Positions 1 to 64,000 of a stretch of 64,000 nt of DNA are shown piece after piece; position 1 is the stretch's first letter; every line of letters begins with the position of its first letter. The translations under genes were made by a program, and so were the position numbers. The DNA comes from Selaginella tamariscina (Eukaryota > Streptophyta > Lycopodiopsida > Selaginellales > Selaginellaceae): the NCBI GenBank assembly GCA_003024785.1, contig PUQB01000259.1, positions 163,592 to 227,591 on the forward strand. Reading direction: 5' to 3'. The notes beneath the pieces are model-generated. The model saw only the letters and a program-made list of their open reading frames with translations, made no database searches and was not told the origin of the DNA.

Positions 1-345
1 GGTGTCATTAGGTATTTGCAGGAAACTTAGCGAAGCTAGAACTTATCTTCTAGAAACCCACCCCAATTTTGACGTCCCGAATAGGCTGATTGGTCTTTGC
101 AAATGAGTTCAATGTGTTAATTACGGTTAGGGAACACCCTAGGGTTGACCTAACCCTAGGGTTGCCCTAACCCACGCCCTAAAAACCCCCACCCTTGGGT
201 AGGGTTTAGGGGTAGGAGTAAGGGTGAGTTATAGGCTCATATTGCTAATTTATCTAAGGGGCTAGAATTCAGTGCCAGCCCACTAACACAAATAGGAAAA
301 GAGGGGGGGGGGGGGGGGGGTCCGTCACATAAATAAGGTAGAGTA
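1..345. repeat. Dispersed repeat, copy a
   Basis: This segment is clearly similar to 28595-28901. Both start near GGTGTCATTAGGTATTTG, pass through blocks of CCCTAGGGTT and CCCTAACCC, hold a poly-G run (18 G at 303-320) and end with GTCCGTCACATAAATAAGG. In the second copy a Gypsy LTR begins right after this point. No coding frame is seen. The family is not recognised; it may be part of a larger LTR or non-autonomous element. Confidence 0.7.
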
Positions 346-1214
346 TACGTAGGAGAGCTCCTAGGTTCATGACTGAGTTCGTTGTCTTTTTGCCGGTGCA
401 AGCTTCAGCTTGTGTCGTTAAGGTACAACCCTCTGTTGTGCCGCCCTAACTTCCAGATGCCAGGGGTACGTCCCACCTTCGGGGTAGCTTACCCTTAACG
501 TTGGCGAATCCATGCCTGGGAGGACTTGTCGGGATGCACGTTCCAAGAAGCAGAGGTTGAGGCTTGTCTCCAGCCTCCTCCTCCACGTCAAGCTAGGAGC
601 AACACTCAGCTAACAGGGCACGTTCGTGTCCTTGTCCAACTGTGGGCGTGGGTTCTTGATTGACAGGTTTCCTTACTTTGAGGGAATTGAGGGGTTCTAG
701 AGTTGGCATTTAGGAGCCACGTTTGTGGCACTTGGTGCAACTCTTGAATCTAAGGGCTATGGCATGATAGCCCACATCGGAAGGCAGTGTCACATGGAGA
801 TGTGACACTGGGCTAAACGTCACATGGTACAACGCCTGAGGCACGCCCTTTGGGGTTATGTCATGGGCTTGTCCAAGGGTTGGTTTAGCAAACAGACATG
901 CTTGTGCTTGCACTAGGGTGCTAAGCCTTGGGCATCCGCTCAAGGGAGGTTAGGTCTCATAACTAGGTGTGCTTTGGCACACTTGGCTAGGGGAGTGTTC
1001 TCCTTGGAATTCAAGGGTTGAACAACCTAAGCTGTTAGCAGGAGCCCTTTCGTGAGGCACTCGCAAGGTCATGTGCTTAGGGTTATCCCAAACCTAGCCT
1101 TAGGGAGTTTGCTTAGCAGAACACTCGTGCGCCTACGGCGCACACTCGTGTCCTCACTAAGTACTAGCCCTAGGTCTAGGGTATAACTTGGCCACTCAAA
1201 CCCTTAGGGGTTAG
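346..1214. other. Repeat-rich intergenic DNA, no gene
   Basis: This stretch has higher GC than the rest of the window and many CCCTAGG and AGGGTT words. No open frame resembles a protein. It may be the upstream part of the LTR-like sequence that ends at 1675, because the homologous inverted copy at 5083-5455 stops at the position equivalent to about 1215. Confidence 0.5.
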
Positions 1215-1675
1215 TCGTGGTTCAGGGTACCCCTTGTCGCCCTAAAGGGGTTGTACTCCCGGATGAGGGTGATTCCTCAAGGGGTAAGTGACGATGCCTT
1301 AGCTCTGTCAGGGGTATGTGTGGAACACACGTCTCCTTGATGGGGGTTAGGGCATGAGCCTGTCTAGGTCTTCTAGGGCAAGACCCTAAGTCAACTAGGG
1401 TTATCCCTCAAGGGTTTTGGGGGTAGACACTCTAGGGAGACTTAGGCTAAACCCTAAGTCAACTAGGGTTATCCCTCAAGGGTTCTGGGGGCAGACATTC
1501 TAGGGAGACTTAGGCTAAACCCTAAGTCCTGTCCACTTGGGCATTAGAGTCTAACCCTAGGGGTCGTTGGGGTTGTCTGGGAAACTTAGTGTGTTCACAC
1601 AGGGTGATGACGCCGAATGGCTACCTGGTAGCCACGTGTTGCCACGTGTTGGCCCTTTAGGTTAAAACTCTGACA
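1215..1675 (+). repeat. LTR-like repeat, inverted relative to 5083-5455
   Basis: The reverse complement of this stretch matches 5083-5455 over nearly its whole length. Shared blocks include AACACGTGGCAACACGTGG, the words around CAGACAACCCC, and GGGAGTACAACCC. Its inner end reads AAAACTCTGACA, an LTR-like CA terminus directly abutting the DUF7869 pseudogene. The opposite copy ends GGCA and is followed by ATTGGTATCGAAATGG, which resembles an initiator-Met tRNA primer-binding site. The two are therefore better read as LTR fragments in opposite orientation than as transposon TIRs. Confidence 0.55.
1383..1529. repeat. 68-bp tandem repeat, two units plus a partial one
   Basis: Units start ACCCTAAGTC at 1383, 1451 and 1519, giving an exact period of 68 bp. 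The first two units are nearly identical and the third breaks off after about 11 bases. The array lies inside the LTR-like repeat and has no coding content. Confidence 0.85.
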
Positions 1676-2247
1676 AAAACCTTAAGATTTTCCTGACCCT
1701 TGGCATTTGTGAGGCATCCTATTTGTATTTTTCTCCACAAAATCCTTTAGTATCTCTATGGCTATCAACATGTTTTGATTAGGTGAGTGTTCCCATGTAC
1801 TGAGGTGTGCACTCCATCCAACCACTCATCCCTTTGGCAATAGAACGTGGTCTTCGAGATCTCGTATATGGTGTACCAAGCTTTGAAACAAATGGCAACC
1901 TTATTAAATACCATGGATATACTCTAATAACATGTATCCAAGGTCATTCCATCAATACACCCAGTTAGTGTAGCATATACAAACTCATGCCTTTGCTTTT
2001 GGGTGAGTTTATAAAAGGCATGTTTACATTGAGTAATTTCATTCCAATTTGCCATCTAACAAGACTTCTTTTTACAACAGTTAATTGTGGAGATGCTAGC
2101 AACGCTTGTCAAGATGTGGGATCCATCTTGACCCTCTTGTCAAAACTTGTTGTGTCAATTTACAACCCATGAATCTTCTTTTTTTACTATAGGACCAATG
2201 CAAGGAATCTCTTCAAACATGAATTGCCCTTCCGAATTGTTACTATT
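1676..2247 (-). pseudogene. DUF7869-type transposase pseudogene, downstream part
   Basis: Read on the minus strand, this stretch aligns to the intact gene at about 47905-48500, including the helix-turn-helix-like segment encoded by the blocks around TTCAAAGCTTGGTACA and GGGATGAGTGG. Substitutions, stop codons and frame-breaking indels make it non-functional. It stops at 1676 against an LTR-like end. Together with 3706-4085 it forms one gene fragment split by the small LTR element at 2248-3700. It covers only the N-terminal third of the gene; the DDE catalytic half is absent. Confidence 0.85.
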
Positions 2248-3700
2248 TGTCACAACCTTTCCCTCTCCCTTATGCCATATGCCAACTAGGTAAAGGTCTC
2301 TCCTTATGCCATATGCCAACTAGGTAAAGGGCCAATTGGTGTTTATGAGAGGGCCCCTGGTCGTGATAACCCAGGTTTGCTTGGGTTTTTTTGCCCACAT
2401 ATCCCACATATCTCATATATCCCACAATCTTTACCCAGGTAGTCAACCCACCAGGTTAGAACTATGACACTCTCCACCCATTTGAGAAAGTGGATGCCCT
2501 CTTGCCCACATATTTCACAATCTTTACCCAGGTAGTCAATCCACCAAGTTACAACTATGACACTCTCCACCCATTTGAGAAAGTGGATGCCCTCTTGCCC
2601 ACATATCCCACAATCTTTACTCAGTAGTCAACCCACCAGGTTAAAACTATAACACTCTCCACCCATTTGAGAAAGTGGATGCCCTCATCCACAAACTCAA
2701 GGGGTTGCTACTATGCCTTCCTCCAAAAGGTGTAGCCAGAGGCGTTTCTACTCATGCCCTTCCTCCTAGAAGGTGCAACTAGAGGCGTTTCTACTCATGC
2801 CCTTCCTTCTAGAAGGTGCAACCAGAGGCATTTCTACTCACGCTTGGCCAACTTACACCAAAGGCGTTTCTACTCATGCCCTTCCTTCTAGAAGGTGCAA
2901 CCAGAGGCATTTCTACTCACGCTTGGCTCTACTTACGCTTGACTCACACCCAGAGGCATTTCTACTCACGCTTGGCCAACTTACACCAGAGGTGTTTCTA
3001 CTCATGCCCTTCCTTCTAGAAGGTGCAACCAGAGGCATTTCTACTCACGCTTGGCTCTACTTAGGCTTGCTCACACCCAGCTCGCAGGCTGTACTCGCAT
3101 CACATACTCACACTTGGCTCTACTTACGCTTGACTCACACCTAGCTCGCAGGCTGTACTTGCATCACATGGCTCTACTTACACTTGACTCACACCCAGCT
3201 CGCAGGTTGTACTCGCATCAATACTCATGCTTGGCTCTACTTACGCTTGACTCACACCCAGCTCGCAAGCTGTACTCGCATCACATGTCAATCGGGCCAA
3301 AGACAATCAGACTCACACCCAGCTCGCAGGCTGTACTCGCATCACATGTCAATTGGGCCAAAGACAATCATAGAGCTGTACTCGCATCACAATGTCAATT
3401 GGGCCAAAGACAATCATAGAGCCGCATGTGATCTCGCATCACATATCAATTGGGCCAAAGGCGATCACATGCAGCTCAAAATTCATCCCTTGATGAGAAT
3501 CAAACCCAGGACCGCTCCTCTACCAAATGTCACAACATTTCCTTCTCCCCTTATGCCAACTAGACAAAGGACCAATTGGTGTTTATGAGAGGGCCCATGG
3601 TCGTGATGACCCAGGTCTGCTTGGGTCTTTTTACCCACATATCCCACATATCCCACAATCTTTACCTAGGTAGTCAACCCACCAAGTTAGAACTATGACA
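2248..3700 (-). mobile_element. Small non-autonomous LTR element (TRIM-like) with CTATT target duplication
   Basis: Direct terminal repeats at 2248-2469 (222 bp) and 3528-3700 (173 bp) both start TGTCACAAC and end ACTATGACA. The size difference comes mainly from a duplicated ATGCCAACTAGGTAAAG block in the first. The element is flanked by CTATT at 2243-2247 and 3701-3705. The intact paralogue at 47891-47930 serves as the empty site: removing the element and one CTATT restores collinearity. On the minus strand the LTR at 3528 is followed by TTTGGTAGAGGAGC, a poor match to the usual Met-tRNA primer site, which suggests minus orientation. The interior is only tandem repeats and encodes no gag or pol. 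Confidence 0.88.
2470..3475. repeat. Three tandem repeat families inside the small LTR element
   Basis: From 2470 to about 2700 there are roughly 90-bp units beginning CTCTCCACCCATTTGAGAAA. From about 2735 to 3062 there are units built on GGCGTTTCTACTCATGCCC and CTTCTAGAAGGTGCAACCAG. From 3063 to about 3475 there are units built on GCTCGCAGGCTGTACTCGC and CAATTGGGCCAAAGACAATC. Frames stay open over some units only because of the repeat, so no protein is called. Confidence 0.8.
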
Positions 3701-3705
3701 CTATT

Positions 3706-4085
3706 GTAATTCAACCCTGGATATGTTGAACCATTTTGCCCTTTTAGTTTAGATGTTTGCCAACTCACGAGAAATCTAGGACGCAATGTGCCATTTGGTG
3801 AAACCTTTGTCACAACTACTCATAGTTTCCTTTTTGATACATCTTTCATTGGATTGACAACTGAGATGATGCCCCTTCTAACCTTAATCTTATTAAGAAA
3901 GAGAATCACCTCATCCTTCACAACAAACAAGCCATCATCTTATGAACTTGTACTAATATTTGTTTGTGACTTTGCATTCTCTATGTCAGCCTTAACTTCT
4001 TCCACATCCATAATACATAAGAACCTTCTTCAAATTCCATTCTGGAACCTCAACGTGCTTGTAAATGGTGTTCACCCAATAGAAT
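3706..4085 (-). pseudogene. DUF7869-type transposase pseudogene, N-terminal part
   Basis: On the minus strand this matches the intact gene from 47513 (GGTGAACACCATTT) to about 47903. The equivalents of the segments encoding GMEFEEGSPVLWNL and DEVILFLREIEV are recognisable but carry stops and indels. It is contiguous with 1676-2247 once the inserted element is removed. The homology stops at 4085, so the first roughly 40 codons of the intact gene are missing. Confidence 0.85.
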
Positions 4086-5082
4086 AAAGCAAGGCTTTAT
4101 TTTTTGTTAACCTAGGGGCCAGTAATCAATAATAACTAAAAGCCTCTAATATAAATTCTTTAACATTAAACTTACTTGACGACCCTGTCGTCAAGTGCAT
4201 AATAAACAATTTAAGTCCATCTTAAATATTTAACATAACGCCTTCATGTTTCTTTGATTTTCCAATGATTCCTAGCTCCACATGTTATATTATAGCCCCA
4301 CATTTCTGCATCCCTCGGTGTTTCTTAATACCCTTTGCATAAGAGTCTACTATTATAAGAGTCTATGCAACTTCGCACATGATGAGATATAAGAAGGATA
4401 CGAAGAAACTTCTAGTGCTTGCCGCCAATGGACCTACTACTGCAACGCCGGCTGGGGTACTAACGTTGCAAAATGTGCACGAGAGAGTGGGGCACAATAA
4501 TTTATGATAATTCGTTTCCACAAACAGATGCGGTTGCTTGTGCCATACATGTTGTTGCTGACTGAATCAGACAAACTCCGTAAGTAATTGTTGATGTGCT
4601 AAAGCCTTATTCCTATTGATACATAGGGTGGCTCGGGGCAATGATTTATCTGAATACATGATGGGTGGGTTGAGAGAAACATGTATGTGATTGATTGTAG
4701 AGGCACAGGGGGGTGATAATAGTAACAATAATCAGAAGCGGAATCACCCCCCTTCATGCAGTACTACCGCCTAGAAGAGACATGTCGAGTGGAACTAGTT
4801 TATCCCACTTAGTGTCCGTCCCTCCCAACAATCACACAAATCGTTATGCATGGGTAATGTTGAAACTGTTTCGTCTAGCCACTGCCTCCCTTGCAACCTT
4901 TGTTGTTACTGGAACCATGTGGTATGATTCCGCGACCACTCCAGTAGAACCATTTGGCCTTCCTCGTTATCAGTGGGACCATGGATTTTATTAGCAAGAA
5001 ATAAATTGAAGGATTCAATTCGCATGGGCTGGGAATCTAGGGTTGGCCAAAGTCCAGTCTAAGATCCCATTTCGATACCAAT
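4086..5082. other. Unassigned DNA, possible body of a decayed retroelement
   Basis: No recognised domain. One open frame at 4713-4994 (+, 93 codons, ending YQWDHGFY) shows no known motif and is not called as a gene. On the minus strand, ATTGGTATCGAAATGG at 5067-5082 abuts the LTR-like repeat and resembles a tRNA-Met primer-binding site, so this stretch may be the internal start of a minus-oriented retroelement. Confidence 0.4.
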
Positions 5083-5455
5083 TGCCATAGTTTTAACCCG
5101 GAGGGCTAACACGTGGCAACACGTGGTTGTCAAGTGGCTATCTGGCATTAATACCTATGTGAGTAATGCCAAATTTCCAAGACAACCCCTAAAACTTGAC
5201 TTAAATGCCCAAATAAGCACAAGATTTAGGGTCCTACCCTAAGTCCTCTAAAATGACTATCTCTCGAACTTTAGAGGATAATCTGAGTAGACTTTAGGGT
5301 CCTGCCCTAAAGACCTAGACATATTCATGCCCCAACCCTATTAAAGAGACATGCCTTGCACACACCCCCATGACAGAGCCAAAGTATCATGACTTACCCT
5401 TTAAGGAATCGCCTTCATCAGGGAGTACAACCCTTTAAGGTGATAAGGGGTGCCT
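5083..5455 (-). repeat. LTR-like repeat, inverted copy of 1215-1675
   Basis: This is homologous in opposite orientation to 1215-1675, with several small gaps. On the minus strand it ends AAAACTATGGCA and is followed by a primer-binding-site-like sequence. Homology is lost at about 5455, in the middle of the copy, where AT-rich DNA begins, so the repeat is truncated. Confidence 0.6.
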
Positions 5456-5639
5456 CGTTAGTGTATAATTATATCAAAATATGTTTGAGACTTTTATTGG
5501 AATCAAGCTCTTTTATGTACTATTCTCGAAACCTTATTCTTTGTATCATGTCAATCTAGCTAAAGGTAAACCCAAAGAGGCATGATTGTACACATGTATA
5601 TAAGAAAGTCTGGTTAACTTGAAATTACTTAGTGTGTCA

Positions 5640-5720
5640 TTGACATAAATTCATTTTTGATAAGAATCAAATTCAAATTAGATCTGCTACCAAATGTCAT
5701 AACATTATCATTCACCTTTC
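5640..5720 (-). repeat. LTR-end fragment related to the small LTR element
   Basis: On the minus strand this reads GTTATGACA then TTTGGTAGCAGATC then a diverged TTTGATTCTTATCA. This is the same junction order as at 3514-3536 of the small LTR element (LTR end TGACA, then TTTGGTAGAGGAGC). It appears to be a relic of a related element. Confidence 0.45.
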
Positions 5721-7372
5721 GCAATTGATTTTGTACTCTTTCACAACTCCAACCAGTTCAGATATTGTTAATAGAATAGATATATGCTAATATATTTATA
5801 ACAAATTGATGTGGAAATCAAGAAACTCAACTTATATTTAATGTCTAACTTGACAATATATAAATATCACATGTCTCAATTAGCATATTCTCATTGCACT
5901 CGTTCCCTAAAGAACACAACATACTAAATGTTATTCAATAATTCTTAACTCCTTATATTTAAATATTAAATTCAAAAAAATTAGTTTTTATAATCAAAAT
6001 TTCCCTGGCCTTGTAATAGTGCACATTTTTATAACATTATTCACTTCTAACTTTCAAATTGATTACATAAATGTTTTCCCAACACTGTATTAAAGTATAG
6101 CATTTTCACCAATTCAAACAATTAGTGTTTTAAAAAGCATCTTTAAACTAATTCTCATTCCATGAAAAATTACATTTTATTACTCATTTAGCAAATAAAG
6201 TGTTATTATTATTAATATTTTAAAATATTATTACTCATTTAAAACTAAAGTATTACTACTTTTTAGATGGGATAATATGATTAATACCTTTGTTTATTAT
6301 ATTACATGCAAGTAAAGTGTTTATATATTATAATTAAAATGTTATTACTTATTTGACAATTAAAGTGTCATATATGAATATCAAAGGATATTTTATAAAT
6401 TGATAATATTTGATATACACAAACGTATAATTTTCATATATCAAAACATTTAAGTTCTGTCTTAAATAAGAATAGTTTGTTTAACCTGTTAAGTATAAAA
6501 TTATGTACAATACATACCAAGATATGGCCTCAGTTACACCCCAAGGAGCTGTATTCTATACATATTGCTTATATATATACATACACAAAAGCAGACTACA
6601 GTAAGTCCTTCTAAATCGTATTCGATACCTATACGACACGATGCATAAGGATAAATAGATGTATACACACGGTGTCATACTGAAGTTTAAGTATGAAGGG
6701 TATTTATATAAAATGGCAGTTTTCCTTAAAATGGGTGTTTCAGAACCGTAGATATGTGTATGAAAAAAATACATAAACTGCTTCATCTTTTCGATTCATA
6801 AAATCTCATTTGATATGTACATTATTTCATTTTATTATTATTTTTTTTAAAAGAATGATTAATAAGTTCGGAATGAATTGAATCGCCCAATCCACCCTCG
6901 ACTTCTTACGTTAATGAGGACCCAGTTGATCTTTAAAATTGCAATTAATCTCACTTTAGGTTATAAAAATTAACTGGTTGATACACAGATGCTCTATATA
7001 TAATATATTTAGAAATGTATCTTATATATTCTGGTTTTCATACAATTCTATTACGTATAACCTATTCATGTATGGCTTGGCGCTCATGTTATATGTATAA
7101 ATGTGTTTAACGCCCAATTTGATATATATAAATACATAAAATATAAACGTATTAAATATGTAATATCAAATATCATATGTTATTTAATAGCCTATGTATG
7201 ATCACTATCAAATATACATGCTATCATATAATAGGAGAAATAAAAAATAATGTATAATAAATAAAAATTTCATGGTGGATTAACAGTTACACATGGAAGT
7301 GACACTTGTACAGAGTACACAAATGTAAGCTGTTATGTATAATTAATTTAACTCATATTATATTAATTTTAA

Positions 7373-7432
<60 letters not shown>

Positions 7433-7592
7433 CATTAAGTTTTTCTCATTGATACTAAAGAGTTTAGAAAACTGTTCATCTACTTACTATGAGATTATAA
7501 CACTACAAGCTTTTTGTGTGTATACATGTGTATGGAGCCAATAGAATATATATATATATATATATAAAAGATGCATTTATTTCAAGATCCCC
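5721..7592. other. AT-rich intergenic DNA with (TA)n tracts
   Basis: No gene is seen. A long (TA)n tract lies at about 7376-7428 and a shorter one at about 7547-7566. Open frames here are short and of biased composition. Confidence 0.7.
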
Positions 7593-7790
7593 TTAATACA
7601 TCTCACACCACATAGAATATACGTGGCTTACTAACAGCTGTAACAACCACATTGGCCACCAACATCTCTTATCACCTGGGAAAGACGATCTGCAGCCACC
7701 CGAACAGACACATTGCGCATTGATAGTAAAGATCTCAAGCAGTATAAAGAAGATTAGAAGCAGCAGAAACACCATGAAATTCATCTTCAT
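7593..7790 (-). CDS. Small secreted Cys-rich peptide, probably frameshifted
   Basis: The 65-codon frame starts with a classic signal peptide: MKMNF, then a run of Leu, Ile and Phe to about residue 23, then a likely cleavage site after NAQ. The mature start holds CVCSGGC. From about residue 36 the frame becomes Trp-rich and loses the pattern, while the +1 frame over the same bases reads GGQCGCYSC and then stop. This suggests a one-base indel near 7680 separating two Cys-rich halves. The family is not recognised; it could be a defensin-like or other apoplastic peptide. No partner gene is adjacent. Confidence 0.45.
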   Translation of the reverse strand: MKMNFMVFLLLLIFFILLEIFTINAQCVCSGGCRSSFPGDKRCWWPMWLLQLLVSHVYSMWCEMY

Positions 7791-7799
7791 TCCTGCTTT

Positions 7800-10060
7800 A
7801 GTATATAATAGTGTGACACAACATACATGATTTAAATACTCAGGACTTTCAGGTATATTCTCTTAAGATAAGGATTTTATTCTACAACTCGAACATAAAA
7901 CAAAAACATGTTTTCATTAAATATAGTTTTTATTTCTAGAATGCGTTAATAGAATACATTACGAAAATATATTACATTTTATTATTTATAAAACAACATT
8001 AAAATATATTATTAATAATACAAAGAACTCTACTTGAAACTTATACTACTTATATTGTTGTTTTTCTGCATTTTATTTATTAAAATTATTTAATTTGGAG
8101 ACTTTTAGTGGGACAGCCAGTGGTCATGCCGTATACGTAACGAGCCAAATGATAAATGTTGTTTCCTGAGGTGCTTCTCATAATATTTATTGAATATATT
8201 ACTTTTCAATTATATAATTATGTGAAGGAACATTTAGACATATATGACATAATTATATAATTATATAATTTAACAGTAATATAGGTAGTAAGAATTACAT
8301 ACACAACTAAAATACTTACATAGCATGTTGTATGTGTATGTTTTATAGTTCATTCATTCACAAGATAAATATTAAAGAAAAATTATACAACTAAACTACA
8401 TTAAAGCTTATATAACTACATTAAAGTTATATAATTTTAGTTATGTGTACACGCATGCACTAAAATACACACATGCATTATATGTCATTTATGTGTGTAT
8501 ATATTATATACTCGACAAGTATATAGGTATATAGTTAACGATATTTATGATTTGTTTATGTGCTTGTATCCATATATACACACGTTCCTTTCATATAAGT
8601 TTTAGTGAATATACTACATTTAAACTATATAACCATATATATATACCTGATAAATAAGAACTTATATATATAATATAATTTATAATTTTTTCTTACATAT
8701 TTTGTACTATTACTATTCAATTCATGTATACAGACACTAAAGCACACACTAAGTTGATATACAGTTGTATTTTATATTGTTTTTAAATTACAAAGCTTTA
8801 TTGATATGATTTGCAAGAAAATTCCAACAGCAAAAATAATATCAGAGACTGTCATTGCATGGGTCTAACATTATATACTAAGTACTTCATACTATACTAC
8901 AGGACTGCAACTCACAGCACTGGTGCACAAGTTGTATGGTTCTTGGACTGAGTTCCTGTCACAGTGTTTGTCTATAGTAAAAAGTGGTGCTGCATATAGG
9001 CCAGTGTTGTAGAAGTCTTTGGGGGACCCAATTTGGTGTGGTGCTAATTACATTTGTAACTCGCAAAAGTCAAACTCATGTTTAAACTTAATTAAAATAA
9101 ATCCTTATTATCTAATACTATTAATCAAACTACTTTTAATTTAAATTTAATTAAATAAATTTTTATTATCTATTACAAAAATATATATTTATTTCAATTG
9201 CAATTCATAAGAATTGAACGTCTCACAGTAACGGTAACCAGAAGGTAAATCTCATTGAACACTTACATTGATATGAATTATATGTATTGGTTTACTGTGG
9301 GCCTTTTGAACACTTTAAACATGTTATTCATTGGTAAATATATTTTTTACATTTTAGTTGTGTGAATCTGCAATCTTAAACTTAGAAAGAGATTGTTATT
9401 TTCTATTTATAAATTATAATTATATCTCTATATTTAAATACTAAGTCGTATTTGATGTATGCACTACACATTGTGTATACATTATAATTTAAATATTGTA
9501 TCAACATATTATAAATTATATACTATATATGAAAATTTCTATAATTTTTCACCGACCATTATTTTCAAAATCCGGCCGATGTGACCGAGTCCCGGGCGTA
9601 TCCAAGTTTATTAAAATTATATTTTTTTTTTAAATTAATGAAAATTCTGCGATGTATTACCTTTATTTTACCCTAATTTATTTGTCTTTAAACTATATAT
9701 AGGAAGTTAAATTTATATTAATAATAAAAAAAACCACAAATTAAATTTAGCTGCAGTAGTTAAATCTAATAATAACAGAAGACCACATTAAATTTAGCTG
9801 CAGTAAGTTAAATCTAATAATAACAATGAACCACAATTAAATTGAAGTAAGCTGCAGAATATCTAGTAAATTTTATATTAATAATTTTTTTTTAAAAAAA
9901 CCACAATTAAAGTAAGCTACAGAATATTTAAATTCTTTAAGAATATATAAATATTTATTACTCAGTTTGAATAAAAGGTAAAACCATAAGGTACATAATA
10001 TTTATTAAAACTATAGTGATGCTATATATGTATTCAACCATGTAAACAGTTACACCTGTA
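7800..10060. other. AT-rich intergenic DNA, no gene seen
   Basis: Both strands are rich in stop codons. A short tandem repeat is annotated separately at about 9733-9930. A GC-richer patch at about 9570-9600 carries CCGGCCGATGTGACCGAG, with no recognisable identity. Confidence 0.65.
9733..9930. repeat. Degenerate tandem repeat of about 52 bp
   Basis: Units contain CCACAATTAAATTTAGCTGC and TTAAATCTAATAATAACA, beginning near 9733, 9783, 9830 and 9900. The last units are diverged and interrupted by poly-A and poly-T. It is non-coding. Confidence 0.7.
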
Positions 10061-10066
10061 TATCAT

Positions 10067-11225
10067 TTGTGTTTTAGTTGCATAGTCACATCAATCCAAA
10101 AACCATTTGAAAAACAAAGATCCTACAGACACGTACGAATGGCGTGGAAAGCTGATATGTACATCTTACCACTCACTACCACTGAGAATAAATATCTGCC
10201 ACTGGCGATTGATCAGACGGACCAAGGATATGCAGCTCGAAGGTCTCATAATCCATGCAAGTGCTCAGGAATCAATCCCGACAGTCCCGGCAAGTCCAGG
10301 TTCAAAAGATTAATGAGAAATGTGTTCTTCGTCCCAGATCGACAACATGCATTTGCCTCTTGTACTGTTCTTCCATGTAGGTGGCTTCCTTGAAGCAAGT
10401 GGTTATATGTGGTATATGTATATAACCTTCCAGGTTACCACAAGTTGTGTGAAAGCTTGTGCAAGAAGCTGGAGGCCATTGTAATGTCCGTCAACTACAT
10501 GGTAGCACCAGAATACCGTCTTCTACCGGCGGCTTACGAGGATGGCTTTACATCTCTCAAGTGGTTGCAAACAATCGGCAAAGGGGGGAACCAGCGTTCC
10601 ATGGTTGTCTAAACATGCAGATTTCTCGAAGCTTTTCATTTTGGGAGACAGTGCTGCCAGAAACATCGCGTACTACCTCACAGAAAGAGCTGCACATAAT
10701 GCCAATGACTGATCTGCTCATTACGTGTGTGTGTGTGTGTGCGCTTTCAGGGGGAGAGAGTTCGCGCGTTTTTTATTTTGTATATGAAAGATATGTTAAT
10801 TTTTTTTTATAAAAATGAAGTTATGGACACTGCATATGTATGTGTTCCTCCAATAATTTAGGCGGTTTTCAATGCCGTAAACGCGGCAAATTTTGTCTGC
10901 ATGGGCATAAAAACTCAAAACAAGCCAATCAACGGGTCTCCTTCCAATGTCTTCACTGAGAACACTCTTCTTCCTATTCCTTCTCGTAACATGCTTATGT
11001 ATCAGCTCTGCTGCGGTAAATTGTGTGTGTGTGTGTGTGTGCGCGTGTGTGTATAAACACATAGTGTGGATTTTGCAGAGCAAAACAGATAATTTGTTCC
11101 ACCACGACTATCCCAATGTAGATCCAGTTCCTCGTTCACGGCTGCCACTAAGACCAGGCCCAATTGTTTTTGCTCATCCCCGCCTGAGACCTCCACCAAA
11201 ATCTCCAAGTCCTCAAGTATAGCCA
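10067..11225 (+). pseudogene. Plant carboxylesterase (CXE/GID1-like alpha/beta hydrolase), decayed
   Basis: Pieces of a plant carboxylesterase appear in the right order but in different frames. The oxyanion-hole region encodes LVLFFHVGGFLEASG at about 10359 (family consensus HGGG, here HVGG). Next comes SVNYMVAPEYRLLPAAYEDG at about 10489, then the nucleophile region FILGDSAARNIAYYL at about 10635 (consensus GDSAGGN), then a stop after NAND. The C-terminal part resumes near 10965 with LLPIPSRNMLMYQL. A plausible GT-AG intron full of (GT)n at about 11016-11077 leads to HHDYPNVDPVPRSRLP. Family members hydrolyse short acyl esters or, in GID1, bind gibberellin. The altered HGGG and GDSAGG motifs, frame changes and stop codon point to a dead copy. 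Confidence 0.7.
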
Positions 11226-12287
11226 TATCTTATGAATAGAGTAATCAATTAAAGCCCACAATCTCTTTCTCTCTCAAGCATAGTGTATTTCACTGGCTTG
11301 AACGTATTGACTGGAGTTGACCACCTGGTGTTTTCTTATGAACTCTGGTCATTCTGAATACAAGGAAAGCATATGAATATGCATACATATAAATAATCGC
11401 GCGCGCACACACACACACACACACACATATGTATATATATATATTTTGTAATCTTTCTAGTAAAGTATATGCCTGCACACTGTGCTTGCAGTTCTTTGTC
11501 TCTGTTTCGTCCCAGAAGAAATTCGAATTATTGAATTTTTGGAAATATACATTTCGTCAAAATTATGAGCTTTTTGATACGCACACATGTACATATGCAT
11601 GTGTATGTCACACATTAATGCACATGTCCGGGTTTTCTCAAAGCTCATTAAGTCTCATGTTGGTAAACATTGCAATATATATATGTATATATTTAAAATG
11701 CCAGCGAATACAGGGCGGCAGTGCGGACAAACTCATCTAGCACCGAGCACATGAAGATTGGCCCCACGCAGAACACATGATGGTTGGCATTCGAAAAGAG
11801 TTAAAATATTTAACGCATTAACTTATATATATTACTAATTAACTAGATTAGAGTTAATTAATATTCTTGAAAAAAACGACAGTTTATTATCTTCAGCAAC
11901 AACGAGGATATTCCACCCTCAAGAGTCTTGTGTTTCTGATGCGTTGTGTTCTCAACAAGGGTCACGGGCCTATGTAACTACATTTACATTCTTGTCTCTC
12001 ACTAAATGTGTATGTCTGCGTGTACGTGTACGTGTCAGAATTCAAATTTGTAAGACCCTGTCTTGAAGAAGGTAAACAATCTCAAGTATAGAATATTCTA
12101 CACACTCGCTCATATGTACGTGCACATATGTATATATATGTGTAGGCAAATGTAAGGTAGTATGTAACTCTCACTTCGCAACTACCGTTCACCTTGATAT
12201 CTTGTACGATGGAATGTAGTACCCTTTTCCCTTTTCATAATGTTGGAAAAGGGGAAAGGGAATGTGTGTATGTTTGAATAGATCGCA
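11226..12287. other. Intergenic DNA and presumed promoter of the ARM-repeat gene
   Basis: Contains (CA)n at 11404-11428 and (TA)n tracts. An exact inverted pair, AAAGGGAAAAGG-type words around 12228-12260 (CCCTTTTCCCTTTTC and GAAAAGGGGAAAGGG), lies 30-60 bp upstream of the start codon and could form a hairpin in the 5' leader. No gene is seen. Confidence 0.5.
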
Positions 12288-13854
12288 ATGGAATGTCAAG
12301 AATTGCTGGAATTTGCGAAGAAACAAGTCCATGCGGCGATGGAGGACGCCAATTCGGTGAAATCCATGGTGGGAAGATGGAGAATTATCAAGTTTAGATT
12401 AGAGAAGCTATCGCTACAGATGAAGGAGATTTCCAATTGCAACACACGTTCCTAGAGAGCTACTCACTGTGTCGCGAGGTACTTGAGTGTGTAATAGGCA
12501 CGCTGGAAGACACACGCTCATTTGCAAAGCGATGTGTACGAGAGGATGCGGTTGAGAGTAATGGAAGACTGCAGCTGCAGAGTGAGCTAGATTCTATTGC
12601 TTGCAGGCTAAACCAGCACATTAACGACTGTGATATAGTGATTAAGAACAGTTTAGTGAAGGATCCACTCATAGGCTTGTTTACGAATAGCCGGTCTATT
12701 GTTCATGCCGGGAACAGATTGGCTATACGATGGGCTGTTCGCGATCTGATTGCCAGGTTGCAAATTGGTTTGGATATGGAGTTGAAGCAGCACGCCCTCA
12801 ACTCGCTTGTGGCGCTCATGGAAAATGATGACAAGAATGTGCTGGTTGTAGCTGGACAAGGAGGTATTCCTATTCTTGTTCACATGCTGGATTCTGCTAC
12901 ACCAAGGTAAAAGAAATTATATAATTTCCAATGCAGGAAATCATTCTATATACGCATGGAAGACAAAATAATATACACACCTGGCTTACATGTGCACATA
13001 TATTATGTGGTATTTCTAAGAAATGTACTTATAAATATGTGTAGATGCGTACGGGAAAAGGCGGCATCAGCAGTATGCAGCCTGGCGAGGGGCGGGTGTT
13101 GTGAGCAGGAGCTAGTGTCAGAAGGCGTACTGGCACCGCTTGTACGGCTGCTTGAGCCAGGAACGGGTAATGGTACGGACAGTGCAGCAGCCGCGCTGCA
13201 TGCGCTCACTTACACACCAGAGAATGCACGTACTGTGGCAGTACATGGCGGCATACCGTCCCTTGTTCGGCTGTGCCATGTCGGCAGTCCGAGTGCCCAG
13301 GCCTCGGCTGCCGGCTGTCTACGGAACATTGCTGGCATTAGTGAGCTCAGGTCCGTACTTGAGTCCGAGGTTGGTGCGGCTCCAGCTCTTCTTGGATTGA
13401 TCCGGTCTGGTACAGATGCAGCTCGTGAGTGTGCCACTGACGCACTGTACAGGTGTGTGCGATTTTTATGTATAATATATCACACACACGCACGCATGCA
13501 CACACGACTAATACATTGTATAGGCTTTCGGCTTCCCACAGCGTGTCACGGTGTATTGTACGGATGGGTGGTATTGAGGCTATATTGAGGTTTCTAGATA
13601 CCGTACCAAGTGCAAAATCACGGGAGCTTGCACTAGGTATCTTGAGGAATATCTCAGTATCTGACGGTGGAGTGTCTTGTAATGCATTCTTGAAGATGCT
13701 TGAGGACAGTAACTGTGATGGTGGTAATAGCTACAGTAATAGCGGTAAGAAGATGGTAAATAGGAAGCGATTAAAAGTAATCGATATGTTAATGATATTC
13801 ATGAACAGGAAGCAATCTACAAGTAAATTTAAAAGTTTCCTCTTCAAGCGTTAG
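12288..13854 (+). CDS. Armadillo-repeat protein (plant VAC8/ARO-like), three exons
   Basis: Exons are 12288-12906, 13045-13452 and 13524-13854, with GT-AG junctions keeping phase (CCAAG/GTAAAA, GTGTAG/ATGCG, TACAG/GTGTG, TATAG/GCTTT). The N-terminal helical region (MECQELLEFAKKQVHAAMED) resembles the leader of plant ARM-only proteins. Armadillo repeats follow, with motifs such as HALNSLVALMENDDKNVLVV, GGIPILVHMLDSA, AVCSLARGG, GCLRNIAG and GGIEAILRFLD. The C-terminus is basic (KFKSFLFKR). Such proteins are scaffolds in signalling or tip growth; no U-box is seen. The first 50 codons are one frame off from the rest, so there is a single-base indel near 12437-12455, either a sequencing error or an inactivating lesion. 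The plant family is secure; the exact orthologue is not. Confidence 0.8.
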
Positions 13855-15278
13855 AATTTTTATTTTTTTCTTGTGTGTATGTGAAACTTGTAAAGGCACT
13901 TCGATAATATAAGACTTGGTTTAGGGAGAATGTTGGAGCTCTACATTGTGCACGTGTGTGTGTCTACACACACACATATGTATATATTATATATACACAT
14001 GGGTGTGGATATGTGTCACATACACACATACACACGGACTAATTTAGATTAACAAAACAATACCCATGCTTAATAGTACTGTATTCAAAGTTTATAGGAT
14101 ACTACCCCACTGTTCTCTAGAAAATATTGTTGTTTAATATATTAAGTTCATTCATTTGTATAATATATGTAACATCATGAAACTCTTGAACGTTAATATT
14201 TAAACAGGAGTGTGTTACACACAACATATTCGTATATAAACATAGTAGTTTTCAATGTTTTATATTAACATGACCTCCTTAGACCAAGCACAAAAATAGA
14301 TATAAATACACACACACACACAATGGATATATCTAAGTGCATAATCACTCTATTAATGATTATATAGATGTTGTTATATATTATATCCATATACAGACTC
14401 ATTACATTGGTAAGTATAAATTCACCATAAAAATTGTTTTTACTTATGTGACAGTTTTATATATTGATGTTTATTTACTTTGAATTTGATCGATACTATG
14501 TATATATAAACTTTCTAAATTATGGACTATTTTAAAAGGTTAAAACATATTGTAAATTTGCTTATTTATTTACTTAGCTAATTTTAAATTTAAGCACACT
14601 CATAATATTAACTTTAACTTTTAATTTTTTTTATCAAAACATAATTATTTTCAAAGAAGAACCGATAAGAAAACTTGAAGAATATCTGTATAAATTTCGA
14701 GGAAAAGAATATGGCCAATGAAACTGATTCGAAAATTTCAGGTTATTGGAAGGTTAACTATATATATATTTCTATTTTGTTTAATAATACTATATATATG
14801 CCTTATTTATTAAGTGTTTATATAGATAGATAGATAGATACCAATGTATATTAATATGCCTCTTTAAGTTATTATAATTATCTTGGACTATCATAATTTT
14901 TAGACTCCAATCGATAGACTAGTTTTATGTAGTGCGAGGTATGATGGCTATGTCCATGGTGGGAAGTTTGATAAGTTTAATATAAGAATTAATAATATTG
15001 ATGTAGTAATAACATAAAAAATAATCAAAAAAAAAAAAAATTGAAAATTGAAAAAGACTGTTGAGTTAGTGTTGAATTGCACAAGAGGTGGCAACTGTAA
15101 CACAGATGTGCCAAGTCCAAAACCATGTAAGGGATTGTATATATGCGTATTGTACGTGTGTCTGTTTGTGTTAATCATTAAATTTGTTTGTTTTCTTTCT
15201 TTATAATTTATAACCGTCATGCATTTTCTTAAACAACCATATCTATAAGATGTATTTAACTCTGATCAGAACTTAAAT

Positions 15279-15329
<51 letters not shown>

Positions 15330-15590
15330 ATATATATATATATATAACACGTCAGGGCACATGTTCTTGTGGATTCTATAATCTTACTTATTATATTGTA
15401 CTTCGTTGTATATCTTAATTATAGGTGGCTTGTGCAAATGCTCTTTTACGAACGCATGACGCTGCAGAATATTAAAAGTGAAGCCACTTTGATTTAAATT
15501 ACAAACAAAATAATAGTGGAGACTCACATTTTTATATAGAGATCTCTAGGTGTTCATACAAGAGGCATTTTCTTCTACAAAGACGAAGCA
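13855..15590. other. AT-rich intergenic DNA with microsatellites
   Basis: Contains TG/CA tracts able to pair at 13955-14035, a (GATA)n tract at 14825-14842, (CT)n at 15283-15323 and (TA)n following. A short plus-strand frame at about 15075-15135 reads NCTRGGNCNTDVPSP, then PCKGLYIC, a four-Cys pattern. It has no signal sequence or start nearby and is treated as a finding, not a gene. Confidence 0.55.
15283..15323. repeat. (CT)n microsatellite
   Basis: An uninterrupted CT dinucleotide tract of about 40 bp lies within the duplicated leader of the Cys-rich peptide gene. The homologous position in the duplicate (about 20428-20440) has only a short CT tract followed by TTAA repeats, so the tract length differs between copies. 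Confidence 0.9.
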
Positions 15591-15815
15591 ATGAAGTGTT
15601 TAAGTGTGTTTTTCATGGTTTTATTTATTGTTGTTGGGTTAATTAATCGTTCAGATGCGGAAAATAAGATTAATTACTGCTTTGGAGATGAAGATTGTGT
15701 CAATGGTAACTCTTGTGTATATTATTTTCGAAATTATGGAAGATGTTTAAATAATGAAGAGAAAAAAAGGCGTTTTGAAGAAGAATATACATGGTGGATT
15801 AACTTATTTAAATAA
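15591..15815 (+). CDS. Small secreted Cys-rich peptide
   Basis: The 74-codon frame begins MKCLSVFFMVLFIVVGL, a hydrophobic signal peptide with likely cleavage after SDA (residue 23). The mature part holds four cysteines in a C-x5-C-x5-C-x9-C pattern (CFGDEDC, VNGNSC, YGRC), then a charged Glu/Lys/Arg tail ending WWINLFK. The DEDC element and layout recall small defensin-like or nodule-type Cys-rich peptides, but family membership is not established. The start is supported by the signal peptide directly after ATG, and a polyadenylation-like AATGTATTAAAG lies downstream. A directly repeated, broken copy lies at 20690-20880. Confidence 0.6.
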   Translation: MKCLSVFFMVLFIVVGLINRSDAENKINYCFGDEDCVNGNSCVYYFRNYGRCLNNEEKKRRFEEEYTWWINLFK

Positions 15816-15880
15816 TCTTTAATGACGTTTTCATGTGTAAAAATGTATTAAAGTTTAAAAATTTGAATGTCATATATGTA

Positions 15881-17921
15881 TATATATGTGTGTGTGTGTA
15901 AATTTATAAGCTAAACTAGTTATTGCTCAACCTCTCTCTCACACCACACACGTGTCTGTGTTTTCCTTTCATCGCTCACGATTATTGCCCAAGCGATCCA
16001 GCATGTCATCTACATGCAGTAAAGGGTACTTATTATGCACCGTTATCATTGAACCCCCAATAATTGATGGTGAATCACTTTGTACCATAATGCAAGTGCA
16101 ACTCTGACGTCCAGGGATTGTGCGACGACCGAATCACGACTTTGGATAGCATGTCATTTATACACTCACACATGAACTCAACCTCATATGGAGAAGACGG
16201 GTAGCAAATCCCCAATGGAAATATGGTGATGGTTTGCAAGGAACAAGATGCAGAAGAGGCATCTGCAAAAACGGCCGAAATGAGGAAAATCAATAGCTAG
16301 ATTTCATGTGCTCGATCTTCAAGAGGCGAGCACATTTAGAAACCGGAGGTTCATGAAGAACAACAGAAGGGTGCCCTGGACAACGAAGAGGGACAAAAGA
16401 AATAGCGAGGAAGCCCCAGATATAAAGGGTCAAGTAGCCAAAGTCCAAAAATGCATGTACTGACTTTAACCATTTCGTAGCCCAAAATGATGTCGACCAA
16501 CTACATGGCAAGATCTGAAGTGAGATTGATACAGACACTGCACCCAATTATACATGCGTTGGTGCTGAATGTCGAGAAGCTACTTGTGAGGTCCCAACGA
16601 ACATAGGCCAGAAGGGGTCACTGGAAGTTGCAACTGGTGCACCACTGCCTAATCAATGAAAGAAACTGAATTGTTATCGACCGAGATGAAGACTGGAACG
16701 CCTTAAACAACACTTTGCATAGTGAAGGTAGCTTCATTGTTGAGCCGCTGAACAGCTTGTCATGAAAAGCAGAAGAAGGCTGGAGGGCAAACGTTTGGCA
16801 TGTAGTTGCCCTTAGGAATCAACAGCCAGATTGTTTCCCATAGGTGCTAGAAAGGGAGTTGGTTCTAATGAAAGGTTGGTTGAACAACAGGAGCTGGGGC
16901 CAAAAGTGGTGTGGTAGGAGCAACGACTGCATTTTGAAGACAATGATGCAATGCGCACCGTTCAGGAGGAGGCTGCCAATTGGGAAAGGTGTGGCACTCA
17001 GAACAGTATGGCAAGGTCGTTCACATGCCCAACAAACCAACAGTCGGCACAAAGAAACAGGACAACCAACAAATGGAGGATGACAACCAAAGTAGGCGGC
17101 GTGCACATGATTGAATCCATATGGACCAGAGCAAAAAACTTCATTGACAGCACCAGGACCATGCAGTCCAGCAACAAAGGGGGCGTTAGTAGCAGTGCCA
17201 TGTGAAGGGCTTCGTCTAAAGTTGTAAGAGCTAAGGTAGGAACAAAACTAGGGCAAAGGGTAGGCCAAAGTACATAGCATGAGAGTCTTGAATTTAATCT
17301 CCGTAGGGCCCGTGAAAATGGTACAACTTTTGAATGGCATTCATATCTTCCTCAGCCCATTCAATTGCAAGGAGAAAGTCACCCTGAAGACATGACCAAT
17401 CGTATGGGATAGAGGGCAACACTATTTAAGCATGTCAAATAACATAAAGTGGGCAAGCCAATGATGAATATTGACAAGGGCGGACACGCAGGTTAGATTG
17501 AGAAAGAGAGCTTGAAAAAAAAAAATAAGGAACCTAAGCAAAAGGAAATGTCTCACCTACACCACTGAAAGATAATTATATTCAATCTAAAATTCTGCTT
17601 AACCCTCAAACCTATTTAAAATCTTCACTTATTTCATTTACAGAGGATCTTTTATTATTATTGTTATTATCGTTCATATATCACTTTCTGGAAACAACAA
17701 TGATTACTTTGTCATCCACCAACTTCTGCTTGAGGAGTTCGAGTCGGCTGTAATCAGTCGGATCAATGCCAGCATTCTCAGAAGAGCATTGGCCTCGTAC
17801 CGCTTGATCTTCTTGAATCGGTCATTACTCAACTCAATGCTGCTCCGCGCAAAGGGGGAAGAACCAAATCAAGAGCTCCAGGAACATCTTGAAAGCACCG
17901 CTCTCGGGCAGCCCATGTCTC
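15881..17921. other. Unassigned DNA, possible decayed retroelement gag on the minus strand
   Basis: From about 16000 the composition changes from AT-rich to balanced, without a long conserved frame. On the minus strand near 17000-17050 a CWACERPCHTVL-like segment in broken frames resembles a CX2CX4H zinc knuckle, and a frameshifted Cys follows. This is weak support for a gag-like relic. Nothing else is recognised. Confidence 0.3.
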
Positions 17922-19845
17922 TCATCTCACACATCGGACATTGCTGTTCACTCTACCTTCCAAACCATCTTGGAAGCTAATAACGTGCCGTTTATGCTTT
18001 AAAATTCCCACGTGGCTTCCATTCCGCAGCTGCATTACGTTCTCCTCCTGAAGTTGAGAGTCCATTGCAGTGGTACAAACGAAGACATAGTCCAGCTCCA
18101 CAAGAGACTTCCGTGTTGCCTCCAGAATGTTATTTTTGTACCATTTCTCCAGCACCCGAATGCTCATGAACTCCGACTCGGAATGCAGATGCTTCTCCAG
18201 GTTGGTCGTGTACTGCAGACCAATTATATGCAGCTTGCCGATTGTGTCTCTGTAGAAAACCACAGCATCTACTCTGCCATAATTGTACTGGATAGGCATG
18301 AACATATAACCACTCCCTTTGCTGAGCCTTCCTGTAGCAACACAGCTCGGAATGCTGGAGAAAGTAGTCGCAGAGAGCATGTTGAGATAAAACCCCCTCG
18401 GCTCGATGCATAAACCCCGACGCGAGATGACGTCGTTACAGAGTCTCTCGCACAACCATCCAGCCTCGCTCCAATTCAATGCTGGACTCCGGACCACTAC
18501 CTTGGCATACGCCACCCAAGGTCCATATTCATCAATATCCTGTTCTTTATTTCGAAACTCCTCCACATAGACTTGTTGCACGAAGGGCGTACAGAACCTG
18601 TCCGTGTATGCATATCTCGGATCCACTTCGATCATCTGCGTGTCTGTGCTGAAGTCTCCTACAATGTTCAGGTCCCTTATCGAAGTTCTCAGTGCACGGA
18701 AGTGCTTATCTTCAACAAAAGTGGAGATCACTAAATCCCAGTCGTCATCACTGTCTAGAAGCTCGGCAACCATCTCCGGCGTCAAGTCGGGTAGTTTGTG
18801 AGACGATGCCCAACGTCCGGACCGATCCACATTCAGCCTGCGGGTCGCGGTCGGAGTAGCTTGTTACTGGCAACTTGCACAACAACCCGATCAAGGATAT
18901 CCAAAGAGTGAGGATGATTGGCTGCATAGTACTCCACTTGTTGTTGTCTATACGGGTTGTCAGCCACGACAGCGCCAAGGACAGAGGCCTTGTGCATGAA
19001 TGTCTCCACTTGTTCCTACAAAAAACAATGTGTCAGTAGAAACACAATATCAAGTAAACAACTGACCGGGCTAAAAACCTTCCGTTTGGAAGGTTTTGAT
19101 TAGCGGGTCGCTGTTCTTTGATACTCCTTGTACTGCATAGCTTTGGGCGAAATACCAAAGACCACCTTGAAAATGCCGATGACATCTCAACGATCCATAA
19201 GCTATGTGGCGCACCTCCGCATCTGGCCTTGTTTTCTCTGCGCTCGTCAAAGTGTCCAGCGCCTGAACCCCATCCACAATAAACGTGAAATCATTGCCCA
19301 TGGACTTTCGTTCCTCGAGAAAAGCCTTGAGCGACATAATATCCGTGACACTCCCGTCTATTATGGAGACGACTTCTTCGTGCTCCGCGTACGCAAACTT
19401 GAGTGCATCAAAACCACTTAACAAGCTCCCTCCTAGCCCGTTCCATGTTCCAAATGCATACCACGACAGTTTCCACCGGAGCCGCAGAGCAGAGGAGGGA
19501 GGCGAATGCCCTGAGCCTGCACGATTTGCCATCGCCCTTGGGTCCTACTACCAGTATCTGTTCTCCGGGCTTCATGTCGTACCATATTGCAGCTAGATCT
19601 TCCAGGTCCGGGAGGCCCACCACATTGATAGCTTTCCCCGGCCTCGGACCCGGTTCCAAAGTGCCAGGTAAGGAACTATGTGTACCTCCCCAGCATCGTA
19701 CAGCTGTTCAAACTTGCGCTTCCTCCAATCATCCGGAATAGCTGCCTCGCGCTGCTCGTTGATCAGCCCCCAGGCAGCAACGGGATCGTCGTACCCGCCA
19801 AGGTGCGCTTCACGGTCGCCATGTCTGCAAACCCTAAGCCCTGTC
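17922..19845 (-). CDS. Crinkler/RHS-like protein: P-loop NTPase plus PD-(D/E)XK-type nuclease domain, frames interrupted
   Basis: The gene reads from a possible ATG at 19822 to a stop at 17922. An N-terminal stretch encoding WGLINEQREAAIPDDWRKRK lies at about 19705-19770. The NTPase follows, with Walker A GPKGDGKS (about 19525) and a Walker B-like TFIVDGVQALD (about 19260). A probable intron ends TTTTTTGTAG at 19015, before EQVETFMHKASVLGAVVA. The last uninterrupted frame (17922-18830) contains GRVDAVVFYRD and IIGLQYTTNLEKH, fitting the restriction-endonuclease-like fold of Crinkler and RHS proteins. In that group an NTPase module is coupled to a nuclease that acts on nuclear DNA. Frame changes near 19780, 19660, 19430 and 18840 mean indels or missed introns, so activity is doubtful. 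Family assignment rests on motif order and is moderate. Confidence 0.6.
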
Positions 19846-20289
19846 GTCTAGTTCTAGGGTGAGTCTCAATTTTGTTATCAATCCAGAAGAAGTATTACCC
19901 ATGAGACCGTATAGACCACAGCAGGTTCCCAGACCGGGCATCTTGATCAGGCATTTAAGTTTAAAGAACTTTAGAACTTTAAGAAATGATAGAAAGCTAA
20001 TGCACCAAACATACGCGAGGAGAGAATACCACCGTCATGCGAGATAACATCACACACAGTTTCCTTGCACACAACTCAGCCAGCCACTCACCAGGACTGG
20101 ATTATTATTATTAGTCTGTGCGACGCTGAGTCAATAAAAGTTAATGATTATCAATTTGACGAACCTCCACAAATTTGCGACGAACGTAGAGAAACGGTCC
20201 ATCTCGGGAAATAAACACATTTAATTCACATTCCACTGTTATTAAAAAATGTTATAAAAATATTTAAAATATAAAAGAACCTTTAGAAC
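19846..20289. other. Upstream region of the Crinkler-like gene, no gene seen
   Basis: No feature other than short open frames. It joins the balanced-composition gene segment to the AT-rich direct repeat B. Confidence 0.5.
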
Positions 20290-20880
20290 ATGGATTTTCA
20301 CGTGTCTGTTTGTGTTAATCATTAAATTTGTTTGAATTCTTTCTTTATAATTTATAAATCGTCATGAATTTTCTTAAACAACCATATCTATAAAATGTAT
20401 TTAACTCTGATCAGAACTTAAATATACTCTCTCTCTATCTATAATTAATTAATTAATTAATAATTAATGTAACACGTTAGGGCGCATTTTCTCGTGAATT
20501 CTGTAATCTTATTATATTGTACTTCATTGTATATCTTAATTATAAGTGGCTTGTGCAAATGCTCTTGAACGAATGACGCTGCAGAATATTAAAAAGAAGC
20601 CATTTTGATTTAAAATTATAAACAAAATATAATGGAGATTTACATTTTAATATAGAGATATCTAGGTGTTCATACAAGAAGCATTCCTTCTACAGAGACG
20701 AAGCAATTAAGTGTTTAAGTGTGTTATGGTTTTATTTATTATTGTTGGGTTAATTAATTGTTTAGATGTGAAAAATAGGATTAATTATTGCTTTGGAGAT
20801 GAAGATTGTATCAATGATAACTCTTGTGTATATTATTTTTAAAATATAGGAGGTATTTAAATAACTAAGAGAAGATTTAC
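20290..20880 (+). pseudogene. Direct repeat B with a broken Cys-rich peptide gene
   Basis: This is a diverged copy of 15150-15880. At the position of the start codon the sequence reads AAGCAATTAAGTG instead of AAGCAATGAAGTG, so ATG is lost. A deletion removes part of the signal-peptide codons, and TATTTTTAAAATATAGG introduces a stop before the last Cys. The part equivalent to NYCFGDEDCVNGNSCVYY is still readable with substitutions. The gene copy is dead. Confidence 0.85.
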
Positions 20881-22234
20881 TATGTAAATAGAAAGATAGT
20901 TAGCTTTTTTTAAAAATAAATGCTATATTAAATTATTAAAATTTAATTAAAAACATTGTTAAATCACTCACTTCACAAAATAATACTTTTTATAAAAACA
21001 AAAGTAAGATTTTTAATAAAACTTACACCACATTTTAAAGTTAATTTATATTTAAAATAATTATAAATATAAATATTTAAATGTAAATGTACACGTACAT
21101 TTCAAATGTAATTGTTTTATAAATAATGTATATGCACATATACATTTACATTTTAAATGTGTGTGTAATTGTATATGTATGTGCATGTAAATATAAATGT
21201 CCATGTTAAATGTATGTATATTTTATATTTACATGTAAATATAAATGTTTATTTATAGTTAAAATGTAAATGTATATTTATATTTACATGTGAATATAAA
21301 CGTAACTATACATTACATTTAGATTTTAAACATAAATGTAATTTTATATTAAGTTAATTATAATTTAATTATTAATTCTTAATGAAAGGGTTTACAAATA
21401 AAACTAATTAAAATTTAAAGTAAGCCTACATTACTATAAATGTAAATGCATATTTACATGTACATGTTCATGTAAATATACATTTATAAATGTAAATGTA
21501 AATGTACATAAGCATGTACATGTAAATATACATTTAGATTTATATTTATATTTACATATGCATTTACATGTAAATCTACATTTACATTAAATTTACATTT
21601 CCATTTTAAATGTAAATATAAATGTATATATTTTTGTTTGCATATACGTAAAATAAATATAAAGATTTCTATAATAAACAAAGTAAAACTAAAATTTATA
21701 GTTATAAAAGTCCTATTATGTTTATTTTAAATTTAAAAATTTAAAAGTTAATTAAGAATGTATTTTATTATACATTTAAAATGTAAAATAATGTAAATTT
21801 ACATATATATTTTATAATTTTTATAATTTATTTAATTTTGTATTTACATTTAAATGTATATTTACAATAAAAGTAAATGTACATATATATACATACATTT
21901 ATATTTTTTAATTTTATAGTTTACTTTATAATATAAATATATATGTAAATGCACATGTACATTTATATACATATAAAAATGTACATTTACATGTGCATTT
22001 ACATTTACATATATAAATATACATTTAAATGTATATTTACATGTCATTTAAAATATAAAATACAAATGTACATGTGCATGTGCATTTATATGTATATATA
22101 AATGTAATTTATATTTTATCTTTACATATGCATTTACATGTAATATAAATATGAACGTATATGTACATGTATATTATATTTACATTTACATGTAAATGTA
22201 TATTTGCATGTGTAAATGTAATTTTATATTAGTT

Positions 22235-22274
<40 letters not shown>

Positions 22275-22980
22275 TAATGTTTAATGTTTTTGTAATAGAA
22301 TTTCATAAGATTTCACTATATTTTAATTAAAATTTAAATTGTAAGTAAGTGAATATTATTATGATTTATTTTACATATTAAATCGATATAATTGAATATT
22401 TACATTAATTAATATATTTATTTGTTTGTACAAATGGGATTCATGCTTATATGCATGCAACTGTATTCATATACATATAGGCTATTCATTTTTTATTATG
22501 AAATAAATATTTAGACTTACTATGCATTCAAATTATTTGACTATATATATATATATTAGCTTATTATTATATGGATAATGAATTACATTTAAGATGAATT
22601 GTTAAAGCAGTGAAAATAATTTTAATTTTTTTATTACTTTTAAATTATAAATTTATAAACTGTCACAATTACCCTATATTTACAGCTAGTTCTATATAAT
22701 TTATTTACAATTACAATAATAACCTAAATAGTTAAAATCATAAATGTCATGTACATTTACATATAAATGTATGTCTATTTATATTTACATTTTAAATATA
22801 ATGAAAATATAAATATACATTTATATTTACATGCACATATTAATGTATGTGTAAATGGACATTTACATTTTGTAATGTACATGTATATATATCTATTTTA
22901 AATGTAAATGTATATTTACATGTGCATGTAAATATACAGGCACATGTACATTTATATTTACATTTTAAATATATAATTTT
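20881..22980. repeat. AT-rich cryptic repeat field based on TACATTTA and TACATGTAAAT words
   Basis: From about 21050 to 22240 and again from 22745 to 22975 the DNA is an irregular mosaic of ACATTTACATGTAAATATA, ATATAAATGTA and related words in both orientations. It has low complexity, locally palindromic character and no fixed period. Open frames across it encode only Tyr, Ile, His, Val and Asn runs and are artefacts. Confidence 0.75.
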
Positions 22981-24200
22981 ATTTATAATGTTGTAATACT
23001 TAACTATTAGGCTTTGAAAAACTTGTTCTTTTATTAATAATAAAATAATAATTAAATGCTTATTTTCATTAATATTAATTTAAGAGTCATTACAATTGAA
23101 ATTTAACTTTAAAATAGGACTTTAATGTAATAAAAATAAAAAAGCTATAAACTTTAATATCGAAGAGACTTTATATAAAGTAAAGATTTTTAATTTGTAA
23201 TGAAAGTCTCTCTTTGTTAACTCTTTAATTTATATTAAAAAGCTACCTTTAATATTAAAGACGTCAATTCATGTGAGGTCAATCGAATATAATAAAATAA
23301 TATAATTTTATATCTTCATATTTCAAAGAACAAATACAATATAATTTATTTCACGTTTACAAATACAGTGGTCTTATTAAAAAGATCCATTGTCTCCTCA
23401 CTCTCAACCATGTAACTTGTAATTTTCATATATAACTTGCTTGGTAGTCCCAAACTCCTTCCCCTTACTTAATCACAATTAATTAATTTAGATGATATAA
23501 ATTAAAAAGATCTTTAAGGGTTAATGTATTTCATCTATATACATGTTTTGGTGTATATAATTTTCTTTAAATATATTGTTTTTTCTGATTTTTATATTAC
23601 CAATTAATTAATTTTTAATTAATTATCAAGTGTGAAAGCGTTTCTTGTATGCTACGTAGAAAAATAAATAGTTTTTTGGCGCAAGTGCATGTACAGGTGT
23701 GTAGGTTGTGAAAATGAGCATATTCGTTTTGGTGCTTCGTTTTTGGCTGGGCACTGTAAACTTGCTCGCACGCGCACGCACAAACACATGCGATACATTT
23801 GTACAGGTGTGTGTGTATGTGTTATATATATATATATATATATAGAGAGAGAAGAGAGGAGAGAGAGAGAGAGAGCGTTTAGATCAGTTCCTAAGCTGCC
23901 ACATGGATACCCACACAGACATACACACACATATATATTAAACTTGCATAGTATATTTACAGTTCGGATGCGGCCAGTAATCCCATAACCCAGGAAGAAC
24001 CTAAAACCCAAGGACAAAATAATCAGTGTAAGGAAACAAATACACATTTCTTGCAGGATATCTGAATAATATGTCATAATTGTTCATAGAGTCATTATAT
24101 AAGTATAAACATATATGTGTTAAAAATGAAGTTCTTTGTATCCTGTTTGTTCAAAATCTAATATAAAACCCTATCTTAGTAACACGAAGTATATAGGAAC
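22981..24200. other. AT-rich intergenic DNA with microsatellites
   Basis: Contains (TA)n and (GA)n tracts at about 23824-23876 and CA-rich tracts on either side. No gene is recognised. Confidence 0.6.
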
Positions 24201-24258
24201 GCATGTGCATCCGTAGCCCACGAACCCTAAAACTACTCTGTTACAGTAGAGCATCAGT

Positions 24259-27200
24259 TTATGTCTCAACACTCCCTGTAAACTGGTGCTTAAAAGATTC
24301 TGAGGCCCCCCGGAACAAAGCGAACTTGGTTAGGCCCAGTGGTTTGGTGAGCACGTCCGCCACCATCTCATCTGTAGAAGAATGAGCCACCTTCATCAAA
24401 CCACCTTCTACAAGCTCACGAACGTAGTGAAACTGAATGAGCACATGCTTGGTCCGTCCATGATAAACGGGGTTCTTGCTCATAGCAATGCTACTCTAAT
24501 TGTCACACCAGCTGAGCATGGGGGTTTGTTGCACCGCTCCAAGCTCCTGTAAGAGTCCCTGCATCCATATAAGCTCCTTGCATCTAGAAGTGAGGGCAAT
24601 GTACTCAGCCTCTGCAGACGAAAGGACCACACTCTGCCTCTTGCTCCCCACACAATTGAGGCCCCTCACAATTCCAAAGAGTAGCCAGTGGTGGACCGAG
24701 CTCCTTTGTTTGTCCCCCAACTTGCATCAGTGTAAGTGACCAACTGAGTGTCACAGCCTGAGAAGCATAGGCCGTGGTGAGGCGTTCCCTTTAGGTACTG
24801 AGTACATGTTTGGCAGCCTTCCAATGGCACAAACTTGGAGCAGATCCAAACTGGCTAAGCAGCACAGTGGCATATGCTATGTCTGGTCTAGAGGAAAACA
24901 CCAAAAACATCAAACAACCTATGAGGCTGCGTACGGAATCTTAGAATCACATATCTCTTCTCTCGTCTGAGGCGAGTTCGGATTGACAGCACCGACGAGC
25001 ATGGGAGTTTCAACTGGACAGCAGTTCTGCATGCCAAACGAGAGAGAAGAGATTGCACATAGTGCTGCTGGTGAATCTTCAAAGTCCCAGCCTGCATATC
25101 CCGCTCAATTTGCAGGCCCAAGAACGTCTTCACCTCTCCCATGTCCTTCATCTGAAACCGTTGTGCCAAGCTTGCTTTCAACCTGCCAATCCCGTCTTCA
25201 TCACCTCCAGTGATGAGAGATCATCCACATACAGGGCAACAATGATCCGTCCACGACCAACTCCCGCACATAGACATTGGAATCACTGTGTGTTCTCCGA
25301 AAGCCTTGTCGACGCAAAGCTTCATCAAACTTTTGGTACCACACCCGAGAAGCTTGCTTGAGACCATACAAGGCCTTGTTAAGGCCAGGCTCGAGCTGTG
25401 TCCCCATGCCCAGGAAAGCCTAGGGGAATGCGCATGAAGATCTCCTCATGCAAATCCCCATGCAAGAACGCGGTCTTCACATCCATCTGGTGCACTTGCC
25501 ACCTCCTGGCGTTAGCAAGTGCCAAGAGTGCGCGGACACTAGGCAACTTCACCACAGGCGAAAAAGTCTCCTCATAGTCAACTCCTCGCACCTGGGTGAA
25601 GCCTTTTGCCACGAGTCTGGCTTTGTGTCTGACATCCCCAGTCAGGGGATCCACTGTCCGTTGAAGACCCACTTGTAGTCAACAAGTCGACGTTGGTGTG
25701 GGGCAGCACACTCCTCGAATGTGCAATTCTGCACTTGTGCATCCACTTCGTCCTGAATGGCCCCTTCCACTCAAGAGACTCCCTCCGATCACCGCATCTT
25801 CAAAGGTGGAGGGAACCTTCTCATCCACAAACATGCACATCTCGGCTTCCTCATCAAGTAGAGAAGTGGCATCTTCCAACACCTTGCGAGAAGGCACTCT
25901 CGTGCGTGGTCTGTTTGGAGCTACCATAGGATCTGGCATGCCCCGCCGGAGGGACATGAGGAGGCGATCAACCTACTGCTCGCTGCTCAGGTGCCAACTG
26001 CTCATGACATCAACTGGTTGCTCCGGCTGCCTGCGCTCAGGCTTCAGGTGCCAGCTGCTCATGGACATCAGCATCACCTTGATCACCTCGAGCATCACCT
26101 GGCAGTGCTCCCCGGGCATCAAGGCCATGGTCTTCCCCTACGTCCACAAAACCAACTGGGATTAGGGGAGCCAACAAGTCATCGTCAATGAAGGAGTCCA
26201 CAGTTGTTCCGTGGAACGACACCATGTGAGGTCATCCTCAGCAAACACCACATTGTGCTGATGATGGTGCATTTGTCCACCGGGTTCCATAGCCTGTATG
26301 CTTTCCGACGCCGTTCATCATCTTGTGCATAGCCAACAAAGATCAACTTCTGGGGTCCAGCTTCTTCCGCAGCTGGTCAGGAATATGGGCATACGCTGTG
26401 CAACCAAACACCCTGAGGTGGGATACATCAGGCTTCAGACCCGTCCATGCTTCCTCAGGTCTTGCCTTTCAATGCCACAGTTTGAACATGCATGGCTACC
26501 GCAATAGCCTCCTGCCAAAACTCCTTGCCCAAATGTGCATGAGCAAGAAGGCTGCGTGCTGCATTCACCAGCGTCCTTCTTCCTCTCAGCCACCATTCTG
26601 TTGGGAGGTGTACCGGGTGGTGACGTGGTGTTGAATACCGGCATTCCGACACAACTCTTGCATGGTGGAGTTAAGGTATTCCTTGCCACCGTCCGTGGCA
26701 AGGCCTTAAGCTTCTTGCCAACTTGAGTTTCCACCGCTCTGTACACACGGAAGGCCTCCACCATCTCACTTTTACATGTAAGGAAAAGTTTGGTGAGGCG
26801 ACTGAAGTCATCAATGAACGTAAGAACGTAACGTGCGCCAAAATGACTCGGGATGTCCATGGGCCACACAGGTCGGAGTGCACCAGCTCCAAGAGCTCTG
26901 AAGAGTGGTGCTTTGAAGATCCAAAACTTCGGCGATGATGTTTGCCCAACACACATGACTCACAAAATGCATGTGAAAAACCAGGCCTCAGATCCAGCCC
27001 TTCCACCATGCAGTTGGACACAAGCTCGTGCAGTGCCTTGTGATTTGCATGACCCAACCGGCAATGCCACAAATAGGCATCTGCACCAAACGTTCTCAGC
27101 GGCTGCAGCAAGATGAGGGTGTGAGAGAATCTCATACAAGTTTCCACGTCGCCTGGCGTGGAGAACTTTCCTCCCAGTCACACGGAAATCCAACTTGTCA

Positions 27201-28462
27201 TATAAATCTGCACCATGACTAGTAAACACGATCGACTTCCCGTCGTCACACAACCTTGCCACCGACATAAGGTTTTTCTGCATGCCTGGGACGTGCAAGG
27301 CGTCTTTGAACGTCATCTCCCCACCGTCCTGAAGTGGGAGTGTCAAAGTGCCTCGACCAGCAATGTCCAATCGGGCATTGTTCCCAACACCACACCACTA
27401 CTTCTTTGAACTGGGATATACTGTTCAAACATCAACTTGTTATTAGTCATGAGGCTAGTGCAACCTGAATCAAGCACCCAAGTGCATCTTCCCGCTCTCA
27501 GCATTGAGGGACTCCTCCACTACGAAGGACTCTTCTTCCCATTCACCTTCTTCACTTTCAACACCGACATTAGCCTTCCCATCTGCATGGGGGCAGTCCC
27601 TACCCCAGTGTCCAAACCCTCGGCATATCTTGCATTGGTCATGGCCAAGCCGACCTCCTCGTCCTCGACCTCTACGTCCTCGTGCCCCTTCTCCGGTTCC
27701 CCTTTGAAAGCTGCTCGTCCACGTCCACCTCGGCCAGCCCAAGTCTTGAGCTCTGAACCAGGCATTGCCCAGGGCTGAGGCGGCAAGGGTGCAACAGCAT
27801 CACGCCCGCCAGCTCATGCTTGGGAACCCGTCGTTGGCATACATGACTTCATGCAAAGCATTGGTTTTGGCCTTCTCCTTGCGGAAAGGCACAAGCTTGG
27901 CCACCGCCGTTTCAAATGTGAGATTGTCCTCACGATTGAGAGCCTCGACATCCCTGTCCCACTGAGCAGGGAGGGACGGTAGAGCTTCACCTTTTGCATG
28001 GAATCCGGATGATATGCTCGTCCCCTTGGCAACAAGTTCAGCAAAGAGCCGACTCAACTTGTCCATGCTCCTGCATGTCTCCATCTTCGTAGACACAAGC
28101 CTCAAGCTCGAGTGGATCCGCATGACTTCCATGTCGTCTTTTTCCCGTAGGTGTCCGACAACCACTTCCAAACTTCAGCAGGGACTTGTCAGTATCCACC
28201 TTGAGCATAATCCCCGGGCTGAGGTAAGTGCAGATGCAGCCCACGGCGTGCTCAGCCCACACTTTCCACTCTTGGGGATTCTAAGGGTCTCATTGGAGTT
28301 GCCCTCTGGTGGCTTCGAATCCCCATGGACGAGCCCAAAAACTCCTTTGACACACAGCCGAGTCTCCATCAACTTCTTCCACAGCAGAAAATTCTACCCC
28401 TTGAACACAAAGGGCTTGTTCTCACATGAGCTTCCAGAGGAATCCTCACCAAATTCGGCCAT
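24259..28462 (-). pseudogene. Ty1/copia retroelement gag-pol, decayed
   Basis: Minus strand, Copia order. Gag starts MAEFGEDSSGSS at 28462 and has a zinc knuckle CKICRGFGHWGRDC at about 27625. Protease motif WVLDSGCTSLMT lies at about 27470. The pre-integrase region reads WHCRLGHANHKAL at about 27065, and the integrase core begins HSDLCGPW at about 26870. Reverse transcriptase has [20 protein letters not shown] at about 25620, [13 protein letters not shown] at about 25475 and YVDD at about 25222. RNase H has QSVVLSSAEAEYIALT at about 24630, and the tail is VADVLTKPLGLTKF before the stop at 24259. Frameshifts and stops break the polyprotein repeatedly. No LTR pair, primer site or polypurine tract could be found on either side, so both ends are probably lost. 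Confidence 0.9.
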
Positions 28463-28594
28463 GGTGTCATAGTTTTTACTATGACTCGACCCTTTACTTT
28501 GGGGTTTGACTGTTGTTACTTACCGAGTTGTGTGACGAACCCTAGATGTAGTAGGAAACATGCCCGTTTAGTGCACTTGGGTATCTAGTGATGG

Positions 28595-28901
28595 TCCGGC
28601 CGGGTGTCATTAGGTATTTGTAGGAAACTCTAGGCGAAGCTAGAACTTACCTTCTAGAAACTCTCCCCCGGTTTGACGTTCCAAGTTAGGGTTCTTTGCA
28701 AAGTATAGCTTGTCAAAATAAGGGTTAGGGACATGCCTAGGGTTGACCTAACCCCACGTCCTAAACCCCCCCCCTAGGGGTTAGGTTTAGGATTAGGTTA
28801 GGACAACCATTTTCTCTAAGGGCTGGCATTTCCGTGCCAACCCACTTACTCATTTAGGTAAACAGGGGGGGGGGGTGGGTCCGTCACATAAATAAGGTAG
28901 T
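28595..28901. repeat. Dispersed repeat, copy b, interrupted by the Gypsy LTR
   Basis: Matches 1-345 from GGTGTCATTAGGTATTTG to CCGTCACATAAATAAGGTAG, including the CCCTAGGGGTTAGG block and a shorter poly-G run near 28865-28875. The next base pairs are the TG start of the Gypsy LTR, so the retroelement inserted into this repeat. Confidence 0.75.
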
Positions 28902-29495
28902 TGTTAAAGGTAAAATATTAGGAGCATAGGACATCCTACTGTAGAGAGAATAAGGGTAGGAAGGTCTGTAGTAAGCATGGAAGGAAAGTTGTGGAGGAGG
29001 AAATCCTTACTGAGAGAAAAGGAAAAGGTGAAGGAAAGGAAAGGAAAAGGTGAAGGAAAAGGAAAAGGTAAAGGATGATGTGGCGAGAGGAAGGGTAGTT
29101 AAGGAGTAGTTAGGGCAAGGGAGAAGGGGTCTCCAGAAGGGTCTTCACAAGAAGTTCTAACAAGAGAGGGTCTCCATTTGAAGTTCTAGCAAGGAGATAA
29201 AGGTTCTCTACACTTTGTCTTTTGTATTCATGTTAGTAATGAAAGGTGCATATTATAAGATCTTGTGTGTATGTATGTGTACTCTTAATGAATGGATCTA
29301 ACAAGGCAATAGCCAAAATCCGTTCTTGCCCTTGACTTTGGAGACCAGTCATTGTGGCTTTGAGAGAAGGGTTTTAATATATGTAAATGTGGAGAGTTGA
29401 AGGAAAGAAAGTGTGTAGCCTTTCCTAAAGGCTAAGAGAAAGGAAAACCCGGTTAAACAAGAAAAGGTGGGATTTTTCGATTTTCCTGTTTAACA
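28902..29495 (+). repeat. Ty3/gypsy 5' LTR
   Basis: The 594-bp LTR starts TGTTAAAGG and ends TGTTTAACA, giving the short inverted terminus TGTTAAA/TTTAACA. It is followed two bases later by a primer-binding site. The interior has a purine-rich GGAAAAGGTGAAGGAAAGG block at about 29020-29070. A matching 3' LTR was not found in the window, so target-site duplication cannot be tested. Confidence 0.85.
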
Positions 29496-29497
29496 TT

Positions 29498-29513
29498 TGG
29501 CGACCACGGAGGG
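29498..29513 (+). other. Gypsy primer-binding site
   Basis: TGGCGACCACGGAGGG begins two bases after the LTR terminus. It has the TGGCG start usual for tRNA primer sites of plant non-chromovirus Gypsy elements. The exact tRNA was not determined. Confidence 0.75.
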
Positions 29514-29699
29514 ATTTCGCCATTGCAGTGTTAGCATTCATTGAGAAAAGAGGCTAAAAAGGATAAATTCTCATTCTGAAAAAGGCTCAGAAGGTGTAGA
29601 GCCGGATGTGTAAAGGAGAAGAATGAATGGAACCGTGGAGAAACCATCGTCCTGATTCAGCCTTAGCTGATCAAAGGAACCAAAGGCAGGCCCAATAGA

Positions 29700-31235
29700 G
29701 TGGCTGCCCAACAGCAACCTGAAACTGACGAAAATAGACGTCAAAATATCCTTGGCAAGATAGTAGAGAATATTGCAGAAACAATACAGAAATCTAAGGC
29801 TGATCCAGAGAATTGGAGGCAATATCAAACAGCTGGTTTAGAGGAGACTATGAGAGGAACGGAAGGAGTGCCTGTTCATAGACCGAGATTGCAAGGAGAA
29901 GGATCTCCTGAGAACTCCCGAAGAGAAAGGGAGGAAGGTGTAAGAGGAAATACACCAGAGCAAAGGTTATTACAAATATGGCACTTTTCCCGGGAATGTT
30001 TGGGGGTACGGTGATGTATCCCACATTCTCTGCAGGAAAGAAGGAAAATCCAAAAAGGCACTTACAACAGTTTGAAGAGGTAGTAAAACTGTATAAGGTG
30101 ACGGATGCAAAAAGGCTGCTTATATTTTCACATACATTGAAAGGAAATGCCTCTGACTGGTATTATGATTTAGAAAAGGAAGTCAGAGGATTATCAGAAG
30201 GTTACTGATGCATTTAAGGAATATTTCAGAAAGGAGGAATTGCCGGAGGAACATTTAGAGAAGTTAAGGACTATCCTTCAAGGCAAAACAGAAAAGATAG
30301 ATGAATATACACACCGTTTTAAGAAACATGAGAAAAAGTGTAAGGCATATGTAAAATGGATGCCTTATTGCAATGGTATAAGCAAGGGTTGCTAAAACCA
30401 TATAGAGATCTAGCACACTATCAATGAAAAGATAGAGAGGATCTCATTGATCAATTAAAAATATATGAGAAGAAGAGGAGGCAAATAGAAAAGATTGCAG
30501 AAGGAAAGCTAAAAGTATATGGAAGAAAGGAAGAATCCTCTGATGAAGAGGAAGAGGAAGCTGATGTAGTAAAGGTTCGTAAATATACAATAGATGAGAA
30601 AGCATTGGCTCAAATGATGAAAACCTTAAAGGGAATGACAGTTAAGGAGAGATAAAGGCAAAGGTATGGTGCACTAAATGTAACAATCCTGGCCATACAG
30701 TGGAGGAATGTAGGCTGCAACTGCCTACATGCCAAATCTGCGGAAAGGAAAGACATGTAGCCCGGAACTGCAGACATTTCCTGAACCAGAATGTGGCTGG
30801 AATCGAGAGAGAAAGGAGAATGGATGAACGTCCACCTCCTAGAAGGTTCCCACCTAACAGGAATCGTGGGAATGATAGGAATGATAATGCTATTCCTTAT
30901 GAGAACAGGAACAATACATATGGCAGAAGGAATGAAGTTCCTTATCAGAATAGGAACAGTGGATATTATGAGAGAAGAATGATGTTCCTTACGAAAACAG
31001 AGAGGATAGGTATTATGGAGAAAAAAATGGTCCATACAATGGACAACAGAAGATATCCTATACAGAAAGAAATGATAAATAATATAGAGGAGAAGCAAGA
31101 CCTTATCAAGGTCAAAGAGGCAAAATGAGCAATATAATCAGGTCAATAATAAACAAGGACCACAGGGTAGGAATTTTCCTTCCCAGGTTTGTTATACATG
31201 TGGTGAAACAGGACATATCTCTAGGGAATGTCCTA
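29700..31235 (+). pseudogene. Gypsy gag with three zinc knuckles, frames broken
   Basis: Retrotransposon gag core: PKRHLQQFEEVVKLYKV and LIFSHTLKGNASDWYYDLEK (30050-30180), continuing in another frame with EHLEKLRTILQGKTEKIDEY. Three CX2CX4HX4C knuckles follow: CTKCNNPGHTVEEC (about 30670), CQICGKERHVARNC (about 30730) and CYTCGETGHISREC (about 31187). A basic Arg/Asn-rich linker lies between. Several frame changes and stops (for example after 30208 and near 30655) show decay. This is the capsid/nucleocapsid precursor of the element that begins with the LTR at 28902. Confidence 0.85.
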
Positions 31236-31267
31236 AGCGGAATGTACAACTTCCTACTTCCACCAGA

Positions 31268-34200
31268 ATGACTAATGTACAGCCTACAACACGGCTTATT
31301 CAAATAGAGGAGGAAAAGGATGAGTATCCACCCGTTGCAAGGGCAGTTATAGCTCTTCAAGAGAAGAAGAAGGAATCCTGTTATGATGGAGAAGGAGAGG
31401 TAGTTACTATTCCTAACAAGAAGGAGAGCTTGTTACAGGAAAAGGTAAATGAGCAGGAGAATCCTGACCAGAAAGGTCAGACTGATAAGGAATCAGAAGG
31501 TATAAACAAAGGTGATATAGATAAAGGTGAACAAAGTTTTTCATTATTACCATTACATGATAAAACAATGGATTCCATATATCACCAAGCTATAAATCAG
31601 GAGATAAAGATTACGCTTGGACAGTTGATAAAGGTAGCTCCTTATATAAGAAACCAAATATTAAATGCAGTGAGCTTAGTTCAACAAACACCACCTTCGA
31701 GTGAAGGATATACAGTTTGTAAAATGGATAAGGAAGTACTGTATGAAGGTGATTATGATGGACAAGTTCCTTGCATTACAGTATATGTGGGAAGAAATAA
31801 GTTAAAACGAGTGTTAATAGATGGAGGTTCAGGTGTGAATTTTATTGAAGAAGTGAATGTAAAAGGATGGGTTTAGGACCAATCCAACCTGCTCCATTTA
31901 ACCTTAAAATGGCTGATCAACGGAGTGTAAGGCCATTAGGTATAGTAAGAGCGGTTACTATATCTGTGAAAGGACTTAAATTTAAAATATCCTTAATAGT
32001 CCTACGAATGGAAGGACAGATGCAACCTATACTATGTTATTGGGCCGACCGTGGCTTAAAATTGCTTGCGTTGTGCAAGATTGGGGCTCAGGAAAAATGA
32101 CAATAGGACAAGGTGACATGAAGGTGGATATCTATACTCATGCTAAGAGGTATTTAGCAAAAAGGGATAGACCGATTGCATTAGAAGGATATGATTGGAT
32201 GCAAGGCTTGGATGATCAGGAAGAAGAAGAAATTTTGAAGACATACCCTGATCTAAAGTCCTTGCAGAGATTGATTTATACGCAATCGTGAAAGAGAAGA
32301 AGAAAGCCTCTCAAAAGGAACAGGAAGAGGATCAGTTGGGGTTGCAGGAAAAATTTTATAAGTCTGTTTCTTATGAAATAAACTTACAGGAACAACCTGC
32401 GGATTACACTTACATATATACTAATGACCCTCTAGAGCAAGTCAACATAGGAACAGAGAAGGAACCTAAGATGTTGACTATAGCTCAAGAATTGGATCCT
32501 GATTTTAAGGATAAAGGATTGGCATTGTTAGCCAAGTATAAGGATGTATTTGCATGGTCCTATAAGGATCTAAAAGGAATACCCCCAGAACTCTGCATGC
32601 ACACTATTCAACTTTTGCCGGGATGCCAACCAGCCAAACAAAATGCATATAGGATGAATCCTAATTATGCAAAGTTAGTTAAGGAGGAAATTGATAAGTT
32701 GTTACAGGTTGGTTTTATATATCCTATACAAGGAGCACAATGGTTATCACCACTTGTAATTGTTCCTAAGAAAAATGGAAAGTTAAGAGTATGTGTAAAC
32801 TATAAAAAGTTAAATGACGTTACAGCTAAGGATACCTTTCCGATACCTTTTACAGAGGAAATGCTGGATAATGTTGCTGGACACGAAATGTATTCCTTCA
32901 TGGATGGCTTTTCGGGGTATAACCAAGTGATGGTAGCTTGAAGATCAACATAAAACAGCTTTTATAAGTCCGTGGGGTGCATATGCTTATAGAGTTATGC
33001 CTTTTGGCTTATGCAATGCACCCTTTACTTTTCAAAGGATTATAACAGATACCTTTCGGGAATACCTTTTAGACTTTATGAAAGTCTTTATGGACGATTT
33101 CAGTGTCTATAGTTCAAAGGAAGAACATTTGCATTGTCTGGAAAAGTGTTTCCAGAAATGTAGGCAAAATTTAGTTGCTTTAAATCCTGAAAAATGTAAC
33201 TTCTTTGTTAAATCAGGAGTCCTTTTAGGACATATTGTTTGTAAGGAAGGTATATTGGTGGACCAGGATAAGGTTAAGGTTATCCTTAGTTTACAACCAC
33301 CAGAAGATATAAAGGAGTTACGAAGGTTTTTAGGAAAATAGGTTATCATAGGCGTTTATAAAGCATTATGCTGAGATCGCAAAACCTTTGACAGATTTAC
33401 TAAAGGCAGATGTACCATATGATTGGACATCACAGTGTCAAGAGGCCTTTGACCAACTTCGGAAGGCTCTTATTAAAGCACCAATATTAGTTAGTCCTAA
33501 ATGGGATCGAGAATTCCATGTACAAGTAGATGCCTCTGATATGGCAATCGGGCCATCCTTACACAGATGCAAGAGGATGGAAAGGATCGTCCTATCTATT
33601 ATGCTAGCCGTAGACTAACACCTGCGGAAGTAAATTACACCACTACAGAAAAGGAAGCTTTGGGGATGGTATATGCTATTCATAAATTTAGACACTATCT
33701 TTTGGCTAATAAAGTGAAGATTTTTGTCGATCATAAAGCTTTATTATATTTACTTAATAAACCTGTACTTACAGGAAGGTTAGCCAGGTGGTTTTTACTT
33801 TTACAGGAATATAATTTTGAAATAATTCATAAACCAGGAAGGCAGCATGAACAGGCTGACCATTTAAGTCGTATTAAAACAGGTGAAGTTCCTATACGTA
33901 CTATGGATGATTTTCCGGACGCGAATTTATTTCGTGTCGACGTTCCATTAAGGTGGTTAGATCATATAAAACAGTATCTAGCCACTGGAATAGTACCATC
34001 TATTTATAGGACAGCAGATGAAAGGAAATTGTTTGTCGTGAGGACACGACAATTTTCTCTCGTGGGAGGACAGTTGTATAAATTGGGATCCGATGGGGTG
34101 TTACGGAGTGTGTAGACCCTGTAGAGGTCCCGGAGGTTGTAAAAGAGGCTCATTCAGGCCTTGCAGGAGGCCATTTTGCAGAGGAAATAACAGGAAGGAA

Positions 34201-35358
34201 AATCCTTCAGGCAGGATTATGGTGGCCTACTTTATGGAGGGAGGTAGGTAGCTATTGTAAGGCATGTGATAAATGCCAACGTGCACAATTACCTCCAAAG
34301 AAACAATACAACCTTATAATCCAGTTCTCCCACTAGAACCTTTCCAGAAATGGGGAATGGATTTTATAGGACCAATTAATCCTATAAGCTCAAAAAGGAA
34401 TCAATATATATTGGTTTTAACAGATTATATGACGAAATGGGTAGAGGCAGAGCCTATGAGAAGGGCCGACGCATATAATACAGCAAAGGTCATATACAAT
34501 ATTATAATAGTACGTTATGGTATTCGAAGGAAATTGTGAGTGATAGAGAAAGCATTTCGTGAATGAAACGATAGAAATGCTCATGAAGGAGTTTGTGATA
34601 AAACACAGGAAGTGACACCATATTACCCACAGGGTAATGGGCAGGCTGAGTCGACAAATAAAGTCCTTAAGAATGTGTTAAGGAAGGTAGTTCAGGATAA
34701 TCGAAAGGATTGGGATGAAAGGTTACCAGAAGTTCTCTGGGCCTATAGGACAGCTTATAAAGTGACTACTGGTATGACACCTTTTAAGCTCGCTTATGGC
34801 TTAGAGGCCATAACCCCAATGGAGTTTATTGTGCCATCCTTGCGGATAGCGGTACAATATAATATAGGAGAGAAGGACTCTATGGCAACCCGTTTAATAG
34901 AACTGGAGAAGCTGGATGAATTAAGGAGGTACGCCTTATGGACTATACAGGCTATCCAAAGGAGAAGAAAGGCTTGGCTCGATAGGAAGAGAAGAGGAAA
35001 GGAGATAAAGGAAGGGGACTTGGTCCTGTGGTATAGAGGTAAGGTGGGAGAAATGAGTCAAAAGCTTGATTTAAAATGGATAGGCCCTTTTCGGGTTAAG
35101 TTTGTAAAGGAAGAAGGAGTGATGCAGTTAGAAACGTTGGAAGGAGAGGAAATCGAGGGAATGGTGAATGCTAATAAGGTAAGGAAGTATATATCACAGG
35201 AGAACGTTGCAGGAAATGTTATTTTTATTGATTTGAGGAGCATATTCCCTGTCTGTCAATGCACAGAACGAGGCTGTAGATCTAGGGTTTTACAGAGTGT
35301 GCAGCGAGAGAGAGATGTCGGCAAAGAAAGGAGGTGTGTCTATGAGGAATTGTCGTGA
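31268..35358 (+). pseudogene. Gypsy pol (protease, reverse transcriptase, RNase H, integrase), decayed
   Basis: Protease motif RVLIDGGSGVNFIEE lies at about 31810. Reverse transcriptase runs from about 32680 with SPLVIVPKKNGKLRVCVNYK, MDGFSGYNQV, MPFGLCNAPFTFQR and catalytic box VFMDDFSVYS (about 33089). RNase H has YTTTEKEALGMVYAIHKFRH and HKPGRQHEQADHLSR. Integrase has the HHCC-like region at 34150-34290, WGMDFIGP (about 34352), a second Asp in a diverged SDRE segment (about 34540) and QAESTNK (about 34642). The FMDD box and DGGSGVN protease suggest an Athila/Tat-type non-chromovirus. At least six frame breaks (31876, 32100, 32291, 32941, 33341, 34115) make it inactive. Confidence 0.9.
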
Positions 35359-36362
35359 GTTGATTAATCCTCCTGATGGAGAGAGATTGGGTCAGGTACA
35401 ACTGGTAATACAAGGTGGGATTTCTCCTTAGAAATGGAGAAGGTGTTGAGGGAACTTGGATTGTGGGAGTATGCGCAGATCTTGAAGGAAGAGAGCCGCA
35501 TGATGAGCAGTGTTTCACACTAGTTATGCTAATGGAAAAGGTGGATAAGCCGGAGATGGGATTTGTAGCGTATTCTGAGGAGAGGAAACTCCTTTTCACA
35601 GAGAAGCCTTGAAAAGGTTTTCCTGTTGCCGAGATCAGAAGGAGAGGTTAAGGCGGATAGATCTCACCTTACAGACTTCTTGAAAGAGGGGAAGCAGTAT
35701 ATAAGTAAGGTAGGTCTAAAGCTTTCCGATCTCGTGGAGGAGACGCAGTTGGCAGTGAACTTCATTGTCAATGCTTTTGAGTTTCGAACATCGCACATCA
35801 CGGCGTCAAACCCAGTGATGTCCTTGTATGATGGTTTGAAGGCAAAAAGGCCGGTGGGAGTGGCTCGTACTTAATGAAGAGGTTGAGAGAGCACTTATGC
35901 CATGCAGGAATTGGAGAAGAAAGGAGAGCCTTCATTAATGATGGCGTTTACGTGGGTATAGGCGATTGCAGATTATGTGCGCCTGCATGGAGAGCCGGCA
36001 GGGCCGGAAATTGTGGCTCGGATGAAACAGTTGAGGAAGGAGACAGAGCTGTTTCAGAAGAAGCAGGGGAAGCGGAAGGGATCTGAAGCTAAAGGGAAGA
36101 ATTAGAAGAGGACCTGCAAGGAGAGGAAGAGAAACAGGGAGAAAAGATGCACAAGAAGAAGAAGCCGAAGGTGGAGAAGCAGGCAACGGTGAAGAGGAAT
36201 ACAAGGTCGGGGGGCAAGACTAGGAAGCAGAAAGTGAGGGCGCAGGAAGAACCGGAGCAGAGAGTGGTAGTAGATTTGGATGATGAAGAGGATGAACAGT
36301 CAGGGGGTATGGTACAGGAAGATGAAGAATCATTGGAGCAAGGAGAAAAGGAAGAACCTAAG
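35359..36362 (+). other. 3' part of the Gypsy element with extra, unrecognised coding-like sequence
   Basis: Downstream of integrase there are open frames without known domains: one with EGEVKADRSHLTDFLKEGKQ and VGLKLSDLVEETQLAVNF (35626-35874), and one Lys/Glu-rich frame with RNTRSGGKTRKQKVRAQEEP and poly-acidic runs (36147 onward). Athila/Tat elements often carry an extra ORF here, but homology is unproven. The element is cut at 36362/36363, where the DNA transposon begins, and no 3' LTR is present in the window. Confidence 0.5.
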
Positions 36363-36389
36363 ATGCACGTTGTAACTAAAGTGGGCATG
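36363..36389 (+). repeat. Left terminal inverted repeat, copy I
   Basis: Pairs with 50984-51010 with two mismatches (positions 6 and 19 of the repeat). Sequence identical to 56879-56905. Confidence 0.8.
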
Positions 36390-36662
36390 ATACGTGAAAA
36401 TGGGAATATAAAATAAATTACTAATTAATACTTAAGTTTTAATTATTAATTAATCATTTAATTAATATGTAATTAAGCCTTAAATATTAATTAATTAATT
36501 AATTAATCCTTCAATAACCTTACTTAGTAAGGAATATTCCTAAAATATCTTAGAATATTCATATTATTCTAAAAATAGTTTACAATAATGAAGAAATACT
36601 ATCAAACATAATTACAAATGAAATCATTTTCTTATCAACATGTTAATTTTTTTATAAATACT
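36390..36662. other. Left subterminal region of the transposon
   Basis: AT-rich with repeated TTAATTAA words and GGAATATTCC / AGAATATTC palindromes near 36530-36575. It is conserved in copy II at 56906-57178. No gene. Confidence 0.6.
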
Positions 36663-37845
36663 TTCTTTCTATCATACAAAGAAATCTTTCATTTTGTCTA
36701 AATCATCACTCTCCGGATTAATCAAATCATTTTGGTCAATATCTTGATGTTGTTGCCACCACTTAACACTCTCACGAATGCAATTGGGAGTTGCCATCCT
36801 TGTTAATACATAAGATGTAATAAGACCAGGTCTGCATAAAGGCTCATCTAAAAACTGACGTTCCTTAAGAATAATATTATAAAGCGCCCGGTTGCTATCC
36901 TTCATTTTTAAAATTCAATATCACGAGAAAGAAAAGCTTCAGGAAATGTATGATACGGTGGATACTGCTCACAAAAATTTTCGAGATTCTTCTTTCTGAG
37001 GCACGTATCCAAGTAGTTCACTAGCTCATCCATGATATCGATATCAGAATATGGATCGAAAGTGATTGGATGAATACAAGCAATGTTTTGGTTGAGCATA
37101 GCCTTCTGAGGAGAGTCGTCTACTACTAAGATATGTGCATTCTTCGTTATCCTTAAGCGACTGATCTCCCCATGAGTCCCAATTATTCTTTCATTCTTGA
37201 AGAAGTATGGCTTGCTTTCCATTTCCTATATTGTGAAATTCGAGAGGTTTATAACACATTCGCTGGTCAAAAATCCAATCTTTACGAATCACCTCTTCTG
37301 CAACACTACAATGTTTCTTAAGTAAACTCAACAGCGGTGTTAAGTTATGAATCTGCATGCATGACCAAATCCCCACAAGCGCACCCATCTCCTTAAGCTT
37401 TTGAAAGAGACGATCCAACCCTGGACGAAAAATAATATCATATCGAAATTTACCATGACAAGGAATGAAATCTCCTTGTTTGATTTCTGTTTTTCTATCC
37501 TCGGGCCTTTGTCGATGAAGCAGAACACCATTGACATCCAACAACACAATATGGCCATGAGTAACATGAGATAGCGTTGCCTCTTGAATACTTTGCAAAT
37601 CACTTGTTTGCTCCCTTTCACATTTATCCGTTGCCACTTTCGTTGCCTATCCCTTCATCATTTAATTGTACATCATCCTTACAAGATTCAGATATTGCAT
37701 GCGCTGAAGAAACTGATTTCGGAACTGAAGCCAATAAAAATGATGATGCAAAAACTGAAGTGGCCCCCATGGTAACGATTTTGAGCTGCATTATTATCCA
37801 TTTCCTGCATGAACTCTGTCATTCTGACATGTGGCACAAGAAATT
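36663..37845 (-). pseudogene. FCP1-like HAD phosphatase, copy I, frames broken by indels
   Basis: The central frame encodes HIVLLDVNGVLLHRQRP (motif I, DxN variant seen in some plant FCP1-like HAD proteins), then FRPGLDRLFQKLKEMGALVG and WIFDQRMCYKPLEF. The next frame encodes ILVVDDSPQKA (motif IV acidic pair) and YSDIDIMDELVNYLDTCLRK. The last frame runs to a stop near 36663 and encodes IRESVKWWQQHQDIDQNDL. In the family, phosphate is transferred through the first Asp. Frame changes at about 37215 and 36906 and an indel near 37777 differ from copy II, so either the gene is dead or the assembly has errors. It lies downstream of, and in the same direction as, the ParB-like gene, with about 250 bp between. 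Confidence 0.7.
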
Positions 37846-38094
37846 GTCGCCAAACCCCTCTCTTACCTCATGGCAATGCTGAAAATCCATGTTCTCAATT
37901 ATTTCATTACATCTGCAAAATGATAATTAGCTGACCTTAAAATTATCAAGGTATATTATTTACCTTGTTAATGTGTGACCCATGTTTGAACTAAAAGCTT
38001 CATTAATCCTTGAGAATTTATTTTCTGTACAAATATAAAAGAAATATACAAAAATGCCTTATGTTACACTCATTTACAACTATTCATCACTCTA
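37846..38094. other. Intergenic DNA between phosphatase and ParB-like genes
   Basis: AT-rich spacer conserved in copy II (about 58365-58598), with no open frame of interest. It may contain a short upstream exon of the phosphatase gene (CCATGAG/GTAAGAG on the minus strand near 37868), which cannot be confirmed. Confidence 0.4.
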
Positions 38095-41000
38095 TCAATT
38101 CATTATCAATTCTTCTTCGCTATTACCTTCTGAATGAGGCGAAGAAGGTCTAAGCCGCTTGTGAGATGGTTCAAGATCTTCTGCATCTTCTATTGATGTT
38201 TCCATGGGTCCTGGAGTGTGCGAATGTTCTGTACTCCTCGAGATAACTTCCGGTCTAATATCTGATTGATGTTCGTTCTCAGACTCCGAGATTGAACCAG
38301 ATTCACCTTCAGAGCTATCGCACTTATCTGGAGGGAACTTTCTCAAATACGCCTTTATGGAATCGTTGGGGTACTCAGTTGAGACCCAATCTATCCACTT
38401 GTTCAGGTCCTCAACCATGGTCTTATCCTTCTCAACGGCAAACACACATGTATGCCGAAGGTAACACTCCTTCAAGACGGACCCCCTAGTGCAGTAGTCA
38501 AAAACCCACGCATCACTGTGAGGACCCCTGATCAAGTTGACGATGCTCCGTGCCGCTTGACTTGTAATGTTTGGATAACGTACATTGCCGAATACGTCAC
38601 TCATACCTATCGGTGTATCGGATGGAGGTTCAGGGCCGTTGGAGTGCAAACAGATGCCTGGCCAGTCATTTGGAAGCTTGAAATTGTTTGGCGCATTCCT
38701 AACAACCAAGTGAACAACAGTATCAATGCACTTGGGATTAGCATCGTTCATATAAAATCCTGTCCAACGATGTCTATTTCTTCTTGGCGAAGGCGAAGGC
38801 AAAAGTATCGGTGACATGAGCAAGAATCAAGAAATAAATACCTGAAAAAGTAGGTATCATGAAGAGCGCAAGCATGAATTCAATAATAAATACCTTCTAT
38901 GTATATGCTTGCACGGCTAAGTTTCTCCACCAGATCCTCTAGTGCCCTATCTGTCGAAAGATTTTTTGACACCCGCCGATCCATCACGAACAATTGAAAC
39001 GGTTTCCTACAAGCAGTGATGTTACCCCATAAAGTCTCCGAATCTAACAACAAACATCTGTAGGGCTTGTCGTGATTCGTAGCATCCTCCTTTATAAGGT
39101 TCAATTCGGTTCTCCGCTGCTGAAGGACTGCCATAAGAGAAGGCGTCATCCCAATGTTCTCCTTTTTGGCGTTGGCGTGCAATAGATTCTTGCCTAGATC
39201 TTCCGATTGGTTCACCCATTCGACAAGCATATCATCGTTCGTCACATGCAAATATTTGCTAACCTCTTCATATGTTGAAGTCGAGGTCCAACCCAGTTTG
39301 TGGCAGTGTATTCCCAACCACTCCTTGAAATGCCTGACCGTCTTCAACTCCATTGCCTTGAGATGAAAAGGAGAGGTTGGGCTGCTGTTATTAATTTGTA
39401 GTTTGCCATCGATCACCAAATCAGCCAAGACTTCCATCTCCTCCATCGTTGTTCCATTTAAAGGCTTCAACCATGTGAGCTTGAAATCGTTGTCTACATC
39501 CTTTGTAGATTGAACAGACTTAGCCTTCGGCGTCTTACTGGGTTTCTTTGCAGACTTTTCTGAGGGCTCCCCTTCACTTGTCTGCTTCTTCTTCAGTGTT
39601 CCTTTTGAAAAGGATTCCATAATCCCCAACCATTTGGCAAAGATCCTATCTTCGGGCAAGAAATCAACATCATCAGAAATGATGTTTCCTTCCCGCCCAC
39701 CTGGGCAAAATCAACTGCTGCAATTTCTTCAACTCTCTGAGGAAAAAGACAGATTAATATACCGGCGAGATAAATCCCGCCCAAACAATTTGCTTACCCG
39801 GTATTCCGCAGATTGTGTATTCCCTGCGGTAGCTCTTTGTGGTCGCTGAAGAGATTCCCACACGGCTCGCGTGTGTTTAAACTTCTCCCAATTTTGCTGT
39901 TGTAGTGGTTGGTGTCGGCAGCGCCCATTCCGCCGATAACTTATGGTACTGCTCGATTGTGAGATTCGGCTTAGCTAAAAACGCGATCTTTTTGTCAGCT
40001 TCTACGGGTAGCTCGGAAAGTTTTTTGCCATCGTTCCTTTTTGTGTTCACGAGAAGTCGTTGGGCTGCCGTTATTGTGTGCTGGCCACTAATGATGTAGT
40101 ACTTGATAGATCTTTTATTCTCCGTCTGAATCTTCAATGAGTTGTTCTGGTGTTGTGATCCAGACTTTGTCAGCACCTTCCTTCTTTCATAGTGGACACA
40201 AAACAGCATTATGGGAACGGTATAAGAATTTGTCGTCCTTCATTTCTCCATGAGCTCAGCTAAGTGGCCTGTAATTGAAGTTTGGGTTGACGCTGCAATA
40301 TTTAACCTACAAGGATAAATCTTATCATCCAACATCATTTCCTTGTGACTTATTGCAGCATGAGATGCCACAGTGCAGCTGACAAACGATTGATGATTTT
40401 CTTTTGCGATCCGAATCAACATGTGTGATCCCGACTGCAGCTGTTCTAGTTCTCGGCACACTCCTCCAGCCCGAAGCTTCCTAAGCAAATTGAACGTGAT
40501 CTGTAGAGAACCTGAGACCGAGCCACCTTCTCAATCTCCCTTATGATGTCGCTGTGTTCTTCTTCAATGTAAGAGGGAAGATTGCTCCACTTGCTGATTT
40601 TCTGTATTGTGAAGCAATATCTCCTGACAATACACCTACTCGATGAGTCTGAAGATCTTCGAAGTAACATCCAGATGGATCCCTCCATAGATGGGCTTTC
40701 GTTGAGTTGAAGAAGAACTCCAAGGTCAACATCATTAGTGAACACGTGAACATCATTATCCACAAGTCGACAAACCACCCGAGATTAATGTTGTAACTGA
40801 CGACCTCTGGATCCGAGAACGTGACATTGGATGGACAAGGCATATCTGTCGAGCATCGTCCAATCTGGGTTCGCAGCCTGCTTTCGGGTGCTTGACTAGC
40901 GAATCTACTTTCCATTGTTTTGCTTGTCCATGAGATGTGACAGAGGTTAATTTGACAGCAACCATGGTTGCTCCAATGCGCTTCCATTTATCTTAAAATA

Positions 41001-41157
41001 TGGCCAAGTTGATTCCAAATCCCCCTGCCCATCTCTCTCCTGCTCTTGTCTTTAATGTCACTTCAATTCCACATCTGAATACAAAAATGATTAGTTCAAG
41101 TATCGAGTATAACAGATTTTATTTTAATTCTTACCCAGAATTTGACGACGACTCCAT
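38095..41157 (-). pseudogene. ParB-like plus methyltransferase-like protein gene, copy I (four exons, indel-broken)
   Basis: Coding exons inferred from GT-AG sites shared with copy II: 41157-41135, 41074-39798, 39734-38894 and 38841-38095. Exon 2 holds the ParB-like box: YYIISGQHTITAAQRLL at about 40060-40105 matches the GxHRxxA motif of ParB/Srx-fold proteins. Exon 3 contains a Lys/Ser/Pro-rich linker, a globular part (KEWLGIHCHKLGWTSTSTYE) and CLLLDSETLWGN, which could be a degenerate DPPY motif. Exon 4 contains AWVFDYCTRGSVLKECYL then CVFAVEKD, resembling motif I of amino-methyltransferases, followed by an acidic Ser/Glu-rich tail. This domain order is that of bacterial and phage ParB-methylases, but key catalytic residues are not conserved. 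Indels in exon 2 break the frame in this copy. Confidence 0.6.
39735..39797 (-). other. Intron of the ParB-like gene carrying one palindrome-array unit
   Basis: On the minus strand it begins GTAAGCAAATTG and ends TTTTTCCTCAGAG. Inside lies GGGCGGGATTTATCTCGCC, a slightly diverged unit of the 18-bp palindrome that forms the arrays. The same intron and unit occur in copy II (60237-60299). Confidence 0.7.
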
Positions 41158-41482
41158 ACTAATGACTCGATCTCCTTGTTTGATCAAATCGTCCTTCTGC
41201 AAAATAATACACTATAAATATAAATTATATAAAAACGCACACACACTTGTATAAACCCGAATACAAAAATAATACACAGAGAGAAGTAGACGTAATTAAC
41301 TGTCCGAAGCTCACATTTGGTTAGTGCAAAAGAAAGATAACATTTCGTTTTAGAACCACCACAAATGTGAGCTCTGGACAGTTTTACATAGATTCCTAGC
41401 TTTTACTCGAAATATTATGATAAGATGATAAAAGTAAATAAAATGAGATATGCAACTTATATATACTAATACACATATATAT
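41158..41482. promoter_or_regulatory. Upstream region between the ParB-like gene and palindrome array A
   Basis: AT-rich, about 325 bp, conserved in copy II (61695-62030). It includes CACATTTG / CAAATGTG inverted words around AGAACCACCACAAATGTGAG (41351-41370) that can pair with AGCTCACATTTG at 41308. A 3' splice site (TTTTGCAG) near 41199 suggests a further upstream non-coding exon. No TATA box is certain. Confidence 0.35.
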
Positions 41483-43005
41483 TCACATGGAAGGTGCGGC
41501 GGGATTAATCTCGCCACCCCTTCAATGCCTCCTGAAAGAGTGGGCGGGATTAATCTCGCCACCTTTCTGGAGGCTTGAACGGGAGTGCGGAATTAATCTT
41601 GCCACCCTTCTCGGTCTCAGAGAGAACTGGGCAGGATTTATTTCTCACACCCCTTCAGTGACTCCAGAAAGGAGGCGGGATTAATCTCGCCCACCATGTA
41701 AGGGATGGTTAAATGAATTCGCCACCCTTCCCAGTCCCTCCATTGGTATGTTGTAAACCTTCTACGTCTAGACAGAAACGTTTGGGATTGGTCCAACTCA
41801 CCAATGGAGGAAAAAGGGAAGGGTGGCGAGATTCATTTCTCAACAGGCATTGAAGACTCGGCGGGATTAATCCGCCGCCCAGGGCCTTCACTCGATCCCT
41901 ATGCGGCGGGATTAATCCCGCCGGACGCCAATTCCCTGCGGGAATCGGGCGGGATTAATTCCGCCGCCTAGGCACTTCATGCAGGCCAATGGCGGCGGGA
42001 TAAATCCCGCCCGATTTGCACAGGGCATTGGCGTTCGGCGGGATTAATCCCGCTCCTAGGCCCTTCACTCGGGCCTTAGTCGGCGGGATTAATCCCGCCG
42101 AACGCCAATGCCCTGTGCGAAATCTTGCGGGATTAATCCCGCCGCCTAGGCCCTTCAGGCAGGCCAATGGCGGCGGGATAAATCCCGCCCGATTCCGCGC
42201 AGGGCATGCGTACGCGGCGGGATTAATCCCACCACCCTTCTCGGTTCCCTCCATTGGTATTTTGTAAACCTTCTCCGTCTCAGACAGAGTTAGGCGGGAT
42301 TGATTCAACATACCAATGGGGTAATGAAGGTTCGGAGATTAATCTCGCCACCGGGTAATGAAGGTTCGGAGGCTTATCCCGCCGCCCTCTTGTAAATCAT
42401 GCGCTCACACATATATTGGCTGCGGCATTTTTGAACAGGGATGGGTGGGGGCGGGATTAATCCCGCTGCCCAGGGAATTCACGCAGGACATGAACGGCGG
42501 GATTAATCCCGCCACCCTCCGCGAAGGGCATGAGCGTGGGGCCGGATTAATCCCGGCGTTCATGTCCTGCGTGAATTCCCTGGGCGGTGGGATTAATCCC
42601 GCCGCTCTACGACAAACCGAAGAGCGGCGGGATTAATCCCGCCGCCCATGGCCTGCGTGAGGGGCCTCGGCGGCGGGATTAATCCCGCCGCCCATTCCTT
42701 GTAAATGCCCTGTGCGGAATCCGGCGGATTAATCCCGCCCATTAGAACCTTCACACAGGCCATTGCCGGTGAGATAAATCCCGCCGCATTCCGCGCAGGG
42801 CATGGATGAGCGGCGGGATTAATCCGCCGCTCTTCGGTTTGTCGTAGAGCGGGATTAATCCCGCCGCCATAGCCTGCGTGAAGGGCCTCGGCGGCGGGAT
42901 TAATCCCGCCGCTCACCCATGCCTGAAGGGCCTCGGCGGCGGGATTAATCCCGCCGCCATGGCCCAAATATAGCGGCGGGATTAATCCCGCCGCTCGAGG
43001 GGCTT
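41483..43005. repeat. Palindrome array A, about 30 units of GGCGGGATTAATCCCGCC
   Basis: The 18-bp unit is its own reverse complement and is often extended by GC on each side. Units recur about every 44 bp, for example near 41903, 41948, 41992, 42035, 42080, 42126, 42170 and 42213. Variants include GGGATAAATCCC and outer degenerate units (41500-41840). Spacers are GC-rich and related to each other (CCTAGGCCCTTCA, GGCCAATG, GAATTCCCTG). Open frames through the array only repeat GGINPA or AGLIPP and are artefacts. The array lies 5' of the ParB-like gene. Its function is unknown; binding sites for the element's own protein are plausible. Confidence 0.9.
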
Positions 43006-43688
43006 AGCGAGATAAAACACACACATATATATATGTGTGTGTGTATATATATGTATGTATGTATGTATGTATAGGAGTGTACGTGTGTGTGCAAGAGATA
43101 GATAAATAAATAAAATTATACAGTACTGGTACACCTAATATATGTGTACATAGGTATATATATGTGTGTATATGTATATCGTGTGTATGCGTGTGAGCGA
43201 AACAAATAAAATCATACAGATAAACAAACACACACACACACACATATATATACACAGGAGTGTGCGTGTGTGTGCGAAAGATAAAACTAAATAAATAAAA
43301 TTATACAGATAAACACACACATATATATGTGTGTATATAGATATATAATCTATAGAGAAAGAGAGAGAGTCTGTGAATATATAAGCATATATATAAACTA
43401 GTGTTGTATGTATGTATATATGTATATAGGTATATATATATGTGTATATGTATATTGTGTGTATGTGTGTGAGCGAAACAAATAAAATCATACAGATAAA
43501 CAAACACACACACACACACATATACACACAGGAGTGTGCGTGTGTGTGCGAGAGATAAAACTAATAAATAAATAAAATTATACAGAAAAACACACACATA
43601 TATATATGTGTGTATATAGATATATAACCCATATGAATATATAAGCATATATATACTAGTGTTGTATACTATTTGTTAATATGCATTG

Positions 43689-43731
<43 letters not shown>

Positions 43732-44040
43732 GTGTGTTGTGTGTAAAGCAAGATCAATAAAAAAAAATTTACAGATACTGGTACACATAATATATGTATG
43801 TATATATGTATATAGGTATATATATATATATGTGTATATGTATATCGTGTGTATGCGTGTGTGAGCGAAAAAATAAAATCATACAGATAAACAAAACACA
43901 CCCACACACATATACATACACAGGAGTGTGCGTGTGTGTGCGAGAGATAAAACTAATAAATAAAATTATACGCACACTCCTATACATATATACATACATA
44001 CACACACACACACACACAGATCTCACCTGTGTGCACAGCC
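43006..44040. repeat. Minisatellite field of (CA/TG)n and (TA)n blocks
   Basis: Tandem blocks contain GGAGTGTGCGTGTGTGTGCG, GAGATAAAACTAATAAATAA and AATTATACAGATAAACACAC at about 43074, 43257, 43530 and 43921, so the period is irregular at about 180-390 bp. ORFs here (His-Thr and Val-Cys runs) are artefacts. It is conserved at 63606-64000 in copy II. Confidence 0.85.
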
Positions 44041-45165
44041 GCCGCCGCCGATTTCACAGCCGCCGCCTCTTGAAACCCTAAGAATATACCTAAACCCTAA
44101 AGGAATTAAATATATATATCAACCCTAATAGAATATTCCTTCTGAGAATATACTTAAACCCTAAAAAGAATAAAATATAGATTCGCCCTAAACGAATATT
44201 CTTTCATTATATTATTAGCGCGTGCGCGTGCGTGGTGTATCACATACACCTCAAAAATATAAATCATGCAGGGATTTAACATGTGTGTGTCCATGAGAGT
44301 GTTAAAGTTTCATGTGTATCAATACACATACACATTGCATATATTAATACACATAATATATACATACACACGTGTATACACACAGACATACACACATATT
44401 ACATGGGTTTAGGGTTTAGGGTTTAGGGTTTTGGATTTAGGATGGATCATGCATGGTGTGTATGTATGAGAGAAGAGAGAGTGTTGAAAAATTATTTTTG
44501 TACACATTGCATATATTAGTACACATATATACTTACACATATTATACACAGATATACATACATAGTATATGAGAGAAGAGAGACAGTACATATTATGGAT
44601 CATGCATGGTGTGTATTATACACACAGACATACATACATATTAGTACATAATATTAGAGAGACCGAGTACATATTATAGATCATGCATGGTGTGTATGTT
44701 TGAGAGAAGAGAGACAGTACATATTAACATGGATCATGCATGGTGTGTATGTATGAGAGAAGACAGAAAGTACACATATATACATACAGAGTACACATAT
44801 ATACATGCACACGTGTATACACACAGACATACATACATATTACATGAGTAAATTCATTGTGTTACATATTAGGGTTTAGGGTTTAGGGTTTAGGGTTTGC
44901 TCCCAACAAGCTTAATATAAATATTACACATGTAAATTCAATGTGTTACATACAGTCACACAGATTGAGTACATATATCATACATGCGTTGAACATGATT
45001 TTCAATAAAGAAGCAACCTATTTCTTCAGTTTGGTTTAGGGTTGTGCATGTGTGTGCATATGTGTTTTTGTAAGTTCTTGTAATGCGTGTGTAAATTTAT
45101 GATTGTGTTTATATATGTGTGCAAAACAAACATCGAATAATTAAGAAATAAAATTAATAAACACA
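44041..45165. repeat. Mixed repeats with interstitial telomere-like (TTTAGGG)n
   Basis: GCCGCCGCC at 44040-44060 is followed by AAACCCTAA-type words, then TTTAGGG runs at about 44408-44431 and 44869-44898. Copies of GGATCATGCATGGTGTGTAT followed by GAGAGAAGAGAG occur at about 44443, 44596, 44675 and 44729. No gene. Confidence 0.75.
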
Positions 45166-45171
45166 CTAGGA

Positions 45172-45561
45172 ACATATTTTAAATTATACATAATAATATA
45201 TGATTTTATCTAATATATAGCCATATATAGTTTTAATAATATATATTAATTTAATATTGATAAAAAGGTTTAACATTGAAATATTCTTGAAATAATAAGA
45301 AATTAATTGAGAAAATCCCATTAATATATACAAATGTAAATTAAGTACTCAAATAATTAACTAAATTAATTATCATAATCATGTTTAATATTGGAATATT
45401 CTTGGAATAATAAGAAAATAATAAAGAATATCCCATTAATATAAAGAAGATTAATTACTCAAGTAATTAAGGAAATGATATTAATATATATATTATTAAA
45501 ACTATATATGACTATATATTAGATAAAATGATGTATTATTATGTATAATTTAAAATATGTT
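45172..45561. repeat. MITE-like hairpin, about 85-bp inverted repeats
   Basis: 45172-45255 (GAACATATTTTAAATTATAC onward) pairs with the reverse complement of 45478-45561 with few mismatches, around a 220-bp AT-rich loop. A partial third copy of the arm is at about 45834-45870. No coding content. It could be a MITE nested in the large transposon or a foldback formed from local tandem repeats. Confidence 0.6.
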
Positions 45562-46144
45562 CATAGTGTGTATTAATTTAATATTGATAATAAGGTTTAA
45601 CACATGAATATTCTTGAAATAATAACAAATTAATTGAGAAAATCCCATTAATATATACAAATGTAGAATAATTACTGCAATAATTAAGAACAAGACTAAT
45701 TTAATTATGATAATCAGGTTTAATATTAGAATATTCTTCAAATATTAATAAAATATTAAAGAATATCCCATTGATACTAGGAAATGAAAACTAAATACTC
45801 GAGTAATTAAGAAAATAATAATAATAAACAGACTATGAATATATTTTAAATGATACATAATAATATATCAATTTATTTATTGTATAAGTATATATTTATA
45901 TATATATATATAATATAAATATACTTGAATACTAAGAATGTAGAATATAGTCTAAAATTTCGTAATATTAAACAGCTTGAATCACTTGAATAACATTAAA
46001 TGCAATTTTAAAATACTCATTGGAACTGGAGAGTATATATGTCAGAGTGTCGGATATTTGTGTCAACTCATCTTAAATTTTATTTTCTGTTTTTTTAAAA
46101 AATTTGAATTTCTGACATATGTATTGTCGGTCTGACATGTAAAT
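45562..46144. other. AT-rich DNA with repeated GGTTTAATATT...GAATATTCTT blocks
   Basis: Blocks with AATATTCTTGAAATAATAA and AATCCCATTAATATA recur near 45270, 45385, 45593 and 45718, overlapping the hairpin. No gene. Confidence 0.6.
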
Positions 46145-46329
46145 TTGAAAATGCATTTAATTTCCCACTCAAATTCAGATCTGGTTCTTTCTCCGGCAAG
46201 GGTTTCTTCATTTCTGTATTTTTCACTCTTTAGATCTTCTTTTTTCTTCATAGTGATCATCTCAGGAGCGAGATTAAATTGGGTGCTATTCTTTATAGGA
46301 AAGCACGGCGCCTTCAGTGCTGTTTACAA
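46145..46329 (+). promoter_or_regulatory. Possible 5' non-coding exon of the DUF7869 gene
   Basis: A pyrimidine-rich leader-like segment ends in a strong donor (TTTACAA/GTAAGTATT at 46329/46330). The next good acceptor is TTTATGTGCAG at 47375-47385, just before the DUF7869 start. The joined frame does not continue the protein, so if real this is 5' UTR. Palindrome array B would then be intronic. Evidence is splice-site appearance only. Confidence 0.3.
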
Positions 46330-46494
46330 GTAAGTATTATAAACAAATTTAAAAATACTTATTAAGATTCACTCTCTTACATTCTCTCTTAAAATTACAA
46401 TTTAGGGGTTTAGAAATGCATTAGGATTATAATATATTCCGTTAGGGATTTATCACGTTTAAATATCCTTTTAACTTAATATTCTAGGTTAACC

Positions 46495-47236
46495 GGGGCG
46501 GCGGGATTAATCCGGCCATTTCTTTTTCGCCTCTTTGAAGAAGTGGCGGGATTAATCCCGCCACCATCTCCCGGGCAATGCTTCTCCGCCACTGAAAAAG
46601 AGTGGCGGGATTAATCCCGTCGATAACCTTCTCAACTGATGAAGAGTTACCAGAATTTATTAGAAAGAGTTGTCGGCGGGATTAATCCCGCCAACCATTT
46701 TAGGAGGCAGGGAAGGGGTGGCGGGATTAATCTCGCCACCACTTCCCTGTTTTAAAGATTTGGGGACAGGATTTATCCCGAGATCTCTTTGAAATCATAG
46801 TTTTGGAGAGAGTTATGTGGGTTTAATCCCGCCACCCATTCCCCGTCGTAAGAATTGTGGGCGGGATTAATCCCGCCTTGGACTCCCTCCGACAAGGAAG
46901 AGCCGGCGGGATTAATCCCGCCGCCTCTTCCTCCGACGAGGAAGGGAGTCCGGCGGGATTAATCCCGCCGACTCTCTCCGAGGTTGAGTCGGCGCGGGAT
47001 TAATCCCGCCGGACTCCCTTCCTCGTCGGAGAGAGTCGGCGGGATTAATCCCGCCGGACTCCCCCCGAGGAGGAAGAGGCGGCGGGATTAATCCCGCCGG
47101 CTCTTCCTTGTCGGAGGGAGTCCAAGGCGGGATTAATCCCGCCGACTCTCTCCGAAGGGGTTGAGTCGGCGGCGGGATTAATCCCGCCGACCGTTCCTCG
47201 TCGGAGGGATTCGTGGGCGGGATTAATCCCGCCCAT
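46495..47236. repeat. Palindrome array B, about 16 units
   Basis: Same GGCGGGATTAATCCCGCC core as array A, with different spacers (CTCTCCGA, CTTCCTCGTCGG, GACTCCCT). Units near 46860, 46905, 46951, 46992, 47037, 47080, 47125, 47168 and 47215 are about 43-46 bp apart. Earlier units (46497-46830) are more degenerate. The array ends about 155 bp upstream of the DUF7869 gene start. Confidence 0.9.
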
Positions 47237-47390
47237 CAGTTGTATTAATCAAACATGAGATATTATCTCTAAACATAATTATGTATTATTGCATATGCAT
47301 ATTATTAAGTAACCGTAATTCAGATTTCTTAAAAATATTGCATAAACAGATATCATAAATAATACAATTATTTATGTGCAGGACAATATG

Positions 47391-50300
47391 TTTAATACTG
47401 GAGATAAAGTATGTCTTCTTCGGAACAACGAGATAGTTGGCACTGGAACTGTGGAAGTTCGAGATAATAATGCATCATGTCACAATATTTCCCAAGGATC
47501 TTGTGTGTACGTATGGGTGAACACCATTTCAAGCATGTTGAGGTTCTGGGAATGGAATTTGAGGAGGGTTCTCCTGTATTGTGGAATTTGGATGAAGTCA
47601 AGGCTGACACAAATATGCAGAGTCACAAACAAATAGTAGCACGAGTTTACCAGATGATGGCTTGCCTGCTGTAATGGATGAGGTGATTCTCTTTCTTCGT
47701 GAGATTGAAGTCGGAAGAGGCATCATCACAGCTATAAATCCAATGGAAGCAGTGTCAGAAGAGAAACTAGGGTCCGACTTCGTGGGTGTAGTTGTGACAG
47801 AGGTTTCACCTAATGGCACATTGTATCCTGGATCCCTCGTGAGGTGGCGAACATCTGAATTAAGACGGCAAGATGGTTCAACATATTCTGGGTTGGATTT
47901 CAATAATAACAACCCGGAAGAACAACTCATATTTGAAGAGGTTCCTTGCATTGGTCCTATTGTAAGAAAAAGGCGATTCATGGGTTGTAGATCTTCCCCT
48001 GCAAGTTTCAGCAAGAGGGTAAAGATGGATCCTACATCTTCCGAAAGTGTTACGAGCATTTCCACGATTGACTGTTGCAAGAAGAAGTGTTGTCAGATGG
48101 CAGACCGGAATGAAATTACCCAATGTAGACATGTCTTTCGTATGCTCACCCAAAAGCAAAGGCATGAGTTTGTATATGCTGCACTAACTGGGTGTATTGA
48201 TGGAATGGCCTCGGACACAGGTTATCAGAGTACATCCATGGTATTTAATAAGGTGGCCATCTGCTTCAAAGCTTGGTACAGTATATACGGGATCCCAAAG
48301 ACCACGTTCTACCGTCGGAGGGATGAGTGGCTAGATGGAGCGCGAACCTCAGTTCATGGGAACACTGGCTTGGTCAAAACCCGCTCTCACATCATGGCAG
48401 CCATAGAGATACTCAAGGCTTTTGTGGAAGCAAATGCAGACAGGATGCCTCACAAATGCCGAACCACAAATGCAGGGGTCAGGGAAAATCTCAAGGTTTT
48501 ACCTTCAATCTACACTCAATTGAAACTGTGTGAACATGTGAACAAGTGCCTCAGTTTGATGGGGCTCCAAGCAATCTGCACTGGTACCTTCAACAACATA
48601 TGGAATACTCATTTTAAGGATGTGGAGATTGCAAAACACTCTAGCTTTTCTAAGTGTGACACTTGTACATCATTGAAGGCTGCAGAGGCTTGTGCAAAAA
48701 CCTTGGTGGAGATCACTACCATTCAAAGGAAGATGGAGGCCCACATGATTGCACAACAAACTTGTCGGTCTCAGTACTATGCACACCGCATGCTTTCTGT
48801 ATCACGCCCATCAGAGTACCTGTGCTTGATCCATGACAAGATGGATCATTCAAAGACCAGCATTCCAAAGCTCTTTGCAACACCAAAGTGCCTTGGAAAT
48901 GTCATGAAACTTCCGATTTCTTTAACAGGTGTGCTAACACATGGACACGGTTGTGAGTCATATGGACACTTTTCACTTCCACATTGGTCTAGCGACTCCA
49001 ATTTCACTATTGGGTCGTTAGCCATGTGTTTCAGAAACCTTGAAGCCCACTCACAGACAAGTCCTATCAGTGATCTCAAAGTGAAGAAACAACACCTTCA
49101 ACCTTTACATAATGCTCTCATGAACACGTCTGCACTTGAGGCTACTTGGGAATATGAGAGGCATTGTCAGCAACCTGCACAAAAAACAGATGGCCCTGTT
49201 GAGAGTTCAGGTTCAGTGGAGGGATCTAGCTCAAATAGTGTACATGTGTCCTCAACATCAAATAAGCTTCCTCGTCATTTGCTTTTACAGATGGATAATT
49301 GTGCAGGCGAGAACAAAAATAGGTAAATCATTTTACTTAAGGGTTTCTCAAGCTCATACTTACTTTTATTTTCTAGATATGTGCTAGCATACTTGTCAAT
49401 GCTTGTTGCCAAAGGTGTGTTTGAAACAATCACGCTCAGTTTCCTTATGGTTGGTCACACTCATGAAGATATTGATGCGTTCTTCAGCAAGGTCTCCAAC
49501 TCTACAAAAAGGACAAGTGCACTTACCTTACCGCATATGATGAATCTTTTTGAAAATTGCATCTCCAAAAAAAGTTGTGCTTTGCTTGTGACTGAGGTGC
49601 CAGACTTCAAAAAATTTCTCAAGGAGTATATAAAAGAAGGGAGTGATTCTTTAGTTGGTCACCTTGTGCCGCTACAATTCTTTTTCTCCATACGAGATGG
49701 TATACCTATTATGCAGTACAAGTTACGGCCATCAGAGCAGGAGTGGTTACCGAAAGAGGGCTTAATGCTCTTCAAAAGTGGAGAGGATGGAAAGCCACTT
49801 CTCCCAGAAGGACAACCAGACCCTATTCCATTGAGTGCCCAGCTCAAGGAACAAGAGGTTATTATTGATGGCATCAAAAAATATGTGGCATGGGTTCAAA
49901 AATCGATGCCAAAGAATTCTGATAAGGCAACTGGTTACTCAGAACTATATAAGCATGTGGTCAACTATTGGGAGACTGTTGTTCGAGAGTTGGAAGGGCC
50001 TACTGTCACAAGTACAGAATTGCAACACCCTTTCTGGCCTAAAACAAGGTGGCGAGAGGAGATTGAAATGACATCACTGAGCATAAACGACATAGAAGCC
50101 AGTAGTGATGTGGAAGTGCAAACCCCACACTTTGTTGGACAAAGGAACCAAAAACCTAAAGCATACTTTGATTGCTGCAAGGATCTTCAAAAACTAATGA
50201 TGGTTCTCATTACTCCAGATGCGTCATATAATCAGCCTATTTGGATGGGTCAAATTATCGACACACCTGAAGTAATCACAAAAAATAGTATTGTTAAGGT

Positions 50301-50505
50301 TGCATGGTTCAAACCACAAAAAAGGCGACACGAGAAGGAGAGCGAAAGATATAATGGATGCCTAGAGAAAACATGGTCTCCCAATCAAAAAGACCCAGCA
50401 TGTTTTATAAATGTTAAATCCATTCGATATGGGTGGATGTCAAGAAGCGTTGATAAAGTCACGATTAACAAAACTGCAAGGGAATGTATGTTTTCTGAAG
50501 CTTAA
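47391..50505 (+). CDS. DUF7869-type (DDE/D RNase H-like) transposase
   Basis: Two main exons join at AAAAATAG/GTAAATC (49322) and TTTTCTAG/ATATGTG (49377), in phase. The N-terminus (MFNTGDKVCLLRNNEIVGTG) and GEHHFKHVEVLGMEFEEGSP precede a Cys cluster CCKKKCC, a helical DNA-binding-like part (IYGIPKTTFYRRRDEWLDG) and a CDTC motif. Candidate catalytic acids lie in CLIHDKMDHSKT, LLLQMDNCAGENKNR and FLMVGHTHEDIDAFF, the signature of the plant and protist DUF7869 family. The spacing suits a DDE/D transposase cutting the element's TIRs. Frame changes near 47513 and 47655 imply indels; the 554-codon and 374-codon frames are otherwise open. The decayed relative at 1676-4085 shows that the family has moved before. 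Confidence 0.75.
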
Positions 50506-50983
50506 AGCAATTACAAAATTATAAAATAATATATTTAATATTCATAATTATTATAAACTCTTTAATAATAGTACCAAATTGTATACTTAACTATATAAAT
50601 TTAAAAAATGATATGGAAGATTGACTATATTATTATAGGATTTTATATATATATTATTACTACTACAAATTTTTAATTAATAATGTTATATTTAAATATT
50701 AATATTTTAATAACAACATCAATATTTATATAATGTACCTCTTATGCTCTTCCTTAATTGTTATATTAGGCAATATATTATATAATTTAATACATTCTAC
50801 TTTTATAATGTTATTAATTTTTGTTCAATGAATGCTATAATTTATTAAAGGGTAGAATACAAAATAGAATATTCTAAAGAATATTCTCTTTTCAAACATA
50901 TATTCTAAAGAATATTCCTTTAATATTAGAAAATGCTAATTAAATAGTTAAAATTGCTAATTATTAGGAAATGGGACTATAGC
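50506..50983. other. Right subterminal region of the transposon
   Basis: AT-rich, no gene. AGAATATTC / GAATATTCT palindromes at 50867-50925 mirror those in the left subterminal region. Confidence 0.55.
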
Positions 50984-51010
50984 CATGCCCATTTTAGTTA
51001 CAACTTGCAT
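50984..51010 (-). repeat. Right terminal inverted repeat, copy I
   Basis: CATGCCCATTTTAGTTACAA followed by CTTGCAT, the inverted match of 36363-36389 with two mismatches. Confidence 0.75.
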
Positions 51011-54000
51011 TAATATGTTATATAAGTGTTTAAAATGGTTTGCCCAAACATGATATATGTGTGGTTACATTAGAAATTTTCTTTTACTAATAGTTATGGG
51101 ATATAGTTTAATCATTTTGAATTTCCGCATTTAAACGTGTGTAATCGGAATTTAAACATACTGGTGTTGTACAAATTCGTCCATTTGTGTACTATGAACC
51201 ATTTAAATAGCCCATGAAAAAATATCACTAAGCATAGTTAATTACACGCATGGTCATATCTGTGTACATATGTATATGTGTGTACGTGTATTGATAGGAA
51301 ATATAGATACAAAAGTTCAACATAAGTACGAATATAACAACTTAAAATCTGATATATATACAAATGAATACTTATCTTTATAGTTACTGTGCAAGTGTGA
51401 ACATATTAAGTAATTAGGGATAGCTACACAGACTACTTCACAAGTTTATGTTTATTGGAGAGTAAATACTTAGAAATAAAATGTATGTGCATATTTACGT
51501 TTTTTATTGTAAACTTCTTATTTCTATTTTTCCAAGTAAGATAATAATTATGTTGTTGACTATTTTGGTGTGTGCATAATAGAGCTTTCACTTTATAAAA
51601 TCTAATTGAACTATACAATTTATAGTTTTATAATTTTGTAATTATATATCATATACACACCTACACAAATTAGTTTCTGTTACGCAGAAAGCTTTAAATT
51701 GAATTTTAATATGAATTTATTATAATCTTTTTTTTGTAAAATTGAAAAATATATATTTTGACTCTTAAATAATTTTTATATTTTACAACTTGATTGTTAA
51801 TAAATTCAATATTATATAGTGATTTAAACAATAGCAGCTAAGCTAAAAGAGGCAGCATTTTTTTTTACTACATTAAGAAATTATACAATAATAAATTCAC
51901 CACGACATTAATAATACTATTCTTAATTTTAAGTTTAAAGTTAAATTTAAATTTTTTACGGTAGTGAGACTTACTCATTACTGGTTTTAAAATTGAAGTT
52001 GATTATTGTGTGTGTGAGTGTGTGTGTGTGAGTGTGTTCTTTGTATATATGCAGGTGTGTATACCCATTCACATGCCCAGGAAACAAGTCTGTATTTATC
52101 GAGGGGAAGAAGAGTTTGACTTTGATTCTACTAAATATAAATTACATACATTAGTATCAGTACTTGTATCAAACATTTACACAGAATGTATGTAACTGTG
52201 GTATATATATACATAGCCTTGCGTTTATACGCATTGAGATTCAATTTTTAAGGACATATACATTATTGTGATTGGTTGTCTAAACATTACATATATATCA
52301 CTAAACTACATATAATATAGGAATGGTCCTAAATGTTAGGGACTTAATTATTTATGTAATTATTTAATAATAAAATTCTACGTCAGCTCAGATAAATATA
52401 AAATTAAAATGAATGAATAATAACACTTCCATTTTTTTTAAAGTAACGAACATGAAAGTGTAAATAAGCTAATTTTATTAAAAGTGTGAAATTTTATATA
52501 AGAAATTTTAAATAATATATACACACACATCTAATTTATATACTTTATACATTTTATGCATTACATATATTTTATAATTTGCTATTTAATACAGTTCGGA
52601 ATTTATTATCTATGAGCATGTTTTGATTTAAATTTACTTTAAAATTTAAGATTTTATTAATATATTCTAATGATAAATTTTAGATAAGTAAATTTAAGGT
52701 TAAAACGGTTGTAGTATGTAAACTTATACTTCATCAATTTTTAAAAGAATTTAATGAGTAAAATAACTTAACCTTTAATTATTATTATTGAATATGATTT
52801 TTTTTTTTGCTTATTAAAAGGATTCTTTTACTTTATTATGAAATATGAATTCTTGATTATAATAGCATGGTTAAGGGACATGAGTTTTTATTGTAATAAG
52901 ATTTATTATATTAAACAAATAGAATCATTTATTATTATTACAGTGAAAGTTATATTAAACAGTTTTTATTATATATACAATATATATTTTTATATTGTTG
53001 TGTACAGATAAACATTTATTTCACCGTACGAATGTTAATGGATTATTATTACTTTATCAATGTTAAAGTCAAAACTAGGTAATAAAAACTGTTGAAACAA
53101 GAGAAGCTAGTCATGTTACTTTAATTTAACATCAGTATATATGCATTAGATATATAACCTATATATTGTAAGTGAATCTGTGTATATCGAACAATCAGTT
53201 TGTATTAATGGTATCGTCATTAGTTTTGCACACCATAATCACACACACGTGCGCACGCATGCATATGCATGTTTGTTACGGTGTGCGTATTTATAGCACC
53301 GTATGTACATTTATACAGGAATATAGCTTTACATTATTTAAATTTATTTTTAAAATTTATAAAAAATTTCAAGCAGTATTAGTATTTCTCTTTATTTGAA
53401 CTAGCTGAAATGATTAAGACCTTAAACTTAAATTACTTCTATACTTTTAACTTTATTATTACTTGTAAAAGTTATATTTTATATTAATGTTACCAAATTT
53501 AATTTTAAACTTTATCATACGATTTTTAAATTCATCAAATACAATAATAAAGCCGATTAAAGATAGAGATAAACAAATAGTGTAATTGATATAAAGATTT
53601 GTACATGTATGCATATACATACATATGGTATACATATATACGTGTGTTTCACAATAGGGTAGAAATAGACTTCTTGCATATATATCTATTTTTCTTCTCA
53701 TTGTTGTATATATACAGAAATCCGCTGGAAAAACCAAGTATTCTATATGTAATAACAAGATGGACACGATAACAAGATGAATAACAAGAAGAAAGGGGAA
53801 CAGCTATTTATTATGTAAATAGTATATAGAAGAATGTTGCTAACCATGATGTGCGAGTGAACTCCTAACGGGTTCATTAAGATTTATGTATTATATAAAT
53901 ATTGTAAATAATATTTTAAATAAGCATATATACAAATGATCTCCTTTCTTTAATAAAACTAAAACACTAGGTGACGTTTACTTAAGTTTTATAGTTTAAT

Positions 54001-55745
54001 CCTTACATATTGTATCCAACCTTGTTTAGATATACTAGAAAGGAAAAATATAGAATTCGATATTCGATGTTTAATATAATTATGCAAAACGTACCCTTAT
54101 TTATATATTTTTTAAATTTAAATAAAGAAATTCTTTAGGGTTAATACATTTTACTTATACATATGATTTGTTATAAATAAAAAATTTAAATACATACTTT
54201 CACTTGGTTTTTAATTTTTAATGTTTATTAAATTAATACAAAGAAAGCAATATGTTGGGTGTCCCCTTAACAGGCTCTTTTTGAAAAGATTATATAATCT
54301 ATTATTGTATAACGATGAATAACCTTACTATTTCATTTCCCCCAACATTTAATAATAAATAGATAGCTAAAATAATAAAATAAGATAACTAGAAATGATA
54401 TATTTTAAATTCACAGAAAAATAATGAATTCTAAGACAATAAAATGAACCAAAATTATACCACTTCCGTGAAGTGATTTTAATTTTTTTTAAATTTATAA
54501 TTTTTATTGACAAGAAAACATTTGAATAATAAATTTATTTAATTTATTATAATTTTAAACTATTGTAGCTTTTAAAAATCAATCTTTTTTTCCTCTTATT
54601 TTCATGTAAATGAAAGTGTGTTGATGTGTTATAAGATTTTAACTTAAAAAGAAGAATATGTTTAATAACGATGAATAACATAAAATTGAAAGTAAATAAA
54701 GATGTTAAAGTAAAAGTCTTAAATGACTTTATTATAATTTTTTGATTTAATATATAATTATAAGAACTAGAGAACAATCATGTAGATTCTTTAAGTCCTC
54801 TAAATTTTTTCTTTTAAAATGAGAATGACCATTAACAAATCAATCAAAAAATGAAGTAGGAGAAGCAATTAAAAAAAAATTAAAAAGGCTATAAATGATT
54901 TTTGATTGGTGTCATATCACATACATAAATACGTTTATACAAAATTGTTATATATATACAAGTACTAAGACTTGTTTTATACAACCAAGTGTGACACGTG
55001 CATTTTCACATGCAAATGAAATCACTTTTAACTTAAGGATGACAATAACATACATTTCAAATTTGTTGAATCTTAAGATTATTATTACACAAAGAATATG
55101 AACACCATGTGTTTTCTATATTAAAGTAATTATAAAACTCAACTTGCTTTGTTATACGTTCTTAATTCATCAGTTAAACATGACTTACTTGAAGTTAAAT
55201 TAGAAAGTTTGGAAAAAAATGCTTAAAAAATAAGTTTTTGTAATAGCTTTTTGTATTTTGAGTTATAAAAAACCACTTTAGTAAATGTTTTTTTAATTAT
55301 ACCATTAAACATATCAAAAATTACCAAAACCATATTCAAAACACTAAAAAGTCAAATGAATATTCAAAACCATATCTTAAAATCACATATAAAAACGTAT
55401 AATAAATCATATAAAAAACATGTAAAAGATTGCATAAAATTTTAAATGAAAAAGTCGTATATAAACCATTAAAAAAATAACTAGCTGACGTGTGAATAAT
55501 CATTTGTAAAGTCACATCTAATTTTCTGGTTTGTACGTGAGTTTGGTTTGAAAAAAAAAATCATATTTAACCCTATTAAAAAACAAATAAAACGATCATG
55601 TAATAAATCGCATAAAATCGCTAAAAAAACCTGTACACAGTTGAAAATATAGTTTGCCAATACATGTCATGGTTCACATGTCAACCACATGACTAAGTCA
55701 CACATTTTGACTGTTTTATATTGGTTTATTATTTATACACATATG

Positions 55746-55781
<36 letters not shown>

Positions 55782-55965
55782 GACAATTTTAAATGCATGT
55801 AAGGACTCTAGTATGCTATATAGCATGTTGGTTTGTGAACCGTTGTGTGTGTGAGAGAGATGGGGTTAAGACCTGTAACAATTAACTTGTAGTCAACAAT
55901 AATAATAAAGATATCTTTTGTGTGCGGAACACAATATAATTTGTTACTAATGAAATAGAACTTTA
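51011..55965. other. AT-rich intergenic DNA, no gene seen
   Basis: Nearly 5 kb with dense stops on both strands, a (TA)n tract at about 55748-55782 and poly-A/T runs. The few open frames (for example 53459-53767 minus and 54547-54777 minus) are Tyr, Ile, Phe and Lys-rich with no motif. The Gypsy 3' LTR expected if the transposon had simply inserted into the Gypsy element is not found here. Confidence 0.65.
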
Positions 55966-55969
55966 TTTC

Positions 55970-56870
55970 CTTGAAATTATTTCATGGAAAGCACCACGCA
56001 CCCTTCTGGTGCATTGTATATCCAGCATGGCAAACTTTCCTAATCCTCCTGTCCACGCATTGACTCCCATACAACAATAACTTTTCTAAAGCAACACGTT
56101 CAAGATCTTTTTCAAAGTGCTCTTGTTCAAGTAAGTAGCACACAGTTCCAATCTACATATTTTTGTCGCATAGTCTAATATGTAATGCAATCCAGCACTC
56201 ATGTTAACATTAGTTAACTTGAGATCAGTTAGCTTGTAGTGATGGCCCACAAAGCTGAAATCGTAATTTCCTGATAGAGTGGCATACTTTCAAGTTATGG
56301 GCATGAATTGCGACTCTTCACGTCCATGTAAGCTCAACTCGAGTAGCATAGGTGTTTATTGTAACATTCATATCGGACAACATCCAAATATCCAATTTAG
56401 TAAGTGTGTTGCTACATATGGTTAAGGAAGTAAGTCTCTCATGTCCCATGTAATGATCACTCAAAGTAAGGGTACGTAGAGCAGGAAAATTGAGAAGGAC
56501 ATCACTTGTTTTTCCGTCTACCTGCAGAGACTAACATGCTCTAGACGCTCAAAGTTTGAACTTTTGATGTAAAATCTATCTGACCAAACATAAGTATCCA
56601 TCTTTTCCAGCTTATTACAATCCACTAGATGAACCCCTTGGACGCTGTGACATATAAACTCCCTTAGGTTAGGAGCTCCCACAAAAACATGGCATGCAAA
56701 CAACGAACATCCAATTTCTTCAGTGTTGTACTTGAGATCTCCAAAGGAGAAGAGATACCTTTACAATACTGCAATATTAGCGTCTCAAGAACCACAACCT
56801 TATTATATCGTCCGATATGTTTGTGGAGCAAGCCTCAAAATAAGTTAGATGATCGAAAGTGTAAGTTGAA
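55970..56870 (-). pseudogene. Leucine-rich-repeat gene fragment (F-box/FBD-LRR-like)
   Basis: Minus-strand pieces read as plant LRR segments: APNLREFICHSV and LEKMDTYVWSDRFYI, KSSNFERLEHVSLC (56518-56703). A different frame then encodes DVLLNFPALRTLTLSDHYMG, LTSLTICSNTLTKLDIWM and LTDLKLTNVNMSAGLHYILD. The pattern of alternating hydrophobic LRRs without a kinase or NB-ARC domain suits an F-box/FBD-type LRR tail. An in-frame stop (about 56315) and frame changes mark it as a relic. No F-box was seen. It ends eight bases from the left end of copy II. Confidence 0.5.
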
Positions 56871-56878
56871 TGAATAAA

Positions 56879-56905
56879 ATGCACGTTGTAACTAAAGTGG
56901 GCATG
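56879..56905 (+). repeat. Left terminal inverted repeat, copy II
   Basis: Identical to 36363-36389. The preceding bases (GAATAAA) differ from those before copy I (ACCTAAG), which fixes the element boundary. Confidence 0.85.
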
Positions 56906-57166
56906 ATACGTGAAAATGGGAATATAAAATAAATTACTAATTAATACTTAAGTTTTAATTATTAATTAATCATTTAATTAATATGTAATTAAGCCTTAAA
57001 TATTAATTAATTAATTAATTAATCCTTCAATAACCTTACTTAGTAAGGAATATTCCTAAAATATCTTAGAATATTCATATTATTCTAAAAATAGTTTACA
57101 ATAATGAAGAAATACTATCAAACATAATTACAAATGAAATCATTTTCTTATCAACATGTTAATTTT

Positions 57167-58342
57167 TTATAAATACTTTCTTTCTATCATACAAAGAAAT
57201 CTTTTCATTTTGTCTAAATCATCACTCTCCGGATTAATCAAATCATTTTGGTCAATATCTTGATGTTGTTGCCACCACTTAACACTCTCACGAATGCAAT
57301 TGGGAGTTGCCATCCTTGTTAATACATAAGATGTGATAAGAGAAGGTCTGCATAAAGGCTCATCTAAAAACTGACGTTCCTTAAGAATAATATTATAAAG
57401 CGCCCGGTTGCTATCCTTCATTTTATAAAATTCAATATCACGAGAAAGAAAAGCTTCAGGAAATGTATGATACGGTGGATACTGCTCACAAAAATTTTCG
57501 AGATTCTTCTTTCTGAGGCACGTATCCAAGTAGTTCACTAGCTCATCCATGATATCGGTATCAGAATATGGATCGAAAGTGATTGGATGAATACAAGCAA
57601 TGTTTTGGTTGAGCATAGCCTTCTGAGGAGAGTCGTCTACTACTAATCTGTGTTCTTCATTATCCTTAAGCGACTGATCTCCCCATGAGTCCCAATTATT
57701 CTTTCATTCTTGAAGAAGTATGGCTTGCTTTCCTTTCTTATATTGTGAAATTCGAGAGGTTTATGACACATTCGCTGGTCAAAAATCCAATCTTTACGAA
57801 TCACCTCTTCTGCAACACTACAATGTTTCTTAAGTAAATTCAACAGCGGTGTTAAGTTATGAATCTGCATGCATGACCAAATCCCCACAAGCGCACCCAT
57901 CTCCTTAAGCTTTTGAAAGAGACGATCCAACCCTGGACGAAAAATAATATCATATCGAAATTTACCATGACAAGGAATGAAATCTCCTTGTTTGATTTCT
58001 TTTTCTATCCTCGGGCCTTTGTCGATGAAGCAGAACACCATTGACATCCAACAACACAATATGGCCATGAGTAACATGAGATAGCGTTGCCTCTTGAATA
58101 CTTTGCAAATCACTTGTTTGCTCCCTTTCACATTTATCCGTTGCCACTATCTCGTTGCCTATCCCTTCATCATTTAATTGTACATCATCCTTACAAGATT
58201 CAGATATTGCATGCGCTGAAGAAATTGATTTCGGAACTGAAGCCAATAAAAATGATGATGAAGTGGCCCCCATGGTAACGATGTTTTGAGCTGCATTATT
58301 ATCCATTTCCTGCATGAACTCTGTCATTCTGACATGTGGCAC
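57167..58342 (-). pseudogene. FCP1-like HAD phosphatase, copy II
   Basis: The same protein family as 36663-37845. Here the N-terminal frame is longer and open (VRMTEFMQEMDNNAAQNIVT to LLDVNGVLLHRQRPEDRK), then an indel near 58003 shifts it. The middle frame continues to KNERIIGTHGEISRLR, and a deletion near 57645 destroys the motif IV region that is readable in copy I. The C-terminal frame (57167-57616) is open through a junction that is broken in copy I. Each copy therefore has lesions the other lacks. An ancestral open gene is likely, but neither visible copy is intact. The upstream start is uncertain because the frame is open past the first ATG. Confidence 0.7.
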
Positions 58343-58598
58343 AAGAAATTGTCGCCAAACCCCTCTCTTACCTCATGGCAATGCTGAAAATCCATGTTCT
58401 CAATTATTTCATTACATCTGCAAAATGATAATTAGCTGACCTTAAAATTATCAAGGTATATTATTTACCTTGTTAATGTGTGACCCATGTTTGAACTAAA
58501 AGCTTCATTAATCCTTGAGAATTTATTTTCTGTACAAATATAAAAGAAATATACAAAAATGCCTTATGTTACACTCATTTACAACTATTTTCACTCTA

Positions 58599-61500
58599 TC
58601 AATTCATTATCAATTCTTCTTCGCTATTACCTTCTGAGTGAGGCGAAGAAGGTCTAAGCCGCTTGTGAGATGGTTCAAGATCTTCTGCATCTTCTATTGA
58701 TGTTTCCATGGGTCCTGGAGTGTGCGAATGTTCTGTACTCCTCGAGATAACTTCCGGTCTAATATCTGATTGAGTTCGTTCTCAGACTCCGAGATTGAAC
58801 CAGATTCACCTTCAGAGCTATCGCACTTATCTGGAGGGAACTTTCTCAAATACGCCTTTATGGATCGTTGGGGTACTCAGTTGAGACCCAATCTATCCAC
58901 TTGTTCAGGTCCTCAACCATGGTCTTATCCTTTTCAACGGCAAACACACATGTATGCCGAAGGTAACACTCCTTCAAGACGGACCCCCTAGTGCAGTAGT
59001 CAAAAACCCACGCATCACTGTGAGGACCCCTGATCAAGTTGACGATGCTCCGTGCCGCTTGACTTGTAATGTTTGGATAACGTACATTGCCGAATACGTC
59101 ACTCATACCTATCGGTGTATCGGATGGAGGTTCAGGGCCGTTGGAGTGCAAACAGATGCCTGGCCAGTCATTTGGAAGCTTGAAATTGTTTGGCGCATTC
59201 CTAACAACCAAGTGAACAACGTATCAATGCACTTGGGATTAGCATCGTTCATATAAAATCCTGTCCAACGATGTCTATTCTTCTTGGCGAAGGCGAAGGC
59301 AAAAGTATCGGTGACATGAGCAAGAATCAAGAAATAAATACCTGAAAAAGTAGGTATCAGTGAAGAGCGCAAGCATGAATTCAATAATAAATACCTTCTA
59401 TGTATATGCTTGCACGGCTAAGTTTCTCCACCAGATCCTCTAGTGCCCTATCTGTCGAAAGATTTTTTGACACCCGCCGATCCATCACGAACAATTGAAA
59501 CGGTTTCCTACAAGCAGTGATGTTACCCCATAAAGTCTCCGAATCTAACAACAAACATCTGTAGGGCTTGTCGTGATTCGTAGCATCCTCCTTTATAAGG
59601 TTCAATTCGGTTCTCCGCTGCTGAAGGACTGCCATAAGAGAAGGCGTCATCCCAATGTTCTCCTTTTTGGCGTTGGCGTGCAATAGATTCTTGCCTAGAT
59701 CTTCCGATTGGTTCACCCATTCGACAAGCATATCATCGTTCGTCACATGCAAATATTTGCTGACCTCTTCATATGTTGAAGTCGAGGTCCAACCCAGTTT
59801 GTGGCAGTGTATTCCCAACCACTCCTTGAAATGCCTGACCGTCTTCAACTCCATTGCCTTGAGATGAAAAGGAGAGGTTGGGCTGCTGTTATTAATTTGT
59901 AGTTTGCCATCGATCACCAAATCAGCCAAGACTTCCATCTCCTCCATCGTTGTTCCATTTAAAGGCTTCAACCATGTGAGCTTGAAATCGTTGTCTACAT
60001 CCTTTGTAGATTGAACAGACTTAGCCTTCGGCGTCTTACTGGGTTTCTTTGCAGACTTTTCTGAGGGCTCCCCTTCACTTGTCTGCTTCTTCTTCAGTGT
60101 TCCTTTTGAAAAGGATTCCATAATCCCCAACCATTTGGCAAAGATCCTATCTTCGGGGCAAGAAATCAACATCATCAGAAATGATGTTTCCTTCCCGCCC
60201 ACCTGGGCAAAATCAACTGCTGCAATTTCTTCAACTCTCTGAGGAAAAAGACAGATTAATATACCGGCGAGATAAATCCCGCCCAAACAATTTGCTTACC
60301 CGGTATTCCGCAGATTGTGTATTCCTGCGGTAGCTCTTTGTGGTCGCTGAAGAGATTCCCACACGGCTCGCGTGTGTTTAAACTTCTCCCATATTTTGCT
60401 GTTGTAGTGGTTGGTGTCGGCAGCGTCCCATTCCGCCGATAACTTATGGTACTGCTCGATTGTGAGATTCGGCTTAGCTAAAAACGCCGATCTTTTTGTC
60501 AGCTTCTCACGGGTATGCTCGGAAAGTTTTGTTGCCATCGTTCCTTTGTTGTGTTCATCGAGAAGTCGTTGGGCTGCCGTTATTGTGTGCTGGCCACTAA
60601 TGATGTAGTACTTGATAGATTTTTATTCTCCGTCTGAATCTTCATGAGTTGTTCTGGTGTTGTGATCCAGACTTTGTCAGCGCCCTTCCTTCTTTCATAG
60701 TATGGACACAAAACAGCATTATGTGGAACGGTATAAGAATTGTCGTCCTTCATCTTCTCCATGAGCTCAGCTACACGTTCCTGGTTGAGTGGCCTGTAAT
60801 TGAAGTTTGGGTTGACGCTGCAATATTTAACCCTACAAGGATAAATCTTATCATCCAACATCATTTCCTTGTGACTTATTGCAGCATGAGATGCCACAGG
60901 TGCAGCTGACAAAACGATTGATGATTTTCTTTTGCGATCCGAATCAACATGTGTGATCCCCGACTGCAGCTGTTCTAGTGTTCTCGGTACACTCTCCAGC
61001 TCCCAAAGCTTCCTAAGCAAATTGAACGTGATCTGTAGAGAACCTGAGACCGAGCCACCTCTCAATCTCCTTATGATGTCGCTGTGTTCTTCTTCAATGT
61101 GAAGAGGGAAGATTGCTCCACTTGCTGATTTTCTGTATTGTGAAGCAATATCTCCTGACAATACACCTACTCGATGAGTCTGAAGATTTCGAAGTAGACA
61201 TCCAGATGGATCCCCTCCATAGATGGGCTTTCGTTGAGTTGAAGAAGAACTCCAAGGTCAACATCATTAGTGAACACGTGAACGTCATTATCCACAAGTC
61301 GACAAAACCACCCGAAATTAATGTTGTAACTGACGACCTCTGGATCCGAGAACGTGACATTGGATGGAACAAGGCATAGTGTCGAGCATCGTCCAATCTG
61401 GGTTCGCAGCCTGCTTTCGGGTGCTTGACTAGCGAATCTACTTTCCATTGTTTTGCTTGTCCATGAGATGTGACAGAGGTTAATTTGACAGCAGCCATGG

Positions 61501-61694
61501 TTGCTCCAATGCGCTTCCCATTTATCTTAAAATATGGCCAAGTTGATTCCAGAATCCCCCTGCCCATCTCTTCTCCTGCTCTTGTCTTTAATGTCACCTC
61601 AATTCCACATCTGAATACAAAAATGATTAGTTCAAGTATCCGAGTATAACAGATTTTATTTTAATTCTTACCCAGAATTTGACGACGACTCCAT
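58599..61694 (-). pseudogene. ParB-like plus methyltransferase-like protein gene, copy II (four exons)
   Basis: Coding exons are 61694-61672, 61610-60300, 60236-59395 and 59341-58599, with introns of 61, 63 and 53 bp, about 970 codons in all. Exon 1-2 join: MESSSNSG then CGIEVTLKTRAG. Exon 2 carries the start of the ParB-like fold (NYRPLNQERVAELMEKM at about 60790, then VPHNAVLCPYYERRK). The GxHxxxA box follows at about 60570-60610, after a one-base loss. Exon 3 is a clean 280-codon frame. The exon 3-4 join (YIEG/IYFLILAHVTDTFAFAFA) keeps frame and yields a hydrophobic strand as expected in a Rossmann methyltransferase. Exon 4 has VFDYCTRGSVLKE and FAVEKD. Indels in exons 2 and 4 interrupt the frame. 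Catalytic activity cannot be assumed. Confidence 0.62.
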
Positions 61695-62030
61695 ACTAAT
61701 GACTCGATCTCCTTGTTTGATCAAATCGTCCTTCTGCAAAATAATACACTATAATATAAATTATATAAAAACGCACACACACTTGTATAAACCCGAATAT
61801 ACAAAAATAATACACAGAGAGAAGTAGACGTAATTAACTGTCCGAAGCTCACATTTGTGTTAGTGCAAAAGAAAGATAACATTTCGTTTTAGAACCACCA
61901 CAAATGTGAGCTCTGGACAGTTTTACATAGATTCCTAGCTTTTACTCGAAATATTATGATAAGATGATAAAAGTAAATAAAATGAGATATGCAACTTATA
62001 TATACTAATACACATATATATTCACATGGA

Positions 62031-63605
62031 AGGTGCGGCGGGATTAATCTCGCCACCCCTTCAATGCCTCCTGAAAGAGTGGGCGGGATTAATCTCGCCA
62101 CCTTTCTGGAGGCCTTGAACGGGAGTGCGGAATTAATCTTGCCACCCTTCTCGGTCTCAGAGAGAACTGGGCAGGATTTATTTCTCACACCCCTTCAGTG
62201 ACTCCAGAAAGGAGGCGGGATTAATCTCGCCCACCATGTAAGGATGGTTAAATGAATTTCCCACCCTTCCCAATTCTCCCATTGGTATGTTGAAAACCTT
62301 CTACGTCTCAGACAGAAACGTTTGGGATTGGTCCGACTCACCAATGGAGAAAAAAGGAAGGGTGGCGGATTCATTCCTCCAACAGGCATTGAAGACTCGG
62401 CGGGATTAATCCCGCCGCCAGGGCCTTCACTCGGTCCCTATGCGGCGGGATTAATCCCGCCGGACGCCAATTCCCTGCGCGGAATCGGGCGGGATTAATC
62501 CCGCCGCCTAGGCACTTCAGGCAGGCCAATGGCGGCGGGATAAATCCCGCCCGATTCCGCGCAGGGAATTGGCGTCCGGCGGGATTAATCCCGCCTCCCA
62601 GGCCCTTCACTCGGGCCTTAGTCGGCGGGATTAATCCCGCCGAACGCCAATGCCCTGTGCGAAATCTTGCGGGATTAATCCCGCCGCCTAGGCCCTTCAG
62701 GCAGGCCAATGGCGGCGGGATAAATCCCGCCCGATTCCGCGCAGGGCATGCGTACGCGGCGGGATTAATCCCGCCCACCATGTAAGGGATGGTGAAATTA
62801 ATCCCACCACCCTTCTCAGTTCCCTCCATTGGTATTTTGTAAACCTTCTCCGTCTCAGACAGAGTTAGTCGGGATTGATTCAACATACCAATGGAGGAAA
62901 AAAAGAAGGTGGCGGGATTAATCCCGCCACCGGGTAATGAAGGTTCGGAGAGACTAATCCCGCCGCCCTCTCGTAAATCATGCGCTCACACATATATATT
63001 GGCTGCGGCATTTTGAACAGGGATGGGTGGGGGCGGGATTAATCCCGCCGCTTATATCCTGCGGAAGTGCCTGAGCGGCGGGATTAATCCCGCCGCCCTC
63101 CGCGAAGGGCATGAGCGTGGGGCCGGATTAATCCCGCCGTTCATGTCCTGCGTGAATTCCCTGGGCGGCGGGATTAATCCCGCCGCCTTAGCGCAGGACA
63201 TGTCATGCAGGCTCTTCGGTTAGCCTTCCGTGCAGGATCTTTCATGCAGGCTCTTCGGTTAGCCTCATGAGCGGCGGGATTAATCCCGCCGCCCATCCCT
63301 GTAAATGCCCTGCGCGGAATCCGGCGGGATTAATCCCGCCCATTAGGGCCTTCACACAGGCCATTGCCGGCGAGATAAATCCCGCCGCATTCCGCGCAGG
63401 GCATGGGTGAGCGGCGGGATTAATCCCGCCGAGGCCCCTCACAGGCCATGGGCGGCGGGATTAATCCCGCCGCTCTTCGGTTTGTCGTAGAGCGGCGGGA
63501 TTAATCCCGCCGCCCATAGCCTGCGTGAAGGGCCTCGGCGGCGGGATTAATCCCGCCGCCAGGCCAACCATATAGCGGCGGGATTAATCCCGCCGCTCGA
63601 GGCTT
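62031..63605. repeat. Palindrome array A of copy II
   Basis: The same GGCGGGATTAATCCCGCC units and spacers as 41483-43005, with about 50 bp net length difference. It has more perfect units at 62400-62780 and a rearranged stretch at 63185-63270 in which GCAGGCTCTTCGGTTAGCC is duplicated. Array units therefore turn over while gene sequence stays nearly constant. Confidence 0.9.
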
Positions 63606-64000
63606 AGCGTGTGCGAGAGATAAAATTAATAAATAAAAAAATTATACAGATAAAAACACACATATATATATGTGTGTGTGTATATATATATATTATATAT
63701 GTATGTATGTATGTATAGGAGTGTACGTGTGTGTGCAAGAGATAGATAAATAAATAAAATTATACAGTACTGGTACACATAATATATGTGTGTACATAGG
63801 TATATATATGTGTGTATATGTATATCGTGTGTATGCGTGTGAGCGAAACAAATAAAATCATACAGATAAACAAACACACACACACACATATATATACACA
63901 GGAGTGTGCGTGTGTGTGCGAAAGATAAAACTAATAAATAAATAAAATTATACAGATAAACACACACATATATATGTGTGTATATAGATATAATCCATAG
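63606..64000. repeat. Minisatellite field of copy II, cut by the window end
   Basis: Homologous to 43006-43345: (TG)n, (TA)n, GTATGTATGTATGTATAGGAG and AAATAAAATTATACAG blocks in the same order, with variable tract lengths. Confidence 0.85.

Follow-up and report, generated by a model that had tools for sequence, protein, structure and literature searches.

The 14–15 kb element described here is a real and very abundant cut-and-paste DNA transposon of the lycophyte Selaginella tamariscina, represented by one complete copy (copy 1) and one partial copy (copy 2) in the window (the 64,000-nucleotide stretch of DNA that was analysed). Judging from its sequence, it is probably an autonomous, recently active DDE-class transposon of Sola-like type that carries accessory genes and rows of palindromes serving as its own operators (Table 1). 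Thus, a single large transposon, most of whose proteins lack a recognized family, may make up as much as about 7% of a plant genome, as estimated from counts of its ends.

Table 1. Features of the transposon in the window
Feature	Position	Strand	Basis and remarks
Whole transposon, copy 1	36363..51010	.	14,648 bp; terminal repeats, same ends in other copies, flanking 4-bp duplications
Target duplication of copy 1, left flank	36359..36362	+	TAAG; right counterpart TAAT at 51011-51014
Left terminal inverted repeat, G-type end	36363..36389	+	27 bp; inner pattern common genome-wide
FCP1/NIF-like phosphatase gene	36675..37860 (limits approximate)	-	Pfam NIF; frame broken by indels in copy 1
Orphan accessory gene	38095..41157	-	At least 4 exons; gene model drawn by eye from open frames and splice signals
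Exons of orphan gene	large exon ~39.8-41.1 kb; following exons ~38880-39730 and 38095-38830	-	By eye
Single palindrome in orphan-gene intron	39764..39781	.	In 9 of 11 complete copies at up to 2 mismatches
Left palindrome array	41498..42992	.	Upstream of orphan start; GGCGGGATTAATCCCGCC, mostly 43-46 bp apart
Probable 5' intron of transposase gene	46330..47381	+	Contains right array; splice sites by eye
Right palindrome array	46500..47233	.	Upstream of transposase start, within probable 5' intron
Transposase gene, DUF7869 domain	47388..50505	+	Pfam PF25273; intron 49323-49376
Right terminal inverted repeat, A-type end	50984..51010	-	27 bp; inner pattern common genome-wide
Copy 2, left half only, ends at window edge	56879..64000	+	Terminal repeat pattern and alignment

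The terminal inverted repeats of copy 1 are identical at 25 of 27 positions, with two mismatches. With up to three mismatches allowed, the 26-bp terminal pattern has three matches in the window (36364, 50984 and 56880) and none in 100 shuffles. The third match opens copy 2, which aligns with the first 6,993 bases of copy 1 at 94.8% identity, starting at the identical left base. Many of the differences between these copies are 1-bp indels or lie within the palindrome arrays; outside the arrays, the left halves show few substitutions and many 1-bp indels concentrated at 39.8-41.1 kb, which are probably sequencing errors of the contig, given that the frames stay open in some other copies. Broken frames are also present in other copies of the transposon. 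Genes of the left half are all on the minus strand and those of the right half on the plus strand. Ten further complete copies (13.8-15.0 kb), chosen by end spacing from the ends listed and hence biased toward complete elements, have the same ends as copy 1, and each of the ten aligns to pieces of all three genes. The earlier note had described a single bounded element with paired 27-bp termini, a second copy with the same left boundary and divergent gene sets separated by arrays of palindromes, all of which is borne out. AT-rich sequences 86-99 nt long form inverted repeats midway along the element, at 45161-45912, and TTTAGGG tracts occur near 44410.

Target sites were compared for 21 end pairs, namely the window copy, the 10 copies with their flanks and the flanks of 10 more. 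In 9 of the 21 pairs, the 4-bp flanks are identical at a fixed offset outside ATGCA...TGCAT, against 7 of 420 mismatched partners, and these nine perfect duplications comprise eight sequences (ATTA twice, ACTT, TAGA, CGTT, CTAT, ATGT, AAGA and ATAA). Since the duplications sit immediately outside the termini, the boundaries drawn in the earlier note are exact to the base. The duplication of copy 1 itself is imperfect, with three of four bases equal (TAAG/TAAT). In three pairs (L019, L029 and L035), the flanks are identical given a 1-bp slip, for which this count has no control, and eight pairs have no duplication even when the slip is allowed, perhaps because the copies are recombinant or old or because ends were paired incorrectly. 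Two copies have inserted into further copies of the transposon: the joined flanks of L045/L046 match window positions 36513-36710 with 99.5% identity across the junction and contain the duplicated ATAA once, which gives a clean empty site, and those of L023/L024 match positions 47203-47414 with 89% identity and 12 gap positions. Thus, the duplication counts and the nested empty site show that some of the copies inserted precisely and duplicated 4 bp of their target. Target duplications, an empty site and further copies with the same termini, which the earlier note had proposed to look for, have all been found. The TGCA present at both ends was considered as the target duplication and dropped because the sequences beyond it repeat; the joined flanks of L019 (many matches at 68-87%) and of L021 (one match at 74%) were set aside as simple or old repeats rather than empty sites. 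Kolobok and piggyBac elements duplicate TTAA; none of the nine perfect duplications is TTAA, and one pair shows TTAA only with a 1-bp slip.

A search of the assembly from which the window derives (300,702,823 bases, or 300.7 Mb, in 1,391 contigs) with the inner terminal repeat yields 1,490 forward and 1,448 reverse exact matches, compared to zero for the reversed control. Among the 100 end matches listed, 44 form 22 convergent pairs with a spacing of 8-20 kb (13-16 kb for 18 pairs), compared to four divergent and four same-strand neighbours in the 8-20 kb range; 20 of the 22 convergent pairs combine one G-type and one A-type end. Neither displaced termini nor genes apart from each other, which would speak against a single element, are seen in the ten complete copies, but 56 of the 100 ends listed are unpaired within that listing. 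Assigning all ends to complete elements gives about 1,470 copies, which would occupy 21 Mb or 7% of the assembly; the unpaired ends suggest that complete elements are fewer, at most about 1,400.

The copies differ in age. Compared to copy 1, the central intergenic sequence differs at between 2 of 1,335 bases (L025) and 88 of 793 bases (L023), and the leftmost ~210 bases differ at 0-2 positions. Thus, part of the insertions are very recent, and the central region evolves faster or recombines. At the other extreme, the locus L051 (C633:246900-251400) contains the left genes in the same order, mutated and filled with stops, next to decayed palindromes. Protein pieces up to 74% identical raised the possibility of a diverged living lineage, which was rejected in view of the stops and the decayed sites; L051 is an old relic, and the left gene set is therefore not a new acquisition.

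The gene of the right half encodes a protein with the DUF7869 domain (PF25273), detected by Pfam with E-values of 1.4e-12 and 2.9e-25. The frame is interrupted near 47.5-47.6 kb in copy 1 and open in the same region of copy L019. Comparison between copies gives a dN/dS of ~0.16 for the main exon; for the second exon, the value of 0.71 is based on few changes, so that selection there is weak or absent. The predicted structure of a relative, P0001, has an RNase H-like fold resembling integrases and transposases, with conserved acidic residues D169/D172, D327 and D367/D369, from which the assignment of the catalytic trio is inferred. Together, the Pfam match and the predicted fold uphold the earlier description of this protein as a DDE/RNase H-like transposase. 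The assembly contains at least 300 DUF7869 matches, obtained by scoring 150 of 4,249 first-look candidates; 14 control genomes gave no match, and in viral contigs 161 pattern matches yielded no confirmed one.

The DUF7869 domain, on which a literature search found no publications, is now tied to defined ends and 4-bp duplications, so that other DUF7869 proteins, in a moss, a liverwort and bivalves, can be read as likely transposases. These relatives are unclassified and are compared here by protein sequence alone: P0016 from Physcomitrium, P0028 from Riccia, P0029 from Saccostrea and P0030 from Mytilus share the motifs D.MD, QxDN...NKN and HTHEDxD. P0029, P0030, P0036 and P0037 are DUF7869 proteins of three bivalves and a hemichordate; the bivalve and hemichordate proteins are possibly unrecognised transposases.

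Among the described superfamilies, the element is most like Sola, with Sola1 of the moss Physcomitrella as a close counterpart, beside which it is placed by described features only. In the accessible parts of the published accounts, Sola elements are characterized by 4-bp target duplications, a DDD transposase and terminal inverted repeats of variable length, with some elements exceeding 15 kb and representatives in moss (PMC10741241, PMC9033089). The present element shares with them the 4-bp duplication (9/21 compared to 7/420 in the control, and the nested empty site), a predicted DDD-type RNase H-like transposase (as modelled for P0001, with the catalytic trio inferred) and a 27-bp terminal repeat that falls within the Sola range of 11-1124 bp (PMC10741241). 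By contrast, the same parts of these accounts do not mention the phosphatase-like and orphan accessory genes or the palindrome arrays that are present here. Literature searches, with most subscription journals outside their range, brought up no publication in which a Sola or DUF7869 element carries such accessory genes or arrays, none joining NLI interacting factor, transposase and terminal inverted repeat, and none relevant by title and abstract on ParB and methyltransferase in a plant DNA transposon. Another analogy is the maize element En/Spm (CACTA), a large plant transposon with two products and repeated, subterminal TNPA-binding motifs that generates 3-bp duplications. Both are large plant elements with repeated short sites, which are protein-bound in En/Spm and putatively so here; however, the motifs of En/Spm are subterminal whereas the palindromes lie mid-element beside the gene starts, and En/Spm has a different transposase domain and 3-bp rather than 4-bp duplications.

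Of the two genes in the minus-strand block, the first encodes the FCP1-like protein recognized in the earlier note: Pfam NIF (PF03031) is matched with an E-value of 4.8e-5 in copy 2 and 5.1e-9 in copy L017, the latter protein scoring 36.4 bits, above the curated cut-off of 21.8. FCP1/NIF phosphatases possess a catalytic DxDx motif. The corresponding stretch in the copies reads LLDVNGVLL, where, by eye, the first catalytic aspartate is kept and the second is asparagine (DVNG), so that the DxDx motif is lacking and phosphatase activity is doubtful. The dN/dS of 0.73, from few changes, indicates weak or absent selection.

The second gene, denoted orphan here, is real at least in part, as indicated by its third exon, where the changes are biased by codon position (26/29/82) and dN/dS is ~0.21. 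In the large exon, the changes are distributed 105/108/173 with a dN/dS of ~0.56, and the last exon shows 16 synonymous and 57 non-synonymous changes (dN/dS 1.14), so that, on few changes, selection on both is weak or absent. The earlier note had identified the product as a ParB/methylase-like protein, a label that was assigned by eye alone and that the searches do not support. No credible match was found in Pfam, NCBIfam, PHROGs, PDB, phage genomes or a set of 5.8 billion proteins, the last searched with the third and large exons among word-sharing candidates at an E-value threshold of 0.001; the joined exons have no Pfam match and retrieve only designed repeat proteins from PDB. Several weak matches were discarded as due to chance or composition: Pfam IL31 (E 0.12), PH_BUD3_C (0.097) and DUF6942 (0.48) and PHROG 21535 (0.22), each of them either below the cut-off or lacking an assigned function; the designed dTor repeat proteins (E 0.00012, and 6e-7 over 39 residues); and eight phage matches with E-values of 1 or worse, one of which, H2 (E 1), turned out to be an SbcC-like ATPase.

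It is conceivable that the orphan protein is a ParB-like or methylase-like DNA marker that loads on parS-like palindromes and protects, marks or clusters the DNA of the element, but we consider this unlikely. In its favour, a VNPNFNYRPLNQERVAELMEKMKDD...YYIISGQHTITAAQRLL stretch in the large exon resembles, by eye, ParB N-terminal domains, the last exons follow what we take by eye to be the order of a permuted amino-methylase (a weaker lead than ParB), and the palindromes form regular arrays. On the other hand, neither a ParB/Srx domain model nor a known structure of this type is matched in Pfam, NCBIfam, PHROGs or PDB, and for the large exon AlphaFold gave an uninformative model (pLDDT of 30.3), with which a divergent ParB fold would be compatible. 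Amino-methylases have the catalytic motifs DPPY and DPF.GSG. At these positions the orphan protein reads, by eye, MDRR and DYCTRGS, and there is neither a DPPY motif nor a match to an N6/N4 amino-methyltransferase family; hence it would be at most a dead methylase. An extended version, in which such a ParB-like, methylase-derived dead protein would spread from ~27,000 palindromes in a centromere-like and operator system, couple the copies, mark their DNA and titrate expression, appears improbable. For the accessory proteins, the position of the arrays makes control likelier than marking or protection.

The 18-bp palindrome GGCGGGATTAATCCCGCC has 27,128 exact sites in the assembly, compared to zero for the control; divided by ~1,470 end pairs, this is ~18 per pair, matching the 18 exact palindromes of copy 1 (each of the 10 further complete copies has between 3 and 28). 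The window contains 68 sites with up to three mismatches, all of them within copies 1 and 2, where shuffling predicts 0.00. The 100 genomic sites listed, all on contig C1, are clustered, many of them (by eye) inside or beside end-bounded stretches; some clusters (near 130.1 kb and at 1,809.6-1,814.0 kb) have no exact end listed nearby. All 11 complete copies carry palindromes in both halves; the lone intron palindrome has three mismatches in L013 and is absent in L021 at up to five. In a set of 448 array sites (273 left, 175 right) from 12 copies, one of them incomplete, conservation is 0.81-0.99 across all 18 palindrome positions and at most 0.54 bits outside, values that are inflated because a site had to be similar to the palindrome, with no more than five mismatches, to enter the set. 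The commonest spacings are 44, 45 and 46 bp (77, 94 and 55 cases, respectively).

These rows of palindromes probably act as control switches of the transposon itself. Under this scenario, the DUF7869 protein would bind the 27-bp ends, excise the element and insert it at a target cut with a 4-bp stagger; the arrays would be operators recognized by a dimeric protein that the element encodes, either the transposase or the orphan protein; expression or assembly of the protein-DNA complex would respond to the amount of this protein relative to all sites; and the phosphatase-like and orphan proteins would be accessory, both coming from the separate minus-strand block. If one protein of the element indeed binds the palindromes, the sites could titrate it genome-wide, and the 27,128 identical palindromes offer a testable case of copy-number sensing.

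The arrays might instead be passive, in that replication slippage and gene conversion would have multiplied the palindromic repeats and inverted some of them. The number of sites with up to two mismatches ranges from 13 to 44 among the 11 complete copies, the minimum coming from L023, which contains 2,500 N, and spacers recur both as duplicates and in inverted order (one such case spans 78 nt with 99% complementarity), as a passive origin would have it; gene conversion could also hold the array sites alike without selection, which counts against the operator reading. Yet the identical 18-bp word stands beside both divergent blocks in 11 of 11 copies, and in the intron in 9 of 11, while the spacers change, so that this explanation has little probability. 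The arrays could also function as RNA, with the palindromes and inverted spacers of the 5' intron forming long double-stranded RNA that would be diced and silence the element or its relatives. The right array falls in what is probably a 5' intron of the transposase gene and, besides the inverted spacers, is predicted to fold strongly (minimum free energy of -541.7; 20 shuffled versions average -296.1, giving a z of -26.6), which makes a role in the transcript compatible with the data. However, similar folding is expected from any palindrome array, and the left array, upstream of the orphan gene, may be untranscribed. Furthermore, the 448 sites include 192 with the consensus, 255 broken palindromes and one alternative perfect palindrome, that is, only 1 of 256 deviating palindromes retains pairing via a paired change. 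Thus, a function of the arrays as RNA seems quite unlikely, and the operator reading is preferred.

Outside the transposon, the window encodes an Armadillo-repeat protein with DUF7032 (12437-13585), which we take to be a plant-type host gene and which, along with the TTTAGGG tracts, is in line with a plant as host. To the left of copy 1, retroelement remains are located at 32288-34112, with an RT_RNaseH match (E 2.2e-27) and an RVT_1 match under the cut-off (E 0.00037). The left flank of copy 1 is purine-rich whereas the right flank is AT-rich, so that this copy may occupy a rearranged site.
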